A stretch of 64,000 nt of DNA from Carboxydothermus hydrogenoformans Z-2901. GTDB taxonomy: Bacteria; Bacillota; Z-2901; Carboxydothermales; Carboxydothermaceae. Shown in pieces: positions 1 through 64,000 of the stretch. The DNA is taken from NCBI RefSeq assembly GCF_000012865.1, contig NC_007503.1, positions 1,900,001 through 1,964,000 on the forward strand, given 5' to 3'. The notes beneath the pieces were generated by a model, which made no database searches, was not told the origin of the DNA, and saw only the letters and a list, made by a program, of their open reading frames with translations. The number at the start of each line of letters is the position of its first letter. Position 1 is the first letter of the stretch. The translations under genes and the position numbers were made by a program.

Positions 1-333
1 ACTTATGTTTTTTAACGCTTGAAAGTTACCGTAATATAAATTTAAATCCCGAACTTTAATTTTAACATCAGACAGCATCTCTTATCCTCCAATGCTGCAT
101 TAATCTCAACATGATTTAGACTTCTCACAACTCCTCTAACTTTTAGCTTCAGCTCACTTACTTTTTCATATGATTTATTATATTAATTTTTTATTGAGTT
201 TATATTATGGCAGAATTAAATTTTTCTTAACATAAACTGTTCAATTATTAAGTTCCCGCCTTTAACTTTCCCAGCACTAACAAATATTACCTGATTTTTA
301 AAGTTTAGTACATAAAAAAATTTAAAAAAGGCA

Positions 334-423
334 TTGCATGTTTACTAAATTAGTGGTATAAAAATACAATAAGCACACAACCTTCACCTTTTGCCCCCGG
401 AGTCTTCTCCGGTTATTTTTTTA
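334..423 (+). ncRNA. Candidate tiny RNA unit, copy 1
   Basis: A compact promoter-transcript-terminator unit. The -35 TTGCAT (334-339) and -10 TATAAA (357-362) are separated by exactly 17 bp, so transcription should begin near 369. The block CACACAACCTTC (374-385) and then TTTTGCCCCCGGAG (389-402) lead into a hairpin with arms CCGGAG 397-402 and CTCCGG 407-412, followed by a T-rich tract. The predicted transcript is about 55 nt with no start codon in a useful context. A second copy with the same architecture lies at 53361-53447. It could be a small regulatory RNA with a C-rich single-stranded part or an attenuated leader. No known RNA family is recognised. Confidence 0.5.
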
Positions 424-436
424 TGTATACAAAAAA

Positions 437-453
437 GCCTGCCTGAAGCAGGC
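437..453 (-). terminator. Intrinsic terminator of the 467-877 gene
   Basis: Perfect 6-bp hairpin GCCTGC / GCAGGC with a 5-base loop, just past the stop codon of the minus-strand gene. On the minus strand it is followed by a run of six T. Confidence 0.75.
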
Positions 454-466
454 CTGAACAATTTTC

Positions 467-877
467 TTAAAATTCCCCTCTAAACTCAAACACCTTTTTC
501 CCGGATACCGCCCTGTCTTCAATATAATTAGCAATTTCTTCTAACATGTACAAAAAATAATAATTGTAAAGTCGTGTAAACTTCTCAACAATTTCATGAT
601 ACCCTTCTACCGGCCACCGCTCCCCTTTCTCATCCATTTCCGTATTTTCTAAATAAAGCCGGTTAAACTCATCCTTTAGTTTGGCAAACTCTTTTTGCTC
701 CAGGTACTGCCGAATGAGCGGAACATCTTCAACCTTTAGCCGCAGTATTTCATAACCACCTTTATTTTCGTACTCACCAATCCCGAGCTTCTTCGGAACC
801 CGGTAAAGTTCCGGATCCTGAAGCCCAGCTACATACTTCCAGACCGTCTCATCTTCACAGTAAACGAATTTACCCAC
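467..877 (-). CDS. Hypothetical protein, 136 aa
   Basis: Not recognised. It is an acidic soluble protein with no signal peptide or membrane segment. The middle is rich in charged helices and the C-terminal third is aromatic (YNYYFLYMLEEIANYIED). The start is taken as GTG at 877 because a GGGAGG ribosome site lies about 7 bases upstream. It is divergent from the nurA-herA pair and separated from it by about 170 bp, which must hold both promoters. It has its own terminator. It could be an accessory gene of the defence island, but nothing in the sequence shows that. Confidence 0.6.
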   Translation of the reverse strand: MGKFVYCEDETVWKYVAGLQDPELYRVPKKLGIGEYENKGGYEILRLKVEDVPLIRQYLEQKEFAKLKDEFNRLYLENTEMDEKGERWPVEGYHEIVEKFTRLYNYYFLYMLEEIANYIEDRAVSGKKVFEFRGEF

Positions 878-1044
878 CGGCAGCCCTCCCGCAAAATTAA
901 GTTCATTATATTATTTCTCCTTCTCCTGTTTTTTTCCTGCTAATCAGGTATAAACAAAAGAAGGATTTTGTCAAATTTTGTTCAATAATATATTTAGCAA
1001 TATTTTCTTCTTCTACCATTAATGTTTAAGCAGGAGGTTCACCT

Positions 1045-2196
1045 TTGCTATACGACCTTGATATCACCGATTTTTTAAAAAAACTTTCCTATCTTCAGAG
1101 CTATGAAAAACAACTTTTGGAACGTTTTTGCAGTTACGCTCGCCAGTTAAAACAAAATTTAAAGCCAATTAGACCCTACACCACTTCGGCCATTTCCATC
1201 GTTGCCTCCGATGGTGGAGATAACCGGATATATTTCAACCCTGCGGTCTATGAGTTTGTCCGGGTTGCCTGCTCCATCTGGGATAAACCTTACTTTGATG
1301 TTTTTTCCTCCAGTGCCGGAGTTGAGCAATTTATTGCCCGAACCAAACCCGGAGAGTACGAATTTGGTCCGTTAAGAAGATTGTGTCAGGATTTAGGACT
1401 GGAAGTTACTGAACTTTCCCATCTTTTTACAAAGTTCAACAACCCCCGGCAATTTACCCTTTTAATGCGTGCCTATCGCGAAATAATCGAATGGGCCGTA
1501 CTTTATGATCTTTTAAATATTGAAAAACCTTTTCCTTTAAAGCAAGTAATTTTCATTCGTGATGGCCTCTTACGTTCTTTTGTTTTTAAGTGGGAAGTCT
1601 TTGCTAAACTCGATGATTTATTTAGAAAGAAAATTTCCAAATTAAAAAACCTGGGGATCGAGGCTTCTATTGTAGGCATTGCCAAACGAAGTGCAGTTCT
1701 AAGCCGGTTAGCAGTAGCCCTGGCCCTGGAGGAAACTTTTTTCCGTGAAGGTTCCTGGTACGTAGAAGTACCCCGGGAAATAGAAAAAGCCTGTTACGAG
1801 GGAATTGAAAGTTACATAACCACCAGAGAAGACCTGATAGCCATTTCTAATACTACTGCCTACCAGGCAATGGGTAAACTTTTTTTAGTAAAATTTGGTC
1901 CAGAAAAATATTCGCCGGTCTGGCCAGTAGACATTGCCGTCTGGCAAAAGGACGCAGCCGATAAAATATTAGGAAAGTTAATTTACGATGCCCGTCAGGG
2001 TTTTCCCATTCCCGACTACCCGCGGTCAGTACAGGAAGCTCATGAAAAAGCCAAAATTTCCAAAATTGAAATGATCGTTTTACAGGACGAAATTACAAGG
2101 CATTACGCCAGTGCATTTAATAAAGGTAACGGAGAAAAATTAGAGCGGTTTAAATACCTTGGTGAAAAGTTAAATACCTTCTTTAAGGGGGAATAA
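1045..2196 (+). CDS. nurA: NurA-domain 5'-3' nuclease
   Basis: NurA nucleases resect DNA ends together with the HerA hexameric ATPase, as known from archaea and some thermophilic bacteria. The family signatures are visible: an early acidic motif (IVASDGGDNR, about residue 50), a second one in the middle (VIFIRDGLLRS, about residue 173) and the late basic motif GIAKRSAVLSRL (about residue 211). The start is TTG at 1045, with AGGAGG 8 bases upstream. One base separates its stop from the next ATG, so it is translated with herA. In bacteria such pairs may serve repair or act in anti-phage modules; here the position next to CRISPR ancillary genes makes a defence role possible but unproven. Confidence 0.85.
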   Translation: MLYDLDITDFLKKLSYLQSYEKQLLERFCSYARQLKQNLKPIRPYTTSAISIVASDGGDNRIYFNPAVYEFVRVACSIWDKPYFDVFSSSAGVEQFIARTKPGEYEFGPLRRLCQDLGLEVTELSHLFTKFNNPRQFTLLMRAYREIIEWAVLYDLLNIEKPFPLKQVIFIRDGLLRSFVFKWEVFAKLDDLFRKKISKLKNLGIEASIVGIAKRSAVLSRLAVALALEETFFREGSWYVEVPREIEKACYEGIESYITTREDLIAISNTTAYQAMGKLFLVKFGPEKYSPVWPVDIAVWQKDAADKILGKLIYDARQGFPIPDYPRSVQEAHEKAKISKIEMIVLQDEITRHYASAFNKGNGEKLERFKYLGEKLNTFFKGE

Positions 2197-2197
2197 A

Positions 2198-4210
2198 ATG
2201 CTTTTTGAACCAAACAAAGTAATCGGTATTTTCAAAGGTTTTACCGAAAAAGGTCTTGAATTTGCCGCAGAATTAGTTTTACCTTACAACGCTTCCATGA
2301 TTGAACGCCCGCAATTAGGTCAGTTTATCTTAATTGAACTGGGCTCGGAAATAGAAGCTGCCCTGGGGCGCATTACCAAATTTATCCCCACCGGGCTCTT
2401 AACTACTCCCGAAGGGGAAGAATATTTTAACGCTTTAGGCCGACGGTCCGAACCCATTCCCGAAGATTTAAAAGAACAAAAACTTCGCTACCGGGTATAT
2501 GTAAAGCTTTTAGGTGCAGTAAAAATTGATGATAACGGAAAAATCGTTTATGTCCCATCCCAGCGCAGACTTCCCCATTTAGGCTCAAAAGTAGCCTGGC
2601 CCAGTGATGAAGTGTTGAGGGAAATTTGCAGTTTAAACCAGGGCAACACCGAAATCGGTCACTATGTTCTGGGAGAGTTTGTTTATTGCGGCAGTAAAGA
2701 AGAACCAGATAATCCTATCTTCCGCTCTTTGGACCCCAAGCTTCCTATAAGCTTTGATATAAAGAACCTTATTGCCCGCAGGACTTTAGTCTTTGCCCGG
2801 GCCGGCTATGGAAAATCAAATCTTATGAAACTTTTACTTTCTGAACTTTACCGCAAAACCCCTACCACCGAAAAAGGTTTAAAAGTTGGTACTCTGGTTT
2901 TTGATGCCGATGGTGAGTATTTCTGGCCAGACCAGGTTAAAAATAGGCCGGGGCTTTGTAACGTTCCCCATCTGGTAGAAAAAATAGTTATCTTCACCAA
3001 CCGGCCTGCTCCCAATGAATATTACCAAAAATTCATTGCCGGACCGGTTACCCTTAATGTAGCTGAATTTCGTCCACAGGATGTAATCCACCTTTGTATT
3101 CCACCGGAAAAGCAAACCAATCAAAACGTGGTAAAACTTCGTTCTTTAAGCCAGAGTTCCTGGGAACAAATGGTAGAATTAATTCATAAAGCCAGTTTGC
3201 AGGCCCCCGACGAAAAAATTGCCGAACTTTTAGGATACAGTCCTGAACAGGCAAACGTCTACCAAGCCGAAATATCCGCCGCTAAAAGTAACATGTTTAA
3301 TATCATAAAAACTCTGCACCATGACCCCGACAGTAATTTAACCGAAGGGGTTAAAAAAGCTCTATCCGAAGGCGCCCTGGTAATAGTGGACATAAGCCTT
3401 TTAAGTTCCTCGGCCAGTGAAAAACTGGCAGGGCTTTTACTCAAAAAAATCTTCGACCACAACCAGGAGAACTTCACCAGCGGCCAGCCCATCATCCCGG
3501 CCATAGTAGTATTGGAAGAAGCCCAATCGGTCCTGGGAAAGAATCTCGACGATAGCAGTCCCTTTGTAGAATGGGTTAAAGAAGGCCGGAAATACGACCT
3601 TGGTGCGATCTTAATTACCCAGCAGCCCGGCTCCATAGCTCCGGAAATCCTAAGTCAGGCAGACAACTGGTTTGTCTTCCACCTACTATCGGAAAACGAT
3701 GCTCAAACTTTAAACCGTTTTAATTCCCATTTCAGTGATGATATTTTGGCCCATTTAATTGGCGAACCCATTCAGGGCAACTGCTATATGTGGAGTGCTC
3801 CCCGGCAGCCTTTTGTGCTCCCGGTCAGGGTTAAAAACTTTGAAAAGCTCTACTCCGCCTCCTGCCAGACTCCCTTTGATAATACTTTAGTTGAAACAGT
3901 TATTAAAGCCACACAGGAAAAAACGCGGAAAAAGTTAATCGCTATTTATAACATTCTTTTACAAAACAAAACCAGATATCGTTATGACCAGAATACCGTT
4001 TCCTTGAGGGCCGATATTTTTTATCACCAAATTGTCGAAGCCTTTAAAAATCGTGGTATTAACGAAATCCCTTCATACGATAAAATTTTAGATTATTTAA
4101 GGCGGATTTTTGGTAATTCTGAAGTTTACCGGGATAAAAACAGCGACAATCAGGATATCTTTAAAATAAACCTTAACGCCTGGAATAAAAAAATAGAAAA
4201 AAAGCAGTAA
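2198..4210 (+). CDS. herA: HerA-like FtsK/VirD4-type ATPase
   Basis: 670 aa. It carries an N-terminal HAS-barrel-like region (about 1-130), a Walker A (ARAGYGKSNLM, residues 200-210) and a Walker B (AIVVLEEAQSVLG, about 436-448). A segment with the QQPGSIAPEIL motif follows, as in DUF87/HerA proteins. The C-terminal 100 residues look like a charged winged-helix-like extension. HerA forms a hexameric DNA translocase that powers NurA, and the immediate neighbour is nurA, so the pair is called with good confidence. A conjugative coupling ATPase is unlikely: there are no membrane helices and no transfer genes nearby. Confidence 0.88.
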   Translation: MLFEPNKVIGIFKGFTEKGLEFAAELVLPYNASMIERPQLGQFILIELGSEIEAALGRITKFIPTGLLTTPEGEEYFNALGRRSEPIPEDLKEQKLRYRVYVKLLGAVKIDDNGKIVYVPSQRRLPHLGSKVAWPSDEVLREICSLNQGNTEIGHYVLGEFVYCGSKEEPDNPIFRSLDPKLPISFDIKNLIARRTLVFARAGYGKSNLMKLLLSELYRKTPTTEKGLKVGTLVFDADGEYFWPDQVKNRPGLCNVPHLVEKIVIFTNRPAPNEYYQKFIAGPVTLNVAEFRPQDVIHLCIPPEKQTNQNVVKLRSLSQSSWEQMVELIHKASLQAPDEKIAELLGYSPEQANVYQAEISAAKSNMFNIIKTLHHDPDSNLTEGVKKALSEGALVIVDISLLSSSASEKLAGLLLKKIFDHNQENFTSGQPIIPAIVVLEEAQSVLGKNLDDSSPFVEWVKEGRKYDLGAILITQQPGSIAPEILSQADNWFVFHLLSENDAQTLNRFNSHFSDDILAHLIGEPIQGNCYMWSAPRQPFVLPVRVKNFEKLYSASCQTPFDNTLVETVIKATQEKTRKKLIAIYNILLQNKTRYRYDQNTVSLRADIFYHQIVEAFKNRGINEIPSYDKILDYLRRIFGNSEVYRDKNSDNQDIFKINLNAWNKKIEKKQ

Positions 4211-4814
4211 AAAAGCCCCAGATTAATATTAGGGCCGAAGACTTTTTTAACCTCATTTTAATAAAAAAAATAACATTGGTTATCGGCTTTTCAATAAAAC
4301 TTTTGCTGTTTTAAAACTATTTTTTTCCAATTTCAATACCTAAAACTTTACACCCTTTTTTAACTATCCAAATCCTCTCAGGTCTTTTTTCATTTCTAAT
4401 TTCATAGCTTAAGTCGGATCCAAAAAATACTCAAATGTCATTAAAGTTAAAGCGCCAAAAATTCGGTACTTCTTCAGGAGAGCCTATTTTAAAGTTTTAT
4501 CATCAACACCAGAATTAAGTAAATTTCTAATATAACAGAAAATTCCAATTTAGAAATTCAAAAAATTAGCACCAAAAATCCTCAACGTTATATTAAATAT
4601 TAAGTTATACCATTTTTTGTTTTGGTAAGTTGGATCCATTCTGCATTTTTTACATTAGTTTCATCCTTATTTTTCCAGTACATCTCATAGTGATTCTTAG
4701 TAAAACTCATTTTGGGAGCCTTAGAAACAAGGCTTCCAGAAATATGCAAAAACCATAGCAACTTCTAATTTCCATTTACCCTGAATATTCGCAAGGAAAT
4801 TCAAACTTCCTTTT
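4211..4814 (-). pseudogene. Decayed coding remnants, no intact gene
   Basis: About 600 bp without an open frame of useful length. On the minus strand two stretches still read like protein. One ends at 4605 (…HYEMYWKNKDETNVKNAEW…) and runs back to about 4760 with a frame break. The other ends near 4319 (…KRPERIWIVKKGCKVLG…). They look like pieces of one or two broken genes upstream of, and possibly once part of, the minus-strand CRISPR ancillary block. Family not recognised. Confidence 0.35.
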
Positions 4815-5936
4815 TTAATAATAAAATTCATCCAGGTTAGAATTTAAATATTCAACAGCAGCTTCTTTCTGTCTTTCACTTTTTGCGTTAGTATCTACCA
4901 CAAAACTAACCGTCCAGCCTTGTCGTGAAATAATTCCCACAATTTCTCCTCTTTTTAAAATAAAGCCTTCTCTTTTAGGTAAGTCTGGATTTAAATAGTT
5001 GGTTCGGCAGGTGCGAACAAATGGAACTTTTTTTATGATTTTGTTCATTATTCTTATAACCAGCTCCCGGTCAGGCCAGTTATGGTCCTGCAGTTTTTCC
5101 ACAAAAACTTTGGACTTTTCGGGAATAATCGGCGGCAGATACTCTTGCCGGATAGTTTGCCAGCGAGATTTCAGGGTTTCATGAAATATTTGGCCTGCCG
5201 TTGAAAGTTCTATATAAGTTTTGCCCTCGATTACTTCTCTATTAATTAATGGCTCAATTTTTTCATCAAGTTCCTCATATTTTACCTCTTCCAGTTCTAT
5301 TAAATCCTTTGCCCCGTTATCCAAAACCGTAAATAAATAATTGTATTTCAGCCACAAATCCTGATCCAGAGAAAAAGGCAGTGGCGGAAAACTTATGATT
5401 TCTGAAAATTGCTCATGTTTGTAGTAAACATTTACCCCCAGCGCTTGGCCAAGCATTACCGCCACAGCAATCTGCGCTTTATAACCACCTGTGGCATTGA
5501 TAAGGCAATTTTCGCTGCCATACTCCCTTAGTACTCTGGCCATCTGTTTAATTAAATTTCTTAACCCTTCTCTTCTAAAACGTTTGGGTTCCTTGTCCAG
5601 TAAGCCCTCTATCACTACTAAATTTACCTGGATACCCTTCCCATGGTAAAATCTTTCCAGGATTTTACCGACCTTTTCGCCATCGGGTGTATCGGAAATC
5701 AGAAAATGGAGCCGGAAATTTTCCCCAATTATACCTCTATATCTCAATTCAAAGATAGAATTTATCTCTGCCCCGCAATTTCGGTCGCTTTCCGGAAAGC
5801 TGGCCAAGATATCGGCAACCCTGGCATAATCATTTTTCTCAAGAGCGTCCAAAGCAACTTCGCGTAAAACCGCATTTTCAAAGCGATTAAAATTTCCCAG
5901 AAGGCTTGTTCCAACTGTACAAAGGACGTTTTTCAT
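4815..5936 (-). CDS. CARF-domain CRISPR ancillary protein (TIGR02619-like)
   Basis: 373 aa. The N-terminal Rossmann-like CARF domain shows a phosphate-loop-like start (LCTVGTSLL, residues 5-13) and the ligand-site motif INATGGYKAQ (about 145-154), as in the APE2256/TIGR02619 group. A winged-helix-like middle follows (ELSTAGQIFHETL). The last 90 residues (from about 280) form a separate basic domain with RTCRTNYLNPDLP. No HEPN R-x4-H is visible. The protein should bind cyclic oligoadenylate made by Cas10 and switch on its C-terminal effector part. A RelE-like ribonuclease, as in the known CARF-RelE protein Cami1, is a possibility that the sequence alone does not settle. It is the last gene of the minus-strand CARF/WYL block. 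Confidence 0.75.
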   Translation of the reverse strand: MKNVLCTVGTSLLGNFNRFENAVLREVALDALEKNDYARVADILASFPESDRNCGAEINSIFELRYRGIIGENFRLHFLISDTPDGEKVGKILERFYHGKGIQVNLVVIEGLLDKEPKRFRREGLRNLIKQMARVLREYGSENCLINATGGYKAQIAVAVMLGQALGVNVYYKHEQFSEIISFPPLPFSLDQDLWLKYNYLFTVLDNGAKDLIELEEVKYEELDEKIEPLINREVIEGKTYIELSTAGQIFHETLKSRWQTIRQEYLPPIIPEKSKVFVEKLQDHNWPDRELVIRIMNKIIKKVPFVRTCRTNYLNPDLPKREGFILKRGEIVGIISRQGWTVSFVVDTNAKSERQKEAAVEYLNSNLDEFYY

Positions 5937-5955
5937 TCTCTTTCCTGCCTTCCTT

Positions 5956-7329
5956 TTATTTTTTGTAGCTATTTAATTTGTTTTTTTGATAAAAATTTAC
6001 AAACTCTTTTAAATGCTCGCTTAAACGATTTTTAAACTTTTCAGCACTTATATCTTTTCCGGTATATTGACAGTGAGCCAATTCATTTCTAAAAATACTA
6101 ACTTTATTTAAGAGTTTATATGCTTTCACTAAAGCTTCCTCAGATAAGATTTTATAAACAAAATCCCTGTATTGTTTTACTTCATCATTCCACTTGTCCT
6201 CAGGTATTTCAAGTGCAATCGTAGTTGCAATTTTCCCCTGCAATTCACGACTATTTTGATCTTTTTCATCAAAGCCATTTAATAAACAAAGTGCAGTTAT
6301 AATATTTTCTCTTAAAAAAGTATATCCCTGCATAACCAAATCATGTTCTAAACACCAAGCAGTTATATGATTAATATTCTCAACCACATCCTCTGTAAAG
6401 TTTTTAAAATTCTCCTTGATTTTATTTATGATGGGATAAAACGGCTTTAATTCTGGTATTTCATCATAAGCCGCATTTTCCAGCATTTCTTTTAAACTTT
6501 CCACTATTCCAGGTTTGTGGTTCAATATTACCCTTTGCCCATTTGCTTCTATGGTTCTTGTTTCTCCCGCTAAGTCTAATGCTCTACAAGTTGCAATACT
6601 TAATGAAAATTTATTAATTTCTCTTGCAATTTTCTGCAGCAAATTATTGTTTCTTTTTACTTCAGGACTTTCAATTGACTTAAAACCTTTTTGAGCTAAA
6701 GCAGCAATTCGACCAGCATTCCCAGAATTAAGAAAGCTATCTGCAGCCAAAACCCAATCAGAAATTTCAAGAAAATAATTTAAACTTATTACAGGAGCTA
6801 CTCTGTCATTTACATCAGGATATTTTTCTTCTACTTCACGAACCGGGCCCAGTACTTCAAAGGCTCCATAATAAACACCTAAAATATTAACGTTTTTTAA
6901 AAGTCTCGTATAATTTAAAATTATCCCTGTTAAAAAAGGTAAACTTCTAAAGCTGTGGGTCAAATCAAAAACCAAGTTATCATTTTCTTCAACTTCATTG
7001 TATATTTTAGAAAAAATTTTTATTATCTCATTTTCAAATAACCCAGAAGGTACCATAACATTCCGAAATTTAAATTTTGGATTTCTTTGCTGGTATTCAT
7101 TAAACACTTCAACTAACCCAGGATAACCTTCTCCTTTTAACCAATTTTTTTCAAAAGCTTCATCGGTAGTAAAAATTACTGCTTCAATTTCATAAGAAAA
7201 TTTTTTCGTCAATAATTCGACTAAAGCCATTTGAATAAAATAACTCGGACTTGAAATCTCCTCTTCAAATTTATAACGACAAGGAATATATTTATTTGTC
7301 CCAAGAAAGGAAATTAATTTTACTCTCAT
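5956..7329 (-). CDS. csx1: Csx1-type CARF-HEPN ribonuclease (TM1812/TIGR02221 family)
   Basis: The family-defining motif FDLTHSFRSLPF is at about residues 118-129 in the CARF half. The C-terminal HEPN domain contains FRNELAHCQ, an R-x4-H ribonuclease site, at about residue 413. Such proteins are activated by cyclic oligoadenylate and cleave RNA indiscriminately, giving type III immunity its abortive arm. I place the start at ATG 7329 (457 aa) because AGGGGAG lies 10 bases upstream; longer in-frame starts to 7398 lack a ribosome site. It sits between the TIGR02619-like protein and two WYL regulators, all on the minus strand with short gaps. Confidence 0.85.
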   Translation of the reverse strand: MRVKLISFLGTNKYIPCRYKFEEEISSPSYFIQMALVELLTKKFSYEIEAVIFTTDEAFEKNWLKGEGYPGLVEVFNEYQQRNPKFKFRNVMVPSGLFENEIIKIFSKIYNEVEENDNLVFDLTHSFRSLPFLTGIILNYTRLLKNVNILGVYYGAFEVLGPVREVEEKYPDVNDRVAPVISLNYFLEISDWVLAADSFLNSGNAGRIAALAQKGFKSIESPEVKRNNNLLQKIAREINKFSLSIATCRALDLAGETRTIEANGQRVILNHKPGIVESLKEMLENAAYDEIPELKPFYPIINKIKENFKNFTEDVVENINHITAWCLEHDLVMQGYTFLRENIITALCLLNGFDEKDQNSRELQGKIATTIALEIPEDKWNDEVKQYRDFVYKILSEEALVKAYKLLNKVSIFRNELAHCQYTGKDISAEKFKNRLSEHLKEFVNFYQKNKLNSYKK

Positions 7330-7401
7330 CAAGCACCCTACTCCCCTAAATCTGAATCTGAAATTTATCCTCTTAACATAAATACAAAAGTTATACAAGA
7401 A

Positions 7402-8382
7402 CTATTTAACCTCATAAACTTTCATAAGCCTTTTTATACTTTCCACCATCTCCCGCCGTAATTCTCGCGGTTCAATTACCTCCACCGACGAACCAAAGGA
7501 ACGAAGCCAAAAAAGTAAATCGCTTACCCCCGTAACTTTATCTTCCCAAAGTAAGCTTCCATCTTCCAGAAATTTTAACCCCCTAAAGCCCCGGGCTTTT
7601 AATTCTCTTTGGGCTTTCTCAATGACGTTAGCTTCCGGTAAAAAACGAATTTTTACCTTGACTTCTTCGCCAGCATCCATCCCCCAGCGATTTTTGAAAA
7701 AACTTTCTATTTGAAAACCTTCCGGAATTTCTGCTTTCTTTTGCTCGAATAACACACCGGTTATGCGGTCAATTCTAATAATTTCTGGCTTGTAAAATTT
7801 TTGTTCTTCAAATCCAACCAGGTACCAGAAGCCATCGTGCTTGTAATATACAAGCCCAGCAGGATTAAACACCACAGTATTGTTTTTACTTTCTTCAGAA
7901 ATCGCATAGGTAATCTTAATTTTTAATTTCTCATAAACTGCAGTTTCAATCTTTTGCATTATCTCCTGTTGTTCCTGAGATATCGTCACCCCAGGAATCC
8001 TTTTGTGCGTATAAGTTTTTGCCGTTTTAGTTACCCAATCTTTTTCTTCCTTGCGTATTTTCCGGGCAAAAATTTTTAAAAGTTTTTCTCCCGTTTCCCC
8101 GGCCTCCTGAACAATCAGCGTCTTTTCTTCCGAACTAAGCTGCAATACCGGAATTTTTAAACCATACCCTTCACAAATTACAACCTCATTTTCTCCATCT
8201 TCATCAATAAATATCCCGGAAAACTCATTTAAAAATTCATGGGCAGAAACTTCATTAAGAAAACTCCTAAGCGAATCTTCAGTAACACCAAGAAGCAGAG
8301 CAGCATCCTCTAAACTTATCTCCTCCATTGCTGCATGAAAGTTTATTACTTTTATAAGTTCTTTAAACTCCCGGCTATTCAT
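7402..8382 (-). CDS. WYL-domain transcriptional regulator, second of pair
   Basis: 326 aa. The N-terminus is a short helix-turn-helix-like region (LEDAALLLGVTEDSLRSFL, about 25-43). The middle holds a WYL domain with GFWYLVGF at about residues 184-191, followed by the IIRIDRITG strand typical of the family. A WCX-like C-terminal segment is present. WYL proteins bind nucleic acid or nucleotide ligands and often control CRISPR or DNA-damage genes. The gene overlaps the upstream WYL gene by 8 bp, so the two are co-translated and may form a heteromer like PafB/PafC. Its position directly before csx1 suggests control of the ancillary block, which is inference. Confidence 0.8.
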   Translation of the reverse strand: MNSREFKELIKVINFHAAMEEISLEDAALLLGVTEDSLRSFLNEVSAHEFLNEFSGIFIDEDGENEVVICEGYGLKIPVLQLSSEEKTLIVQEAGETGEKLLKIFARKIRKEEKDWVTKTAKTYTHKRIPGVTISQEQQEIMQKIETAVYEKLKIKITYAISEESKNNTVVFNPAGLVYYKHDGFWYLVGFEEQKFYKPEIIRIDRITGVLFEQKKAEIPEGFQIESFFKNRWGMDAGEEVKVKIRFLPEANVIEKAQRELKARGFRGLKFLEDGSLLWEDKVTGVSDLLFWLRSFGSSVEVIEPRELRREMVESIKRLMKVYEVK

Positions 8383-9649
8383 CCGCCTGCACCTCCGGGT
8401 AGAGCTCCGCCAATTTTTTTAATGTTTCCCTGTATTTTTCAATCAAGGAAGCTGGTTCAAAAATTAGGGCGTCAGCTCCAAACTGTCTTAGCCAGCTTAA
8501 AAATTCTTCAATACCACTTATGTAATCTTCAAAAATAAGATTCCCGGCCGAATCAAAATAATAATTGCAGGTGGGATGAACTATTTTTCTCACCTCTAAA
8601 ATAGGCTTTACTCTATCAATAGTATTTGCCCGGTTATAAAAAAGAACTTTTACCTTCTCTTTTCGACCTGTGCCAATTCCCCAACCGGGGGCTACCATGG
8701 CTTTAACACAAGTTTCTACCTCTTTAGGAATCGGCTCTTCTAAAACTTCAAGTTGTTCAATCCGATCAACGCGAAGTTTTTTGGCTGCCTCTCTTTTTCT
8801 TATAGGCTTGGCAATTAAATACCATGCCTGATTGTTTTGGTTATACACAAGGCCAAGGGGATAGAAAAATTGTTCTTTTCCTTTATAAGTAACTTTTATT
8901 TTCTTTTCTTCAAAAAGAGCACGACTAATTTCGTTTTTAATCATTATTAAAGTTTCATCTACAAGCTCCCGGGGACCATGGTAGTACCTGATTTTTCTTC
9001 TCTCTTCAAAATATTCTTCAATATGAGTATCAATCGTATAGATAAAAGTATTGCGGTAAGCTTTTAATTTATTTAAAACCTCGCTTAAAAGAGGATTATA
9101 TTGCATATAACGATATTTTCTTTCTAACTCCCTTATTACTTCATTTAACTCCTTCTTAATGCGGTGGCGATAGATAGGTAAAAATTTTTTCCCAAGTTGA
9201 TAAACTTCATCTTTTTTAAGCAAAAATCCATGAGCTGCAAGCTCTTTAAAATCATTTTGCAATGTTTCATAGCTAAAGCCTATTTCCTGCTCAAATTCTT
9301 TAAACTTTTTCTCAAGTTCCTTATAAAGTTCCGGAACTTTGACTTCCCTTTTCTCAGCCACTATCGCCAGAAGCCAAAGCTGCCTTATATCATCACTGCC
9401 AAAGCGCAAATCTTTTCTTAGATAAGATGTTTTTCTTCCTCTAAAGAGATACTTCCCTCGGCGGAGAATTTCTATAGGAAATCCCTGTTTAATTAATTCT
9501 TTAATATCATTGCGAATTGTTCGCTCCGCTGATAAAGGGAAATTTAAAAGCTCGGTAATTTGCTTAGAAGTTAATTCCTGGCCTGTATGTTGCAAAAAAA
9601 GTTCTCGAATACGTGCCTGGCGCATTTGAATCTCTATGTGTTTTGCCAC
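8375..9649 (-). CDS. WYL-domain transcriptional regulator, first of pair
   Basis: 424 aa. The N-terminal winged helix-turn-helix is clear (LTSKQITELLNF…SAERTIRNDIKEL, about residues 26-53), and a second wHTH-like region follows. The WYL domain has AWYLIAKP at about residue 270 and KKLRVDRIEQLEVL after it. A C-terminal WCX segment ends the protein. The start is GTG 9649 with GGAGGG 7 bases upstream; that ribosome site sits in the arm of a hairpin (see 9657-9682). It heads the minus-strand operon WYL-WYL-csx1-TIGR02619-like gene. Likely role: repressor or activator of this operon or of the cas genes. Confidence 0.82.
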   Translation of the reverse strand: MAKHIEIQMRQARIRELFLQHTGQELTSKQITELLNFPLSAERTIRNDIKELIKQGFPIEILRRGKYLFRGRKTSYLRKDLRFGSDDIRQLWLLAIVAEKREVKVPELYKELEKKFKEFEQEIGFSYETLQNDFKELAAHGFLLKKDEVYQLGKKFLPIYRHRIKKELNEVIRELERKYRYMQYNPLLSEVLNKLKAYRNTFIYTIDTHIEEYFEERRKIRYYHGPRELVDETLIMIKNEISRALFEEKKIKVTYKGKEQFFYPLGLVYNQNNQAWYLIAKPIRKREAAKKLRVDRIEQLEVLEEPIPKEVETCVKAMVAPGWGIGTGRKEKVKVLFYNRANTIDRVKPILEVRKIVHPTCNYYFDSAGNLIFEDYISGIEEFLSWLRQFGADALIFEPASLIEKYRETLKKLAELYPEVQADE

Positions 9650-9656
9650 ATTTCAT

Positions 9657-9682
9657 CCCTCCGGTTTTTTTCTTTACCGGAG
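9657..9682 (-). promoter_or_regulatory. Hairpin covering the WYL operon ribosome site
   Basis: CTCCGGT (9659-9665) and ACCGGAG (9676-9682) form a perfect 7-bp stem with a 10-base loop. In the minus-strand mRNA the 3' arm overlaps the GGAGGG ribosome site (complement of 9657-9662) of the first WYL gene. Folding would hide the site, giving translational control or a thermosensor-like switch. Confidence 0.45.
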
Positions 9683-9801
9683 AAATTTGACAAATTATTA
9701 GAAAATCCTGCTTGCTTCCTCTTATTTTATCGCCATATAATTAAGCTTTTACCAATTCACTAAAACGTTCATCTCTGAAAATTTCTACCAATAAAACAAA
9801 T

Positions 9802-9831
9802 GCCCCGGGAAAAGAAGGCGAAACCCGGGGC
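9802..9831 (-). terminator. Terminator after the stand-alone CARF gene
   Basis: Perfect 8-bp stem GCCCCGGG / CCCGGGGC. On the minus strand it follows the CARF-gene stop (9850) by about 20 bp and is trailed by ATTTGTTTTATT. It separates the CARF/DUF1848 unit from the WYL operon. Confidence 0.7.
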
Positions 9832-9849
9832 TATGAGAATTTTTAAGGT

Positions 9850-10272
9850 TTACAAATAAACAATTTCCCCTGGTATGTAAGGATTGTTTTCCTGCTCGCT
9901 GCGACTTCTTCGGTCAATTAGAGCAATTGTTTTTACCAAAAATCCTTGGTTCTCCAGACGTTCGGCAGTTTTTTGCACAAGGTATTGAAGGGCTGTCGTA
10001 CCTCCGGTGATATTAACTACTATTTCAGCATCGAAATCAAGCAAATCTTTTAAGCTTTTCCAGACCATTTCGGTCTCGTGAAAAGATGTAAAAGGGTCGT
10101 CAACTATAAATACAGAATATCCTCCCATATACCCTGCCTTTTCCATGATATCAAGAAGCCTTTCTTTTCCTTTCTCAGAGGTTAAACAAAATAAAAAATC
10201 CGGCTTTACATGATAAAGCGCCGAATAAAGTAATCCCGGAGACATGCCCAAGGGTGAGATTAGCATTTTCAT
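9850..10272 (-). CDS. Stand-alone CARF protein, candidate ring nuclease
   Basis: About 140 aa, essentially one Rossmann-like CARF domain. It starts LISPLGMSPGLLYSAL (phosphate-binding loop region) and has the ligand motif VVNITGGTTALQYL at about residues 83-96, with no effector domain attached. CARF-only proteins of this size include ring nucleases (Crn1 type) that degrade cyclic tetra-adenylate and switch off the type III response; that role is inferred. The start is ATG 10272, because AGGAG lies 8 bases upstream and would be inside the coding region if the TTG at 10293 were used. A broken second copy of this gene lies at 40096-40258, next to the type I-B operon. Confidence 0.75.
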   Translation of the reverse strand: MKMLISPLGMSPGLLYSALYHVKPDFLFCLTSEKGKERLLDIMEKAGYMGGYSVFIVDDPFTSFHETEMVWKSLKDLLDFDAEIVVNITGGTTALQYLVQKTAERLENQGFLVKTIALIDRRSRSEQENNPYIPGEIVYL

Positions 10273-10328
10273 TTTTCTTTCTCCTTTCTTCAAGCTTTTC
10301 AGATTCTGAATGCAAAAAACAGTATGCT

Positions 10329-11258
10329 TTAAAAAAGAGTCGGCTCCGCTTCTCCCCCGTCATACTTCCCGATTAACAGGGGGGAGTTTGGGTCATGTTT
10401 TTCGTAATTTTTTTTCCCCGCTTCATAGCTTCCCGCATAACAGTATTTACACCCGTGCAGGCAGGTATCGTAAACGCCTACATCTTTACTGACCACACAA
10501 CCGCATTCCTGCCGCTGGCTTTTATCCTTTAAGTGGAGTTTTTCGGGTAAAGTAAGAGAAAATACTTTTTCAATATAATCCGCATCAATGCATTTGCCTG
10601 GCATGATGCCTGCCGCAGGAAGATAGGCTATATTTTCAGCGCAGCTCTGGATTTCTAAGCCCAATTTTTTTGCTTCTTCAGCCATAAAATAGGCAAAACT
10701 CTTTATTATCACTTCCGGGGGCTGATAAATCTCTATTCCTTCTTCTTTCAGCTTCTTAAAGTTTATGGTAGCTTTACGGTACTCATCCACAAAACTTATC
10801 ACTACACGGGTGGTAAAATCTTTTAATTCATTTAAAATATACGAAAACTTCTCCCGGTGATAGTCACTGCTGTGAACATTGCTGAAAATTACCGGGTCAT
10901 ACCGCCAGATGACTTTTTCTTTGCCGATTTTTTCTGAAAGCTTTTTAAAAGTTTTTATTCGCTTTTCTACGGACGGTAAAAAGGGCTCCATTTCCGGGCC
11001 GTAGCCATTTAAAGTATATTGAAAATAAAAGCGATAGCCTCTATCCTGCAGCTCATCAAGGTATTTCATAAAAGGAGCAGGGTTTTTGGTCCAGAAAACA
11101 ATAGCTGTAACATCTTCGGGGCGAAGAGAAATTTTGCTCATTTGTTTAGCATTATAAGGATTTTTAAAAATAAAATACCCTTCCCTTATTCTATTCATAA
11201 ACCATTCGCCGTAAAAAGCCGGAATATCAGTCCGGCGGCTGGCGCTGATAATCTGCAT
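10329..11258 (-). CDS. DUF1848 family protein with C-terminal cysteine cluster
   Basis: 309 aa from ATG 11258, which has AGGAG about 10 bases upstream; the ATG at 11267 is too close to it. The N-terminus IISASRRTDIPAFYGEWF is the DUF1848 signature. The C-terminus holds a metal-binding cluster: CGCVVSKDVGVYDTC followed by LHGCKYCYAG. The family is widespread, has a TIM-barrel-like look and may relate to radical-SAM or Fe-S proteins, but its reaction is unknown to me. It lies 56 bp upstream of the CARF-only gene on the same strand, so the two may share a transcript. Confidence 0.8.
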   Translation of the reverse strand: MQIISASRRTDIPAFYGEWFMNRIREGYFIFKNPYNAKQMSKISLRPEDVTAIVFWTKNPAPFMKYLDELQDRGYRFYFQYTLNGYGPEMEPFLPSVEKRIKTFKKLSEKIGKEKVIWRYDPVIFSNVHSSDYHREKFSYILNELKDFTTRVVISFVDEYRKATINFKKLKEEGIEIYQPPEVIIKSFAYFMAEEAKKLGLEIQSCAENIAYLPAAGIMPGKCIDADYIEKVFSLTLPEKLHLKDKSQRQECGCVVSKDVGVYDTCLHGCKYCYAGSYEAGKKNYEKHDPNSPLLIGKYDGGEAEPTLF

Positions 11259-11411
11259 TAGAATCATACTCCTTTTTTAATAGTTTATCATCGAACTTTT
11301 GTTCTGGTCAATTAGAGATTTTGCTTAACCATTTTTCCGCAAAACTAAACTGCAGTATTCACATTTTATCGCGGAATTAAGCGATTACTTCCATCTAAAA
11401 CTTTTAGTACT

Positions 11412-11984
11412 TCAATTCCATCCAGCACAACTTAGAAAACCATCAAGAACCCATAAAAAATGCCCTGGAAAACTTTTAAATCCAGAGCATTGATTTCCCG
11501 CACCGTTACCGTTATAATTTCCCAGCAATCCGGTCAGCGGGTTGACACCTTTGGCCATTTCCAGCCGGATTCTGGTCATAGTATCAAGGAGAGTCTGGAC
11601 CGATACAATCCCTTTAAACAGCTGGTTTCTGGTAACAATAATATAATCGTAAAGCTTGAGTCTATTCCGGTTCACGGCAATCTGGGAGACTATTTCAATG
11701 GGAGTATCTTCCTCGACCACCAGAGGAGAAGTATCCATTATCGCTGTTATCGGGCGCTCGAAATACAGAGGTACCCCATACTGCCTCCCCAGGTAGCGAT
11801 CAAGACGGTAGCGCATCAACAATCCCACCGGTTTTTCCACTTCAACCACCATTTTTTTTACTTCCCGCACCAAACAGTCTTTGCGGACAATTTCGGCGTT
11901 TTCCGTAATTTCTCCAACCGTAAAGGCATGCTTCCAGCCATTGTGGCGTCGGCTGGAAACATGCCGCAGTACCTTCTGCTCCAA
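11412..11984 (-). pseudogene. Truncated CBS-GGDEF signalling protein
   Basis: The frame reads as the middle of a CBS-pair/GGDEF protein: VGLLMRYRLDRYLGRQYG, then ITAIMDTSPLVVEEDTPIEI (first CBS repeat), YDYIIVTRNQLFKGIVSVQ, and the linker MAKGVNPLTGLLGN that normally opens a diguanylate-cyclase domain. It then stops making sense within a few residues and runs straight into a terminator (11454-11489). The GGDEF catalytic part is missing, and the N-terminal part appears shortened (VREVKKMVVEVEKPVGLL looks spliced). It is a deletion remnant, probably without function. Confidence 0.7.
11454..11489 (-). terminator. Intrinsic terminator
   Basis: TGCCCTGG (11461-11468) pairs with CCAGAGCA (11482-11489). 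On the minus strand a T run follows (complement of 11454-11460). It lies inside the open frame of the CBS-GGDEF remnant, which supports a deletion joining gene body to terminator. Confidence 0.6.
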
Positions 11985-12364
11985 ACTTTTATCCAGGTTG
12001 GCTTTCGGATAGACAAACAGTACTAATAAATGCCTCAGTACTGTCGAACTCCGGTACGAAAATGACAGCCGAGGACCAAGAAAAAGAGAACGCCGCTTAA
12101 CAAAAGACCCTATATCTTACGGAACTTTCTTCGTCAATATATTTATACTCCGGTGGGCATTGATTTCTAATAGTCAGTTCGTTTCAACTATTTACGTTTT
12201 CTCATCTTTTTCCATATATCTTGAAAGTTTTCTACGAACTTTATACCAAAAGCATTTATTATATTCATAATAATTTTTATAATCATCACATTTATTAATA
12301 TAATGATTATCCATTTTAAGGTGTAAACCATTCCATTATTCATCATTATTCATCCTTTAATTTT
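11985..12364. other. Intergenic, nothing recognised
   Basis: About 380 bp between two broken genes. The first 40 bp still extend the CBS-GGDEF remnant frame (…LDKSLEQ). The rest is AT-rich, and I see no gene, repeat or clear promoter. Confidence 0.4.
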
Positions 12365-13010
12365 TTATGGAATATAAGATGTGCCAAACTTAATATAGCC
12401 TTTTACATTGACTGAGTTAATCAGAATGCCACCTATGCCCTTAATACCAAAATAACATCCAACAATATAATCATAGTCCATTTGTAAATATGAATTGCTC
12501 TTTGAAGGATTAACACAAGTATTTGTTAATTTGCTTATTTTATCTATTTGCCACCAGTAAAGAGAAGGGGGGACGCTACTTCGATATTCGCCCCGTATGC
12601 AGCTGTCCAATATTTTGTTGTACCACTCTTATAATATTTCCCGGTGGCAGAATACTTCATAATTAATGAGAAGGTGATTTGGGCATTATAGCTTACAGTT
12701 GCAGTACCGGTAGTAGCGGTAGTAGCCTGAGTAGTGATATCATTAGTATTATTGCTATTTTTTACATTAGTACCATTATCAGCACATACAATTATTGTCT
12801 TAGGCAGTTTTTTAGCCTCTTGAATAACCATTTCAAGGTTTCGCACTGTTACATCTCTAATAACTGGTATATCTGTTTTTTTGACAGCACTTGGATCTAA
12901 ACCGTATTTTTCAAAAATATCATTCATATTATCTTTTGTGATTACAGTATCTGGATTAAATGTTATTTATTGTTGAACGGAATCTGTAGTAGTAGTGGTT
13001 GACGCAAAGG
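12365..13010 (-). pseudogene. Broken exported/surface protein gene
   Basis: Two minus-strand frames belong together. The upstream one (12927-12544) reads NDIFEKYGLDPSAVKKTD… through a threonine-rich stretch to NIEVASPLLFTGGK. The downstream one (12610-12365) takes over as …PSLYWWQIDKISKLTNTC… and ends GYIKFGTSYIP. The switch is at a run of six G/C near 12567-12573, so a homopolymer indel is likely. Upstream of 12927 the frame continues (…TFNPDTVITKDN) but meets an in-frame TAA and then a TGA, so the gene is broken more than once. The second half has the look of a secreted beta-rich domain. No family recognised. Confidence 0.55.
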
Positions 13011-13284
13011 AAATATTAGTTCAATTTTCAGCTTCACCCCCAATATCGGTTGGTGTGATATTTTGTGATTTTTAAAGATATCGGGGGCAGTCGCTCACGA
13101 CGATTCATCGTCGCCTCTTTCGTCAAAAATTTTGATTTACACCTTTCAATCCCAGAAAAAAGCACGAATAGCAGGTTGATTAATAATGAGCCCCGGTCAT
13201 TCCAAGTTGTGGCTGTTGTTCTTGGGTCTATTTTTTATCAATACGCATTTGCTCCAAAAGCAATATTTATAAAAAATAAAACCA

Positions 13285-13306
13285 AACCCCGGTTTTTCCC
13301 GGGGTT
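13285..13306 (-). terminator. Terminator of the lipoprotein gene
   Basis: AACCCCGG / CCGGGGTT, an 8-bp perfect stem directly after the lipoprotein stop on the minus strand, followed by TTGGTTTTATTTTTTAT. Confidence 0.75.
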
Positions 13307-13307
13307 A

Positions 13308-13982
13308 TTAAAATTTCATTGGTGGAATATGTTCTGGTCGTTCAACTACATAATATGGCCCGCTAAATCCTTTCCCTGCTACATCAATTACAATATATTT
13401 TCCAACACTAATTTTTCTATAATTTTTTGAAACTCTCATGTCATCCATTAATTCATGATTTGGTTGAAGGTTATTTATTTCTAATTTTACATATTCCAGT
13501 TGTCCTCTCATTGCAGTTAATAAAACTATTGTATGTTTACTTCCTTCTACTTTATAATCACGAACATAACCATAATAATCGTCAGGGTTATTTAATCCTC
13601 TTGGTCCTGCAAATGCATCAATAGTTAATTGTTCTTGCGGGGTAAGATTTTTCTCTTTACCTTTTATTAATTTTATCAATTCCTGTTCATTGTTTACTTT
13701 AACAATTTTTATGTTTGGTAACGGATATGGTGGATTTTTTAAGAATGCAACTTTTACATCAGGTTTATCAACAACTATTTCTTCGTTTTTATTTTGTTCT
13801 TGCCCGTTTCCGTTATTTTGCACATTATTTTGTTTAATTTGATTTTGCACATTATTAACGACTTGACCCACATTATCTTTCACCGCATTTTTAATTTTTT
13901 CCGCCTGGCAACCGCACCCGCTGGCGGTTAAGGTTAAAACTAACACTCCCACTAAAAGTAAAACTAATTTTAGATTACCCAT
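13308..13982 (-). CDS. Putative lipoprotein
   Basis: 224 aa. It has a type II signal peptide: a basic start, a hydrophobic LVLLLVGVLVLTL stretch and the lipobox LTASGC, with Cys about residue 23. A low-complexity N/Q-rich linker (VQNQIKQNNVQNNGNGQEQ) spans about 40-65, and a globular C-terminal domain follows (PYPLPNIKIVKVNNEQELI…). It is expected to be anchored on the outer face of the membrane. The family is not recognised, and the surrounding genes are remnants, so context does not help. The gene is intact with its own terminator. Confidence 0.7.
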   Translation of the reverse strand: MGNLKLVLLLVGVLVLTLTASGCGCQAEKIKNAVKDNVGQVVNNVQNQIKQNNVQNNGNGQEQNKNEEIVVDKPDVKVAFLKNPPYPLPNIKIVKVNNEQELIKLIKGKEKNLTPQEQLTIDAFAGPRGLNNPDDYYGYVRDYKVEGSKHTIVLLTAMRGQLEYVKLEINNLQPNHELMDDMRVSKNYRKISVGKYIVIDVAGKGFSGPYYVVERPEHIPPMKF

Positions 13983-14144
13983 AACTACCGAACTCCTAAA
14001 ATTTTGTTAAAACTGTTACTCAATTTGCCAAACCGCTGAAGATACTTGAGTTTCACCAGCATAAAAGATGGCTTATTCTCCCCAATCCTTTGTTTTCCTG
14101 CTTTACTTTTTAATCCATTAAGAATTTAATCCATTAAGAATTTT

Positions 14145-14224
14145 TTACCTCCACACACCCAAAGCCCTTGTAAATACTTTTTATCAAAAAAGAAAAACAA
14201 GCGGTCATCGGCCGGAAGACGGCC
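14145..14224 (-). pseudogene. cas6 remnant with internal deletion
   Basis: On the minus strand this reads GRLPADDRLFFFFDKKYLQ, almost identical to GRLPVDDRLFFFFDEEYLQ of the intact cas6 at 17740-18486. It then jumps to bases matching the last codons of that gene (GGGCTTTGGGTGTG, then TAA). About 150 bp of the C-terminal region, including the glycine-rich loop, are missing. Nothing recognisable is left upstream of GRLP. It shows that a third cas6, and so probably another Csm locus or a duplicated segment, once stood here. Confidence 0.75.
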
Positions 14225-14281
14225 GAAACCTAAATCGGTTCTCCTAATTTTTCAGCTTTTAAACGCTTTTTCAACCTCCCC

Positions 14282-14968
14282 TTAATCTCCTTTCGAAGCG
14301 GGTAGATACGGGATAAGCCTTGCTGCCAGATTTTCTATGGGCAGGGATTGCAGCCATACCTTGCCCGGCCCCTTCAACGTAGCAAGAAACAATCCTTCAC
14401 CGCCAAACAGAACATTGGTAAACCCTTTTACCATTTCAATCTCAAAGGTAACAGTAGGCTCAAACATCGCTACATGGCCCTGGTCCACCTTTAAAATATC
14501 ATTACTTCCCAGTTCATATTCGACTACTGCTCCATCGATTTCAACAAAGCAAAGACCCGGGCCTGTTACTTTCTCCAGAATAAAACCTTCTCCGCCAAAA
14601 AGACCGCTCCCAATTTTCTTTCTAAAGAAAATTTCCAATTTAACACTGCTTTCTCCGCATAAAAAAGCTTTTTTTTGGCAGATGATCGACTGGCCTGCCT
14701 TTAGCTCCAACGGAATAATTTTTCCGGGAAATGACGAAGCAAAAGCAATTTCCCCGCTATCCCTAGTGCAGGTATAAGTGGTCATAAAAAGCGTTTCTCC
14801 CGCCAGCTTACGGGCAATCCCTTTCAGTAAGCCCCCTTCCATATTGGTTTGCATTTCAAAACCCTCAGACATCCACGCCATGCCACCAGCCTGCGTAAAA
14901 ACCTTTTCTCCCTTTCCCAGGGTTAAAATTACGACCGGCAAAGTCTCCCCCACAATTTTAAAATTCAT
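14282..14968 (-). CDS. AIM24 family protein (TIGR00266-like)
   Basis: 228 aa, beta-rich. Typical family stretches are present: GEKVFTQAGGMAWMSEGFEM at the start, GSGLFGGEGFILEKVTGPG in the middle and NVLFGGEGLFLATLKGPGKVWLQSLP near the end. These GGEG repeats define the AIM24/DUF124 fold, a single-chain beta structure found in many bacteria. The cellular role in bacteria is not established. The gene is intact, lies alone among decayed genes on the same strand, and has no visible link to the CRISPR modules. Confidence 0.85.
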   Translation of the reverse strand: MNFKIVGETLPVVILTLGKGEKVFTQAGGMAWMSEGFEMQTNMEGGLLKGIARKLAGETLFMTTYTCTRDSGEIAFASSFPGKIIPLELKAGQSIICQKKAFLCGESSVKLEIFFRKKIGSGLFGGEGFILEKVTGPGLCFVEIDGAVVEYELGSNDILKVDQGHVAMFEPTVTFEIEMVKGFTNVLFGGEGLFLATLKGPGKVWLQSLPIENLAARLIPYLPASKGD

Positions 14969-15034
14969 AGATACACCACCCTTATATTATTTAAAATCTC
15001 CCGTATAATTTTTTAAAATTATTTTCCTCTAAAC

Positions 15035-15427
15035 TTACCAAAGGGCTCGGTCAAGTTCGTAAATTACATAACGGCGAGTAAACATACGGCATTTGACAAC
15101 CATCGTTTCACCATCTTTTTCGTAAAATATTCCAGACCCCAGTCGATCCTTAAATTTCCAACCATACTTTGAAAGTCGTTCATTGAGAAGAGATTCATTA
15201 TATTCACTTTTAGCGATATATTTTGAGCCGTCAGACGAAATAAGGGCTATTCTTTCCCCAAAAAATTCAAGGCGTGCTACGCCAAATAAGACTGGAATTG
15301 GGTTTCCTTCCTGGAATAAGTAGAAGATTTTAATATTTAGAGTAACAATTAACAAAATTAGCAAGGTAACTAAAATCAAAATTATCTTTCTTTTAGCTTT
15401 TATTCGGTTAGACCGCACTGATAACAT
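15035..15427 (-). CDS. Hypothetical single-pass membrane protein
   Basis: 130 aa. A basic N-terminus (NRIKAKRK) precedes one strong membrane segment (IILILVTLLILLIVTLNI, about 15-32), and the rest would be outside the membrane. The extracellular part is a small mixed domain (YIAKSEYNESLLNERLSKYG…FYEKDGETMVVKCRMF). No family recognised. It overlaps no real gene. Fragments of other exported-protein genes lie directly upstream at 15461-15890. Confidence 0.55.
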   Translation of the reverse strand: MLSVRSNRIKAKRKIILILVTLLILLIVTLNIKIFYLFQEGNPIPVLFGVARLEFFGERIALISSDGSKYIAKSEYNESLLNERLSKYGWKFKDRLGSGIFYEKDGETMVVKCRMFTRRYVIYELDRALW

Positions 15428-15460
15428 TTCCCCTTCTTACCCCTATGTAATTATTAATGG

Positions 15461-15672
15461 CTATGGCTTTTGCTTAACATCTGTAATAAGCCATTTCGTT
15501 CCACGCCTTTCAATCGTAAGAGTTATCCCCATCCGCAATTCTTCTCCAGGCACACTCGTTATCTCAACAACATCCCCTTCAAAGATAAACTTATTTTTAT
15601 TTACCCTTTTCATATTTTTATATTCAATTCGGTCCGGCCAGGGACTGGAAACTTTTCTTCCTAAAGTTAATT
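15461..15672 (-). pseudogene. C-terminal fragment of an unknown gene
   Basis: The minus strand is open for about 70 codons and reads like conserved protein (KFIFEGDVVEITSVPGEEL, then MGITLTIERRGTKWLITDVK) to a TAG at 15461. There is no ribosome site or proper start; the only ATG (KNMKRVNK) is internal. The open frame begins just where the SIMPL fragment ends, so the two remnants were joined by deletion. Family not recognised. Confidence 0.45.
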
Positions 15673-15894
15673 AATTTCAAATTCACAGGTTACTACAGCT
15701 GTAATTTCTTTTTCTATTGAAGATGTATCAAATATCCCCATATCAGAAACATCAGTGGAATATGGTGCTGTTATTTGAAAAACCCCCATTTTCGATGACC
15801 TCAATTTTCCAACTTTTACTCCTGTAAACTTTGCAATCTGTTCCGCCCTTTGCATAGCATCCTTTGTGGCAAGCCCTAACATCCCCGCAAAGAT
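15667..15894 (-). pseudogene. SIMPL/DUF541-domain C-terminal fragment
   Basis: The frame reads ATKDAMQRAEQIAKFTGVKV, then SSKMGVFQITAPYSTDVSD and KEITAVVTCEFEIN. This is the last third of a SIMPL (DUF541) domain; complete proteins are about three times longer. A TGA stands 7 codons before the only ATG, and no ribosome site is present. The N-terminal two thirds are gone. Confidence 0.65.
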
Positions 15895-16012
15895 CTCATC
15901 TCATTATCCTTAATTTGACTAAAATAACACCACTTTTTGTTAATAATTCATTTTGCCACTTATAACCTATTTTTCATAAACATTAACCATGTTGGACGGG
16001 TTGAAGTTGTCA

Positions 16013-16122
16013 TTAATATTTAAATTCTTCATCCCCCGTATCGTTAGGCAGAACAATATAATACACAACACCATAATCCCACTTCCCCACCCTCACCGAA
16101 AGGTCGTCAGCGCCAGGTAGTA
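16013..16122 (-). pseudogene. Small C-terminal gene fragment
   Basis: About 30 codons read like protein on the minus strand (ADDLSVRVGKWDYGVVYYIV, ending NDTGDEEFKY). A TAA stands directly upstream and there is no start. It is probably the end of another lost gene. The rest of 15895-16281 shows nothing recognisable. Confidence 0.3.
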
Positions 16123-16281
16123 CACTTTACACCTTAAGCGGTACGCATGTACTCTGTGAACCGTACACCTTTACCGCATTAGTAGCCTTGCAATCTCAAA
16201 GCCATCTTAAAAAGCGGTCGACTTCACCCTTCGACCTAAGGGGACGCTCTCAACGACTCTTCCGGCTACGCCTAAAAAACA

Positions 16282-16749
16282 TTATAATTCTTCCACCAAT
16301 TCGTTAGCCCAGTTAGCTAACTGGATAGAAGCATCTAATTCGCGATATCTTTTGGCATATTCATCAGCACGACTACGCCATACAGCAACGTCTATCGTCG
16401 GTATAAATTTTATTTCCGACTTTGTTATTCGCCATTCACGTGCGCCAACTGCCGCATCAGCTACTTCTTTAGCCGTCTCATGCAATAGTTTAAGCATATC
16501 ACGTTCTACAATTGCTTCCATCAACGTTCTTCCATCAGGTAGCCTTACGGCTATATTTGTTTTGTTAATGGCAGTAGTTATTTTCTGCAATTTTTCTACA
16601 AGCATCAGTATTTTTTCCATCAACTGTTCCGGATTTTCTGCAGGTGCATCGCCTTCTTGAACTCTTGCATCGTGACACGCACGCGCACGTAAAGCAGCAA
16701 TTTCTTCTTTTATCCGTTTTCGTTCTAATAATGCTTCCGCAAGTTTCAT
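16282..16749 (-). CDS. DIP1984 family protein
   Basis: 155 aa from ATG 16749, with GGGAG 8 bases upstream; the longer frame to 16770 starts inside the ribosome-site region. The sequence follows the DIP1984 (septicolysin-like) family closely: KLAEALLERKRIKEEIAALR, then ARVQEGDAPAENPEQLMEKI, INKTNIAVRLPDGRTLMEAI, and SEIKFIPTIDVAVWRSRADE. It is a mostly helical coiled-coil protein. Its biochemical role is unknown, and reports of a toxin-like name do not establish activity. It is intact and isolated between pseudogenes. Confidence 0.85.
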   Translation of the reverse strand: MKLAEALLERKRIKEEIAALRARACHDARVQEGDAPAENPEQLMEKILMLVEKLQKITTAINKTNIAVRLPDGRTLMEAIVERDMLKLLHETAKEVADAAVGAREWRITKSEIKFIPTIDVAVWRSRADEYAKRYRELDASIQLANWANELVEEL

Positions 16750-16819
16750 TTTATCTCCCAACTTGGGCAATCATCTCCCAAATCGGGAATATTCCCTCCT
16801 TTCTAACCCGGATTTGTTT

Positions 16820-16984
16820 TTACCTTGCGAAGATAATATCACCGCCGACACACAGCGCCAATCCAAATCTAAGTTTCATTTTCTCCATCCCTCGGATTGT
16901 GTGCACTTCAAAGCCAAAAGAAACGTCTAATCGGTTGTTCACTCGTTCTACGCTGGTACTTTTTTTGTCAACAGCGGATTTAAA
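16820..16984 (-). mobile_element. C-terminal relic of a DDE transposase
   Basis: The minus strand reads KKSTSVERVNNRLDVSFGFE, then HTIRGMEKMKLRFGLALCVG, ending GDIIFAR. The 'S-VERV-NRL…G-E-HTIRG' pattern is the end of an IS4/IS1182-like transposase, carrying the last catalytic Glu. Only about 50 codons remain. Confidence 0.55.
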
Positions 16985-17052
16985 TTGACCCATTTTCAAA
17001 GTTTTTAAATTGACCTAACCTGGCTTTTTTTAAATTAGCTTTGATATGTGAG

Positions 17053-17318
17053 TTACTGTAGAGACCGGTTTTTAACCTGTCCTTTTTCATCGATACTAGG
17101 CTGGAAGGTAAGGTTAAATTGGGTTAGAGTCTTTTTATACGGAAGTCGGGCGAGTTGTAACCTTTTTAGGTATGGGGCTTTCTTTCAGGAATGCCCTCTG
17201 CTCTGAGGTATTTTCTAACCGTATTTCTGGAATGACCTGTTTCTCGTGCGATTGCACAAATACTCTTGCCTCTTGCTTTTAATTCATGTAACATGATAAT
17301 AGATCCACTCCCGAGCAT
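17053..17318 (-). mobile_element. IS21-family relic (istA start joined to istB piece)
   Basis: From ATG 17318 (GGAGGG upstream) the minus strand reads MLGSGSIIMLHELKARGKSI, then CAIARETGHSRNTVRKYLRA. This is the N-terminal helix-turn-helix of an IS21 IstA transposase, and it stops at TAA 17166. The next frame gives LARLPYKKTLTQFNLTFQPS, then IDEK. This is the opening of the IstB ATPase before its Walker A, and it stops at 17053. More than 1.5 kb of the element is deleted between the two. The bases beyond 17500 (GCGACAAATACTTTTTGACA and neighbours) may be the IS end. Confidence 0.7.
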
Positions 17319-17672
17319 TTATTTCCCTCCGATCCTTTGCTGTGGTCTCAGAGGGATATTTCGCCAGGGGGTGGGTCATTTCCTTTTCGTTGCTCCCGGG
17401 GCAATTATACACCGGCGGTGACATAAGGTGTTTTTGCTTGCATTTAGTCCCCCAAACACTACGCCGAATAATAATAATTTTCTGCATTTGTTTTACAATT
17501 CCTTGTTATTTGCGACAAATACTTTTTGACATAATTCGCATATTTCGACACTTAATCCCCTTTTACCCCTTTTTAACAGCAAAACTTCTCAATTCCGCTA
17601 TCCGCAAAATAAAGTACCCCCAATATCTCTCCTTTTATAATCTAACATGAGCTGCCAGAAAAACTTTTTCCA
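17319..17672. other. Intergenic, end of the IS21 relic and spacer DNA
   Basis: About 350 bp without a gene. The left half is the region upstream of the istA relic and probably contains the outer IS end. The right half is AT-rich DNA before the csm operon terminator. Confidence 0.4.
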
Positions 17673-17681
17673 TAAAAAAGA

Positions 17682-17704
17682 CCCCAAAGATTTTCTCTTT
17701 GAGG
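17682..17704 (-). terminator. Terminator of the type III-A operon
   Basis: CCCCAAAG / CTTTGAGG stem about 35 bp after the cas6 stop. On the minus strand it is followed by TCTTTTTTATGG. Confidence 0.7.
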
Positions 17705-17739
17705 CCGCAACTTTAACACCTAAAACTCTTCGCTATTTT

Positions 17740-18486
17740 TTATTTTACCTCCGCACACCCAAAGCCCATGCTGTTTTTCTCCCCAAAGCCCACATCGTAG
17801 CCAAAAGCAATAAGCTCTGCTGAACCTTCCACCGTAAAAGGAGCTAAATAGCCTAAGATTTTTTGATCCCGGTAGTGGATAAGCTTTGTTCCTTTATTTT
17901 TTTGTAAATATTCCTCGTCAAAAAAGAAAAACAGGCGGTCATCAACCGGCAAACGACCATAATAGGTTGCAAATTTACGCAAAAGATTTTGCCGGATTTT
18001 TTCCGAAAAAAGCTCCGGCTCCTCGGTATACCTAATGTAATATGGTTTCGTATAGCCTTCTTTAAGAGTGCTAACCACTATTGGAGACAAACAAACAAAA
18101 GTCTGGCCAGGCTTTATTTCGGGATTTTCTCTAATAAAAGCACCTTTTACCGTAAACTCTTCCCGGCCAATTATAAATTTATGGTCTTTAAATAAGCCAT
18201 TTAAAAGATGAAGCAAAAACTCATAAAGGGGGGAACTAATCTTTAAAGAACATTCCCCAATTATCCAGAAACCATCCGGTGCTAACTTTTTCCTCTTGGC
18301 TAATATCTGGGAAAAAGTAAAAAATTTAAAACGCCTCTCCCCAAAACCTTCGTCATGAAGCTTTCGGGCAAATTCCGGTGATGATTTGGCAATAGTTTCA
18401 TAAATTGCTGAGGTAATTTGGTACTGGTAATTAAACGGTAAAAAGACCGCTTTCTCCCGCGGTTTTAAAAGTACCTCTATGCGCAT
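17740..18486 (-). CDS. cas6: Cas6 pre-crRNA endoribonuclease, type III-A locus
   Basis: 248 aa from ATG 18486, with GGGAGG a few bases upstream; the frame extends to 18504 without a better start. Two ferredoxin-like halves are implied. The first opens RIEVLLKPREKAVFLPFNYQ, and the C-terminal glycine-rich loop DVGFGEKNSMGFGCAEV is the Cas6 hallmark. The His in LHDEGFGERRFKFFTFS and those near the N-terminus are candidate catalytic residues. It processes repeats to leave an 8-nt 5' handle on crRNA. It is the last gene of the csm operon. The second Cas6 at 38477 shares the C-terminal motif, so both may act on either array. Confidence 0.9.
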   Translation of the reverse strand: MRIEVLLKPREKAVFLPFNYQYQITSAIYETIAKSSPEFARKLHDEGFGERRFKFFTFSQILAKRKKLAPDGFWIIGECSLKISSPLYEFLLHLLNGLFKDHKFIIGREEFTVKGAFIRENPEIKPGQTFVCLSPIVVSTLKEGYTKPYYIRYTEEPELFSEKIRQNLLRKFATYYGRLPVDDRLFFFFDEEYLQKNKGTKLIHYRDQKILGYLAPFTVEGSAELIAFGYDVGFGEKNSMGFGCAEVK

Positions 18487-18519
18487 AATTTTCCTCCCAT
18501 CCAAAAATTGTTCGATTAA

Positions 18520-18548
18520 AGGGCTCGAAGGTTAATTCTTCGAGCCCT
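18520..18548 (-). promoter_or_regulatory. Perfect hairpin between csm5 and cas6
   Basis: AGGGCTCGAAG (18520-18530) and CTTCGAGCCCT (18538-18548) form an 11-bp perfect stem with a 7-base loop. One arm overlaps the csm5 stop codon. On the minus strand it is followed by TTTAATCG, not a real T tract, so it looks more like an mRNA processing, stability or partial-attenuation element than a terminator. Confidence 0.55.
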
Positions 18549-19647
18549 AATCTAAAATCCTTAATTTAATCCATCCCGTGGGATATAAAGGCTTCCCTTT
18601 CTCCACCACTATTTTTCGGGTTTTAGGGAAAGGAAAGTTTTCCCGGTATTTTATCTTGGCCCAGTTAATTACTTCCTTTAACTCCTCTTCCGGAAGGGCT
18701 TCTTTTAAAGTCTTACTGTTAAAGCCAGTTCCCCAGCCTAACTGCAAAATTATTCCGTCATTGCTATCCTGAATAAGTTTCTGGTAAAACTTTTTAAGCT
18801 CTTCAAGACCAATTTCCTCATAAAATTTTAGTTCATTTTGTAAAAATTGCCGCTGAACCTCTTTGGCCCTCTCCTGCCAGTTATTAAAAAATGCTTTATT
18901 CACCAGAGGAAAGTTATCATCGTTAAGATACTTTTCCTCTACCTTAAAACTTCCCTGAAGCTTAACTCCCGGTTTAAAACCAATGAAAAAGCTGCTGGTA
19001 GCCTGCTCCAAATCTGCTGTAGATTGCTCTCCAGGTAGAACTTTCCACCGGTAACCACTGGTCGTAAGGCTTAACACCTTTACCTGATAAAGCCCTAAAC
19101 TTTCCTCCCCCAGGGGCAGGCTGTCACCTACCTTAAGAGCACGGAAAAGAGAGTAATTAGGGGTTCCGGTTAAAGCCATTTCCGCTGCTTCGCTTAGTTT
19201 CTCTTTCTTGATCCTTGGATTTTGCAGCCTTTCTTTAATTTTTTGGTTAAAAGTTTCTTTTATTTCGGGTAAATTTATTTTATAGATTAACGTCCTAAGA
19301 GAACCTTTCAAAGAACTTCCGGGTAAATAAAAACCCTGCCCTTCAGCTACAGGGGCTAAAACTTCCGCTTTGCGAATTTTCAGGTCCATTAAAGTTTTCC
19401 TTGAACTGGAAAATTTAAAACGTGGAAATTCTCTGGCCCAGGGATATGACTCTCCCAGAAAAAATCCCGGTCTTTTAACCTTATCCAAAAAATCGTTTAA
19501 CACAAACCTTGGCGAGGTAAATACCCGCTCCATATCGGCAACCACAAATTTTTCTTCTTCTAACGAAATTAAATATTCCAGGGGAGGATATTTTTGACCG
19601 GAACCAACAAAGAGCGGAGATAAAACCTCAATTTCGTATGTTGCCAC
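18547..19647 (-). CDS. csm5: Csm5, type III-A RAMP protein
   Basis: 366 aa. The N-terminal RAMP fold opens YEIEVLSPLFVGSGQKYPPL and has the glycine-rich loop GFYLPGSSLKGSLRTLIYK at about residues 105-123. The C-terminal RAMP-like part ends in FPKTRKIVVEKGKPLYPTGW. Csm5 caps the 3' end of the Csm filament and helps crRNA 3' maturation. Its ATG follows the csm4 stop directly, so the two are translated together. Length is normal for the family. Confidence 0.9.
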   Translation of the reverse strand: MATYEIEVLSPLFVGSGQKYPPLEYLISLEEEKFVVADMERVFTSPRFVLNDFLDKVKRPGFFLGESYPWAREFPRFKFSSSRKTLMDLKIRKAEVLAPVAEGQGFYLPGSSLKGSLRTLIYKINLPEIKETFNQKIKERLQNPRIKKEKLSEAAEMALTGTPNYSLFRALKVGDSLPLGEESLGLYQVKVLSLTTSGYRWKVLPGEQSTADLEQATSSFFIGFKPGVKLQGSFKVEEKYLNDDNFPLVNKAFFNNWQERAKEVQRQFLQNELKFYEEIGLEELKKFYQKLIQDSNDGIILQLGWGTGFNSKTLKEALPEEELKEVINWAKIKYRENFPFPKTRKIVVEKGKPLYPTGWIKLRILD

Positions 19648-20604
19648 TTATATCCCCCCTTTCCAAGGAAGGGTAAAGGCATAACCGTACCGGTATACCG
19701 GATGCTCGGTAAAGTATTTGGGAGTAACATCTACCAAACGTCCCACTGGCTTAAAGCCAAAGACTGAACCCGGTCCAAAGAAACGTACCGATTTTTTTCT
19801 TACCCCCCGGTCAAAACTGCTAAACACATATCCCCCTGACTCAACTAGGGTGTAGGCTTTTACCCCATCTGCAATCTTAAGTAATTCATCTTCCTTAGGA
19901 TAATAATTTGAAAGTAAAAACCTATATTCTCCTTGAAGCGGCCAAGAAAAATCTTCCCGAAACTCTATGGAAAACTGGCCAAAGCCGTAGGTCCTCTCTC
20001 CTCCCAGTCCTTCATCCGCCAGAACTCTTAAAGCTGTTTCAAATTTTGTTTTCCACTCCGGTGCTATTTCATAGAGGAAATATAGATAAATATTTTCCGC
20101 AAAGGTTATACCCGTGCAGTAATAAATGTTGGAACTGGAAGTAATCCGGTCTAAGGCTACCCGAGGAATCTCCCGGCTTTGGTGCCAGTACTCCTGCTTT
20201 ACCGGAAGATATGCTTTCTGAACAACATACCCTTCTCCCGGCCCTTCGCCTTTAGCAATTTTTTCTAAGCTTTCTACGGGTAAGTATTCTATTTTTTTTG
20301 CAGTTTTTACATCCGTAAAATAAGGAGTTAAATCCAAAGTCAAAGGCTTAGGAACAAAATAATATACTTTTTCCCCGGTAACTTGAGCTGGAAAGAGAGA
20401 AGAAAGTTCTAAAACCGGTTTTTCCAATAAAGCTTCGAAAAAGGCCTTCGTCTCCCCAGCCCCATAATAAAGGGAATAAGCATTTAAGAGAGCCGAAAAC
20501 AGCTGGTCGCTTCCCGGCAAGATTTTACTATTAGTTAGATCCCCTGTTCTCCTACCCAGATTTAGAGGGCCTTTAGGCTTAATTAGAGCTATTTTGTAGG
20601 CCAT
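19648..20604 (-). CDS. csm4: Csm4, type III-A RAMP protein (Cas5 group)
   Basis: 318 aa. The N-terminus IALIKPKGPLNLGRRTGDLT followed by SDQLFSALLNAYSLYYG is the Csm4 pattern. The motif GLGGERTYGFGQFSIEF at about residues 200-216 is the glycine-rich RNA-binding loop. A C-terminal segment with DVTPKYFTEHPVYRYGYAF ends it. Csm4 binds the crRNA 5' handle and contacts Cas10 at the base of the complex. It lies between csm3 (13-bp gap) and csm5 (no gap). Confidence 0.9.
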   Translation of the reverse strand: MAYKIALIKPKGPLNLGRRTGDLTNSKILPGSDQLFSALLNAYSLYYGAGETKAFFEALLEKPVLELSSLFPAQVTGEKVYYFVPKPLTLDLTPYFTDVKTAKKIEYLPVESLEKIAKGEGPGEGYVVQKAYLPVKQEYWHQSREIPRVALDRITSSSNIYYCTGITFAENIYLYFLYEIAPEWKTKFETALRVLADEGLGGERTYGFGQFSIEFREDFSWPLQGEYRFLLSNYYPKEDELLKIADGVKAYTLVESGGYVFSSFDRGVRKKSVRFFGPGSVFGFKPVGRLVDVTPKYFTEHPVYRYGYAFTLPWKGGI

Positions 20605-20617
20605 TGGCTTCTCCCCT

Positions 20618-21418
20618 TTACTTCAACAATTGCGGAATATTCTTCTGCATAAGCTCCTCTAAAGACCCCATTACTATCGGTTGAGCGCTAAAGTTTCCGG
20701 TCTCATATTCCTCGCGAGACTTCCAGTAAACTGCTAAATCTTTAAACATAATCTTTCCGTAACCTCGGCTGCCGGAACCTCCGAGATAGTCATCTTCTAA
20801 AAGCTTCATTGCAGTTAATACTTTAGAAAACAGCTCTTTATCTTCTTCCCGCAAAACGTTATAAACCAGTTCAAAGCAAAACTCCGCTCCCCGCGGTACT
20901 CTTTCGGTCTGCCGGGGATTAGCCGCCGAAGTAATCCGGTCAATGGAGTTTTCAAATTTAACCTCGGTCCATTCCAAATCAAGATTGGGCTTAATGTCTT
21001 TAATGCTTTCTTCATCCAAGCAGGCATCCCTGAAATAGAGGCGGGTGGGGGTAGCGTTGGAAATCACCAGCTCAGTCTGATTATCAGCAAGAGTGTATTT
21101 CCCGTGGTTTCTACCAAAGATAATACATACCGGACATTCCGGTTCATTGCAAATATGAATGCGAATTGGTTCAGCACCTTTTTTCTGTAATACCAGTTTG
21201 GTTGCACTCAAATAGCCTTCGTGATTTTCCAGTAAGCTCCGAAGTTTTCCTTTTAAACTGGATCCTGGAATATACGGTTTTCCTTCCTCATCTTTAATAA
21301 CGCTATTGTCAACCCCACCAATTTCAGTATTCCCCTGGGCTCCACCTATATGAAGGCCGGTTAAAGCTTTGATTTTACCTTTAATTACAATTTTTCCTAA
21401 AAGTTTTAACTCTTCCAT
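20618..21418 (-). CDS. csm3: Csm3, backbone RAMP and target-RNA nuclease (Cas7 group)
   Basis: 266 aa. The N-terminus has KIKALTGLHIGGAQGNTEIG followed by GVDNSVIKD. Asp37 in that loop matches the catalytic aspartate that cuts target RNA at 6-nt steps. The glycine-rich loop YIPGSSLKGKLRSLLE follows at about residue 49. A Cys-His cluster (HICNEPECPVCIIFG, about 99-113) is the usual zinc-like site. A second glycine loop (YLGGSGSRGYGKIMF) is near the C-terminus. Several copies form the filament backbone. Confidence 0.93.
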   Translation of the reverse strand: MEELKLLGKIVIKGKIKALTGLHIGGAQGNTEIGGVDNSVIKDEEGKPYIPGSSLKGKLRSLLENHEGYLSATKLVLQKKGAEPIRIHICNEPECPVCIIFGRNHGKYTLADNQTELVISNATPTRLYFRDACLDEESIKDIKPNLDLEWTEVKFENSIDRITSAANPRQTERVPRGAEFCFELVYNVLREEDKELFSKVLTAMKLLEDDYLGGSGSRGYGKIMFKDLAVYWKSREEYETGNFSAQPIVMGSLEELMQKNIPQLLK

Positions 21419-21430
21419 CCCTCATCCCTC

Positions 21431-21865
21431 CTATTCTTTACCGCCATAAGCCCGGTGATAGGCAACTACAGCTTCAAAAAAATCAATAAACCGTTTAAAT
21501 TTCTCATAGCTATCAATCTGGGCCAAAGCTTTATCGGCAATTTTTTGCAAATCTCTCACCTGACTGTACCGCCCAGCAATATACGCAAACTTAGCCCGGA
21601 GTAAATTAACCCGGTAAGGACCGTCGGAATCTTTATAATTAATAGATTTTGCTTCCGTATAAAGATTTCTAATCTGGGAAGTAGTCATTTTAGCCACCCG
21701 GGCTAAAAAACTACCAAGCTTCTCCGCACTTGAAATTAAAAGCTCCCCTTTGGGGTCTTCTATTGGATTTAAAAACTTATCCACTGCTTGCAGTACTTCC
21801 TGGACAGGGTTTTCCTGGTTTTGCTGTCTTCCAGGATTGGCTCTATTATTTTTTCCATTCATCAT
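21431..21865 (-). CDS. csm2: Csm2, small subunit of the type III-A complex
   Basis: 144 aa from ATG 21865. Its first base is the last base of the cas10 stop (TAATG overlap), and GAGGGGG lies about 5 bases upstream, so the longer frame to 21901 is not used. A polar, disordered start (NNRANPGRQQNQENP) precedes an all-helical body with KMTTSQIRNLYTEAKS, AKFAYIAGRYSQVRDL and RFIDFFEAVVAYHRAYG, which matches Csm2. It forms the minor filament along the crRNA-target duplex. Confidence 0.88.
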   Translation of the reverse strand: MMNGKNNRANPGRQQNQENPVQEVLQAVDKFLNPIEDPKGELLISSAEKLGSFLARVAKMTTSQIRNLYTEAKSINYKDSDGPYRVNLLRAKFAYIAGRYSQVRDLQKIADKALAQIDSYEKFKRFIDFFEAVVAYHRAYGGKE

Positions 21866-24081
21866 TAATCCCCCCTCGCTCTTAGTTCTAATTCTGCCCA
21901 CCGTGCCGCCGGTGAAGCTAAAGGATTGATTTCGGTAGTATTGAATACCACCACATCCATAATCTTTTCGCGGAAATAAGTTTGTAACTCCTTCTTAAGA
22001 CTATCCCGGTAACGGCTTAACTGATATACCAGGCGCCACACCTTGGGATAGGATGCCTCCCGTTCGCCAGCATTTAGAAGATTTTTTATACCGTATAGAT
22101 GCTGGATAATTGCCCTGGAACCTCCGCCTTGAACTACTTTCTTAATGTGGTCTTTTAATCCTTGTAACCGGCTAAACTCATCCCAGGTATAAGCCCTGTC
22201 TAAAAAGGCAATCTTATCTTTGCTCCCAGTTTTAGCTTTCTCCTCCAAAAGCTCATAAGCCTCTTGGGCAACTTTAAAGAGAGGATGCTTAAAGTTTGGG
22301 GCAAGCTTGATGGCCGCTGAAAAAGTTAAATCGCGGTTGCCTGCACAGTAAAGGGTAAATTGCCGCCTTAATTTCAAGGCCACCTTGGGCAGTACCGACC
22401 AGCTGCCCACCACAAAGAAATCATCTCCTCCAGCATAAACGGTATAAACCGTATCTCCAAATTCTTTTAACAAATCATTAAAGTATACGCCAAAAAATTC
22501 ACCCATCGCCCTGGATAAAGCTGCTATCGAGGTAATGGTTATTTTATCAGCAAATCCCTCACGGAATAATTTTCCCAGGTTATCCACATCTCCCCGAAGA
22601 ACTCCCCAGGTATCTATTCCTTCACTCTTTTTAGCCAAAACCTCAAACTCGTACGCAGCAGTTTTAGGTGCAAAATAAAAACCCTGACAATTCTTAACTA
22701 CAAAATCATAACTATTTAAAAGTAAATTAAAGTAGTCCTGCTCAGGTTTATCAGAAAATCTAACCTGACGTCCAAGGGCCAGGAAAAGCTCATTTATATT
22801 GCTTATTTCGTTAATACTGCTTTTTTCAACTACTTTTTTCTCCTGTAAAATCTCAGTCCTGGGAAGTTCAGCTCCCATTTCCACAATACTCTGACAGAAA
22901 GAACAAAGCCCTGTTTCGCCAGTTACTTCCCTGCCACAAATGGGACAAATATTATCCGGTGTATCAAAAGGACCAAATATTAAATCTGGTGTCTCTTTTA
23001 TTAGAGTTAAAAACGGTTTCATTTTTTCCCGGTTTAATTCCTGCCCCAAATCATCCCAGCGTTTGGTGATATTTCCCTCAGCCAGGTCGTTTATCGTAAG
23101 CGGAATACTTCCCAGGATAAACTTAAGTTTACCGTTAAAAGCCTGATAAATTATTTTTTCAACTCGCCCTTTTATTTCCTGAAGTTTTTCTAAATCAGAA
23201 TAAGGAAGGAGTAATGTGAAGCGGCCCCCGCCAATTAGAAGAATGCTTGGTTCTAAAAGGCCTAACTCTTCAACCAGATAGAGAGCTATCAGCCGGTTTA
23301 AATAGCCTACTAAAAAAGAACGGCCCCTGAGGTTTTTAGCTGCATTATCCAAGGGAATATCGTACAAGAAGTCCTGAATCCCGGCGATATCGCCACCTAC
23401 CAGTAAGAAATAGGGCTTTTGTAACTCGGAAGCCTGATAATTTTTATTTTTCAAATGCTGGTGGATTTTTTGCAAAGTCGGTTCGGGTATATCTTCCTTA
23501 TAGAGAGCAGCAGCAATAGCAGCAGTAGTTCTGGCATGGTCATAGAGGGAGATGGTAGCCCGGGAGTAGAACGCCGCAGAAGGAATAAGGGTTAAGTATT
23601 TTTGGAGGAGATACAATGTTGCATTGAGATTATTTTTAACTTTTGAAAATTCCTGATTAAAACTATCCCAGAGCTGTTTATAGCCATTGCCATTTAGGGT
23701 TGCTTTTCTTTTATCGGCAACGGGAAAAGGTGGTTCATCAGGTTCATAGAGCTTTAAAGGAATGTACTGTTCTCCTTCCGCTCCCCGGCTTAATTTAATG
23801 CGGGAAAACAGCGAAATCAGCGGTTCGTCGGCAACATTTCCTCCCGGAGATTGATCCTCCCTTTCTCCGGCGGATAGTTTATCGGCAATTGCTAAGATGT
23901 AATCATCTTTTGTTTCAGGGTCATGGTGGTTTGCAACCAGGGCCACCAGCTCTTCGCTGGCAAAGTTATGGTGGACAAAAGTGCCGGATAGTTCCTGGTG
24001 TTTTATTTGTTTATTTTCTGCCCGCTGCCAGAACTTCCCGATATCGTGCAAAAGCCCCGCCCAGTAGATATTTTCAATCAT
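21865..24081 (-). CDS. cas10: Cas10 (Csm1), DNase and cyclic oligoadenylate synthase
   Basis: 738 aa. The HD nuclease site is LLHDIGKFWQRA (His12-Asp13), with a second histidine pair in VANHHDPE. A four-Cys zinc motif (CPICGREVTGETGLCSFC) lies at about residues 379-396. The palm domain has VYAGGDDFFVVG at about 547-558; the intact GGDD predicts cyclic oligoadenylate synthesis. A helical D4 domain ends the protein. On target-RNA binding it cuts ssDNA and makes the second messenger for the CARF proteins at 4.8-10.3 kb. AGGAGGGGG precedes the ATG and lies inside the overlapping upstream ORF. Confidence 0.95.
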   Translation of the reverse strand: MIENIYWAGLLHDIGKFWQRAENKQIKHQELSGTFVHHNFASEELVALVANHHDPETKDDYILAIADKLSAGEREDQSPGGNVADEPLISLFSRIKLSRGAEGEQYIPLKLYEPDEPPFPVADKRKATLNGNGYKQLWDSFNQEFSKVKNNLNATLYLLQKYLTLIPSAAFYSRATISLYDHARTTAAIAAALYKEDIPEPTLQKIHQHLKNKNYQASELQKPYFLLVGGDIAGIQDFLYDIPLDNAAKNLRGRSFLVGYLNRLIALYLVEELGLLEPSILLIGGGRFTLLLPYSDLEKLQEIKGRVEKIIYQAFNGKLKFILGSIPLTINDLAEGNITKRWDDLGQELNREKMKPFLTLIKETPDLIFGPFDTPDNICPICGREVTGETGLCSFCQSIVEMGAELPRTEILQEKKVVEKSSINEISNINELFLALGRQVRFSDKPEQDYFNLLLNSYDFVVKNCQGFYFAPKTAAYEFEVLAKKSEGIDTWGVLRGDVDNLGKLFREGFADKITITSIAALSRAMGEFFGVYFNDLLKEFGDTVYTVYAGGDDFFVVGSWSVLPKVALKLRRQFTLYCAGNRDLTFSAAIKLAPNFKHPLFKVAQEAYELLEEKAKTGSKDKIAFLDRAYTWDEFSRLQGLKDHIKKVVQGGGSRAIIQHLYGIKNLLNAGEREASYPKVWRLVYQLSRYRDSLKKELQTYFREKIMDVVVFNTTEINPLASPAARWAELELRARGD

Positions 24082-24398
24082 TTTCCCCCTCCTTTCGTCA
24101 GAAATTGTGAATTTAATACATTTTTATAATTCTTTATAAAATTTGTTTTTCCTCTTTTGGCATTATTTAAAACTTTTGGTTTATAATATTTTTTCAATTC
24201 TTCATTTTCCGGTAAATCTTCCATACTGCAATTATTCAGAATTTCTTTGATTTTCTTCATTTTTGCGTAATGATCCCGGTAAGCTAAAAATTTACTTGCT
24301 GTAAAATTCATTTTATGGGGGTAATAATGAACATGTTTTTTGTTGGCAATTAAAACCTGCTGTTCAGGCTTTATATACACTATCTCGGCCACCAGCAA
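24078..24398 (-). CDS. Small basic protein overlapping cas10
   Basis: 106 aa, very basic, rich in Lys and Asn (KRGKTNFIKNYKNVLNSQFL). It contains KKHVHYYPHKMNFTASKFLA. The stop overlaps the cas10 ATG by 4 bp (ATGA), so cas10 translation is coupled to it. The start given is TTG without a ribosome site. Upstream, in another frame, lies a short reading stretch (MKIFKQQRDDECNPARYVII…) that ends 8 bp before this frame at a run of six A, so the true gene may be longer and frameshifted. No family recognised; a csm-linked accessory role is only suggested by position. Confidence 0.45.
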   Translation of the reverse strand: MLVAEIVYIKPEQQVLIANKKHVHYYPHKMNFTASKFLAYRDHYAKMKKIKEILNNCSMEDLPENEELKKYYKPKVLNNAKRGKTNFIKNYKNVLNSQFLTKGGGK

Positions 24399-24564
24399 AA
24401 ACTTTCTAATCTCGTTTTTTCATCCAAAGGAATTTTCTGTAAATTGTTACATCTATAATAACATATCTTGCCGGGTTACATTCGTCATCCCTTTGTTGTT
24501 TAAAAATTTTCATGATTATTTTACAAAGATAAGTCGGAAAAATTTTTTCCAAAAATAAAAACGA

Positions 24565-24588
24565 CCCGAAGGCAACACTGCCTCCGGG
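24565..24588 (-). terminator. Terminator upstream of the csm operon
   Basis: CCCGAAGGCA and TGCCTCCGGG form a 10-bp stem with one mismatch. On the minus strand it is followed by TCGTTTTTATTTTTGG. It isolates the csm operon from transcription entering from 24.9 kb, so the csm promoter must lie between about 24400 and 24560. Confidence 0.7.
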
Positions 24589-24606
24589 CAACTTCCTTTT
24601 TAAATG

Positions 24607-24679
24607 CTTTGATTAAAACGTTCCAAAGCAGGTCGTTCTCCTCGGCCATATTTCAATCCCAGATTGGTTCGATTAAGAC
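24607..24679 (+). CRISPR. Isolated CRISPR remnant: partial repeat, spacer, one repeat
   Basis: 24650-24679 matches the array 2 repeat at 28 of 30 positions (first base G to A, third from last A to G). A partial repeat end, TTTGATTAAAAC, lies at 24608-24619, leaving a 30-bp spacer-like piece between them. It stands about 570 bp upstream of cas10. It is a fossil of an array once attached to the type III-A module. Confidence 0.65.
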
Positions 24680-24843
24680 TTTGTATTTTTTTCCTTACTT
24701 GTATATTCGCTTTTTAGGCATAAGATATATTAAGCATGCATTCATGATAGTTCTTTATATCATAGTCACTTTCACTAAAATTGATCCATGGCTTATTAGA
24801 AACCTTTTCTGCCATTTGATACTTACCTCCCATAAAAAGGCAT

Positions 24844-24876
24844 AAAAATACCACCTCAACCTGTTCGGCTGGGTGG
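24844..24876 (-). terminator. Terminator after the small 82-aa gene
   Basis: Hairpin with outer arms CCACC / GGTGG and inner CC / GG pairs directly after the stop at 24877. On the minus strand TATTTTTATG follows. Confidence 0.6.
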
Positions 24877-25125
24877 TTAATGGAATATTACTTTAATTTT
24901 CGTAGCTAATTCCTTAATTGGTATCCCGTCAATTTTGAACTCATTTAAGAATTCCTCAATTGTATCATATTCCTTGTGTGTCTCAGGCTTATCGTATTCA
25001 GCAATGTGAACTTTTTCAAAATAAGATAGCGAATAGTCCTTCCCGTTATATTCAAATTCAATTTCTCGAATAGTTTCTAAGTCTTCGATAAACTCTTCTA
25101 AACTCCTATAAACATCATACATCAT
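24877..25125 (-). CDS. Small acidic hypothetical protein
   Basis: 82 aa, acidic (YRSLEEFIEDLETIREIEFE, then YDTIEEFLNEFKIDGIPIKE). It has no membrane segment. Size and charge resemble immunity proteins of polymorphic toxins, but no family is recognised. It lies 18 bp after a DUF4926-like gene on the same strand and ends in a terminator, so the two form a small operon. No toxin gene adjoins them; the next gene upstream is a transposon remnant on the other strand, so they may be orphans. Confidence 0.6.
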   Translation of the reverse strand: MMYDVYRSLEEFIEDLETIREIEFEYNGKDYSLSYFEKVHIAEYDKPETHKEYDTIEEFLNEFKIDGIPIKELATKIKVIFH

Positions 25126-25143
25126 TTTTCATCACTCCAAATG

Positions 25144-25365
25144 TCATTCACCTTTTCCTTTTTCCCTGGTTGAGTGTTTAATTATTCGCCAAACCACTTC
25201 GCTAATTTTATCTTCCTCGATTGTTTCTAACTCACCATCACCAAATTCTACTTCATAAGCTTTAGGCAAATCTTTTACATCAAAAACATGAACAACAGTT
25301 CCCTCACGCCCATCCTTAGTTCTGACAACATCAAGCTCGTCAATCTTCTTTATTCCTCCCTCCAA
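25144..25365 (-). CDS. DUF4926-like small protein
   Basis: About 65-73 aa. DELDVVRTKDGREGTVVHVF, then YEVEFGDGELETIEEDKISE, fits the DUF4926 pattern, a small SH3-like beta-barrel often found among toxin-immunity genes. The start is unclear. TTG 25365 gives the longest frame but the GGAGGGAGGA ribosome site lies inside it, and the best-spaced codon after that site is an ATT (in KKIDELD), which would be a rare start. It heads a two-gene unit with the 82-aa gene. Confidence 0.6.
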   Translation of the reverse strand: MEGGIKKIDELDVVRTKDGREGTVVHVFDVKDLPKAYEVEFGDGELETIEEDKISEVVWRIIKHSTREKGKGE

Positions 25366-25499
25366 TTATTCATCCACATAGTTTTTTACTAACCAAAACT
25401 TACCTGTTTATTTACCTTAATCCACGGTTACCTCTATTGTTCCCAACATTAGTTTTTTCCCTTTAATACTGCAGTAAATTACTTAAGTTTTCTATAGCA

Positions 25500-26048
25500 T
25501 TTTTTTATATTATCCTGACCCATACCCAGCCTTATGATGCCCCCAGTAAGGGGAAAATTGAGCGGTTCTTTGGTACGGTTAAAACTCGTTTCTTTCCTTT
25601 ATTGAAAGAAAAGCCGGTTACTTCTTTAGAGAAACAGACCAAAGCTCCTTTTACTAAGGAAATCAAAACCGCTGACTCTTTCCCTTCTGCTTCTTATTCC
25701 GAAGCTTCGGCCCGACTTCTTCATCTTTCAGGCCTTCCTCATCTTTTAGATAAACTTACCTTAAATCAGAAAAGGCCTCTTGCCCAAAGAATCGCCATGA
25801 GTTATAAGGTTAAGCCTTTAACCCGGGAAGAGGTTGCAGGCTACACCCAGCATCATATGGAGCTTGCAGGAGCTAACCATAATATTTTTTCCGAGCCTGC
25901 CATCGAAGCTATTGCCTCTTTATCCCGGGGGTGGCCCCGGCTTATCAATAAACTCGCCACTCATTGCTTGCTTTATGGTTTCCAGGCTAAAAAGGAAATC
26001 ATTGATGCTGAGGTAGTTAGGTTAGCTGCTCAGGATACTGGTTTCTAA
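25500..26048 (+). pseudogene. Transposon remnant: transposase end fused to AAA ATPase end
   Basis: The frame reads LTHTQPYDAPSKGKIERFFG, then TVKTRFFPLL, the late catalytic-core block of an rve-type transposase with its Glu. It runs in frame through a low-quality joint into KRPLAQRIAMSYKVKPLTRE, then EEVAGYTQHHMELAGANHNI and SRGWPRLINKLATHCLLYGF. This is the C-terminal part of the ExeA/TniB-like AAA ATPase encoded next to such transposases. The rest of both genes, including the Walker A, is deleted. A terminator and a transposon-end-like segment follow. Confidence 0.75.
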
Positions 26049-26054
26049 TTTTGC

Positions 26055-26090
26055 CCGGTCGCACTTATGCGGCCGGTTTTCTTTTTATTT
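26055..26090 (+). terminator. Terminator of the transposon AAA gene
   Basis: CCGGTCGCA / TGCGGCCGG stem (8 of 9 pairs) directly after the stop, followed by TTTTCTTTTTATTTTT. Confidence 0.75.
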
Positions 26091-26231
26091 TTCTCTGCTA
26101 AAATACCGTGATATTTTGCAAAAGGTTATACTGACCTACCAAAATAATTTGCAATTTTTGCAAATTACAGCCTACTTCTATGCTATTTTATTTTGAAATA
26201 TTGGTGCCCAAATAATTTGCAAGTTCACACG
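26091..26231 (+). repeat. Transposon right-end-like segment, copy A
   Basis: It contains three related boxes of the form AAAATAATTTGCAA (near 26118, 26142 and 26217), as expected for multiple transposase-binding sites. It ends in AAGTTCACACG, so the outside-in terminus would read TGTGAACTTGC. It is closely similar to 54769-54913. It is followed by 25 bp of unrelated sequence and then the first repeat of array 1. Confidence 0.55.
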
Positions 26232-26256
26232 TATTAAAAAAGCTGTAGGGCCATAC

Positions 26257-29200
26257 GTTTCAATCCCAAATTGGTTCCATTAAAACAGGAGGATGATAAT
26301 CATGTTATTAAGCGAATTGCTTGTTTCAATCCCAAATTGGTTCGATTAAAACCTGAAGCAATCCAGAAGTTGGCGGAGGACTTTGAAAGTTTCAATCCCA
26401 GAATGGTTCGATTAAAACTTGGTTTTCCCATACTGGTCGGTCATGTCAGTTTGAGGTTTCAATCCCAGAATGGTTCGATTAAAACCAAAATCACCTCCGG
26501 ACCGCAAAGCAAGGTCGGTGAAGTTTCAATCCCAGAATGGTTCGATTAAAACGTAAGAGTCTATTTAGAGCAGGAAAATGGGTATTTAGGTTTCAATCCC
26601 AGAATGGTTCGATTAAAACGGAATTTAGGTATATCGCTTATTATATTTCTTTCTTGTTTCAATCCCAGAATGGTTCGATTAAAACATTGAAGGACTGGTT
26701 TTCTTCATTAAATTTAGAAGAGTTTCAATCCCAGAATGGTTCGATTAAAACGCATTTGCCAATAAATCAGTAAAGTTAACACCTTGGTTTCAATCCCAGA
26801 ATGGTTCGATTAAAACCATATGGACTGCTTAAACAAGACTATCAGCATGCAAGTTTCAATCCCAGAATGGTTCGATTAAAACGTGGTAGCTGTCGCCATA
26901 GTCCGCGTTTTTCCTGGCGTTTCAATCCCAGAATGGTTCGATTAAAACTTTTTGAACTGACCAGCAGGAGAGTGGATTATTCAAGGTTTCAATCCCAGAA
27001 TGGTTCGATTAAAACAATTGATTAAACAACACGATTTATTGCCAGTTAAATGTTTCAATCCCAGAATGGTTCGATTAAAACCAAAATCTGCGTTTCAGGG
27101 CTGGAAATAATTTTCAGGTTTCAATCCCAGAATGGTTCGATTAAAACAAAGTCGGTGGACCACGGCCGTATAAACGTGGGAGGGTTTCAATCCCAGAATG
27201 GTTCGATTAAAACATTCCACCCGGAGGTGCTGAGAGTTGATATTCTTGAGTTTCAATCCCAGAATGGTTCGATTAAAACAGAGCTGGCGAAAACAAGACC
27301 GAATTGATTGGCAGAAGTTTCAATCCCAGAATGGTTCGATTAAAACCCTACCGTATTTATCTCGTTCTTGGACGTCTTTCTGGTTTCAATCCCAGAATGG
27401 TTCGATTAAAACCATGCCGGCAGGATACAGCTCCCGATGCCGGGTGTGGTTTCAATCCCAGAATGGTTCGATTAAAACAAAGTTGGGTATGTATTGGACG
27501 GTATTCGGCCGTAGTTTCAATCCCAGAATGGTTCGATTAAAACATAAAGACTTTCACAAACCGACAAGGTGAAATTATAGTGTTTCAATCCCAGAATGGT
27601 TCGATTAAAACTTCGCCAGCGGCTTTCTTGGTTTTCTTTTCTTTTACCTCGTTTCAATTCCAGAATGGTTCGATTAAAACCTGATATGTTTAAGCAGTTT
27701 TTAGGGAAGGTTTGGCGTTTCAATCCCAGAATGGTTCGATTAAAACCAGAATATAGTAAATGAATTAGAAGCTAATAAGCAAGTTTCAATCCCAGAATGG
27801 TTCGATTAAAACTTCTACATTATAACCATAATCCTCAAATAATTTTTGTTTCAATCCCAGAATGGTTCGATTAAAACCAGGTTGTGGTCTAAATCCATGT
27901 CTGCGACTATATGTTTCAATCCCAGAATGGTTCGATTAAAACATGGGAGTTTGAGGTAAGCAGGCAGGCGGTAAGGATGTTTCAATCCCAGAATGGTTCG
28001 ATTAAAACTTAGGTGGCTTTAATCCTTCGGCCTGCCATAGTTTGTTTCAATCCCAGAATGGTTCGATTAAAACCCAAGTACAATCAGCGGCTTTTTGAAC
28101 ACCTCGCCTTTGTTTCAATCCCAGAATGGTTCGATTAAAACTACGGTAGACTGTAAAGTTTCCAATTGAAATATCATTGTTTCAATCCCAGAATGGTTCG
28201 ATTAAAACTCTGGTGATGATATGATTTGTCTTTTTGTTACTGAGTTTCAATCCCAGAATGGTTCGATTAAAACCTTAATGCTAACTGCACCTTGTTAACC
28301 CCCTTTTAGGTTTCAATCCCAGAATGGTTCGATTAAAACCTCGCCCCAATCGTGCAAGGTCAATTGGTAAACGTTCGTTTCAATCCCAGAATGGTTCGAT
28401 TAAAACTTTTGTGGAAATGTTGCAAACAGTGAAGGGTGTCAAGTTTCAATCCCAGAATGGTTCGATTAAAACTCCAATCGTAATCTTTCATATATTCACT
28501 TCTTGGAGTGTTTCAATCCCAAAATGGTTCGATTAAAACCCAGTTTAGCATAATATTATTATCTTCTACTGTTCCGCGTTTCAATCCCAGAATGGTTCGA
28601 TTAAAACAAGAAGAAGCCAGGGAGTACTGGGCAAAGTTTATGCGTTTCAATCCCAGAATGGTTCGATTAAAACTTCTTTCTGGTGCTGGGTATCTCATTG
28701 CACTTTTGGGTTTCAATCCCAGAATGGTTCGATTAAAACAGTAAAATAGCTATTTGTACATACAATAGCCCCATTGGTTTCAATCCCAGAATGGTTCGAT
28801 TAAAACTACATGTTTGCTTCTTCATCTTCGACCATCTTAATGGTTTCAATCCCAGAATGGTTCGATTAAAACGAATCATTCAAAAGTAAACAACTTGCAG
28901 AAATTGCTTGTTTCAATCCCAGAATGGTTCGATTAAAACGGTTTATGTAAGTATTAATAATTTGCTGGTAACGTAGTTTCAATCCCAGAATGGTTCGATT
29001 AAAACTGCCATTTTTTATAAAGAATTTTATTCATCTCTTTTGTTTCAATCCCAGAATGGTTCGATTAAAACAGGCAGGTAATGGGTAATGCAGCTTGAGG
29101 AAAAAGTATGTTTCAATCCCAGAATGGTTCGATTAAAACTGAGAAAATTTCTTACGATGAAATAGCAAGAAATAGTTTCAATCCCAGAATGGTTCGATTA

Positions 29201-30138
29201 AAACGAAAACCGCATGACGCAAAAAGAACTGGCCATGCGTCTGTTTCAATCCCAGAATGGTTCGATTAAAACAACACTTTTGAGATTACTACTTCTGTAT
29301 ATTGGAAAATGCAATCCCAGAATGGTTCGATTAAAACAACTTGGCTTGAATAGCGTTACTAAAACAGTTTTCAGGCGCAATCCCAGAATGGTTCGATTAA
29401 AACAACGGGTTCAAGGGAAGTATTAAGCCATTTGAAAATAAGGCAATCCCAGAATGGTTCGATTAAAACAACTTAGATGAAAAAAACAAGTAGTGAAAAG
29501 TGAGTGAAGCAATCCCAGAATGGTTCGATTAAAACAACCATACTGGCCGAATTGTAGAGGTAATTAAAAAAATGCAATCCCAGAATGGTTCGATTAAAAC
29601 AACGGGTTCAAGGGAAGTATTAAGCCATTTGAAAATAAGGCAATCCCAGAATGGTTCGATTAAAACAACACCTCACAAAAACCATCCGGTTTGTTTACTT
29701 CCGAAGCGCAATCCCAGAATGGTTCGATTAAAACAACGATAATCGGGTTAAACAAGCTGTCTATAATTCTCTGGCAATCCCAGAATGGTTCGATTAAAAC
29801 AACTTAACGGGACTAACAAATACACGGGGACAGCTTACATGCAATCCCAGAATGGTTCGATTAAAACAACGTTGTGTATTCTGTCGCTCCTACACCAATT
29901 CTTACTTGCAATCCCAGAATGGTTCGATTAAAACAACGTATATGTCCATCGTGATTTGAACGCTTGAATGACCGCAATCCCAGAATGGTTCGATTAAAAC
30001 AACGTGCCAGCAGCGCCAGCATCACCAGTGGCCACATCAGCAATCCCAGAATGGTTCGATTAAAACAACTGGGACTGCTTTTTTATGTATTGCGTGAGAA
30101 CGCAGATTGCAATCCCAGAATGGTTCGATTAAAACAAC
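26257..30138 (-). CRISPR. CRISPR array 1, about 59 repeats
   Basis: 30-bp repeats with spacers of about 35-39 bp. On the plus strand repeats start GTTTCAATCCCAGAATGG and end TTCGATTAAAAC. On the minus strand they end ATTGAAAC, the usual crRNA handle, and the leader is on the right, so transcription runs leftward. Repeats 1-2 (26257, 26324) carry CAAATTGG instead of CAGAATGG, and repeat 1 has a further change (GGTTCC); these mark the old end. Repeats 3-46 are nearly uniform, with single changes at 27652 and 28511. From 29311 the last 13 repeats are shifted by 3 bp (start GCAATCCC, end AAAACAAC). One spacer occurs twice (29407-29442 and 29604-29639). Confidence 0.97.
29243..29275 (-). repeat. 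33-bp transition repeat of array 1
   Basis: This is the only repeat with both the old left end (GTTTCAATCCC) and the new right end (AAAACAAC). Everything to its left uses the old register and everything to its right the new one, so it marks where the repeat boundary moved. Confidence 0.9.
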
Positions 30139-30462
30139 CCATAATTAATTATAAAAGAAAAAGATTTTTAAAGAAAGAAGAAGTTTACATTTTTCAATGT
30201 TAATATTGGTGCATAGTGGTAAATTTCCACTAAACGCTTAATTCTCAAGGCTTAAAGGCTATTTTTGCCCTTTCGTCGACCTTCCTGGATTTTGGGGGTA
30301 ACCGCAGGTCGACGAAAAAATTTGTATATTTTTTAGTTTATTTGCATAATTTTTCGTTTTACCGGTGAAATTTTGGCCTTATTAAGGCATTTATTCATAG
30401 TATATGCACTTTTTTCGTCGACCTCACTAAGCTAAGTTCAATATTTCACATAAAAGGCATAA
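30139..30462 (-). promoter_or_regulatory. CRISPR leader of array 1
   Basis: AT-rich DNA between the newest repeat and cas2, conserved with 49573-49905. It starts CCATAATTAATTATAAAAG; on the minus strand TATAAT (complement of 30148-30153) lies 10 bp before the array and is a possible -10 box. Three copies of one 12-bp box occur: TTTCGTCGACCT at 30271-30282, its inverted copy AGGTCGACGAAA at 30306-30317, and a direct copy at 30413-30424. Compared with array 2, three extra bases (AAC) sit at the repeat-leader junction and now form the end of the shifted repeats. Confidence 0.85.
30271..30317. promoter_or_regulatory. Leader inverted repeat, array 1
   Basis: Perfect 12-bp inverted repeat TTTCGTCGACCT / AGGTCGACGAAA separated by 23 bp; each arm contains the palindrome GTCGAC. 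A third box follows at 30413-30424. It is a candidate binding site for a regulator or for a host factor that guides spacer integration. Confidence 0.7.
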
Positions 30463-30726
30463 TTAAAGCATATTGGTTTCACCTCCTTTTTGAATACCCA
30501 AAAGCTCCCGGGAAGAATATTTCATGGAACCAAAAATATAAAACAGCACTGAATCCTCATCTTGATTAATTATCCTCGAAAGCTCTCCTTTTAACCGGCG
30601 AAAATTTGCTTCGGTAATTTCTCCTTCCAAAACCGAGTTCTGCACCCAGTAAAGATATTTTCGAGCCGTTTTTAAGACTTTGGCAACTCGTTTTTGATTT
30701 ACGTCATAAACCAGAATGACAAACAA
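30463..30726 (-). CDS. cas2: Cas2, adaptation protein
   Basis: 87 aa from a TTG at 30726 with GAGGTGG upstream; the frame extends to 30753 inside cas1 but the family start is at FVILVYDV. The ferredoxin-like core has the metal-binding Asp of VYDVNQKR (about residue 7), RKYLYWVQNSVLEGEI and DSVLFYIFG. It forms the Cas1-Cas2 integrase with the gene just upstream. It is the last gene of the type I-B operon, and its stop lies at the edge of the leader of array 1. Confidence 0.93.
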   Translation of the reverse strand: MFVILVYDVNQKRVAKVLKTARKYLYWVQNSVLEGEITEANFRRLKGELSRIINQDEDSVLFYIFGSMKYSSRELLGIQKGGETNML

Positions 30727-30727
30727 G

Positions 30728-31720
30728 CTACCACCTCGAAACAAAAGGTTCAAAGGGCTTTTCTCCCAGCAAATGCTTTTCCAGTTTATACAGTTCTAAG
30801 CGAATTAAAAAGCGGTACGACACATCCCTCTTTAATTCCGGATGTTTAATAGTGGTTTTCAATTTTTCTTCAAATTCGGTAATAAAAAGTTTTTTCCCTT
30901 CAGTTGTCAGAGCAAAGCCTTCTAATCCTTTTTCAAAATGCTCTTTTTTAATTTCTTTTCGTCCAATTAAACTAAAAATTGTCCTATCAACAATTATGGG
31001 CTTAAATATTTCGGCAATATCTAAATTTAAGGTAAAGCTTCGAAAATTGGTAGCATGTAAAAAGCCAATCCGCGGATCCAAATGGGTTTTATAAATTTCA
31101 CTAAGGACAGCAGAATAAAGTAAAGAATTGCCAAAACTTATTAAAGTATTTAAATAATTTTGGGGAGGCCGACGGGTTCTTTTTTCATATAAAAAAGTTT
31201 TATCCTGCAAAATTACGTCAAAAGCTTGATAATAGGTTTCCCGGATATTACCTTCCAGGCCTAAAAGCTCATTTGGCTCTTTCGCCTCCGTTACCTTATT
31301 TAGATAGTTCTCAACTAACTCAACGTTACTTTCTACCTCTTTTCCCCGCTGGGCATAATACTTTAATACCTGCAAAATATTGCGAGCACTCCCTTTTACT
31401 ATTGCCCGTCCTAAGAATATTCTCTTACTTTGATCGGAAAAATGCTCCGCCTGCTTTAAAATCATGTAGCCCGAATTATAATGCTCCCGGGGATAAAAAG
31501 TTCCCATGTAGTAGCCGTAATGATTAAAATAATGGAGGATTATTTCGTTCTGGGATAAAAATTCCACCAGTTTCCGATTAAATTCCACTTCACCGAAAAC
31601 AAAAATTTCTCCCACATCTTCCACCGGCAGGTACTTTTTGAGTCCTTCACTTTCAAAATAAAGGGTATTTCCTTTTCGCTGCAGTTTTCCATCCGAAAAA
31701 AGGTAGATAGCCTTACGCAT
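30728..31720 (-). CDS. cas1: Cas1 integrase, type I-B
   Basis: 330 aa. The beta-rich N-terminus (YLFSDGKLQRKGNTLYFE, then PVEDVGEIFVFGEVEFNRKL) and the helical catalytic domain are complete. Active-site residues are visible: Glu in LLGLEGNIRETYY (about 150), His in IGFLHATNFRSF (about 218) and Asp in LNLDIAEIFKP (about 229). It inserts new spacers at the leader end. It is the only Cas1 in the window, so both arrays, and both effector modules, probably depend on it. Confidence 0.95.
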   Translation of the reverse strand: MRKAIYLFSDGKLQRKGNTLYFESEGLKKYLPVEDVGEIFVFGEVEFNRKLVEFLSQNEIILHYFNHYGYYMGTFYPREHYNSGYMILKQAEHFSDQSKRIFLGRAIVKGSARNILQVLKYYAQRGKEVESNVELVENYLNKVTEAKEPNELLGLEGNIRETYYQAFDVILQDKTFLYEKRTRRPPQNYLNTLISFGNSLLYSAVLSEIYKTHLDPRIGFLHATNFRSFTLNLDIAEIFKPIIVDRTIFSLIGRKEIKKEHFEKGLEGFALTTEGKKLFITEFEEKLKTTIKHPELKRDVSYRFLIRLELYKLEKHLLGEKPFEPFVSRW

Positions 31721-31730
31721 TTCTCCCCTC

Positions 31731-32231
31731 CTATGCTACACAAAACTCAAGATAAGCACATTTTTTACAAAAGGGAGTTTTTTGGTACGGCGGGGGCGTC
31801 TCTTGATAGATAATCCGCAAAATGTCTTTCTCCGCTGCAACAAGCTTTGCTTCATCTTCAGGAGTTAATCTTACCTTTTCGCGCTTCTTTTCTTCAGGGT
31901 ACGATAACTCCCCGGCAATTTCGACGCCCCGCCTCTTAAATTCCAGTAAGTAATATAAAAGCTGCATCTTCGATGCTTCTTTAAACTTTGAGCTTTTCTT
32001 TATTTCATAAACCAAAAGCTCCCCGTCTTCCCGGGTAATAAGGTCAATTTTACTTCCTCCAAGAACCATTTCCCTGACCCCCGGCTTCTTACTCTGGGCA
32101 TGAATTACCCTGCCTAAATCCAAAAGTTCATTGTCTTCGTCGGGAGTAATCTTCCGCCCCATAAACCAGACCTGCCGGGGACAAATGTAGTAATACCAGA
32201 TTAAAGTTCCGCCAATGCTAATTTCACTCAT
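31731..32231 (-). CDS. cas4: Cas4 nuclease, type I-B
   Basis: 166 aa, short form. The N-terminal Cys in YYYICPRQVWF and the C-terminal FCKKCAYLEFC give the four iron-sulphur ligands. The RecB-type nuclease core is LVYEIKKSSKF (about residue 74) with an upstream Asp in GGSKIDLITRED. Cas4 trims prespacers and fixes PAM orientation with Cas1-Cas2. It stands 10 bp upstream of cas1. Confidence 0.93.
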   Translation of the reverse strand: MSEISIGGTLIWYYYICPRQVWFMGRKITPDEDNELLDLGRVIHAQSKKPGVREMVLGGSKIDLITREDGELLVYEIKKSSKFKEASKMQLLYYLLEFKRRGVEIAGELSYPEEKKREKVRLTPEDEAKLVAAEKDILRIIYQETPPPYQKTPFCKKCAYLEFCVA

Positions 32232-32315
32232 GTACCCTTCCCCTACAATATTTTTTAAATCGCGGGCAGAAGCCAGCCCTCCAATTTAATTAGCCGGCTG
32301 AAACCTGCCCTACCT

Positions 32316-34763
32316 TTATAAAATTTCAAATTCTTCCCGCCCCAGGGTTACCCGTTTAAACCCGGTTTCCAAAGAGTAATAATCTTCAAGGTATTCTAAT
32401 GGTAGCCGGAAAAACGAACCTGCCTGTTCCAATCCCCGGATGTTGCTTTGATTTTTTTCCAAACCCGGGACGGAAATAATATACTGAGCAAGTTTTGATT
32501 TTAGTTTTAAATAGTTTGTCCGCCGTTTTTGGTCATCACTTTCCTGGATTACACCTTTTTTGTACTCTTCCCAGATCAATTTAGCTTCCTCATCAAGCTC
32601 CACAAAGACATCCACATAAAAAGGGATTTCCGTAATTAGTTTAAAATCACTTATCACCGGACTGCCGTCAGGGGCATCGGCAAAAGAAAGATTTAAAATT
32701 GCTTCCAATGTTTTCTTTCCCTGACTGTCGGATAAAAGCTTTTCTGCGGTAATCTTTAAAAAATACCCACCAATTAAATTCCCAAAAGCCTTTTCCTCGA
32801 TTTCCCGGGCTTCTTCCAGTAACTCCCGGGTTTGCTTTAAAAGCACCGGACCGTAAATCCGGGTAGCAAAATCTTTTCCCTCATCGGTAATCAGGTTCAT
32901 AAGTATAACTTCTCCCAGCTCTTTCTGGCCACTACGGTTACATCTCCCTGCTACTTGAATAACCGAATCCAAAGGCCCGGCGTCTCGGATAACACAGCTT
33001 GCATCTAAATCCACTCCCGCTTCCACTACCTGGGTGGATACTAAAACAAAAGGTTTATTTTGCTGGTTTAATTGCTTTATTGCTAAAAGTCGTTGACTTC
33101 TTTCTTTGGGAGTAATGTTGGTTGAAAGATAAAATAAGGGAATCCCTAAATCCAGTTCTTTTATTTTCCGGTAAAGCTCAATGGAAGATTTTATGGTATT
33201 TACTACAATAAGATAAGATTTATCTTTGCTATATTTTTCCTTAAAACTTCGGACAAATTCAGCGATGGTCATTTTTTCCGGCAAATAAGAAAGCTTTACC
33301 CGATTTAATGCCCCAAACATTTCGGCAATTTCTTCTTCCGTCCCTGCCAGCTCAATGCATTCTTCCGGCGAAAAAATTAAAGGTTTCGTTGCGGTCATTA
33401 AAATTACTTTACAGTCAAGCAATTTCACCGCCTGCAAAAATATCTCCCGCACCGCCCCCCAGTATTCAAAAGGAATATTTTGTACCTCATCCAGTAAAAT
33501 TATGCTTCCGGAAAGTTTATGAAATTTTTTAAGAAGCCGATTTTTAAAACCAAAAAAAGTATGAAAGAGCTGGACAAAAGTTGTCACAATAATTTCACTT
33601 TCCCAGCTTTCGGTAAATAAAAGAGCTTTTTCCACTTCAATTTCTTCCTTTTCCACCCGAAAAGAAAGATCCGCTAAATGATGGTGCTTTATAAGGTACA
33701 GGCTTTCATTTTCTGGAAAATCCGTAACCTTAGTTTCTAAAATCCTTTTAATTACCTCATAATTCTGGTCAATAATTGAGGTAAAAGGCAGAGCATAGAT
33801 AATCCTTGGCGTATACCCTTTTTCCCGGGCGATAAGCTCTCGAAGCTTAAAAGCAGCCCCTAAACCTGCCAAAGTCTTTCCACTTCCGGTTGGTGCAGTT
33901 AAGGAAAATATCTCCCCTTCAAAATGCTTTTCTACATTACTTATAACTTTCGCAAATAAATTTTGCCTTAATGTATTTACATAGCTTTTTTCCGCCTTTT
34001 GGGAAAGTTCTTTTTGATATTCCGCCATTACAGAAAACGGAAGTTCTTTCCTTGCAAATTCTTTGAGAGCTTGAGCGGCGCTTTTTTTATCCGAGTCTAT
34101 TAATAATGAATATAAGTACAGCGTTGCAAAGTAAAAAAGAAATCTAATTTCTTCCTCCTCCTCGGTCAAATCCTGATATAAGGTATAAAGCCGGCCAAGA
34201 TAATCCTGATAATTTCGGGTAAATTCCCCAAGGGGCAAATATTTAAATCCGTGTTTTTGCCAGAGCTCTTGATTTTCCCGGTCTATTTCAGGGTTCAATA
34301 AAAGGTCCTCTAACTGCATCTTTAAAATTTCCAGTTTATTTTTTAAACTTTCGTTGTAGACAGCATTTTCCCGCAAAGCTCTTTTGGAAGCAAGATTATT
34401 TAAAGGATGATCAAGATCTCCGTGATGCCTTAAAACAGCCAAAAAAATTAATAAGGCAAGGTACTGGTGAGACCCTTCAATGTTTTCATTAAGAAACTGA
34501 GCCGAAGCCCACACCGCCGATAAAAAAGCATGGTGAGACAGAGGCCCCACCGCTTTTTTATTTACCAGATGGTCCTGAAAGTACGAGGTATATTTGCCAA
34601 AATCATGGCCAAGCCCTGCCGCTTTAAGGCTTTTTAAAAAAGCCTCCCGGTCTAAACCCGGAAGGCCTTGAAACTTTTTTACCATGCTGGCAGTTACTTC
34701 CTGCAGATGGTCTTTTAAGAGCTTTTCTGCACCGGTATCAAAGTGGGAATAATAGACCATCAA
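32316..34763 (-). CDS. cas3: Cas3 helicase-nuclease, type I-B
   Basis: 815 aa. The N-terminal HD nuclease has GLGHDFGKYTSYFQDHL (His53-Asp54). The helicase Walker A is SLTAPTGSGKTLAG (about residues 286-299) and the Walker B is ILLDEVQNIP (about 422). Motif VI is in VIQVAGRCNRSGQ. A C-terminal accessory domain follows. It is recruited to the R-loop made by Cascade and degrades target DNA. Its ATG overlaps the cas5 stop by 4 bp. Confidence 0.95.
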   Translation of the reverse strand: MMVYYSHFDTGAEKLLKDHLQEVTASMVKKFQGLPGLDREAFLKSLKAAGLGHDFGKYTSYFQDHLVNKKAVGPLSHHAFLSAVWASAQFLNENIEGSHQYLALLIFLAVLRHHGDLDHPLNNLASKRALRENAVYNESLKNKLEILKMQLEDLLLNPEIDRENQELWQKHGFKYLPLGEFTRNYQDYLGRLYTLYQDLTEEEEEIRFLFYFATLYLYSLLIDSDKKSAAQALKEFARKELPFSVMAEYQKELSQKAEKSYVNTLRQNLFAKVISNVEKHFEGEIFSLTAPTGSGKTLAGLGAAFKLRELIAREKGYTPRIIYALPFTSIIDQNYEVIKRILETKVTDFPENESLYLIKHHHLADLSFRVEKEEIEVEKALLFTESWESEIIVTTFVQLFHTFFGFKNRLLKKFHKLSGSIILLDEVQNIPFEYWGAVREIFLQAVKLLDCKVILMTATKPLIFSPEECIELAGTEEEIAEMFGALNRVKLSYLPEKMTIAEFVRSFKEKYSKDKSYLIVVNTIKSSIELYRKIKELDLGIPLFYLSTNITPKERSQRLLAIKQLNQQNKPFVLVSTQVVEAGVDLDASCVIRDAGPLDSVIQVAGRCNRSGQKELGEVILMNLITDEGKDFATRIYGPVLLKQTRELLEEAREIEEKAFGNLIGGYFLKITAEKLLSDSQGKKTLEAILNLSFADAPDGSPVISDFKLITEIPFYVDVFVELDEEAKLIWEEYKKGVIQESDDQKRRTNYLKLKSKLAQYIISVPGLEKNQSNIRGLEQAGSFFRLPLEYLEDYYSLETGFKRVTLGREEFEIL

Positions 34764-35506
34764 ATCACCCCTGGCTCTAAAAATAAAATCACATCACCCA
34801 AAGAATCAATCTTAATTGCCGGTACGCTAAATTTACCGCCTACCTTTTTCCCGCCGATTTCATAAACCACCGAAGCCGTAGAGGCTATGGACCGGTCGGG
34901 ATTAAAGGAAAAGGGCATTTTTTCCTTTAAATACCTTAAATCTTCACCATGAAGCGTAGAAAATAAAAGCTCTTCGTCCTTTAAAAGCTCAAGATTCACG
35001 ACGGTATCAACAAAATTTGTTTCTAAAGCTGTCCCCGGGAAGACACCCAGAAAATCAATTTTTGCTAAAAATTCGCTTCGCCCTAAATAAACGGGAAACT
35101 TTGGCCCCAGAGCAAGTTGTTTTGCCAATTCCTCCTGAAAACTCGGGTCATCATGGTAAAAGTATACCCGATAAATAAGTTCTCTTCCCCGCACCGGCAG
35201 AATTATTTCAGTGGGTATCATCGTTGGCCCGCCGGAGCCGTTAACTTCTTTAAGCGTTTTGGTCCGGACAAATTTTACCGTTTGCATAATTTTCCGGACC
35301 GGTGTCATTAATCTTAAGGCATAGTGGGCTTTATTTCCAGTTAAAAGGCTATAATAACTATCTTTCGGTAGCCCCAGCACAGCCGCAATAATTCCCGCCA
35401 GCGTAGTTCTTGCGGGAAAAGCATAGCTTAAGGAAGAAGAGTTGGTATAAAACTTGCGGAAGTGGGCTGCAGGACCGCGAATTTCAAAAACTATTACTTT
35501 CCGCAT
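34760..35506 (-). CDS. cas5: Cas5, type I-B Cascade subunit
   Basis: 248 aa. The family N-terminus IVFEIRGPAAHFRKFYTNSS followed by SYAFPARTTLAGIIAAVLGL is clear. It binds the crRNA 5' handle in Cascade. This makes it the subunit most affected by the altered handles of the newest array 1 spacers. It overlaps cas3 and follows cas7 by 16 bp. Confidence 0.93.
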   Translation of the reverse strand: MRKVIVFEIRGPAAHFRKFYTNSSSLSYAFPARTTLAGIIAAVLGLPKDSYYSLLTGNKAHYALRLMTPVRKIMQTVKFVRTKTLKEVNGSGGPTMIPTEIILPVRGRELIYRVYFYHDDPSFQEELAKQLALGPKFPVYLGRSEFLAKIDFLGVFPGTALETNFVDTVVNLELLKDEELLFSTLHGEDLRYLKEKMPFSFNPDRSIASTASVVYEIGGKKVGGKFSVPAIKIDSLGDVILFLEPGVI

Positions 35507-35522
35507 TGCCTTCAGCCCTTTC

Positions 35523-36464
35523 TTAATAATTTAGAATACTTACCTTAGAATCCCCCAGCTTTTCCGCAAGTAATCGGGCAAAATTCTTTGCTTCCCCGTG
35601 ATAGGTGGTTTTTAGATTATGGTCAAAATACAGTAGAATCTTAGTAATCTTCGGATTATTTTCGGCCAACAAATCAACAAGTTTCCCCGCTTCCAGGGAA
35701 TAATCGGTTATATCCCTCAAACCTTCTTTCGGATTAACTTCAAGAAAGCTTCTAAAATCCCCCAGATAGGTAGTATCGTCTACATACTCCACTCGAAGAT
35801 ACAGCCTTGGATACTGGCCGATTTTACTCCGGGTGGCTAAAAGGGGAATGGCTTTAACAAGTGCCTCATCTAATAAAGATAAGGTTTCCATATCTAATTG
35901 CGTAAACTTTGCCCGGTGCGCCGCGACAATTCCGTGAAAAGCAATTAAAGAGTAATAAAGGCGGTAGTCTTTGCCCATAGTCCCCTGTTCATTACCGCTT
36001 GTACTGCTAAAGCGAGAAGTTATAGTGTTTGATTCCACTAACTCTACTTTGTTTAAAGAATAACCCCAGTTAAACTGAACCGGTCCGGTAAAGGTTAATG
36101 AACTTCCGCCGTCTTCGCTTTTAATGGGCATGGTTGCACCAAAAAGGCGAACATCGACAAGTTTTTCTAATAACACAGGCACATCGTCTTTACTTATGTT
36201 TTTACTTGTTTTACCAAGCAATTTTTCCAGTCTCTCGGTGGCGTTTACCGTTTCTCCTTCAACTTTGGCCACAAATATTTCTTTTCCCTTTTCCTGTAAG
36301 TAATCCCGAACATATCGCTTTAGACGGACATCGGAGACGAGATTGGTTTTAGTTTCATAATCCATCCGCGGCCGATTTTCATCATCGGGATCGCCATTGG
36401 GATTGGTAAGCTTGGCATCGTAAATAAATAAAATTTCACTATTGTTCTTTATTAATTCACCCAT
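35523..36464 (-). CDS. cas7: Cas7, type I-B Cascade backbone
   Basis: 313 aa. FIYDAKLTNPNGDPDDENRP is the signature of the Csh2/Cst2 group. VRLFGATMPIKSEDGGSSLT and the later KIGQYPRLYLRVEY fit the RRM-like fold. Six or so copies coat the crRNA spacer. Its ATG follows the cas8b stop without a gap. Confidence 0.94.
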   Translation of the reverse strand: MGELIKNNSEILFIYDAKLTNPNGDPDDENRPRMDYETKTNLVSDVRLKRYVRDYLQEKGKEIFVAKVEGETVNATERLEKLLGKTSKNISKDDVPVLLEKLVDVRLFGATMPIKSEDGGSSLTFTGPVQFNWGYSLNKVELVESNTITSRFSSTSGNEQGTMGKDYRLYYSLIAFHGIVAAHRAKFTQLDMETLSLLDEALVKAIPLLATRSKIGQYPRLYLRVEYVDDTTYLGDFRSFLEVNPKEGLRDITDYSLEAGKLVDLLAENNPKITKILLYFDHNLKTTYHGEAKNFARLLAEKLGDSKVSILNY

Positions 36465-38405
36465 TTACATCCCCTCCACTTCAGCTTTTTCAACTTTGGC
36501 CCGGGATAAGATTTTCCCGGTAAGATAGCTGTAGCCGGATAAAAGATAAAACACATTTTCCTGTTCCGATAAACTCCACCGGGGAATTTCCCGGTCTAAA
36601 AGCTTTTTCATACTGTTGTAGATTTTCTCGGTACCGGGATTTAATTTTTTGTACTGGAATAATTTCTGGTGTACTTCATTGGCAAAAGAAATAATCCGGC
36701 GTAAGCTCATCCCCTGATAAGTTAGTTTATTTAAAATGGCTTTATTGAGATTACTCTGATGCTGGGCAGAAGCTATTTCCCCTACCAGCACCCCCAGAAG
36801 AAACAGAGCAGCCTGCTGTGGTGTATAGCCCATATCCCGGATGTACTCTAAGTCTTCAGCTTTTAAGTCCAACTCTAATTCCACCGCCTCCACCTCCTTT
36901 GGCAGAATTTCAAGTTCCTGTAAAAATAAATTTAAAAGGTTGGCCCGAAGGCAAGCTTTGGCCAGTTCAATTTCCTTATACTTTTCACTTCCCGGATTGA
37001 CATTAAAACCTTCCTTTGTAAAGGCAAAAATTTTAAAAAGTTCAATATGCTGACGGATGATAAAGCTTTTTTCCACCGGGTGTCCGGTAAAAATGGACTC
37101 AAGTAAGTCTAAAAATTTCCGGTATTCAACACTGTTTTTGCCTTTTTGCTGAGGAATCTGGTAGTAAATGCGGTTTAGGTTTAAAGAAAGTTCCGGCAGA
37201 AGCTGGTTAAAGTGTTTCTTGTAAACTTCATTTACTTTCTGAAAAAGCTGCAGGATTTTAAGAATACGACTGGGGGGTATGTCTTTAATAAGTTTTAGCA
37301 CTTTAAATTCCGCTTTATTTTTTTGGTAAAACAAGAAATTAAAAATTAGCTGATTATAGATTTTCCGGTTTTCAAAATAATCGCTAACCATTTCTTCGTA
37401 CCCGGCAATCTCACTATAACCTTTAAGGTTGTTAAAACTATTATTGGTAAATTCCATCCATTTTTGAAACTGCTGCTTTTTTAAATTTACCGGAAAAAGG
37501 AAACCCGGAATGATGAACAGGTTTAAATTCCCAAGGCGGTTATTGAACTTATTTTGAATAAAGCTTTCAGCAATCAATAGTTTTTTATAACATTCGGGAC
37601 ACAGTGAGTAGTTTTTATAGAAGTTCTTCTTATCGTGATTGCTGGCATAACCTATTTTATCGGTGATATAGTACTTAAATTTTAACTTAGTAGTATCGGA
37701 GGTTATTGGACCAAAATTTCCACAAGCGTGGCATACCCCCTCTTCCCCGGCAAAAATATCAAAAACTTTTGCTGCTTCTACTTTTTCCTGGTACTCCCTG
37801 TAATCTACCCCTTTTTGCCCATCAAAATAAATGGTATATAGTGCTACTTCTTTTTCACTTAGGCCAGTCTGATCTTTAATCCATTTACTAAATTCTTTAG
37901 CTACCGCCTGGGCTAAATTTTTACCTTTAGGATTTTCTTTGATTAAGTCAAGTAATTTGCTGCCTTTGTATCCTGGCAGCATCTCCAGGTTCAAAATGTA
38001 GCGATAGCGGTTCTCGGCCCCCTCCTTTACGCCGGTATCAAAAAAGTAAAGGTCTAAAACTTTTTGCACATTCTGGGCTAACTTCGACCCCTCGGGTAAA
38101 ACCTCCAGTAAATTGGGAAGCGTTTGGGATACTAAAAATGATAGATTGTTTGTCGATAGATACCACTGGGGACTACTGCTGCCGTCGGCATTTCCTACCC
38201 AGAGATATTCTCTTTCCGTAACTCCGGGAGTAATTTCCTTGGGAGTGATTTTCAAAGAGTTATTAGCAGTGGCAAAATCAATTATTACTACGTGCTGTTT
38301 TTTGCCACCCTGGTCTTCATCAATTTCTAAGCAAAGGTTTTCCAAAAATCCCCCCGAAGCGTGTTCTGTGGCAAGTCTCCCCACTTCCCGCACTGCTTCT
38401 AACAC
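36465..38405 (-). CDS. cas8b: Cas8b (Csh1-like), type I-B large subunit
   Basis: 646 aa. A four-Cys zinc-binding region is spread over VCHACGNFG (about residues 223-231) and SLCPECYKK (about 267-275). The family-typical C-terminal part has YTPQQAALFLLGVLVGEIAS, which marks the Csh1 group. It recognises the PAM and recruits Cas3. It starts at 38405 with GGAGG upstream and lies 71 bp after the operon cas6. Confidence 0.9.
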   Translation of the reverse strand: MLEAVREVGRLATEHASGGFLENLCLEIDEDQGGKKQHVVIIDFATANNSLKITPKEITPGVTEREYLWVGNADGSSSPQWYLSTNNLSFLVSQTLPNLLEVLPEGSKLAQNVQKVLDLYFFDTGVKEGAENRYRYILNLEMLPGYKGSKLLDLIKENPKGKNLAQAVAKEFSKWIKDQTGLSEKEVALYTIYFDGQKGVDYREYQEKVEAAKVFDIFAGEEGVCHACGNFGPITSDTTKLKFKYYITDKIGYASNHDKKNFYKNYSLCPECYKKLLIAESFIQNKFNNRLGNLNLFIIPGFLFPVNLKKQQFQKWMEFTNNSFNNLKGYSEIAGYEEMVSDYFENRKIYNQLIFNFLFYQKNKAEFKVLKLIKDIPPSRILKILQLFQKVNEVYKKHFNQLLPELSLNLNRIYYQIPQQKGKNSVEYRKFLDLLESIFTGHPVEKSFIIRQHIELFKIFAFTKEGFNVNPGSEKYKEIELAKACLRANLLNLFLQELEILPKEVEAVELELDLKAEDLEYIRDMGYTPQQAALFLLGVLVGEIASAQHQSNLNKAILNKLTYQGMSLRRIISFANEVHQKLFQYKKLNPGTEKIYNSMKKLLDREIPRWSLSEQENVFYLLSGYSYLTGKILSRAKVEKAEVEGM

Positions 38406-38476
38406 CTGATCACCTCCCTGTAAAATTTTTAATTTTAATTATAAAAATAGGTACCAAAAAAATTTTTCCAGTAAAT

Positions 38477-39223
38477 TTACTCCACAAAACCAAAGCCCAT
38501 ACTGTTCTTTTCCCCAAAGCCTGCATAATAGCCCAGGCTTATTAACTCGGGATTTGTTTTAATTTTAAAAGGAGCACAAAGTCCACGGATTTTCTGGTCT
38601 TTATAAGTTATTAAGCGGGTAGGAAGTTTAGTTTGAAAATGCCTTTCATCGAAGGCAAAGTCGAAATAATCTATCCGGGGTTCGCAGCCGTAGTAAACCA
38701 GGTATTTGTTTTTAAGGTTGTTTAAGAGCTTTTCCTTGTATAAGGCTTTATCTTCAACGTAGGACAGATAGGTAGGAGTGGCCTTCTCCTGACTTTTTAT
38801 CGCTAAAACCAATGGTGACTTTAAAGTAAATAACTCTTCATCGGTAAAGTTTCTAAGAGGAATTGCCGCGATTTCTATGATACTTACCGGTAAAGTAATG
38901 ATTTTGAAGTTTCGAAGAGCCCAAAGACCAGATGTTAAATAGTCAATAAACTCCGGCAGGGGAGAAGATACGGTAAAACTTGCCGTACCGGGGAAAACGA
39001 TAATTCCTTCTTTTGTAGTTTTATAATTGGTAAAAGAAAGCGGGGAAAAAGTAAAAAACTTAAATGTTTTCTTGCCCTTGCGAAAACCAATATCATGGAG
39101 AAAAGTAGCAAGTTTTGCCGACTCTACTCCTAAACCCCGGTAGATTAGGGCTGTCAAAGCGTGTTGATAGTTGTAAGGTAGTAAGGCCTTACTTCTAACC
39201 TCGAATTTTATCAGCGCTCGCAA
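38477..39223 (-). CDS. cas6b: Cas6 pre-crRNA endoribonuclease, type I-B locus
   Basis: 248 aa, a paralogue of the type III-A Cas6. It has ALIKFEVRSKALLPYNYQHA at the N-terminus and AGFGEKNSMGFGFVE as the C-terminal glycine-rich loop. TYKDQKIRGLCAPFKI parallels HYRDQKILGYLAPFTV of the other copy. It heads the I-B operon. Because the repeats of the two arrays differ by one base in the loop region (AGAATGG against AGATTGG), the two Cas6 proteins may or may not prefer different arrays. Confidence 0.92.
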   Translation of the reverse strand: MRALIKFEVRSKALLPYNYQHALTALIYRGLGVESAKLATFLHDIGFRKGKKTFKFFTFSPLSFTNYKTTKEGIIVFPGTASFTVSSPLPEFIDYLTSGLWALRNFKIITLPVSIIEIAAIPLRNFTDEELFTLKSPLVLAIKSQEKATPTYLSYVEDKALYKEKLLNNLKNKYLVYYGCEPRIDYFDFAFDERHFQTKLPTRLITYKDQKIRGLCAPFKIKTNPELISLGYYAGFGEKNSMGFGFVE

Positions 39224-39511
39224 TTACCCCAACCCTTTCCCTTTTATTCCATCCCGTAAGATTTAGGCAAATTTTTTACCTTTCTCGCTAAAATCTGGCA
39301 ATATGCTACATTAATTATTTTCTTTGTATTTTTTGGTTTTCCTGCTTTATCGTTTATTATTTTACTAAAGGCCTGCAAAAAAATTTTTCCAAAAGAAAAC
39401 TCCGAGGAAGTCTTTTTTGATATTCCTTCCTCGGAGTAAAAGGTTTAAATTTCTTTTTCAGGCAAAAACATCCCTTTTTAATAGTATAATTTTGGCTGGG
39501 GAGGGATTATC
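39224..39511. other. Promoter region between the I-B operon and a small membrane gene
   Basis: Divergent region of about 290 bp. It holds a strong bidirectional hairpin at 39399-39437. Toward the plus-strand gene there is TATAAT at 39485-39490 and GGGGAGGG before the ATG. The I-B operon promoter must lie between the hairpin and 39224; I cannot fix its boxes. Confidence 0.5.
39399..39437. terminator. Long perfect hairpin upstream of the I-B operon
   Basis: ACTCCGAGGAAG (39399-39410) and CTTCCTCGGAGT (39426-39437) form a 12-bp perfect stem. The loop is T-rich and flanking bases on the minus strand are TTTTCTTTTGG, so it can stop transcription on that strand. It insulates the I-B operon. Confidence 0.65.
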
Positions 39512-39832
39512 ATGAAGGTTTTCGCTTTAATTTCTGATATCATCTATTACATTTCAACAATTTTGTTTATTTTGTTTCTTGCTGGAGTTGTTTTAGCTTT
39601 TTCGAGTATTTTTGGAGCTATATTGGGAGCTATTCTGCAAACTATTGGCGGCAAGTGGGCTTTTTGGCCTGGCTTTGTTCTTGGAGCAATAATTTTTATC
39701 ATTTATTTATACGAAAATATCTTTGGTGATGATAAAACGAAAAAATCACCTTCTTTGTTTGTAGCAAAACGCCGTATAAAATTGGTAAAACATTATTTTA
39801 GAAAAAATGATCAAGTAAACATTATGTCATAA
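39512..39832 (+). CDS. Small two-helix membrane protein
   Basis: 106 aa. Two membrane segments are clear: IIYYISTILFILFLAGVVLA (about 10-29) and WAFWPGFVLGAIIFIIYLYE (about 50-69). A GAILGAILQTIGG turn lies between them, and a basic C-terminal tail (KKSPSLFVAKRRIKLVKHYF) follows. GGGGAGGG lies about 8 bases before the ATG and TATAAT about 20 bp further up. It is the only plus-strand gene between the I-B operon and array 2. Function unknown; a membrane-acting defence role is speculation. Confidence 0.65.
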   Translation: MKVFALISDIIYYISTILFILFLAGVVLAFSSIFGAILGAILQTIGGKWAFWPGFVLGAIIFIIYLYENIFGDDKTKKSPSLFVAKRRIKLVKHYFRKNDQVNIMS

Positions 39833-40038
39833 CCTTTTCCTTGTTTGCCCGATTTTCCTTTTCTTCTTCCAATCTGCTGTCTAAAATGTAAAGCCGATTT
39901 TTTTGGCTTTCATGGTATTGTTTGAATGCATCTTGAAAAGGTTTACTTTCCTCTATGGAGACATTGTTATAAATTTCCTCTATAATGTTCAACAGAACTT
40001 GCTCCGTAATTTTTTGTTCATCACCGAACCATGCCAGC
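39822..40038 (-). pseudogene. C-terminal fragment of an unknown gene
   Basis: An open minus-strand stretch of about 70 codons reads AWFGDEQKITEQVLLNIIEE, then SKPFQDAFKQYHESQKNRLY, and ends ENRANKEKVMT. A TAG stands directly upstream, and there is no start or ribosome site. It is a helical, charged C-terminus of a lost gene. It overlaps the 3' end of the membrane-protein gene by 11 bp on the other strand. Confidence 0.4.
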
Positions 40039-40095
40039 TAGCATAATGCAAAATGCTTTTCGTTAATATATTTAAACTCCTTACTTTTGACAAAT

Positions 40096-40258
40096 TTACT
40101 TCTTTTTTGTATAAACGCGGCAATAAGTCAATATTTCCTGAAGCCTTTCCATCCCTTTATCGTAGGTCAGGCAAAATAAAAAATCCTGTTTTATATGGTA
40201 AAGAGCGGAAAATAACAGTCCCAGCACCATTCCAAGAAGCAATAAATAGAATTTTTAC
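40096..40258 (-). pseudogene. Broken second copy of the stand-alone CARF gene
   Basis: The minus strand reads LLGMVLGLLFSALYHIKQDF, then LFCLTYDKGMERLQEIL. The intact gene at 9850-10272 has PLGMSPGLLYSALYHVKPDF, then LFCLTSEKGKERLLDIM. The copy has a ribosome site (GGAGG), lacks ATG at the expected place (GTA), is one base out of frame after about 6 codons, and ends at a TAA after about 50 codons. The ITGG motif and the rest of the domain are lost. Confidence 0.75.
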
Positions 40259-40359
40259 TATTCCTCCGTTTCCTTTTTAATCTTAGTAAACCTCGATTTC
40301 CCAAAAAAATAAATTCCTAACAAGATTAAATCCATCTTCCAAAACATTTTTATCAACAT
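40258..40359 (-). CDS. Possible 33-aa leader ORF before the CARF remnant
   Basis: MLIKMFWKMDLILLGIYFFG, then KSRFTKIKKETEE. A hydrophobic start is followed by a basic tail, and the stop overlaps the ribosome-site region of the broken CARF copy. There is no good ribosome site of its own. It may be a small gene or a remnant. Confidence 0.25.
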   Translation of the reverse strand: MLIKMFWKMDLILLGIYFFGKSRFTKIKKETEE

Positions 40360-40457
40360 ACAGCTTATACTTTAAAAAATTTTTTCACAAAACTTTCCGT
40401 AACTCAGCAAAAGCTCCGGGAAGTAAAATATTAAAAAGTAAAAAAAGTAATTTTAGA

Positions 40458-41693
40458 TTATGAATTGGCAGCTTTGTTTTTTGATTGAGCAACTTTGTTA
40501 ATATGAGTTTTTAATATTTCTTGAACATCAGATTTATGATTTAAGATCATGTCAGTTAACGTCGAATCAGCTATTGTTTTTATTTCTGCTACCGAAAAAC
40601 CTTCAGTACTATTTGCCAGATATTCTAAAAGTTCTGCATCTATACCTTTTTCAATTTTTTGACCTAAAAACAAATCAAAATATTTTTTCCGTGCCTCTTT
40701 ATCGGGATTCGGAATTAGTATTTTTTGATCAAAACGTCCCGGCCTTAATATTGCCTCATCTAAAATATCTATCCGGTTAGTTGCCGCTATTAATAAAACA
40801 TCATCAACCTTTTCAAACCCATCCATTTGCGTTAAAAGAATGTTTATTAAAATATCAGAAGCAGAATTAAGGGTTTCTGCCCTCCTCTTCTTAGCTATAG
40901 CATCTATCTCATCAAAAAAGATAATCGCCGGACGTAATGCTTTAGCATTGGCAAAAAGCTCAAGTAACGTCTTCTCCGCTGCCCCAACCAGTTGCCCTGA
41001 ACTTATAATAGCACTGGCATTAACTACAAAAAACGGTAACCCGTAAGCCTGAGCTACTGTCCTGGCAAAGTTCGTTTTTCCATTGCCTGGCGGCCCATAC
41101 AAAATAATGTTCTTCGGTACACTTAATCCCATTGCCCGAAATTTTTTGCTTGTTTCAGGATCTAAAACAATCTTTAAGCTCTTCTCAATACTCTCCACTG
41201 CTTCTTCCAGTCCGTATAAGCTCTTTAATATATTCTTATCTCCTTTTAAATAATGATATAGTTCATATTCATTTCCCATCGATACATATTTTACTACCTC
41301 ATCAGTCCGTGACACCAACCGCATCGGCGCTACAAAATTCCATTCTTTATTATTAAAGTTAGTGGGCTTAACTTCTGAAATCCCATTAAATCCTTTTATT
41401 TTTTGACCTCCACTAAGATTAATTATTACAGTAGTTAAAGCGTCATTTAAAATATTATAGATAATACTTAAAACAAATTGCTGTAAACCCCAAATTAAAG
41501 CAAATACAATCATGAAAAAAACAATTTTTACCGCTCCATAACCCAGAAGAGAGCTGTACAAGGAATAATAAGGCAAATCTGAAGGAGAATATATTTGAAA
41601 GATCCTGTATGTATTCCAAAAAGTATAAGCAAACGACAAATTATAAATAAATTTTAAAAGCGTCTGAACAAAAATAAATATCCTCAGTACCAT
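40458..41693 (-). CDS. Membrane-anchored AAA+ ATPase (CDC48/FtsH-like module, no protease)
   Basis: 411 aa. One or two N-terminal membrane segments are present; the clearest is VKIVFFMIVFALIWGLQQFV (about 55-75). A linker follows, then a full classical AAA module: Walker A ILYGPPGNGKTNFA (GPPGNGKT at 200-207), Walker B AIIFFDEIDAIAKK, sensor-1 LLIAATNR and second-region ILRPGRFDQK. It ends soon after the lid helix, so the FtsH zinc protease is absent. It should unfold or remodel proteins at the membrane. It lies 57 bp after a membrane SNase-like gene on the same strand, between the I-B operon and array 2. Confidence 0.8.
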   Translation of the reverse strand: MVLRIFIFVQTLLKFIYNLSFAYTFWNTYRIFQIYSPSDLPYYSLYSSLLGYGAVKIVFFMIVFALIWGLQQFVLSIIYNILNDALTTVIINLSGGQKIKGFNGISEVKPTNFNNKEWNFVAPMRLVSRTDEVVKYVSMGNEYELYHYLKGDKNILKSLYGLEEAVESIEKSLKIVLDPETSKKFRAMGLSVPKNIILYGPPGNGKTNFARTVAQAYGLPFFVVNASAIISSGQLVGAAEKTLLELFANAKALRPAIIFFDEIDAIAKKRRAETLNSASDILINILLTQMDGFEKVDDVLLIAATNRIDILDEAILRPGRFDQKILIPNPDKEARKKYFDLFLGQKIEKGIDAELLEYLANSTEGFSVAEIKTIADSTLTDMILNHKSDVQEILKTHINKVAQSKNKAANS

Positions 41694-41750
41694 CCCTTAC
41701 AACTCCTTGTGATTTGTACCTATCAGGTATTTAAGATTTAGGAAGAAAAT

Positions 41751-42308
41751 CTACCATTGCCATATTCCAATTTTATTTTTTCTTGCAACATCTTGCATTT
41801 CTAAAAAAAGCTTTGTATAGGGGCTTAAGTTTTGATTCTTTCCATAACTTAAATATTGAGCATACCCATTAAGCAGTAATTTTACATTTAACATATGTTC
41901 CTTAGCTTCGCGCGGTTTGCCAGAAGTCGGTTGAATATCCCATATATATACCAGAGGGTAGCCCTTTTGGTTTTTTAAAATGTGTCCATCGCTAGTATAT
42001 TCAAATTCTACCCAGACAGGCTTTTTTAGCCAATTCTCCCGTAAATATTTTTTAATATCTTGCTGATTTTTGGTAGTTTGAGTGGATAGTTTTATTCCAA
42101 ATAATACCACCTTAAACTTCATACCGGAAATCTTAATTGTAATTACTTCACCTTGTACATCAGTAATAATTGCCGGTCTTGTTCTTTTCAGCATTTTTTC
42201 TTCAATTTTTGCTACATCCTTTGCCACCCATAAAATCCCTAACAAACTTAATATTACAAAAATTGCAACTAACCCATCGTGATGTTTAGTTTTGCTTGCT
42301 ACGGACAA
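41751..42308 (-). CDS. Membrane-anchored SNase-like (thermonuclease-fold) protein
   Basis: 185 aa. A membrane segment (LVAIFVILSLLGILWVAKDV, about 13-32) is followed by a staphylococcal-nuclease-like domain: FKVVLFGIKLSTQT, where active enzymes have a 'GID-PE' loop, WVEFEYTSDGHI, and MLNVKLLLNGYAQYLSYG, then EMQDVARKNKIGIWQW. The usual catalytic Glu after the first loop and the Arg pair are not evident, so it may bind rather than cut nucleic acid. It stands directly upstream of the membrane AAA+ gene, likely as one operon. Confidence 0.65.
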   Translation of the reverse strand: MSVASKTKHHDGLVAIFVILSLLGILWVAKDVAKIEEKMLKRTRPAIITDVQGEVITIKISGMKFKVVLFGIKLSTQTTKNQQDIKKYLRENWLKKPVWVEFEYTSDGHILKNQKGYPLVYIWDIQPTSGKPREAKEHMLNVKLLLNGYAQYLSYGKNQNLSPYTKLFLEMQDVARKNKIGIWQW

Positions 42309-42458
42309 TACCCAATACCCCCTCTTTTTTTAAACTACTAAAGATTATTGCTATTTCAAATAGCAATTATTTTGAAACATTTTTTATTCATTTTTTCTCC
42401 ATTTATAAAAAATTTCCTGCTTTTTCACCACTATAATACAATAATCGACACAAAAAAA

Positions 42459-42478
42459 CCCCAGCCTTTTAACTGGAG
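42459..42478 (-). terminator. Terminator after the ISL3 transposase remnant
   Basis: CCCCAG / CTGGAG stem with a T run on the minus strand (complement of 42452-42458). It would shield the SNase-like gene from read-through. Confidence 0.6.
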
Positions 42479-42571
42479 TCCTAATCTTTTAAAACCACTT
42501 CTTGCTAAAATCATAAAAACTGCTTCTTCCATTATTTTCAATTCCTCGCTATTTAGTGTGGGTAAGCAAAA

Positions 42572-43497
42572 TTAAAAATCAAGATTTAGTTTGCCACCGA
42601 CCAAATAAATTATAGTTGCAAAATTATTTAATGATCTATATCCCCGGGCTTTCCTTTTAACTGCTTGAATTACACTATTTAGGCCTTCGAGAATTCCATT
42701 ATTTAAATTTGAGGAAAACCAATTTGAAACGCCATTCCAGTGATTTTTTATAATTTTTGCAGCTTCAATAATTGGTTCATGACGGCTATGGGTAGCCCAA
42801 AAGTACCACTTTTTCCAAAACTGTTCTGCTTCGACCCGTGATAACTGCCAAAGTTCTTGAAAACTTAACTTTATGTTATAGGCTTTTGCGGTTTTTATAT
42901 TCCGATTTTTTAAGGATAACAGCTTTTCTTTTTGATTTTTTGTTAAATTTCTAATGCTTTTCAACCAAAGATATTTAGTACCTTTTAGTTCTGGACGTTC
43001 CTTTTGTTCTGCCCGGCGAACTTTGTCTACTGCTTCATTGATGATCTTCATTACATGAAATTTATCAAAGGTTAAATTAGCTTTTGGGAAAAATAAACGA
43101 GCTCCTTTAATAAAAGCAGGGGACATATCAATGCAGATTTCTTTTATTTTTTCTGGATTACCATTATGCAATAGTAACTCATTTCTGAATTTCTCTATAG
43201 TCTCAAAGTCTTTTCCAGGGGTTACAAAAAGTATTTTAGAACGTTCTAAATCAGCAAATATAGTTACATAATCATGTCCCCGCTTAAATGATGTCTCATC
43301 TACCCCTATTTTTGTAATATTTGAATAATCTTCTTTTTGCCGTGCTTTTGCAACATAATAAGAAAGAATTCGCCATAACCTGGTATCGTGTTCATTAACC
43401 ATTCGGGCAATAGCTTTTACTGGCATTTCTTTAGCTAAGGTCATAATATAAACTTCAAAAAGTAAGGTAAAACCAGAACCGGGCCAATACCTTTATT
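42572..43497 (-). mobile_element. ISL3-family transposase, N-terminally truncated
   Basis: The catalytic domain is intact: KIGVDETSFKRGHDYVTIFA (first Asp), KEICIDMSPAFIKGARLFFP (second Asp), FDKFHVMKIINEAVDKVRRA and NNGILEGLNSVIQAVKRKAR (Glu). In-frame sequence continues upstream of the ATG at 43444 as PGSGFTLLFEVYIMTLAKEM, which matches ISL3 enzymes, but a TAA stops it near 43491. The zinc-finger and helix-turn-helix N-terminus of about 100 residues is missing. It is not expected to be active. Confidence 0.85.
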
Positions 43498-44005
43498 GAA
43501 AAATATCGATATCTCTCGTTCTCATCACTTCTAATGTGATAATACCACATCAGAAGCTTTTACCCATACTATTTAGCGAAAAGCCTTTTTAAATTATTAA
43601 AAATACCTATTGTTTTAAACTTAAAAACAATTGGCTTGTTAATTTCTATGGCTCAAGCTATACAGCACCTACCGTTCCAACCGCATATATCGGTAACTGC
43701 ACCAATGTCTCCACCCACATTTATTTTACGAGTATATAATACATAAATTTTCCTGCTATTTCTCCTATTTTTATTCCGCTTAATACTACAAGAGCAACTA
43801 TTATAACTAACAAAGAAACCTTAATTACAGGATAATTATTCAATTTTTTTATCAAAAAATTGACACCATCCACTCATTTCACCCCCATAAATTCAATATA
43901 TATAGTCTTTTGTAATGGGTTCTTCCCAAAGGCCTCTCGCACCCGCTCTTTCCAGCTTTTTGCCTTACTTTGTTTCGGCTTCTTTATTTAATCCGGCTGC
44001 TGCTT
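43498..44005. other. Region left of array 2
   Basis: Apart from the possible 50-aa ORF I see no gene. Unlike the left side of array 1, it carries no copy of the TTTGCAA transposon-end segment. The first repeat of array 2 here is not degenerate. Confidence 0.5.
43721..43873 (-). CDS. Possible 50-aa single-pass membrane protein
   Basis: From GTG 43873, with GGGGGTG 7 bases upstream, the frame reads DGVNFLIKKLNNYP, then VIKVSLLVIIVALVVLSGIK (membrane segment), and ends GKFMYYILVK. The next ATG overlaps its stop region and opens a 20-codon frame (MWVETLVQLPIYAVGTVGAV) that also looks hydrophobic and cut short. The pair resembles small holin-like or phage-type membrane genes, but this is weak. 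Confidence 0.4.
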   Translation of the reverse strand: MDGVNFLIKKLNNYPVIKVSLLVIIVALVVLSGIKIGEIAGKFMYYILVK

Positions 44006-47000
44006 GTTTCAATCCCAGATTGGTTCGATTAAAACAAGCTTTTATAGCCATACTAAACACCGCCTACAGAAGTTTCAATCCCAGATTGGTTCGATTAAAA
44101 CGCAGCCGCATCAAAAGACTTGCTCGCGGGAATGTAGAAGTTTCAATCCCAGATTGGTTCGATTAAAACAGTCCTCGGTATACTTCAAAGATAAGCTTTT
44201 TGCCATTGTTTCAATCCCAGATTGGTTCGATTAAAACAGCCGAGGACTTTGCAGAGTACTTCAGTTCTTTCATTAGTTTCAATCCCAGATTGGTTCGATT
44301 AAAACCTCCCCGGAGAAAATTTCGCCGCTATTCCCATGGCCGTTTCAATCCCAGATTGGTTCGATTAAAACAAAAGCCATCCTTCGGGTTCTTCTGTATT
44401 TCACGTTTCAATCCCAGATTGGTTCGATTAAAACAATTTAAAAGCTATGCTTAACTTTTTTGACGATTTTGGTTTCAATCCCAGATTGGTTCGATTAAAA
44501 CTAAGCTGTAAGTACCCAAACAAAAAACATCATTATGTTTCAATCCCAGATTGGTTCGATTAAAACAATTTAAAAGCTATGCTTAACTTTTTTGACGATT
44601 TTGGTTTCAATCCCAGATTGGTTCGATTAAAACTAAGCTGTAAGTACCCAAACAAAAAACATCATTATGTTTCAATCCCAGATTGGTTCGATTAAAACCC
44701 ACAGCTAAAAATGGTTTATGTAAGCAAATATAATCGTTTCAATCCCAGATTGGTTCGATTAAAACCCAGTTCCGTCGGTGGAGGCCATTTCTGGCCAATT
44801 GCGAGTTTCAATCCCAGATTGGTTCGATTAAAACGGGGGTATATATATAATGACTTTAAAAGAATTAATTGTTTCAATCCCAGATTGGTTCGATTAAAAC
44901 TTGCTAAGATAGTCTTTTCCCGGTTAATCAATCCTGGTTTCAATCCCACAGATTGGTTCGATTAAAACTTTTCTCCGCTTGTACCACTCTTGCACCACGT
45001 GAAAAGTTTCAATCCCAGATTGGTTCGATTAAAACCAGTGTGAAGGAAGCAGCCAAGATGCTTTCACTGGGAGTTTCAATCCCAGATTGGTTCGATTAAA
45101 ACTGGGGTGTTCTACTTCCTGCGTTGTTGGAGTAGGCCAGTTTCAATCCCAGATTGGTTCGATTAAAACATAATGCCCACCTCGATCGTACCGCTGGAGG
45201 AGATACTGTTTCAATCCCAGATTGGTTCGATTAAAACCCACCGCCAGTCCGGAGCTCCATCTGCTTCGTCTAGTTTCAATCCCAGATTGGTTCGATTAAA
45301 ACAAGGGAGCAAAAGGGACGCAAAAAGAGAAGTTTTAGGGGTTTCAATCCCAGATTGGTTCGATTAAAACCCAGTTCCGTCGGTGGAGGCCATTTCTGGC
45401 CAATTGCGAGTTTCAATCCCAGATTGGTTCGATTAAAACCGGGTTAAGTATGGTAGAGCCACGTTGGGGCATCGCTGTTTCAATCCCAGATTGGTTCGAT
45501 TAAAACCGGAGAATATCACCGTGAAGGGGATAAACCTGCATAGTTTCAATCCCAGATTGGTTCGATTAAAACTCCGGTCCTTTGATATGCTTCATTAATT
45601 CTTTTACAGTTTCAATCCCAGATTGGTTCGATTAAAACTGATGTGTAACTTGCCCATTCAAAGGTATTCTCTGGGTTTCAATCCCAGATTGGTTCGATTA
45701 AAACAAGAAAATGAACTGTGGTTGGAAAGCGATGATGCTGTTTCAATCCCAGATTGGTTCGATTAAAACTCCGGTCCTTTGATATGCTTCATTAATTCTT
45801 TTACAGTTTCAATCCCAGATTGGTTCGATTAAAACTGATGTGTAACTTGCCCATTCAAAGGTATTCTCTGGGTTTCAATCCCAGATTGGTTCGATTAAAA
45901 CAAGAAAATGAACTGTGGTTGGAAAGCGATGATGCTGTTTCAATCCCAGATTGGTTCGATTAAAACCTTTACCACTTCCAGGCATTTTCGGCCTGTCCTG
46001 CTAAGTTTCAATCCCAGATTGGTTCGATTAAAACCTGCCGCTACCTCGGCAAAAAAAGCCGAGGAGGACTTGTTTCAATCCCAGATTGGTTCGATTAAAA
46101 CTCTCAATTAGAAACTGGTACAAGAGGTTTCCCATCTAAAGTTTCAATCCCAGATTGGTTCGATTAAAACATCGTTCTTGCCAGAAGTACACTTTGACCG
46201 ATGCATAGTTTCAATCCCAGATTGGTTCGATTAAAACCTTGTCAAGGCTCGGCCGTAAGGCCGACAGTAGCCGTGTTTCAATCCCAGATTGGTTCGATTA
46301 AAACTCTTGCCATCATGTAGCTTCAGACCGTCAACCCATTCCCGTTTCAATCCCAGATTGGTTCGATTAAAACTTGGAGGCAGAAAAGAGATTAGAAGAA
46401 GCTTCTGAAAGTTTCAATCCCAGATTGGTTCGATTAAAACAGGCATTTCGACAAAAGTTTTGTCAAGGTTTTTAAGAGTTTCAATCCCAGATTGGTTCGA
46501 TTAAAACCCGCCTAATTCCCCATCACCAACTGCTATTCTCGGTTTCAATCCCAGATTGGTTCGATTAAAACCCGGTTGGAGCTTTCCTGCTGGAAGAATT
46601 TCCTGTGTTTCAATCCCAGATTGGTTCGATTAAAACGAGGCACTTGAGAAGTGGTTAAAGCGATATGAGACGCGTTTCAATCCCAGATTGGTTCGATTAA
46701 AACCTTATAATAAAATTAAACGGCTTCGTAAATATTGAAGTTTCAATCCCAGATTGGTTCGATTAAAACTGGCCAGTGGGCATTTAGAAAAGCGCAGTGG
46801 AAACGAGTTTCAATCCCAGATTGGTTCGATTAAAACTAGAATCCGCTCTCGATGTTTTTCTCTTCGTCTACCGTTTCAATCCCAGATTGGTTCGATTAAA
46901 ACTGGATATAAAGGTAATCTCAGAAAGATTGGGCCACTGTTTCAATCCCAGATTGGTTCGATTAAAACGTGTAATAAGTGATAGTGCTACTGTTGCAGAA

Positions 47001-49572
47001 GGAGTGTTTCAATCCCAGATTGGTTCGATTAAAACAAAAAGACATGTTTTATGTTCCCGGTAGGCTCCTTCAGTTTCAATCCCAGATTGGTTCGATTAAA
47101 ACTTCCTCCCAAGAGGTACTTTCAAAGCTTGTCCAGGAGTTTCAATCCCAGATTGGTTCGATTAAAACATGGAGTTGTTTCAGCTTGCGGAACGGGAGGG
47201 GAGTTTCAATCCCAGATTGGTTCGATTAAAACGGCTTGCGGTATTGGCTTCGCAGCAGAGCCCGAGCAAGTTTCAATCCCAGATTGGTTCGATTAAAACC
47301 CTCAACATCTTCAAATGCAACCGCATAACCTTTAATGTTTCAATCCCAGATTGGTTCGATTAAAACAACCGAAAAAGCAACAACTTCTTTCTTCTTGACC
47401 ATAGTTTCAATCCCAGATTGGTTCGATTAAAACTTTCGGCTGTTGCAGTATTTTTAACAATAGCTGGGTTGTTTCAATCCCAGATTGGTTCGATTAAAAC
47501 CGGGGTGTTCTTTTATTGCGGCGATATAGTGTTCGCCGGTTTCAATCCCAGATTGGTTCGATTAAAACTAGAGATAGATGTGAGGGTGAAAATTGCGAGA
47601 ATTTGTTTCAATCCCAGATTGGTTCGATTAAAACTGGTGGTGCGCTTTTATCACCACGTCGCCCTCTTCGAGTTTCAATCCCAGATTGGTTCGATTAAAA
47701 CTATCCTGCCATTTTCATCTTTTGACGCGCAAGCTCCAGTTTCAATCCCAGATTGGTTCGATTAAAACCGGGACAAAATAGCCTGTCTTTACTGACAAGC
47801 TATTTAGTTTCAATCCCAGATTGGTTCGATTAAAACTTTTGTTGCTGCTTTTGCTGGAAATCCTGCTGAATGTGTTTCAATCCCAGATTGGTTCGATTAA
47901 AACAAAGAATTGCTTTACTATTCTGCACTCCTCCGGCGTGTTTCAATCCCAGATTGGTTCGATTAAAACAATTGTCGAAGACCCAGAAGCCAGAGAGCTT
48001 GCCCGAGTTTCAATCCCAGATTGGTTCGATTAAAACAAAAGACAGATATCAGCGAGATTTTGCGAGGTGGGGTTTCAATCCCAGATTGGTTCGATTAAAA
48101 CAGGTGTAAAGGTAATAGGTAAAAAGAAAGATGCTATTGTTTCAATCCCAGATTGGTTCGATTAAAACCTTGAGAACAAAAAGCGTCGTTCGAAAAAGAA
48201 CGACACGGTTTCAATCCCAGATTGGTTCGATTAAAACCTGGTTCTCCGTATGCGTTGTAGCCGGTAGTGGTTTGTTTCAATCCCAGATTGGTTCGATTAA
48301 AACGTGAAAAATATTATTCCATTCCAAGGCATATTTTCGATGTTTCAATCCCAGATTGGTTCGATTAAAACCCGGTCAGTATTACATCAGCCGACACATT
48401 CCACCGGTTTCAATCCCAGATTGGTTCGATTAAAACTAACCTTATGGCCTTACAGGTAGGCGTAGATAGTTATGGTTTCAATCCCAGATTGGTTCGATTA
48501 AAACTAAATTGCTATATTTATTATATGACGATGTTAAAGAGTTTCAATCCCAGATTGGTTCGATTAAAACTGAAAGCTTTTGCGAGAGATATATGGGATA
48601 CAATGGGTTTCAATCCCAGATTGGTTCGATTAAAACAGCATAAATAAAACAATAACCCGCTAAGTAAGCGGGTGTTTCAATCCCAGATTGGTTCGATTAA
48701 AACAGGCAAAATTTCCATACTTCCCACCTGCTTTCTCTTTGGTTTCAATCCCAGATTGGTTCGATTAAAACCCAACCGTCTTATTATTTATCCCTGCCTT
48801 AAAGTTTTAGTTTCAATCCCAGATTGGTTCGATTAAAACTCGCCATGTTAGAGCCAGCCACGATGTTGAATGCGGGTTTCAATCCCAGATTGGTTCGATT
48901 AAAACTACCCCTACTGATATACCTTCTGGATTGTCCGATGCGTTTCAATCCCAGATTGGTTCGATTAAAACAATAACCGAGAAAAAAGCATTGGATATGA
49001 GCGAGTCATGTTTCAATCCCAGATTGGTTCGATTAAAACTTACCGAAGAAGAATATTTGGAAATTGTTGCTATAGTTTCAATCCCAGATTGGTTCGATTA
49101 AAACTTTGAAGTAGTTAATGAAGTAAATCGTTTAGGTATTTGTTTCAATCCCAGATTGGTTCGATTAAAACATATAATCAAATTTTTAGAAATTGAATTT
49201 CCATCTTGTTTCAATCCCAGATTGGTTCGATTAAAACAGGACTGTCAAAAAAATGTAGATATATGTTCTATATGGTTTCAATCCCAGATTGGTTCGATTA
49301 AAACGAGGGCTCAATAATAAGGGAAGTGAGCCCTGAAATCGCTGTTTCAATCCCAGATTGGTTCGATTAAAACTTTTTGGAAGGAGGCGCAGAAATGGAA
49401 CAGGAAATTAGTTTCAATCCCAGATTGGTTCGATTAAAACAGCGGCGTGTCTCAATCGTATCGTCACCGTATGGCAGTTTCAATCCCAGATTGGTTCGAT
49501 TAAAACGCTTTCCCAGACTGCGCTTTCAGCAATATTTGCCATGTTTCAATCCCAGATTGGTTCGATTAAAAC
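44006..49572 (-). CRISPR. CRISPR array 2, about 84 repeats
   Basis: 30-bp repeats starting GTTTCAATCCCAGATTGG and ending TTCGATTAAAAC, with about 83 spacers of 35-39 bp. They differ from array 1 repeats by one base (AGATTGG for AGAATGG). The minus-strand end is again ATTGAAAC and the leader is on the right. One repeat (44940-44971) is 32 bp through a CA insertion. Duplicated material: a two-spacer block (44435-44536 and 44567-44668), a three-spacer block (from 45572 and from 45770), and a 39-bp spacer present at 44766 and again nine units later at 45371. All repeats keep the normal register. Confidence 0.97.
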
Positions 49573-49905
49573 CCATAATTAATTATAAAAGAAAAAGATT
49601 TTTAAAGAAAGAAGAAGTTTACATTTTTCATGTGAATATTGGTGCATAGTGGTAAATTTCAACTGAACGCTTATTTTTCAAAGTTTAAAGTTTATTTTCA
49701 CCCTTTCGTCGACCTCCCGGGATTTTTGGGGTAACCGCAGGTCGACGAAAAACATGGTATAATATTTACTTTGATTGCATATATATTCATTTTTTATCGG
49801 TAAACTCCGGTTGAATTAAGTTGCTTATTTATGGTTTATGTAATCTTTTCGTCGACTTCCTAAAGAAATGTTCAGTATTTCACATAAATGGCATGATTAA
49901 AACTT
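49573..49905 (-). promoter_or_regulatory. CRISPR leader of array 2
   Basis: Homologous to the array 1 leader over its whole length. It starts CCATAATTAATTATAAAAG directly after the last repeat, without the AAC insertion. The box set is TTTCGTCGACCT at 49704-49715, AGGTCGACGAAA at 49739-49750, and a third, one-mismatch box (TTTCGTCGACTT) at 49848-49859. Similarity ends near 49905, at the point that corresponds to the cas2 stop codon in the array 1 copy. Confidence 0.85.
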
Positions 49906-49952
49906 CTTACTCTTACCTCTTTTTCCAAAAAAATAATTTTAATTGATTAATC

Positions 49953-51023
49953 TTAATTCAACGAAATCACCAGTGCATTTGACAAAAGCCTCCCGGGTTT
50001 GGTTAGGTACTTGCCGTTTACATAAAGGCCGCTGGAAGCTCCCCCATCAAGATTCATGGCATAATAAGCTCCAAGTTTTTGCATTATTATGGCCCATTCT
50101 TTTATAGTTGCCCTGTTAACTGTTACCAGTAAAAGTTTCTTATTTTTGGTTACACCTATACCGCTTCTGGCAAAGGAACCATCTTTGATTTTATAATGGG
50201 TAAAATTTTCTTTAAGGGGATCGGCAATTATTTTTCCTTCTTTCACTAAATAAGGTCCTGCTTCCAATACGGCATATGCTTTGCTCCAAAGGACGTTTTC
50301 TTGGTTTTCCGGCTCTATCTTAAGAGTTACGTTACTGTTTAATAAATTATCCGGTGGACATAAACTGCCGGTATTTAAGACAAATCCTTGTGGGGGAATG
50401 GAAGTTTTACCGTAAACAATTCTAATAACCTTTTGCTTTTCAACGACAATATTATAACCATCAGAATACAAAACTTCTTTTCCTACTTCAGGGGTAAACA
50501 ATGTATATCCCCGCCAGCCAGGTATACGTACCGGATTTAAAGTATGCACCGGGTAAATATACGGTAGCTCCGTCCCTTCTTCACTATAAGTTGAAAAAAT
50601 CACACTTATATCCCATTTTACGTATCCAAATATTACTTCATTACCTGGCAAAATACCTACCGAACAGCGTTCTCCATTACCTTTTCTAATTAATCGACCG
50701 TCAATCATTAAATTTCCGTAGGGTTCTTTATAAGCATCATAGGCTGAAAAGAAGGCCCCATTTATACCAATTAATCCTTTTTTCCTTTTAACCATCGATT
50801 CCAGGCTTTCAACCTGACCAATTTGGTTTTTGGCCAATACCGTTTGCATCTTTAATTTTTTCGTATTTAAATCGACAATCACACCTTTAACGGTAAAATT
50901 TTTATTATTAATTTTAAGTTTCTTTTCAAACACCTGATAACTATTTGCTCCTAAAGCTAACTGGGAAAATAAAATAATGTATACCAGTAAAATTGCCCCT
51001 AAAGCGATTTTTCTTGGTACCAT
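49953..51023 (-). CDS. Secreted NAGPA-domain (phosphodiester glycosidase-like) protein
   Basis: 356 aa with a signal peptide (KIALGAILLVYIILFSQLAL, cut after about residue 26). The NAGPA/PF09992 fold is recognised from GLIGINGAFFSAYDAYKEPY, then SVGILPGNEVIFG, and the C-terminal block YYAMNLDGGASSGLYVNGKY with GRLLSNALVISL. The family removes sugars from phosphodiesters at the cell surface, often in cell-wall or exopolysaccharide metabolism. It is a single gene with no visible partner. Confidence 0.85.
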   Translation of the reverse strand: MVPRKIALGAILLVYIILFSQLALGANSYQVFEKKLKINNKNFTVKGVIVDLNTKKLKMQTVLAKNQIGQVESLESMVKRKKGLIGINGAFFSAYDAYKEPYGNLMIDGRLIRKGNGERCSVGILPGNEVIFGYVKWDISVIFSTYSEEGTELPYIYPVHTLNPVRIPGWRGYTLFTPEVGKEVLYSDGYNIVVEKQKVIRIVYGKTSIPPQGFVLNTGSLCPPDNLLNSNVTLKIEPENQENVLWSKAYAVLEAGPYLVKEGKIIADPLKENFTHYKIKDGSFARSGIGVTKNKKLLLVTVNRATIKEWAIIMQKLGAYYAMNLDGGASSGLYVNGKYLTKPGRLLSNALVISLN

Positions 51024-51128
51024 TTTAGACCTCCAGTTATGTTCTTAATTTGTCAATTAAAACCCTGCACTCCTTGAAAATCAAGCATTTTTCTTTATCA
51101 CTGTGGGCAAATTGTACCTACACATTGT

Positions 51129-53003
51129 TTATTTTAGCATTGTCTCTAAAAGTTCTCTTAATTCCACCGGTATAACTGCAACTTTTTCCTTACGTCCGGA
51201 AACAGTGGCTCTTCCAATAAACACCAGAGCTTTTGCCCAAAGTTTGCCCACGGTGGAAGTCGGCTCTTCCTTATCCCAGTAAAAGCTGTCATCTTTGGGC
51301 GAACCAAACTTCCTGGAAACTACCGCAAGTTTGCCAAAGCCTCCGTTATTTAAAAGATATTTTAAAAGTTCCTTTTCTTTTTCTGATAAGTTATTTACTA
51401 CCCTTTGCAGGTTTTGGCGACTTGTCAGAAAAGTTGCTATTTGCTGCTCCCGGTCTTTGCGATAGCGGGCAGGCGGTAAGTTATAATGCTGTGAAATAAA
51501 GTCAATCCAGTAAACCGGCATATTTTTTAATCCCCTGGCAATCGTTGGGTTTAAAGTTATGGCCTTTTCTTCTATCACTTTCCGCAGTTCTTTTTCATAG
51601 TGAAAAACCCCTTTAGAAAACAAAGCTTCTCTTAGATAAATAACTATTTCTAAATGTTTGATCTTCTCCCGCAATTCCTGATTCTGCACATTTAATCTTT
51701 TAAGTTTATGTAAATACCTTTTAGCCCGGGCCACATCCCCAATTTCCACTAAAAGCAGCGTAAAGAAATAAAGAAACAGAGGATTATCGGGAACAATTTT
51801 TTCAATGTACTCATAAAAGTTTAGCGCTCGGTCATACTCTTTCTTCTCCCGGTAAAATTCAGCCAGATATATAGCGGCTAAAGGATAAAAGGTTCCCTTT
51901 TGCCAAAGGTTTTCAAGAATTTTAAGACCTTCTTCCAATTTCCCTCGCTCACGCAGCCTCAGCGCCTCAAAAACTATTTTATTTAAATCTTCGCGGTTGA
52001 TTAAAATAAAGTCCATTTTACGAAGTTTGGTTGGGATTTCTTGATTGTTAAAAACTATGGGAATCGTGTCCTCTTCACCAAACACTCCTTTTTCTTTTAA
52101 GGCAACTGCCGCAGCAGTCTTAACTTCCATGGAATAAAGGGAGGATTTTAAAACCGTTTTGGCTAACTCTTCGCCCCAATCCCCGCCGTAGCGGACAAAA
52201 TCCTCCATGCTTTTTTGCGCTAAATATTTATCTAACCTTTCAATAATTACTAATAATAAGAAAGCCTTTACTGTCCCCAGTTGCAGGATTTGTTTTAAAT
52301 AATCAACATCTTCCTGGGCTTTTTTCAGCACTTCCTCCATTTCCGCTATGATACTTAACTGATACTCTATTTTAAATGGGGGAATTTCTTTTTTCTCTAC
52401 CAACCGGGATACTTTCGCCAGCCCCGCAAAAAACTCGGAATGCCCTTTAATACTTTCCCAGATTTTAGCCGCTTCCTCATATTTCCCGAGATTAAAACAA
52501 GCAGCAGCTCCCAGATAATGGCTTTCCCATTTAATATGCCATTTCTGCCATTTTTTATAAAGCTCGTAAACTTTACGGTGGTCCATGAGACTGCCGGCAG
52601 CTTCCAAAACAAGAGCGGTGTATTCCAATACCGCTTGGGGAGCAGGCTGAGGGTAAAAGGCTATTAACTCCAGGTCGAAGGTTTTTTCAGCTTCCTGTAA
52701 ATGACGCCGGGCTAAGAGTTCATTACCCATCGATGACTGGATTAAGGAAGCCAGGGCAAAAGTAAAAGTATTTGGAGTATATTTAAGGATGTTATTTTTA
52801 TTTTTAAGAAGTGGTTCTAAAATTTTATAAGCCTTGAAAGAGTTTTTAGTTGTATAGTAAACATAAGCAAGGTTATTGCGAACCCAAACATTGTCATCTA
52901 CTTTAAGAGCTTTTTCAAAATACCGCTGGGCTTCTAAAATATTACCTTTTTGTAATGCATAAATACCCTGATCCATAAATTTTTCAAAGTTACGATTGGT
53001 CAT
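51129..53003 (-). CDS. TPR-repeat protein
   Basis: About 624 aa from ATG 53003, with AAAGGA 8 bases upstream; longer in-frame starts to 53063 lack support. TPR-like helices open the protein (YALQKGNILEAQRYFEKALK, then NNLAYVYYTTKNSFKAYKIL) and return in the middle (LAEFYREKKEYDRALNFYEY, then FFTLLLVEIGDVARAKRYLH). The C-terminal 150 residues are helical without repeats. No membrane segment or signal peptide is present. It is a scaffold or adaptor by family; partner unknown. Confidence 0.75.
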   Translation of the reverse strand: MTNRNFEKFMDQGIYALQKGNILEAQRYFEKALKVDDNVWVRNNLAYVYYTTKNSFKAYKILEPLLKNKNNILKYTPNTFTFALASLIQSSMGNELLARRHLQEAEKTFDLELIAFYPQPAPQAVLEYTALVLEAAGSLMDHRKVYELYKKWQKWHIKWESHYLGAAACFNLGKYEEAAKIWESIKGHSEFFAGLAKVSRLVEKKEIPPFKIEYQLSIIAEMEEVLKKAQEDVDYLKQILQLGTVKAFLLLVIIERLDKYLAQKSMEDFVRYGGDWGEELAKTVLKSSLYSMEVKTAAAVALKEKGVFGEEDTIPIVFNNQEIPTKLRKMDFILINREDLNKIVFEALRLRERGKLEEGLKILENLWQKGTFYPLAAIYLAEFYREKKEYDRALNFYEYIEKIVPDNPLFLYFFTLLLVEIGDVARAKRYLHKLKRLNVQNQELREKIKHLEIVIYLREALFSKGVFHYEKELRKVIEEKAITLNPTIARGLKNMPVYWIDFISQHYNLPPARYRKDREQQIATFLTSRQNLQRVVNNLSEKEKELLKYLLNNGGFGKLAVVSRKFGSPKDDSFYWDKEEPTSTVGKLWAKALVFIGRATVSGRKEKVAVIPVELRELLETMLK

Positions 53004-53106
53004 TGCTCCCATCCTTTCAAACTTTTTGCCCGTTAAAATTCCCCTCATTCCTGTTTTCGGCAACTATGCTCTTTTTCCTTCTCTTTTTTTAAAAAATTGA
53101 CTTAAA

Positions 53107-53315
53107 CCACCAAGATCCCAAGACACCCGCAAAGAGAAATCAGCGACTTAAACCAGCGTTTTGATTATCATGGGAAAAAAGTTAAAAGCTTGGGTAGCAC
53201 CATTCATCCTAAGCACCTTACCAGTACGACATTTAAGGATAAATATGATAATAGCTGTGTAAACTGCCACCCTTTAAAAATTGATGTAACTCCTGCAGTA
53301 AACGAAAGAAAATAG
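53107..53315 (+). pseudogene. C-terminal fragment of a multiheme cytochrome c
   Basis: An open stretch reads FDYHGKKVKSLGSTIHPKHL, then TSTTFKDKYDNSCVNCHPLK, ending TPAVNERK. CVNCH is a haem c-binding motif, and the spaced histidines are typical of multiheme proteins. A TAA stands upstream and there is no start codon or ribosome site. Only the last haem site of a lost gene remains. Confidence 0.6.
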
Positions 53316-53360
53316 TAATATAAGAAAATTTAAAATTTATGTAAAAAACAATAAAAGTAC

Positions 53361-53447
53361 TTGTATATTTATAGATTTGATGTTATAAGTATTCAAAAGG
53401 CACACAACCTTCTTTTGCCCCCGGAGTATAACCTCCGGGTATTTTTT
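53361..53447 (+). ncRNA. Candidate tiny RNA unit, copy 2
   Basis: Same build as 334-423: -35 TTGTAT (53361-53366), exactly 17 bp, -10 TATAAG (53384-53389), then CACACAACCTTC (53401-53412), TTTTGCCCCCGGAG (53413-53426) and a 7-bp terminator hairpin CCCGGAG / CTCCGGG with TATTTTTT after it. The transcript would be about 50 nt. The promoter spacer and the hairpin loop differ from copy 1 while the block between them is kept, which argues for a functional RNA. Confidence 0.5.
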
Positions 53448-53506
53448 CCAGTTATTTCTATGATTTATTCCGAAAAATCGAGCTGCTAAGATTGAATATA
53501 TTGGAG

Positions 53507-53707
53507 CTACAACAGCGTTTGAGATAATGTCTGCCCGGTTAAATCAAACTCATGAGCATTCACGAACAGGATGTTATCGGTTATTTCGTCCGAATAGTTC
53601 CTTGTCCGCCACGGATTTTTCCCAAAAGTGGTGGTGTCGGCTTTTATTACAACTGTGCCGGTCAGAAGCAAACATGTCATTAATAACAACGCCTTTATTT
53701 TTTGCAT
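53507..53707 (-). CDS. Short exported peptide, probably a gene fragment
   Basis: 66 aa with a signal peptide (KIKALLLMTCLLLTGTVVIK-AD) and about 40 residues of mature part (FGKNPWRTRNYSDEITDNIL). A TAG stands directly before the ATG, and the nearest ribosome site (AGGAGG, about 53739) is too far away. It is either a truncated exported protein or misassigned. Its neighbour upstream (53752-54705) is also broken. Confidence 0.35.
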   Translation of the reverse strand: MQKIKALLLMTCLLLTGTVVIKADTTTFGKNPWRTRNYSDEITDNILFVNAHEFDLTGQTLSQTLL

Positions 53708-53751
53708 CTAAGTTAAAACCCGGCTGAAAACCGTGTTTTCTTACCTCCTTT

Positions 53752-54705
53752 CTATAATTCTTTTATTAAAACGTTATCCAAATCTTTTACATAACCTTTC
53801 TTGGTTACGGTTTTGTAAGTTGCCACCTTTTTGTAGCATGGGACTTTTTTGTATGCCGCTACTTTTTTGCCGTTGACTTTTTTGTAGTATTTAACGGTTA
53901 CGTAGTATTTTTGGGTGACGTAAGTTTTTACTTTTACATCCCATTTAACTTCTTTCCAGCCGTAATATTTTTCATCTTTAAGAAAGGTATACGTTACTTT
54001 TTGCCCTTTCGGAAGCGTTGCTGCTTTTGTTTTGCTGTTTGGAGCGGCATACAAAGTGACTGTTCTGGTGGTGATGCCTTTCACGTTGGTGTTTTTAATG
54101 GGAAGCGGGTTTTTGACAATTTCGGTTTCATTCCAGTTTACTACTGTTACAGGAACATAATCCAAAATATTTTTTTCGTCTACACCGGTAAATTCAACAT
54201 AGGCATAGTGGTCATATTTATCCTTCCATTCTCCCATTAACACCGCTTTCCCGATTACTTTATAGCTCCCATCATTTTATTCGGGGTTATACAGGCGGCA
54301 TTCAAGGACGATGTATTTGCCGTTTTCCTGCAAAAACTTTAATTTCGATACTTCATTTGGGTCATCACTGGATTTTGCCGGGTCTACTACCGCATACTTT
54401 ATCCCCTGCCCCTGCAGTTCCGGCGGCAAGTCGATGGTGGGAATGTCGCCCTGTTTCGTGCTGCGGTCAAGATAGTTGGTTGCCATTGTTCCATATTCCG
54501 GATTCCCTGGGTCAGGTACTTCTTGAACTCCTAAATAATACGCTATCTCTTCCAAATCCAAGTGGCTTGTTTGAATCCGCTTGTGCAGAAAGTATACTTT
54601 TTCGCCGGTGGTAGTTTGGTTTCCAGTGTCAGCAAAGACAACAGCACCGGACATTATGCCTACCAGTAAAACTAAAATTACCATCATAAAAACTCGTTTA
54701 CGCAT
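53752..54705 (-). pseudogene. Exported protein gene split by one in-frame TAA
   Basis: The first part, from ATG 54705 (AAGGGTG upstream), has a signal peptide (VFMMVILVLLVGIMSGAVVF-AD) and runs to GKYIVLECRLYNPE, then TAA at 54279-54277. The same frame continues without any shift as NDGSYKVIGKAVLMGEWKDK, through an SH3-like region with TLYAAPNSKTKAATLPKGQK, then a K/Y-rich tail, to 53752. The protein reads smoothly across the stop, so the ancestral product was about 317 aa. It is a nonsense mutation, or much less likely a read-through site. Confidence 0.7.
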
Positions 54706-54768
54706 TTTTATCACCCTTCTGGTTTTTTATTTTTCTCAACAATTTTGTATTTTGTGTCTTTTCATTTT

Positions 54769-54913
54769 ATTTTGCTTTGCTAAAATACAGTGATATTTTG
54801 CAAAAGTTGATAATGGCTTACTAAAATATTTTGCAATTTTTGCAGATTACAACTTATTTCTATGCTAATTTATTTTGAAAAATAGATGCGAGATTAATTT
54901 GCAAGTTCACACG
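54769..54913 (+). repeat. Transposon right-end-like segment, copy B
   Basis: Similar over about 145 bp to 26091-26231, with the same TTTGCAA boxes and the same end AAGTTCACACG. No transposase remains nearby. Thirteen bp later a CRISPR-like repeat begins. Confidence 0.55.
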
Positions 54914-54926
54914 CAACATTAATCCG

Positions 54927-54956
54927 GTTTCCATCCCACAATGGTTCTATTAAAAC
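54927..54956 (+). CRISPR. Orphan degenerate CRISPR repeat
   Basis: Matches the array 1 repeat at 27 of 30 positions (changes at positions 6, 13 and 22): GTTTCCATCCCACAATGG at the start and TTCTATTAAAAC at the end. No second repeat follows. With the transposon end beside it, it looks like the stub of a lost array. Confidence 0.65.
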
Positions 54957-54992
54957 TTTTTAAATATTCTATTAATGGTTTTCTTGCATTAA

Positions 54993-55289
54993 TGCTTTTT
55001 CTTTACCCGGAAGATTAAAGGTTTTTTAATTCCGCAGATCAACAAAATTTCAGAGCACTGTATTGATAGAGCTATTACAAGAAAAGTTAAGGCAGAAGAT
55101 GTTTTGAACGCATTGCATAATCCGTTAAAAATTGGTAAAATCAAGGTAGATGATGAAGGACGAAAAAGCAAGAAATATGTTGGTGAGAAAGCTACTGTAA
55201 CAGTTAATCCGGACACAGGAACAGTAATTCAGGTTAATCCGACCAGCAGTAAATATGCAAAGAGACTTAAAAAGCAAAGAGGGGAATAA
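54993..55289 (+). pseudogene. C-terminal toxin tip of a phage MuF-type protein
   Basis: Open frame of 98 codons with no start. INKISEHCIDRAITRKVKAE, then DVLNALHNPLKIGKIKVDDE and KYVGEKATVTVNPDTGTVIQ, ends RLKKQRGE. The His-rich helix followed by a small beta sheet with NPDTG fits the barnase/EndoU/RelE-like nuclease tips attached to phage head (MuF) proteins. The MuF body is missing. The next gene starts 2 bp after the stop and a phage scaffold fragment follows, as in phage late operons. The exact toxin family is not fixed. Confidence 0.5.
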
Positions 55290-55291
55290 AA

Positions 55292-55549
55292 ATGTTGAAA
55301 TTTAGTAAAGAAGATTATGAGTTTTTCTTTCCGCTTCTTGACAAAGAGAATCAAGAGATTCTTAAAAAAGTTGCAGTGGTAAACGAAGACGAAGTGATAA
55401 TTGATGATGAAGAGATTGAAGTTGACTTATATGAATGGCTGAACGACCTTGTAGTAACAAAGGGATTTGATAAAAGATATAATCTCAACAGTATTGGACA
55501 GCGACTTGAAAAACTTAGTGATTACGTCTTTTCTATAATTGAAGAATGA
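55292..55549 (+). CDS. Probable immunity protein for the MuF toxin
   Basis: 85 aa, strongly acidic (VNEDEVIIDDEEIEVDLYEW) with a helical C-terminus (LNSIGQRLEKLSDYVFSIIE). Its ATG is 2 bp after the toxin-fragment stop, with AGAGGGG upstream. Size, charge and position match immunity proteins, which bind and block the toxin tip. A strong terminator follows (55549-55584). It is intact although the toxin has lost its carrier. Confidence 0.6.
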   Translation: MLKFSKEDYEFFFPLLDKENQEILKKVAVVNEDEVIIDDEEIEVDLYEWLNDLVVTKGFDKRYNLNSIGQRLEKLSDYVFSIIEE

Positions 55550-55584
55550 AAAGCACTTACTGGGTGGAAACAGTAAGTGCTTTT
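55549..55584 (+). terminator. Terminator after the immunity gene
   Basis: AAAAGCACTTACTG / CAGTAAGTGCTTTT, a 14-bp perfect stem with an 8-base loop; it can end transcripts on both strands. Confidence 0.8.
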
Positions 55585-55700
55585 ATTATGTCCAAAATTT
55601 ATGATTTCGCCTTTTTGGTATTGTAGGCGTAAAAGAACAAGACATCACCGGACGCGACCGGGTTAAAAAGCGAAGATGAATGAACGGAGGTTGATATTTT

Positions 55701-55889
55701 ATGGAATGGTTAAAGAAGCTTTTAAAATCAAAAGGCGTTGCCGATGAGGTAATTCAAACCGTTGTTGCCGCTGCCGAAGAAAAATTTAAGAATTTTATCC
55801 CAAAGCACCGTTTCTCAATTTTTAATCCCGCCAGTTCTCCCAAAAAACGGTCTTCAGTAGTACCAAGATTTCTTTTATCGCATACTTGA
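55701..55889 (+). pseudogene. Truncated phage GP20-type scaffold protein
   Basis: MEWLKKLLKSKGVADEVIQT, then EEKFKNFIPKHRF, matches the beginning of phage minor structural/scaffold GP20 proteins, which usually continue as a long coiled coil. GGAGG lies about 9 bases before the ATG. After residue 38 the sequence becomes unrelated (NPASSPKKRSSVVPR), so it is cut by a deletion or frameshift. Confidence 0.55.
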
Positions 55890-56096
55890 TTTTTCATCCT
55901 GGCTTAAAGCAAGTTCCGCCAAAACCTCCAACTAATAAATAACGGCTAAATTTTTATTAACTATTTTTATATTTAAGTTCAACTTTTAAAACTTCAAATT
56001 AAAAACAAAAAATTCCAGGTATTTTCTCCCGGAAGTACATCTGGTAATTGATTAGTTGAAAAAAACTGACCCCACTGGCACTTTACAACCGGAAAT

Positions 56097-56882
56097 TCAG
56101 CCGTTAATTTCCGAAGCGGTTCTTTCCAGGTCATCCCGATACAAATTTTCAAGGTAATAATGGTTTTTTAGATCTATCGTCAATTTATCCCATAAATACA
56201 ATCTTCTTTGCAATTCAATTGCGTATTCCCTCGTCAGCATACACTTAATCTCAGCAGTGTGGGGCTCGTTATTAAACTCCTCCAAAGTTTTCAGCCTTTT
56301 ATCTTTACGGTCTGTGAGAAGCGCCAGGATATTTCTGCCATGTTCCTGACAATTTTCTTCCAGATAAAACCTGATAGTATGGATAAGACCGGTAATAAGA
56401 AAATGCTCTTCAATTATTCCTTTTCCGGCATATTGCCTTAAATGAGCATAAAATTCCGCTTTTAAATCCTTTAAATACTGTAAAGAGTGAAAATACTCTT
56501 CCTTATGCTTATTAAGTTTTAAAAGTTTTAGACCTCTCGCAATTCCCCCAATACTTCTTAAACACAGGGTCGTAAGCTCAATTCCATCAAAAACATACCG
56601 TTCCTTAGTTATTTCATTGATAAAAAGGTCATAGATGTGGATAAACTTATCAATCAATAAACCTTCCTGCAATTTATCCCGGAACTCCTCCCTAAACTCT
56701 TCTTTATGTAAAAGTGTTTCGCACAGGCTTTCCAAATCCAAATCAGATAGTTCGGGATTGGTGTCATAAATTGAAAGGATTAACTGATTAACATATCTGT
56801 TAAGCTGTGGTTTTAGTTTTTCAACATTTTCGCTATTTAAGTTTTTTATTAAATCTTTTAAACTCTTGTAAAACATAAACAT
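56097..56882 (-). CDS. Hypothetical helical protein
   Basis: About 260 aa. ATG 56882 or 56876 has GGAAGGGG just upstream; longer frames to 56942 are unsupported. The protein is all-helical and charged (KSLKDLIKNLNSENVEKLKP, then RYVFDGIELTTLCLRSIGGI), with CQEHGRNILALL in the second half. No signal peptide or membrane segment. Family not recognised. It lies 73 bp after the DUF1287 gene on the same strand. Confidence 0.6.
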   Translation of the reverse strand: MFMFYKSLKDLIKNLNSENVEKLKPQLNRYVNQLILSIYDTNPELSDLDLESLCETLLHKEEFREEFRDKLQEGLLIDKFIHIYDLFINEITKERYVFDGIELTTLCLRSIGGIARGLKLLKLNKHKEEYFHSLQYLKDLKAEFYAHLRQYAGKGIIEEHFLITGLIHTIRFYLEENCQEHGRNILALLTDRKDKRLKTLEEFNNEPHTAEIKCMLTREYAIELQRRLYLWDKLTIDLKNHYYLENLYRDDLERTASEING

Positions 56883-56954
56883 CACCCCTTCCACGCCTCG
56901 AAAGACAGGCAATTTTATTCTTGCAAATAAGCCTTTAAACATAAAGGCATAAAA

Positions 56955-57647
56955 CTAATTTTTCAGGGGAAACCGGTAATGCCCGACAATTCCCGGCAGC
57001 CACCATAAAAGTTCATCCGCCTCGCGGGGATAAGGGCCGGCGTTGTGGATGATAAAGGGTACACCGTCCGGCCGTCGTTTATCCGAGATGATAGCTATAT
57101 GCTGGGGGTTTTTAAAAACTACGATATCGCCCCCCTGCCATTCTTTTAAGTTTTTCGGGTCGCCGGGGATAAGTTTTAAGGTGAGGCTTTGGGCGTGACG
57201 ACGGAAGAAAACGTCTAAATTTGGTACCCGACGAAAGTCGATGTTGGGATCGGGTTTGCCTCCTACCCGGGGGTAAGCTTCGGGATGTTCTTTTATGTCT
57301 TGATCGACCATCTCTTTTAAATCATACCCGGCGTTTTTAAAAGCCCGCCAAATAACATCGGTGCATACTCCTTCATTATCCGGAGGATAGCCCCCCCGGT
57401 AATATGCACTTTTATAGCGGGGTTTCCTGGCGACTTCCAGCCGCGCTCCCTGGACAATATCATCTAAATCATAAAGGCCGTCGCCATCCTGGTCGTGGCG
57501 GATAACTACTTTTTCGACTTTGACCTTCGGGCCAAAAGCTTCCTTTAACGTATAGTAAGAATACTTTAGGACAAAACCGTCCCGGTAGAAAATTGAAACA
57601 CTTAAAGCCAGGAAAATTAAGATAATAAGCAAAAGTTTTTTGGACAT
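56955..57647 (-). CDS. DUF1287 family exported protein
   Basis: 230 aa. An N-terminal membrane anchor or signal (KKLLLIILIFLALSVSIFYR) is followed by the DUF1287 domain: GGYPPDNEGVCTDVIWRAFK (conserved Cys), KEMVDQDIKEHPEAYPRVGG, RVPNLDVFFRRHAQSL, and GGDIVVFKNPQHIAIISDKR with the conserved His. The Cys-His arrangement resembles NlpC/P60 peptidases, so a cell-wall hydrolase role is likely but not shown. HDQDGDGLYDLDD may be a calcium-binding loop. Confidence 0.85.
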   Translation of the reverse strand: MSKKLLLIILIFLALSVSIFYRDGFVLKYSYYTLKEAFGPKVKVEKVVIRHDQDGDGLYDLDDIVQGARLEVARKPRYKSAYYRGGYPPDNEGVCTDVIWRAFKNAGYDLKEMVDQDIKEHPEAYPRVGGKPDPNIDFRRVPNLDVFFRRHAQSLTLKLIPGDPKNLKEWQGGDIVVFKNPQHIAIISDKRRPDGVPFIIHNAGPYPREADELLWWLPGIVGHYRFPLKN

Positions 57648-57735
57648 TTTTAAAACCTTCTTATTGGTAAATTTTACTAATGGTTGTTGACTTTATTTGT
57701 AAATTAACATTAGAATAAAAACAAAGCAAAAGGAG

Positions 57736-58176
57736 ATGGTTTTATTGCCGGAACTTATAAAATTAAATATTCAAGATTTGCTCGACAAAATCCTGCCGGT
57801 TTTAAAATCCTACCCCCAAATTGAAGCAGCTTATCTATTTGGCTCAGCCCTTGTCCGGGTCCGGCCGGATAGTGATATTGATATTGCTTTACTTTTATCT
57901 CCCGACATAGATGTAGAAGATCTGGAAAGCTGGACTTTAGCCGAAGAAATTGGTCTTCATTTAACTCGTTTAGTTGGGCGAAGCTTTGATATATCCCTTT
58001 TAAATACTAAAGATTATATATTTGCCATGAATGTTTTAACAAGTGGTAAGCTTATATATGTTAAAAACAATGATCTTTTGGGGGATTTTATCGAAAAGGT
58101 AAGTTTGCGTCACCGCATGTGGTACAATTATTACAAACGGGCTCTTCTGGAGGTTGTCGAAAATGACCGCAAATAA
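57736..58176 (+). CDS. mntA: MNT-type nucleotidyltransferase antitoxin
   Basis: About 143-146 aa. The minimal nucleotidyltransferase motif is complete: AYLFGSALVRVRPDSDIDIA (GS…DxD, about residues 35-54). MntA antitoxins attach AMP to, and so silence, HEPN toxins. AAGGAG touches the ATG at 57736, so the TTG at 57745 (spacing 9) is the better start. The HEPN partner overlaps its end but is frameshifted. Confidence 0.85.
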   Translation: MVLLPELIKLNIQDLLDKILPVLKSYPQIEAAYLFGSALVRVRPDSDIDIALLLSPDIDVEDLESWTLAEEIGLHLTRLVGRSFDISLLNTKDYIFAMNVLTSGKLIYVKNNDLLGDFIEKVSLRHRMWYNYYKRALLEVVENDRK

Positions 58177-58595
58177 ATATATCGATAAGGATAGAATCTT
58201 AAGAAAAATTGCTTATATCAAGGAAGAAGTTACTCCATTAAATGAACTTTTGCAGAAAAAAACTTTTTCCGAAATATTAAAAGACACAAATAAAAGGAAT
58301 AAAATACTCATTGCAGACATCCATTGAAGCAATGATCGATATAGCCTTTCATATAAGTTCAAAAGCGTTTAATAAAGCACCTGTTGATGGCCGCGATGCT
58401 TTTACAATCTTAGCTCAAAACGGGGTACTAAAAGAGGAAAATCTTTTAACTTATTTAAAAATGATAGCTTTTAGAAATAAAATTGTCCACGGTTATCAAA
58501 GTATCGAAGATGAAAAAATTTTGGAAATTGCTAAGAATAATATTTCTGATTTTAATAATTTCATTAATGAAATATTAACTTTTATTAATAACTGA
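58163..58595 (+). pseudogene. hepT: HEPN-domain toxin gene, frameshifted
   Basis: ATG 58163 overlaps the end of mntA. The first frame reads NKYIDKDRILRKIAYIKEEV and on to LKDTNKRNKILIADIH, then stops. From about 58305 the next frame continues the same family as LQTSIEAMIDIAFHISSKAF and RNKIVHGYQSIEDE, with the R-x4-H ribonuclease site intact. One indel near 58290-58310 separates them. The toxin is therefore probably dead. Confidence 0.75.
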
Positions 58596-58600
58596 AAAAT

Positions 58601-58618
58601 CCCGGGGTTTCCCCCGGG
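58601..58618. terminator. Bidirectional terminator
   Basis: CCCGGGG / CCCCGGG stem between two convergent genes, with TTCTTTATTTT on the plus strand and TTTTTCAG on the minus strand. Confidence 0.75.
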
Positions 58619-58622
58619 TTCT

Positions 58623-58946
58623 TTATTTTGGCTGGGTTAGCACCAAATACGCTATATAAGCTAAAATTCCGTACACTCCCAGAAAAAACAGCGTCGAAAG
58701 AATCTTTTGGCCCAGTTTAAATAAAACGAGACCAGCCAGCAAGAAAAGTAGGATCCCACCGCCGTAAAGCCTTGCTATCCCTTCTGCCCCGTATAAAAAA
58801 TAAAACGAAAAAGGTAGCATTAAAACCAAACTTAAGATTAAATAAACAATCTTCTTTAAAATCATCCCGGCCAAAAGTACCGCTGCCCCCACTAAAACCA
58901 GGGGCCAGCCAAAGATAGCCGGCATTAGGCTTGAAAAGAGGTCCAT
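58623..58946 (-). CDS. Small membrane protein
   Basis: About 107 aa from ATG 58946 (GGTGGTGGGGAG upstream); the frame extends to 59030 without a better start. It has four or so hydrophobic stretches, for example PLVLVGAAVLLAGMILKKIV and YLILSLVLMLPFSFYFLYG, and a C-terminal one (LFFLGVYGILAYIAYLVL). No family recognised. It follows the ABC permease gene by about 160 bp on the same strand. Confidence 0.6.
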   Translation of the reverse strand: MDLFSSLMPAIFGWPLVLVGAAVLLAGMILKKIVYLILSLVLMLPFSFYFLYGAEGIARLYGGGILLFLLAGLVLFKLGQKILSTLFFLGVYGILAYIAYLVLTQPK

Positions 58947-59103
58947 CTCCCCACCACCTTTAAAAGTATAAATATTTTTCGGCTGCCGTTCTAACATGCC
59001 GCTCACCTGCCGCTTTCTTCTTACCATCATCCTACCATGATTTTACAGTTAAGTAAACGGTGCATTTTTTACTTACCCCCAACCACTTACGACTTAACAC
59101 CCT

Positions 59104-61308
59104 TTAATCCACCTGCTCTTTTAAGATTTCCCCCGGGGGAATGGCGGCGATTTTCCGCCGGTTTAAGAATTTGGCAAAAAGCCAGGTAAGTAAAAGCACG
59201 CCAAACACCAGCCCCCAGGTTTTGGCAGATACGATCATGTTAAAGGAAAAGTCGATAACTTTGGTGGCCTGGGCCATTAAGTAATTGAAAAGCCTGTAAA
59301 ATAACGGTATTCCCAGGACAAAGCCGGCTAAAAACAAAAGGTCGTTACTGCCTAAAATCATAAAATTCACTTCATTATTGCTCCAGCCTAAAATTTTTAA
59401 TAAGCTTATAGTGCGCCGGTTTTCCTGAATAATCAGGGAAGTCAGCACGAAAATCACCGCCAAGGCAAATAAGATGGCAACCATCCCCATGATGCTGACC
59501 GATATTTCTAAAGGTTTAGCGGTGTTTTCTAATGCTTTATTTAGATACTGTTTATCAAAAAAGGCAACGAGTTTATCTTCGGGAATAGTTAATTTTGGGT
59601 TGCTCCAGAGACCGTTATAGTAATTATCCGGCAGATTTAAAAGCTTATTTAGGTCTTCTTGGTAGATAAAAATTGTGTTGCCTAAAGTGATATCGGCTAC
59701 CGCCACTATATCTAAAGAAAGTTTTTTCTTGCCTACCGTTTCTAATTCCATCAACTGCCCCGGTACCAGACCGGTTTTTTCGGAAAGAGGCTTGGAGATA
59801 ACGATACCATTACCTCCAAGCTTAACCATCCCGCCTTTATCTCTAACCGTCACCATTCTGGAGCCAGGTTTAATTCCGTAAAGCTGGGCGTTTATTTTGG
59901 TTCCGGAAATCTTTGCCGGGACTACAGTAAAACTTTCGGCTCCTTCGGGCACCTGGTCTAAAGGTGAGGTCAGAAGGTACTGGTACTGAAAATGAAAGAC
60001 CTCGCCAAAACTCTGGGTCATGAGCTTTCCTATGGAATCCTTGGCCGCCAGACCATAGGCAAGTAAAAAGGTGGCGAAAGCTATGCCCACGATTAAAATT
60101 ATCCCCCGCGCCGCATTGATCGCCCCCTGCTTTAGAGCCATTCGGGTAAGGAAATTGGTTCCCTCGCCAATTTTCAGGAAGGGCTTTTTAAAGCGGCCTT
60201 TTTCCAGACCTTTGATTAGCTCTAAGACCGGACGCTTCATCATCCCCCTGAGGGCGAGATAAGTCACCGGGAAAATAAATACCGCCGGCAGCAGGAGTCC
60301 GGTAATTATTATCTGAGGTAGAAATTTAAAGCTTATTATGGGGATATTAAAATACGCGGCATAAAACCGGGCTAAAGGGATGGCCAGGCCTATCCCGGCA
60401 ACACACCCCAGAACTGACCCAAACAACCAGAGATAAAAGGGAAAACCCAAAAGCGCCCGGAGCACTTCCCCGGAGGTATAACCCAGGGCAAAAAGCGCCC
60501 CGATTTCCTGCTGCATGGCGCCGATTTGCCGCCGTAAAACCGTAAAGAGAAGAACCGAAGCAACGACTAAAAGAAGGGTTGGAAACTGGGTAGCTATGAT
60601 TTTGGCCCCTTTAATTTTCGCGTCCACATAATAAACCCGGGGATTTTCGGTGATCTTCTGCAGGGAGAGGAGAGATGCATTGGCACTAAGTTCCGAGACA
60701 AACTCATCGGTAATCTTACCCCGCACCATATAGTAGTGGTACGGCACCGGCCCTAATGTTTTTACTTCCTCCGTCGGTAGCACCGCAATGCCAAACTCGT
60801 TGGGGTCGTTTAAAAGGTCGGAATCGTTTTTAATAATGTAAATATAATCGGGCAGAGCCAAACTCCCAGCAATTTTATATTTCTTTCCACCAAAAGTTAT
60901 GGTATCACCGATTTTTAACCCATTAGCTTTTAAAAATAACGGATCAATATAAATCACATCTCCCGCTTCTTCCCGGGATAAATAAGGCAGGTTAACTTTT
61001 TGGCTTTTACTCAAAACCCGCAAGGTTTTCCCCTGCCACTCCACATCTTTTTGAAAGCGTTCTTCGATTGAAAGGTTGTACTTTTGCTCAAAATAACTTA
61101 CATCCACCGGCTTTAAGGTAGAAAAATGGGCAGACTCCTGGCGGTATTTTTCTTTAAAATCCCGGTAGTTTTCGGTGATATTTTCCATGGATAGCTGCAA
61201 AGACAGGTAAGTTACCACTGCAATAAAAATTAAAAATATCGTCCCCACATACTGGGCTTTATTTTTGCGAATTATCCTTCCCGGAATTTTCCCGATTACC
61301 ATTACCAC
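59104..61308 (-). CDS. FtsX/MacB-type ABC transporter permease
   Basis: 734 aa. One N-terminal helix (YVGTIFLIFIAVVTYLSLQL) precedes a large outside domain, then two FtsX-type three-helix blocks (LLLVVASVLLFTVLRRQIGA at about 240; MGMVAILFALAVIFVLTSLI near the end). MQQEIGALFALGYTSGEVLR and RRTISLLKILGWSNNEVNFM are the paired coupling motifs of the family. It overlaps the ATPase gene by 7 bp. Such transporters act on envelope lipids, peptides or antibiotics; the substrate is not known. Confidence 0.88.
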   Translation of the reverse strand: MVMVIGKIPGRIIRKNKAQYVGTIFLIFIAVVTYLSLQLSMENITENYRDFKEKYRQESAHFSTLKPVDVSYFEQKYNLSIEERFQKDVEWQGKTLRVLSKSQKVNLPYLSREEAGDVIYIDPLFLKANGLKIGDTITFGGKKYKIAGSLALPDYIYIIKNDSDLLNDPNEFGIAVLPTEEVKTLGPVPYHYYMVRGKITDEFVSELSANASLLSLQKITENPRVYYVDAKIKGAKIIATQFPTLLLVVASVLLFTVLRRQIGAMQQEIGALFALGYTSGEVLRALLGFPFYLWLFGSVLGCVAGIGLAIPLARFYAAYFNIPIISFKFLPQIIITGLLLPAVFIFPVTYLALRGMMKRPVLELIKGLEKGRFKKPFLKIGEGTNFLTRMALKQGAINAARGIILIVGIAFATFLLAYGLAAKDSIGKLMTQSFGEVFHFQYQYLLTSPLDQVPEGAESFTVVPAKISGTKINAQLYGIKPGSRMVTVRDKGGMVKLGGNGIVISKPLSEKTGLVPGQLMELETVGKKKLSLDIVAVADITLGNTIFIYQEDLNKLLNLPDNYYNGLWSNPKLTIPEDKLVAFFDKQYLNKALENTAKPLEISVSIMGMVAILFALAVIFVLTSLIIQENRRTISLLKILGWSNNEVNFMILGSNDLLFLAGFVLGIPLFYRLFNYLMAQATKVIDFSFNMIVSAKTWGLVFGVLLLTWLFAKFLNRRKIAAIPPGEILKEQVD

Positions 61309-62009
61309 TCGACCTCCCGGGCGGCAATCGGCGCCGGATTTTCGCTAAATCCCGTCACCTGGCCGCTTCTCAAGGTCACAACCCCGTGACACATCCGGGC
61401 AATGGCCTGGTTGTGGGTAATTATCATTACCGTGGCTCCGGTTTCTTTATTTACCCGTTCCAGAAGCTCCAACACCTTTTTGGCATTTTGATAATCTAAC
61501 GCACCGGTTGGCTCATCGCAGAGGATTAGCGGCGGCTTTTTGACCACCGCCCGGGCAATGGCTACTCTTTGCGCTTCGCCACCGGACAGCTCTAAAGGAT
61601 ATTTGTCTTTATGTTCCAGCATACCGACCAGCTCTAAAACCGTTTTTATGTCGGCAGGGGAAGCAGAAAGGTCCGCCGCCGCCTGGACATTTTCGTAGAC
61701 GGTTAGAGTATTGATGAGGTTGTAGAACTGAAAAACAAAGCCTACCTTCTCTCTCCGGTAGCGGGTAAGTTTTTCTGGAGAATAAGAGCTGATTTCCTCA
61801 CCATCCACCCATATCTTTCCCCCATCGGGCCGGTCAATCCCGCCGATTAAATTAAATAAAGTGGATTTTCCCGAACCCGACGGCCCTAAAACAGCGTAAA
61901 TTTTTCCTTTTTCAAAAGTTAAACTTACCCTGTCCAGAGCTCGAACCTCCGCAGTTCCGGTTTTGTAAACTTTGGTTAAATCTTCGGTTTTAATGAACAC
62001 ATCCCCCAC
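61302..62009 (-). CDS. ABC transporter ATP-binding protein (LolD/MacB type)
   Basis: 235 aa, all motifs present: Walker A LGPSGSGKSTLFN (about 40), Q-loop VFQFYNLI, signature LSGGEAQRVAIARA (about 140), Walker B LILCDEPTGALD, H-loop MIITHN. It partners the FtsX-type permease, whose gene starts inside its last codons. Confidence 0.92.
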   Translation of the reverse strand: MGDVFIKTEDLTKVYKTGTAEVRALDRVSLTFEKGKIYAVLGPSGSGKSTLFNLIGGIDRPDGGKIWVDGEEISSYSPEKLTRYRREKVGFVFQFYNLINTLTVYENVQAAADLSASPADIKTVLELVGMLEHKDKYPLELSGGEAQRVAIARAVVKKPPLILCDEPTGALDYQNAKKVLELLERVNKETGATVMIITHNQAIARMCHGVVTLRSGQVTGFSENPAPIAAREVEW

Positions 62010-62046
62010 CCCTCTCCGCCTAATAGCGCACAGAAGTGCGCCAACG

Positions 62047-64000
62047 TTACACCCGAACTTCCTTCTCTAAATTAATAAAATATAAATACTTTTCTTTTAC
62101 CTTTTTCCCGGTAATCTCCTCCACAGCCCGGGCGTAAAGGTTAAGCTGACCGGCATACTCTTTTAGCCGCTCGTTTAAGATATCCCCGGTGACCCGGTCG
62201 GTTTTCCAGTCAACGATAAAAAACCCATCTTCTTCAAGAGCCAAAAGGTCAATTACCCCTCGCACCAGGATTTTTTCCGAAAAACCGGTAGCCTCCGGAT
62301 AAATTTCACCGGCCTTGACTCCCAGGGTAAAGGGAAATTCCGGGTAAATTTCCCGAGCTCTAAGGATTCTCTGGCCCAAGGGCGTAGCAAAAATCCGGGC
62401 AATTTTCGTAAAATCAAGCATTTCTCTGCTTTCGGGAGGCAAAACCCCCTCCGCTACCAGCGTTTCCCCCTGGGCTTTAAGTCCGGAAGCAGACAGATCC
62501 CCTTGAAAATCAATCCGCCGCAAAAACTCGTGGTAAACAATCCCTAACATAGCTCCGTCTTCAAAGTATACTCCGGGTAAAAATACTTCATCCTCATCTT
62601 CCAAAGAAATAACGTCATCAGTGCTAAAAACTTCTTTTAAATCGGAAACGCTCATCTTCGCAGGAAGCTTAGCAATTTTTAACCCGGGATAATTAAACTC
62701 CAAACCTGCCCTAAATTGCCCGGTATAATCGGTTTCTTCGGTAAAAGGTGTTTTTGTCAGGAGCTTAACCCTTAGCACTTCTGGAAGTTCCCATTGCTCT
62801 CCCTCAATTTTTTCCTGCTGGGGATGAACTTCCACTTTAAGGCAGTCAGGTAAATCGCTGCCCTCCCTAAAAACTACTGGCCCAATCCAGTCCAGAAAGT
62901 TCCCTGCTCTGGCAATCTGGCCATCGGACAGAGTATCTTTCAAAGCCTCGGTTTGGCTTTGCCAGCCGGCCATTTTCTTTGCTAAGTTTTTCACCGTACC
63001 AACCAAAATAAGCTTTTCCCTGGCCCGGGTCAGGGCAACATACAAAATCCGCATCTCTTCCGCTAAAGTTTCCCGCCGCATCCGCTCACTCAAAATTTGC
63101 GAAGCTATGGAATGGCGCCGGATTCTTTTCTCCGGGTCAAAAAATTTAGGCCCGAAACCAAGGTCGCTGTGGAGAAAAACAGTGTTGCTGTAATCAAATT
63201 TAAACCGTTTCCCAAGGCCAACCACAAACACCACCGGAAACTCCAGCCCTTTGCTTTTATGAACGGACATAACCCGGACCACATCATCCGCCTCGCCAAT
63301 TAATTTGGCCGGTGAAAAATCCTCGGATTCTGCTGCCTGGCTTAAAAAGGTAAGAAAGTTATAAATGCCCCCACCGTTAATTTCAGCAAAATCCACTGCC
63401 AGATCATGTAACAATTTTAAATTCGCCTGCCGCACTTCTCCGCCGGGATAAGCTCCAAAAATCTCCGGTAAATTAGTTTTACGGTATATTTCATTCACGA
63501 GCTCTGCCAAACTAATTTGCCGGGACAGTTTCTGAAATTCAACTAAAAGTTCTAAAAACTTTTGGCTTTTTACCGAAAGCTCATCCTTTCCTAAAGATTT
63601 ATTTTTAAGAGCATCATAGAGAAGGCCTTCGGGGTATTCCTTCCGAACCTGCCAGAGTTCTTCATAGGTTAAACCGGCAACGGGTGAGCATAACACCGCG
63701 GCCAAAGGAACATCCTGGCAGGGGTTATCAATTACCTTTAAAAAGCTGGTCATCAGCAAAATTTCCTTGGAATTTAAAAAGCTGCCAGCTCCTTCAACGT
63801 AAACAGGTATCCCCGCCCTGGTCAATTCCTCCTGCCAAATATTGGAAGAGTTACTGAGGGAACGTGAAAGAATGACAATATCCCGGTACTGCAAAGGCCG
63901 AAATTCCTTAGTTTCCCGGTCAAAAACTTTAAAACCTTCTTCTTTGAGCTTTAAAATTTTTGCCGCTACCAGCCGGGCTTCCCGGTGGACCGCAGTTAGA
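62047..64000 (-). CDS. addA: AddA helicase-nuclease subunit, partial
   Basis: The frame is open to the window edge, so the N-terminal helicase half (Walker A) lies outside. Inside, helicase motifs VVRVMSVHKSKGLEFPVVFV, RILYVALTRAREKLILVG and the C-terminal RecB-type nuclease motif GVIDLLALEEDGFFIVDWKT are visible. AddAB processes double-strand ends for recombination and is also a major source of DNA fragments for spacer capture in other bacteria. addB would be expected upstream, beyond the right edge. Its stop is 38 bp before the ABC genes. Confidence 0.9.
   Translation of the reverse strand, partial: LTAVHREARLVAAKILKLKEEGFKVFDRETKEFRPLQYRDIVILSRSLSNSSNIWQEELTRAGIPVYVEGAGSFLNSKEILLMTSFLKVIDNPCQDVPLAAVLCSPVAGLTYEELWQVRKEYPEGLLYDALKNKSLGKDELSVKSQKFLELLVEFQKLSRQISLAELVNEIYRKTNLPEIFGAYPGGEVRQANLKLLHDLAVDFAEINGGGIYNFLTFLSQAAESEDFSPAKLIGEADDVVRVMSVHKSKGLEFPVVFVVGLGKRFKFDYSNTVFLHSDLGFGPKFFDPEKRIRRHSIASQILSERMRRETLAEEMRILYVALTRAREKLILVGTVKNLAKKMAGWQSQTEALKDTLSDGQIARAGNFLDWIGPVVFREGSDLPDCLKVEVHPQQEKIEGEQWELPEVLRVKLLTKTPFTEETDYTGQFRAGLEFNYPGLKIAKLPAKMSVSDLKEVFSTDDVISLEDEDEVFLPGVYFEDGAMLGIVYHEFLRRIDFQGDLSASGLKAQGETLVAEGVLPPESREMLDFTKIARIFATPLGQRILRAREIYPEFPFTLGVKAGEIYPEATGFSEKILVRGVIDLLALEEDGFFIVDWKTDRVTGDILNERLKEYAGQLNLYARAVEEITGKKVKEKYLYFINLEKEVRV

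Follow-up and report, generated by a model that had tools for sequence, protein, structure and literature searches.

The stretch of the Carboxydothermus hydrogenoformans Z-2901 genome analysed here (the window, 64,000 nucleotides) carries two CRISPR arrays together with type I-B and type III-A cas genes (Table 1). The type I-B locus comprises cas8b/Csh1, cas7b/Csh2, cas5b, cas3 and cas6 along with cas4, cas1b and cas2, and nearly all of these pass their NCBIfam cut-offs, Cas5b lying slightly under its own cut-off and over the general Cas5 one. Array 1 adjoins the adaptation genes, and about 45 bp of its leader are identical among four arrays from two species. Only one Cas1 is encoded in the genome, and therefore both arrays were presumably served by the same integrase. 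One tool divides an array of the Z-2901 genome into two (PMC4869251).

Array 2 serves as an internal control, since none of its 84 repeats is shifted in the manner described below for array 1. One of them (44939-44968) has an internal 2-bp insertion, making it 32 bp long, that is unshared by any newer repeat and is thus a later private mutation. Between 44409 and 46000, blocks of two and three spacers are tandemly duplicated and one further spacer is duplicated at a distance, which are signs of recombination inside the array.

Two isolated repeats lie outside the arrays. The repeat GTCTTAATCGAACCAATCTGGGATTGAAAT stands alone upstream of the csm operon (24610-24679, minus strand), accompanied by some 30 nt of unique sequence, by a repeat stub of 9 nt (GTTTTAATC) and by a hairpin that is rich in G+C and resembles a terminator; to judge from this layout, the element could be a mini-CRISPR or a CreA-like ectopic repeat, and as such a candidate guide for regulation. 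One repeat at 54927-54956 (minus strand), GTTTTAATAGAACCATTGTGGGATGGAAAC, belongs to the other repeat family of Carboxydothermus. Its leader looks deleted, because the sequence abutting it is one that in the sister species (genome G002) sits about 150 bp further upstream.

Table 1. Features of the window that bear on the repeat register of array 1
Feature	Position	Strand	Remark
Type III-A csm genes and second cas6	17740..24081	-	Possible co-users of the arrays
Array 1, R1-R45 (oldest part)	26257..29204	-	Original register, 30 bp each; script alignment
Array 1, R46 (hybrid repeat)	29243..29275	-	33 bp; original distal end plus extra GTT (AAC on the + strand)
Array 1, R47-R59 with their spacers	29311..30138	-	13 repeats in shifted register, 30 bp each; 30 invariant columns
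Spacer between R52 and R53	29670..29707	-	Protospacer in congeners; TTA flank in best match
Extra AAC (GTT on leader strand) at leader junction	30136..30138	-	Without counterpart in three homologous leaders
Array 1 leader region, between array and cas2	30139..30462	-	Repeat-proximal ~45 bp identical in four arrays
Adaptation genes cas2 (30463-30753), cas1b (30728-31720), cas4 (31731-32231)	30463..32231	-	Sole Cas1 of the genome
Type I-B effector genes cas3, cas5b, cas7b, cas8b, cas6	32316..39223	-	NCBIfam matches
Array 2, 84 repeats	44006..49572	-	Original register; homologous leader; internal control

Repeat register of array 1

A script alignment of all 59 repeats of array 1 separates two types of equal length. 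On the window strand, R1-R45 read GTTTCAATCCC...GATTAAAAC, ending in AAAAC, and show a few point variants, while R47-R59 read GCAATCCC...AAAACAAC and are identical in 13 of 13 cases; the invariant block of the latter spans exactly 30 columns, with variable bases on either side. R46, between the two types, runs from GTTTCAATCCC to AAAACAAC and has both ends. The alignment thus bears out the preliminary description of this DNA, which had reported a 3-bp register shift in the 13 leader-proximal repeats, a length of 30 bp for both types and a single 33-bp repeat. Shifted and unshifted copies, whose intermingling would have spoken against that reading, are nowhere interspersed among the 59 repeats. 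Later copies have the repeat core displaced by 3 bp and remain 30 bp long, and mean spacer length is likewise the same in the old and the shifted part of the array (36.4 versus 36.4; p = 0.92). Chance or an assembly error is a very unlikely source of the shift, because the pattern is seen in 14 consecutive repeats as well as at the leader junction.

The exchange of bases is not quite the one first proposed. According to the preliminary description, each new copy took AAC and dropped GTT; the gain of AAC holds, but the loss of GTT does not, since it predicts TCAATCCC where all 13 repeats have GCAATCCC. The net change on the window strand is the loss of TTT with the G retained, corresponding to GAAAC becoming GC on the leader strand, where the old repeat reads GTTTTAATCGAACCATTCTGGGATTGAAAC and the new one GTTGTTTTAATCGAACCATTCTGGGATTGC. 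All 13 new repeats end in ATTGC in this orientation, whereas a pure slide would give ATTGA. One base therefore differs from a pure 3-bp slide, and one further base event is needed.

No shifted repeat occurs among the 84 repeats of array 2 or in the arrays of G002, and no second array that could have been its source was found in the Z-2901 genome. A scan of genome contigs, which may leave out very near genomes, did not return the exact shifted repeat, and among 398 genomes of the phylum it appeared in two single matches only, both being chance spacer ends in normal arrays.

The register shift itself is already known, having first been printed in 2007. Grissa, Vergnaud and Pourcel (PMC1892036, Fig. 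5) showed array NC_007503_3 of Z-2901, with 59 units, and reported that the last 13 repeats are modified, with three bases missing from one end and AAC added to the other. They used the array to support polarised insertion and guessed at a duplication of three spacer bases, or at stuttering, as the origin; the section of that paper concerned with the array gives no fixed-length reading, no comparison with the leaders of relatives and no consequence for the crRNA handle. Added here are the leader comparison with relatives, the single Cas1, the spacer lengths, the TTA flank and the analysis of the 30-bp cut. What the array can reveal, as a natural test, about the control of repeat length has not been drawn out, as far as the literature searched is concerned.

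The leader junction

As the preliminary description had it, the leader of array 1 joins the repeat as AAAAC-AAC-CCATAATT and that of array 2 as AAAAC-CCATAATT. About 45 bp, up to ATTATGG, are identical in the leaders of array 1, array 2 and both homologous arrays of G002, and the extra GTT (leader strand) is missing from the last three of these. The insertion is thus derived and local, because three leaders match that of array 1 but lack the GTT, a result that supports the 3-bp AAC duplication previously proposed for this junction. The extra GTT is best read as a tandem duplication.

Spacers and their targets

The spacer at 29670-29707 matches a dinB-type DNA polymerase gene in the congener G001 (36/38), in G002 (33/38) and in the host's own copy (32/38), and the G001 gene is a homologue of a Z-2901 gene with matches to DNA polymerase IV-type families. 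To judge by these matches, the spacer was sampled from a relative's chromosomal gene or from an element carrying that gene. A TTA directly adjoins the best protospacers of this shifted-part spacer and of two array-2 spacers, so that the presumed PAM rests on three spacers; the genome searches covered the two congeners, G001 and G002. Phage records gave weak, chance-level matches only, and exact 20-24-base patterns from six shifted-part spacers had no match in viral contigs. None of the 13 spacers in the shifted part starts with AAC or TTA, as repair of the handle or PAM register would entail.

Also within the shifted part, the spacers at 29407-29442 and 29604-29639 are identical, with two other spacers between them, so that either one protospacer was acquired twice or recombination took place.

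The last base of the repeat

Base 30 of the 33-bp template is an A, and the shifted repeats carry a C. Three accounts of this C remain: a first cut at 29 bp, an A-to-C mutation, or a deletion of AAA. With a 29-bp cut in the first event, the C would be the first base of the new spacer, kept as base 30 of the repeat and copied onward; with a 30-bp cut, a separate A-to-C change would be needed.

The last repeat base of the E. coli type I-E system is PAM-derived. An equivalent origin here, with a 29-bp ruler and a C supplied by every protospacer, is ruled out, since base -1 of the best protospacers, available for three spacers only, is the A of TTA.

In G001, the last base of the repeat, which belongs to another repeat family, flips along two arrays. 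In one (C10) it is G twice, T 11 times and then G again; in the other (C3) it is T in 95 repeats and C in the oldest. These C/T/G flips, as supporting evidence only, suggest a weak distal border at which one spacer base can become fixed in the repeat.

How repeat length is set

During integration by Cas1-Cas2, the stretch between the two cuts becomes the new proximal repeat, and what remains stays with the distal copy. How repeat length is held constant in this process has been learned chiefly from engineered mutants, and these implicate elements inside the repeat. For array 1, the best-supported reading, to which a probability of roughly two-thirds may be assigned as a whole explanation including the predicted damage to the crRNA handle described below, is that a length of about 30 bp was measured from the leader edge after the GTT duplication. 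The duplication would have arisen between the leader and the first repeat; with Cas1-Cas2 keeping its first cut at the leader edge, GTT would have been absorbed into the repeat, and the second cut would have been set about 30 bp inward, by fixed length and not by a fixed distance from an inner repeat motif. The first event on the 33-bp template, with a second cut at 29 or 30 bp, would have left R46 as the distal copy of 33 bp and R47 as the new, shortened repeat, whose 30-bp unit every subsequent integration would have copied. A repeat with both ends, such as R46, is what is expected of the distal copy of a first integration on a 33-bp template.

The strongest argument, which is independent of how R47 arose, comes from the integrations that followed. 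There were 12 after R47 (11 if the duplicated spacer unit came by recombination). Each made its cut 30 bp in from the leader edge, which places it 5 bp beyond the inner TGGG; this fits a leader-anchored length and not a ruler in the repeat interior. The distance from TGGG, taken here as the presumed ruler element, is 8 bp in the old register versus 5 bp in the new one, and the three older-spacer bases that later repeats would inherit under a fixed 8-bp inner distance are not seen. Repeats measure 30 bp from the leader edge both before and after the GTT insertion, with the first event possibly at 29 bp. The terminus of the attacked strand has changed from GTTT to GCAA, and terminal sequence is thus not the guide, apart from the G, which is kept.

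The main rival supposes two indels: the GTT duplication would first have yielded 33-bp copies, by an inner ruler or by full copying, and a deletion of AAA in R47 (GAAAC to GC) would then have produced the 30-bp form that was copied on. This explains the terminal C exactly, without a base substitution, and takes R46 as the full 33-bp form, but it requires that exactly 3 bp were independently deleted from the one leader-proximal repeat in the interval between two acquisitions, leaves just one 33-bp repeat and still has 12 later cuts 5 bp past TGGG, so that a fixed inner distance fails afterwards anyway; we consider it unlikely. Less probable still is a cut directed by local sequence, with the integrase favouring, inside a loosely bounded window, a G on the attacked strand, and with constant length as a by-product. 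A G does stand at the attacked end in both registers (GTTT... and GCAA...), and a guanine preference has been reported for type II-A (PMC6895254), but the sole G that the 33-bp template offers in this region, the original end at 33 bp, was passed over when R47 was made, and twelve later events all fell at exactly 30 bp beside varying spacer sequence.

The origin proposed in 2007, a duplication of the last repeat together with three bases of the new spacer (PMC1892036), has little to recommend it as an account of the AAC. A spacer origin of the extra GTT is unlikely because it sits between the leader and the newest repeat; spacers enter at the far side of the leader-proximal copy, one integration cannot place spacer bases leader-side, and the leader comparison favours a tandem duplication. 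Import of the shifted block by recombination, the shift having happened in the array of another strain, is barely credible: blocks of repeat variants within a G002 array do suggest exchange inside arrays, but R46 is a hybrid in which the two registers meet in place, a source array was not found in the Z-2901 genome, the congeners or the species genomes searched, and the event would merely be relocated to another strain.

A length measured from the leader edge is kept short of proof by the extra base event, by the retained G and by the fact that this is one natural case. At base 30, where C is found, a pure 30-bp ruler would give A, and this further event counts against it; the G at the attacked end in both registers means that a terminal preference may contribute, and the case comes from a single lineage. 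The earlier claim that repeat length is a ruler set from the leader side stands insofar as 30 bp are kept from the leader edge while the core has slid by 3 bp. Its corollary, that the inner repeat sequence is irrelevant, goes too far, given the retained terminal G and the inner ruler elements described elsewhere (PMC6895254).

Those published rulers, of types I-E, I-B and II-A, use inner repeat elements, and a steric range from the first cut and a guanine preference are also allowed for (PMC6895254). In type I-B of Haloarcula hispanica and in type I-E, as summarised there, it is likewise distance and not terminal sequence that sets repeat length; however, their anchors are internal to the repeat, with the cut typically 8-10 bp beyond, whereas in array 1 the distance from TGGG went from 8 to 5 bp and that from the leader edge stayed at 30 bp. 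The type II-A system of Streptococcus thermophilus (PMC6895254) resembles array 1 in that the first cut is fixed by the leader-repeat junction, but there the second cut shifts by as much as is inserted upstream of the ruler element, in contrast with the insertion at the leader edge of array 1, which left the copies unlengthened.

Consequences for crRNAs and significance

In related type I-B systems, Cas6 cuts 8 nt from the repeat end, and the expected 8-nt repeat-derived 5' handle is here AUUGAAAC. Were Cas6 still to cut between GGG and AUUG, 8 nt from the old repeat end, the crRNAs of R47-R59 would carry AUUGC plus three spacer nucleotides in place of AUUGAAAC, and for such a crRNA the PAM, which lies beside the DNA border of the spacer, would be off register by 3 nt. 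In the shifted copies, the base stem predicted for the repeat disappears (-7.0 to -1.9 kcal/mol), and in the type I-B system of Haloferax most handle changes abolish interference (PMC4326828). The 13 newest spacers may thus be poorly usable in type I-B interference, as a prediction from this analysis; the type III-A (csm) system, which has a Cas6 of its own, could be affected differently.

The significance of the array is tempered by its description in 2007 and by the fact that rulers as such are established. It nevertheless constitutes a natural experiment: the leader edge moved 3 bp against the repeat core, the 13 integrations that came after are recorded, and the cell has a single integrase and an array to serve as control. 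This natural record speaks for measurement from the leader edge. It also predicts mis-registered crRNAs from the 13 newest spacers. It may even be, as a tentative proposal, that learning has become uncoupled from use in this organism: a 30-bp ruler anchored at the leader would go on copying the shifted repeat, and PAM-selected spacers would still be written into the array, while their crRNAs, 3 nt off, would be read poorly or not at all.
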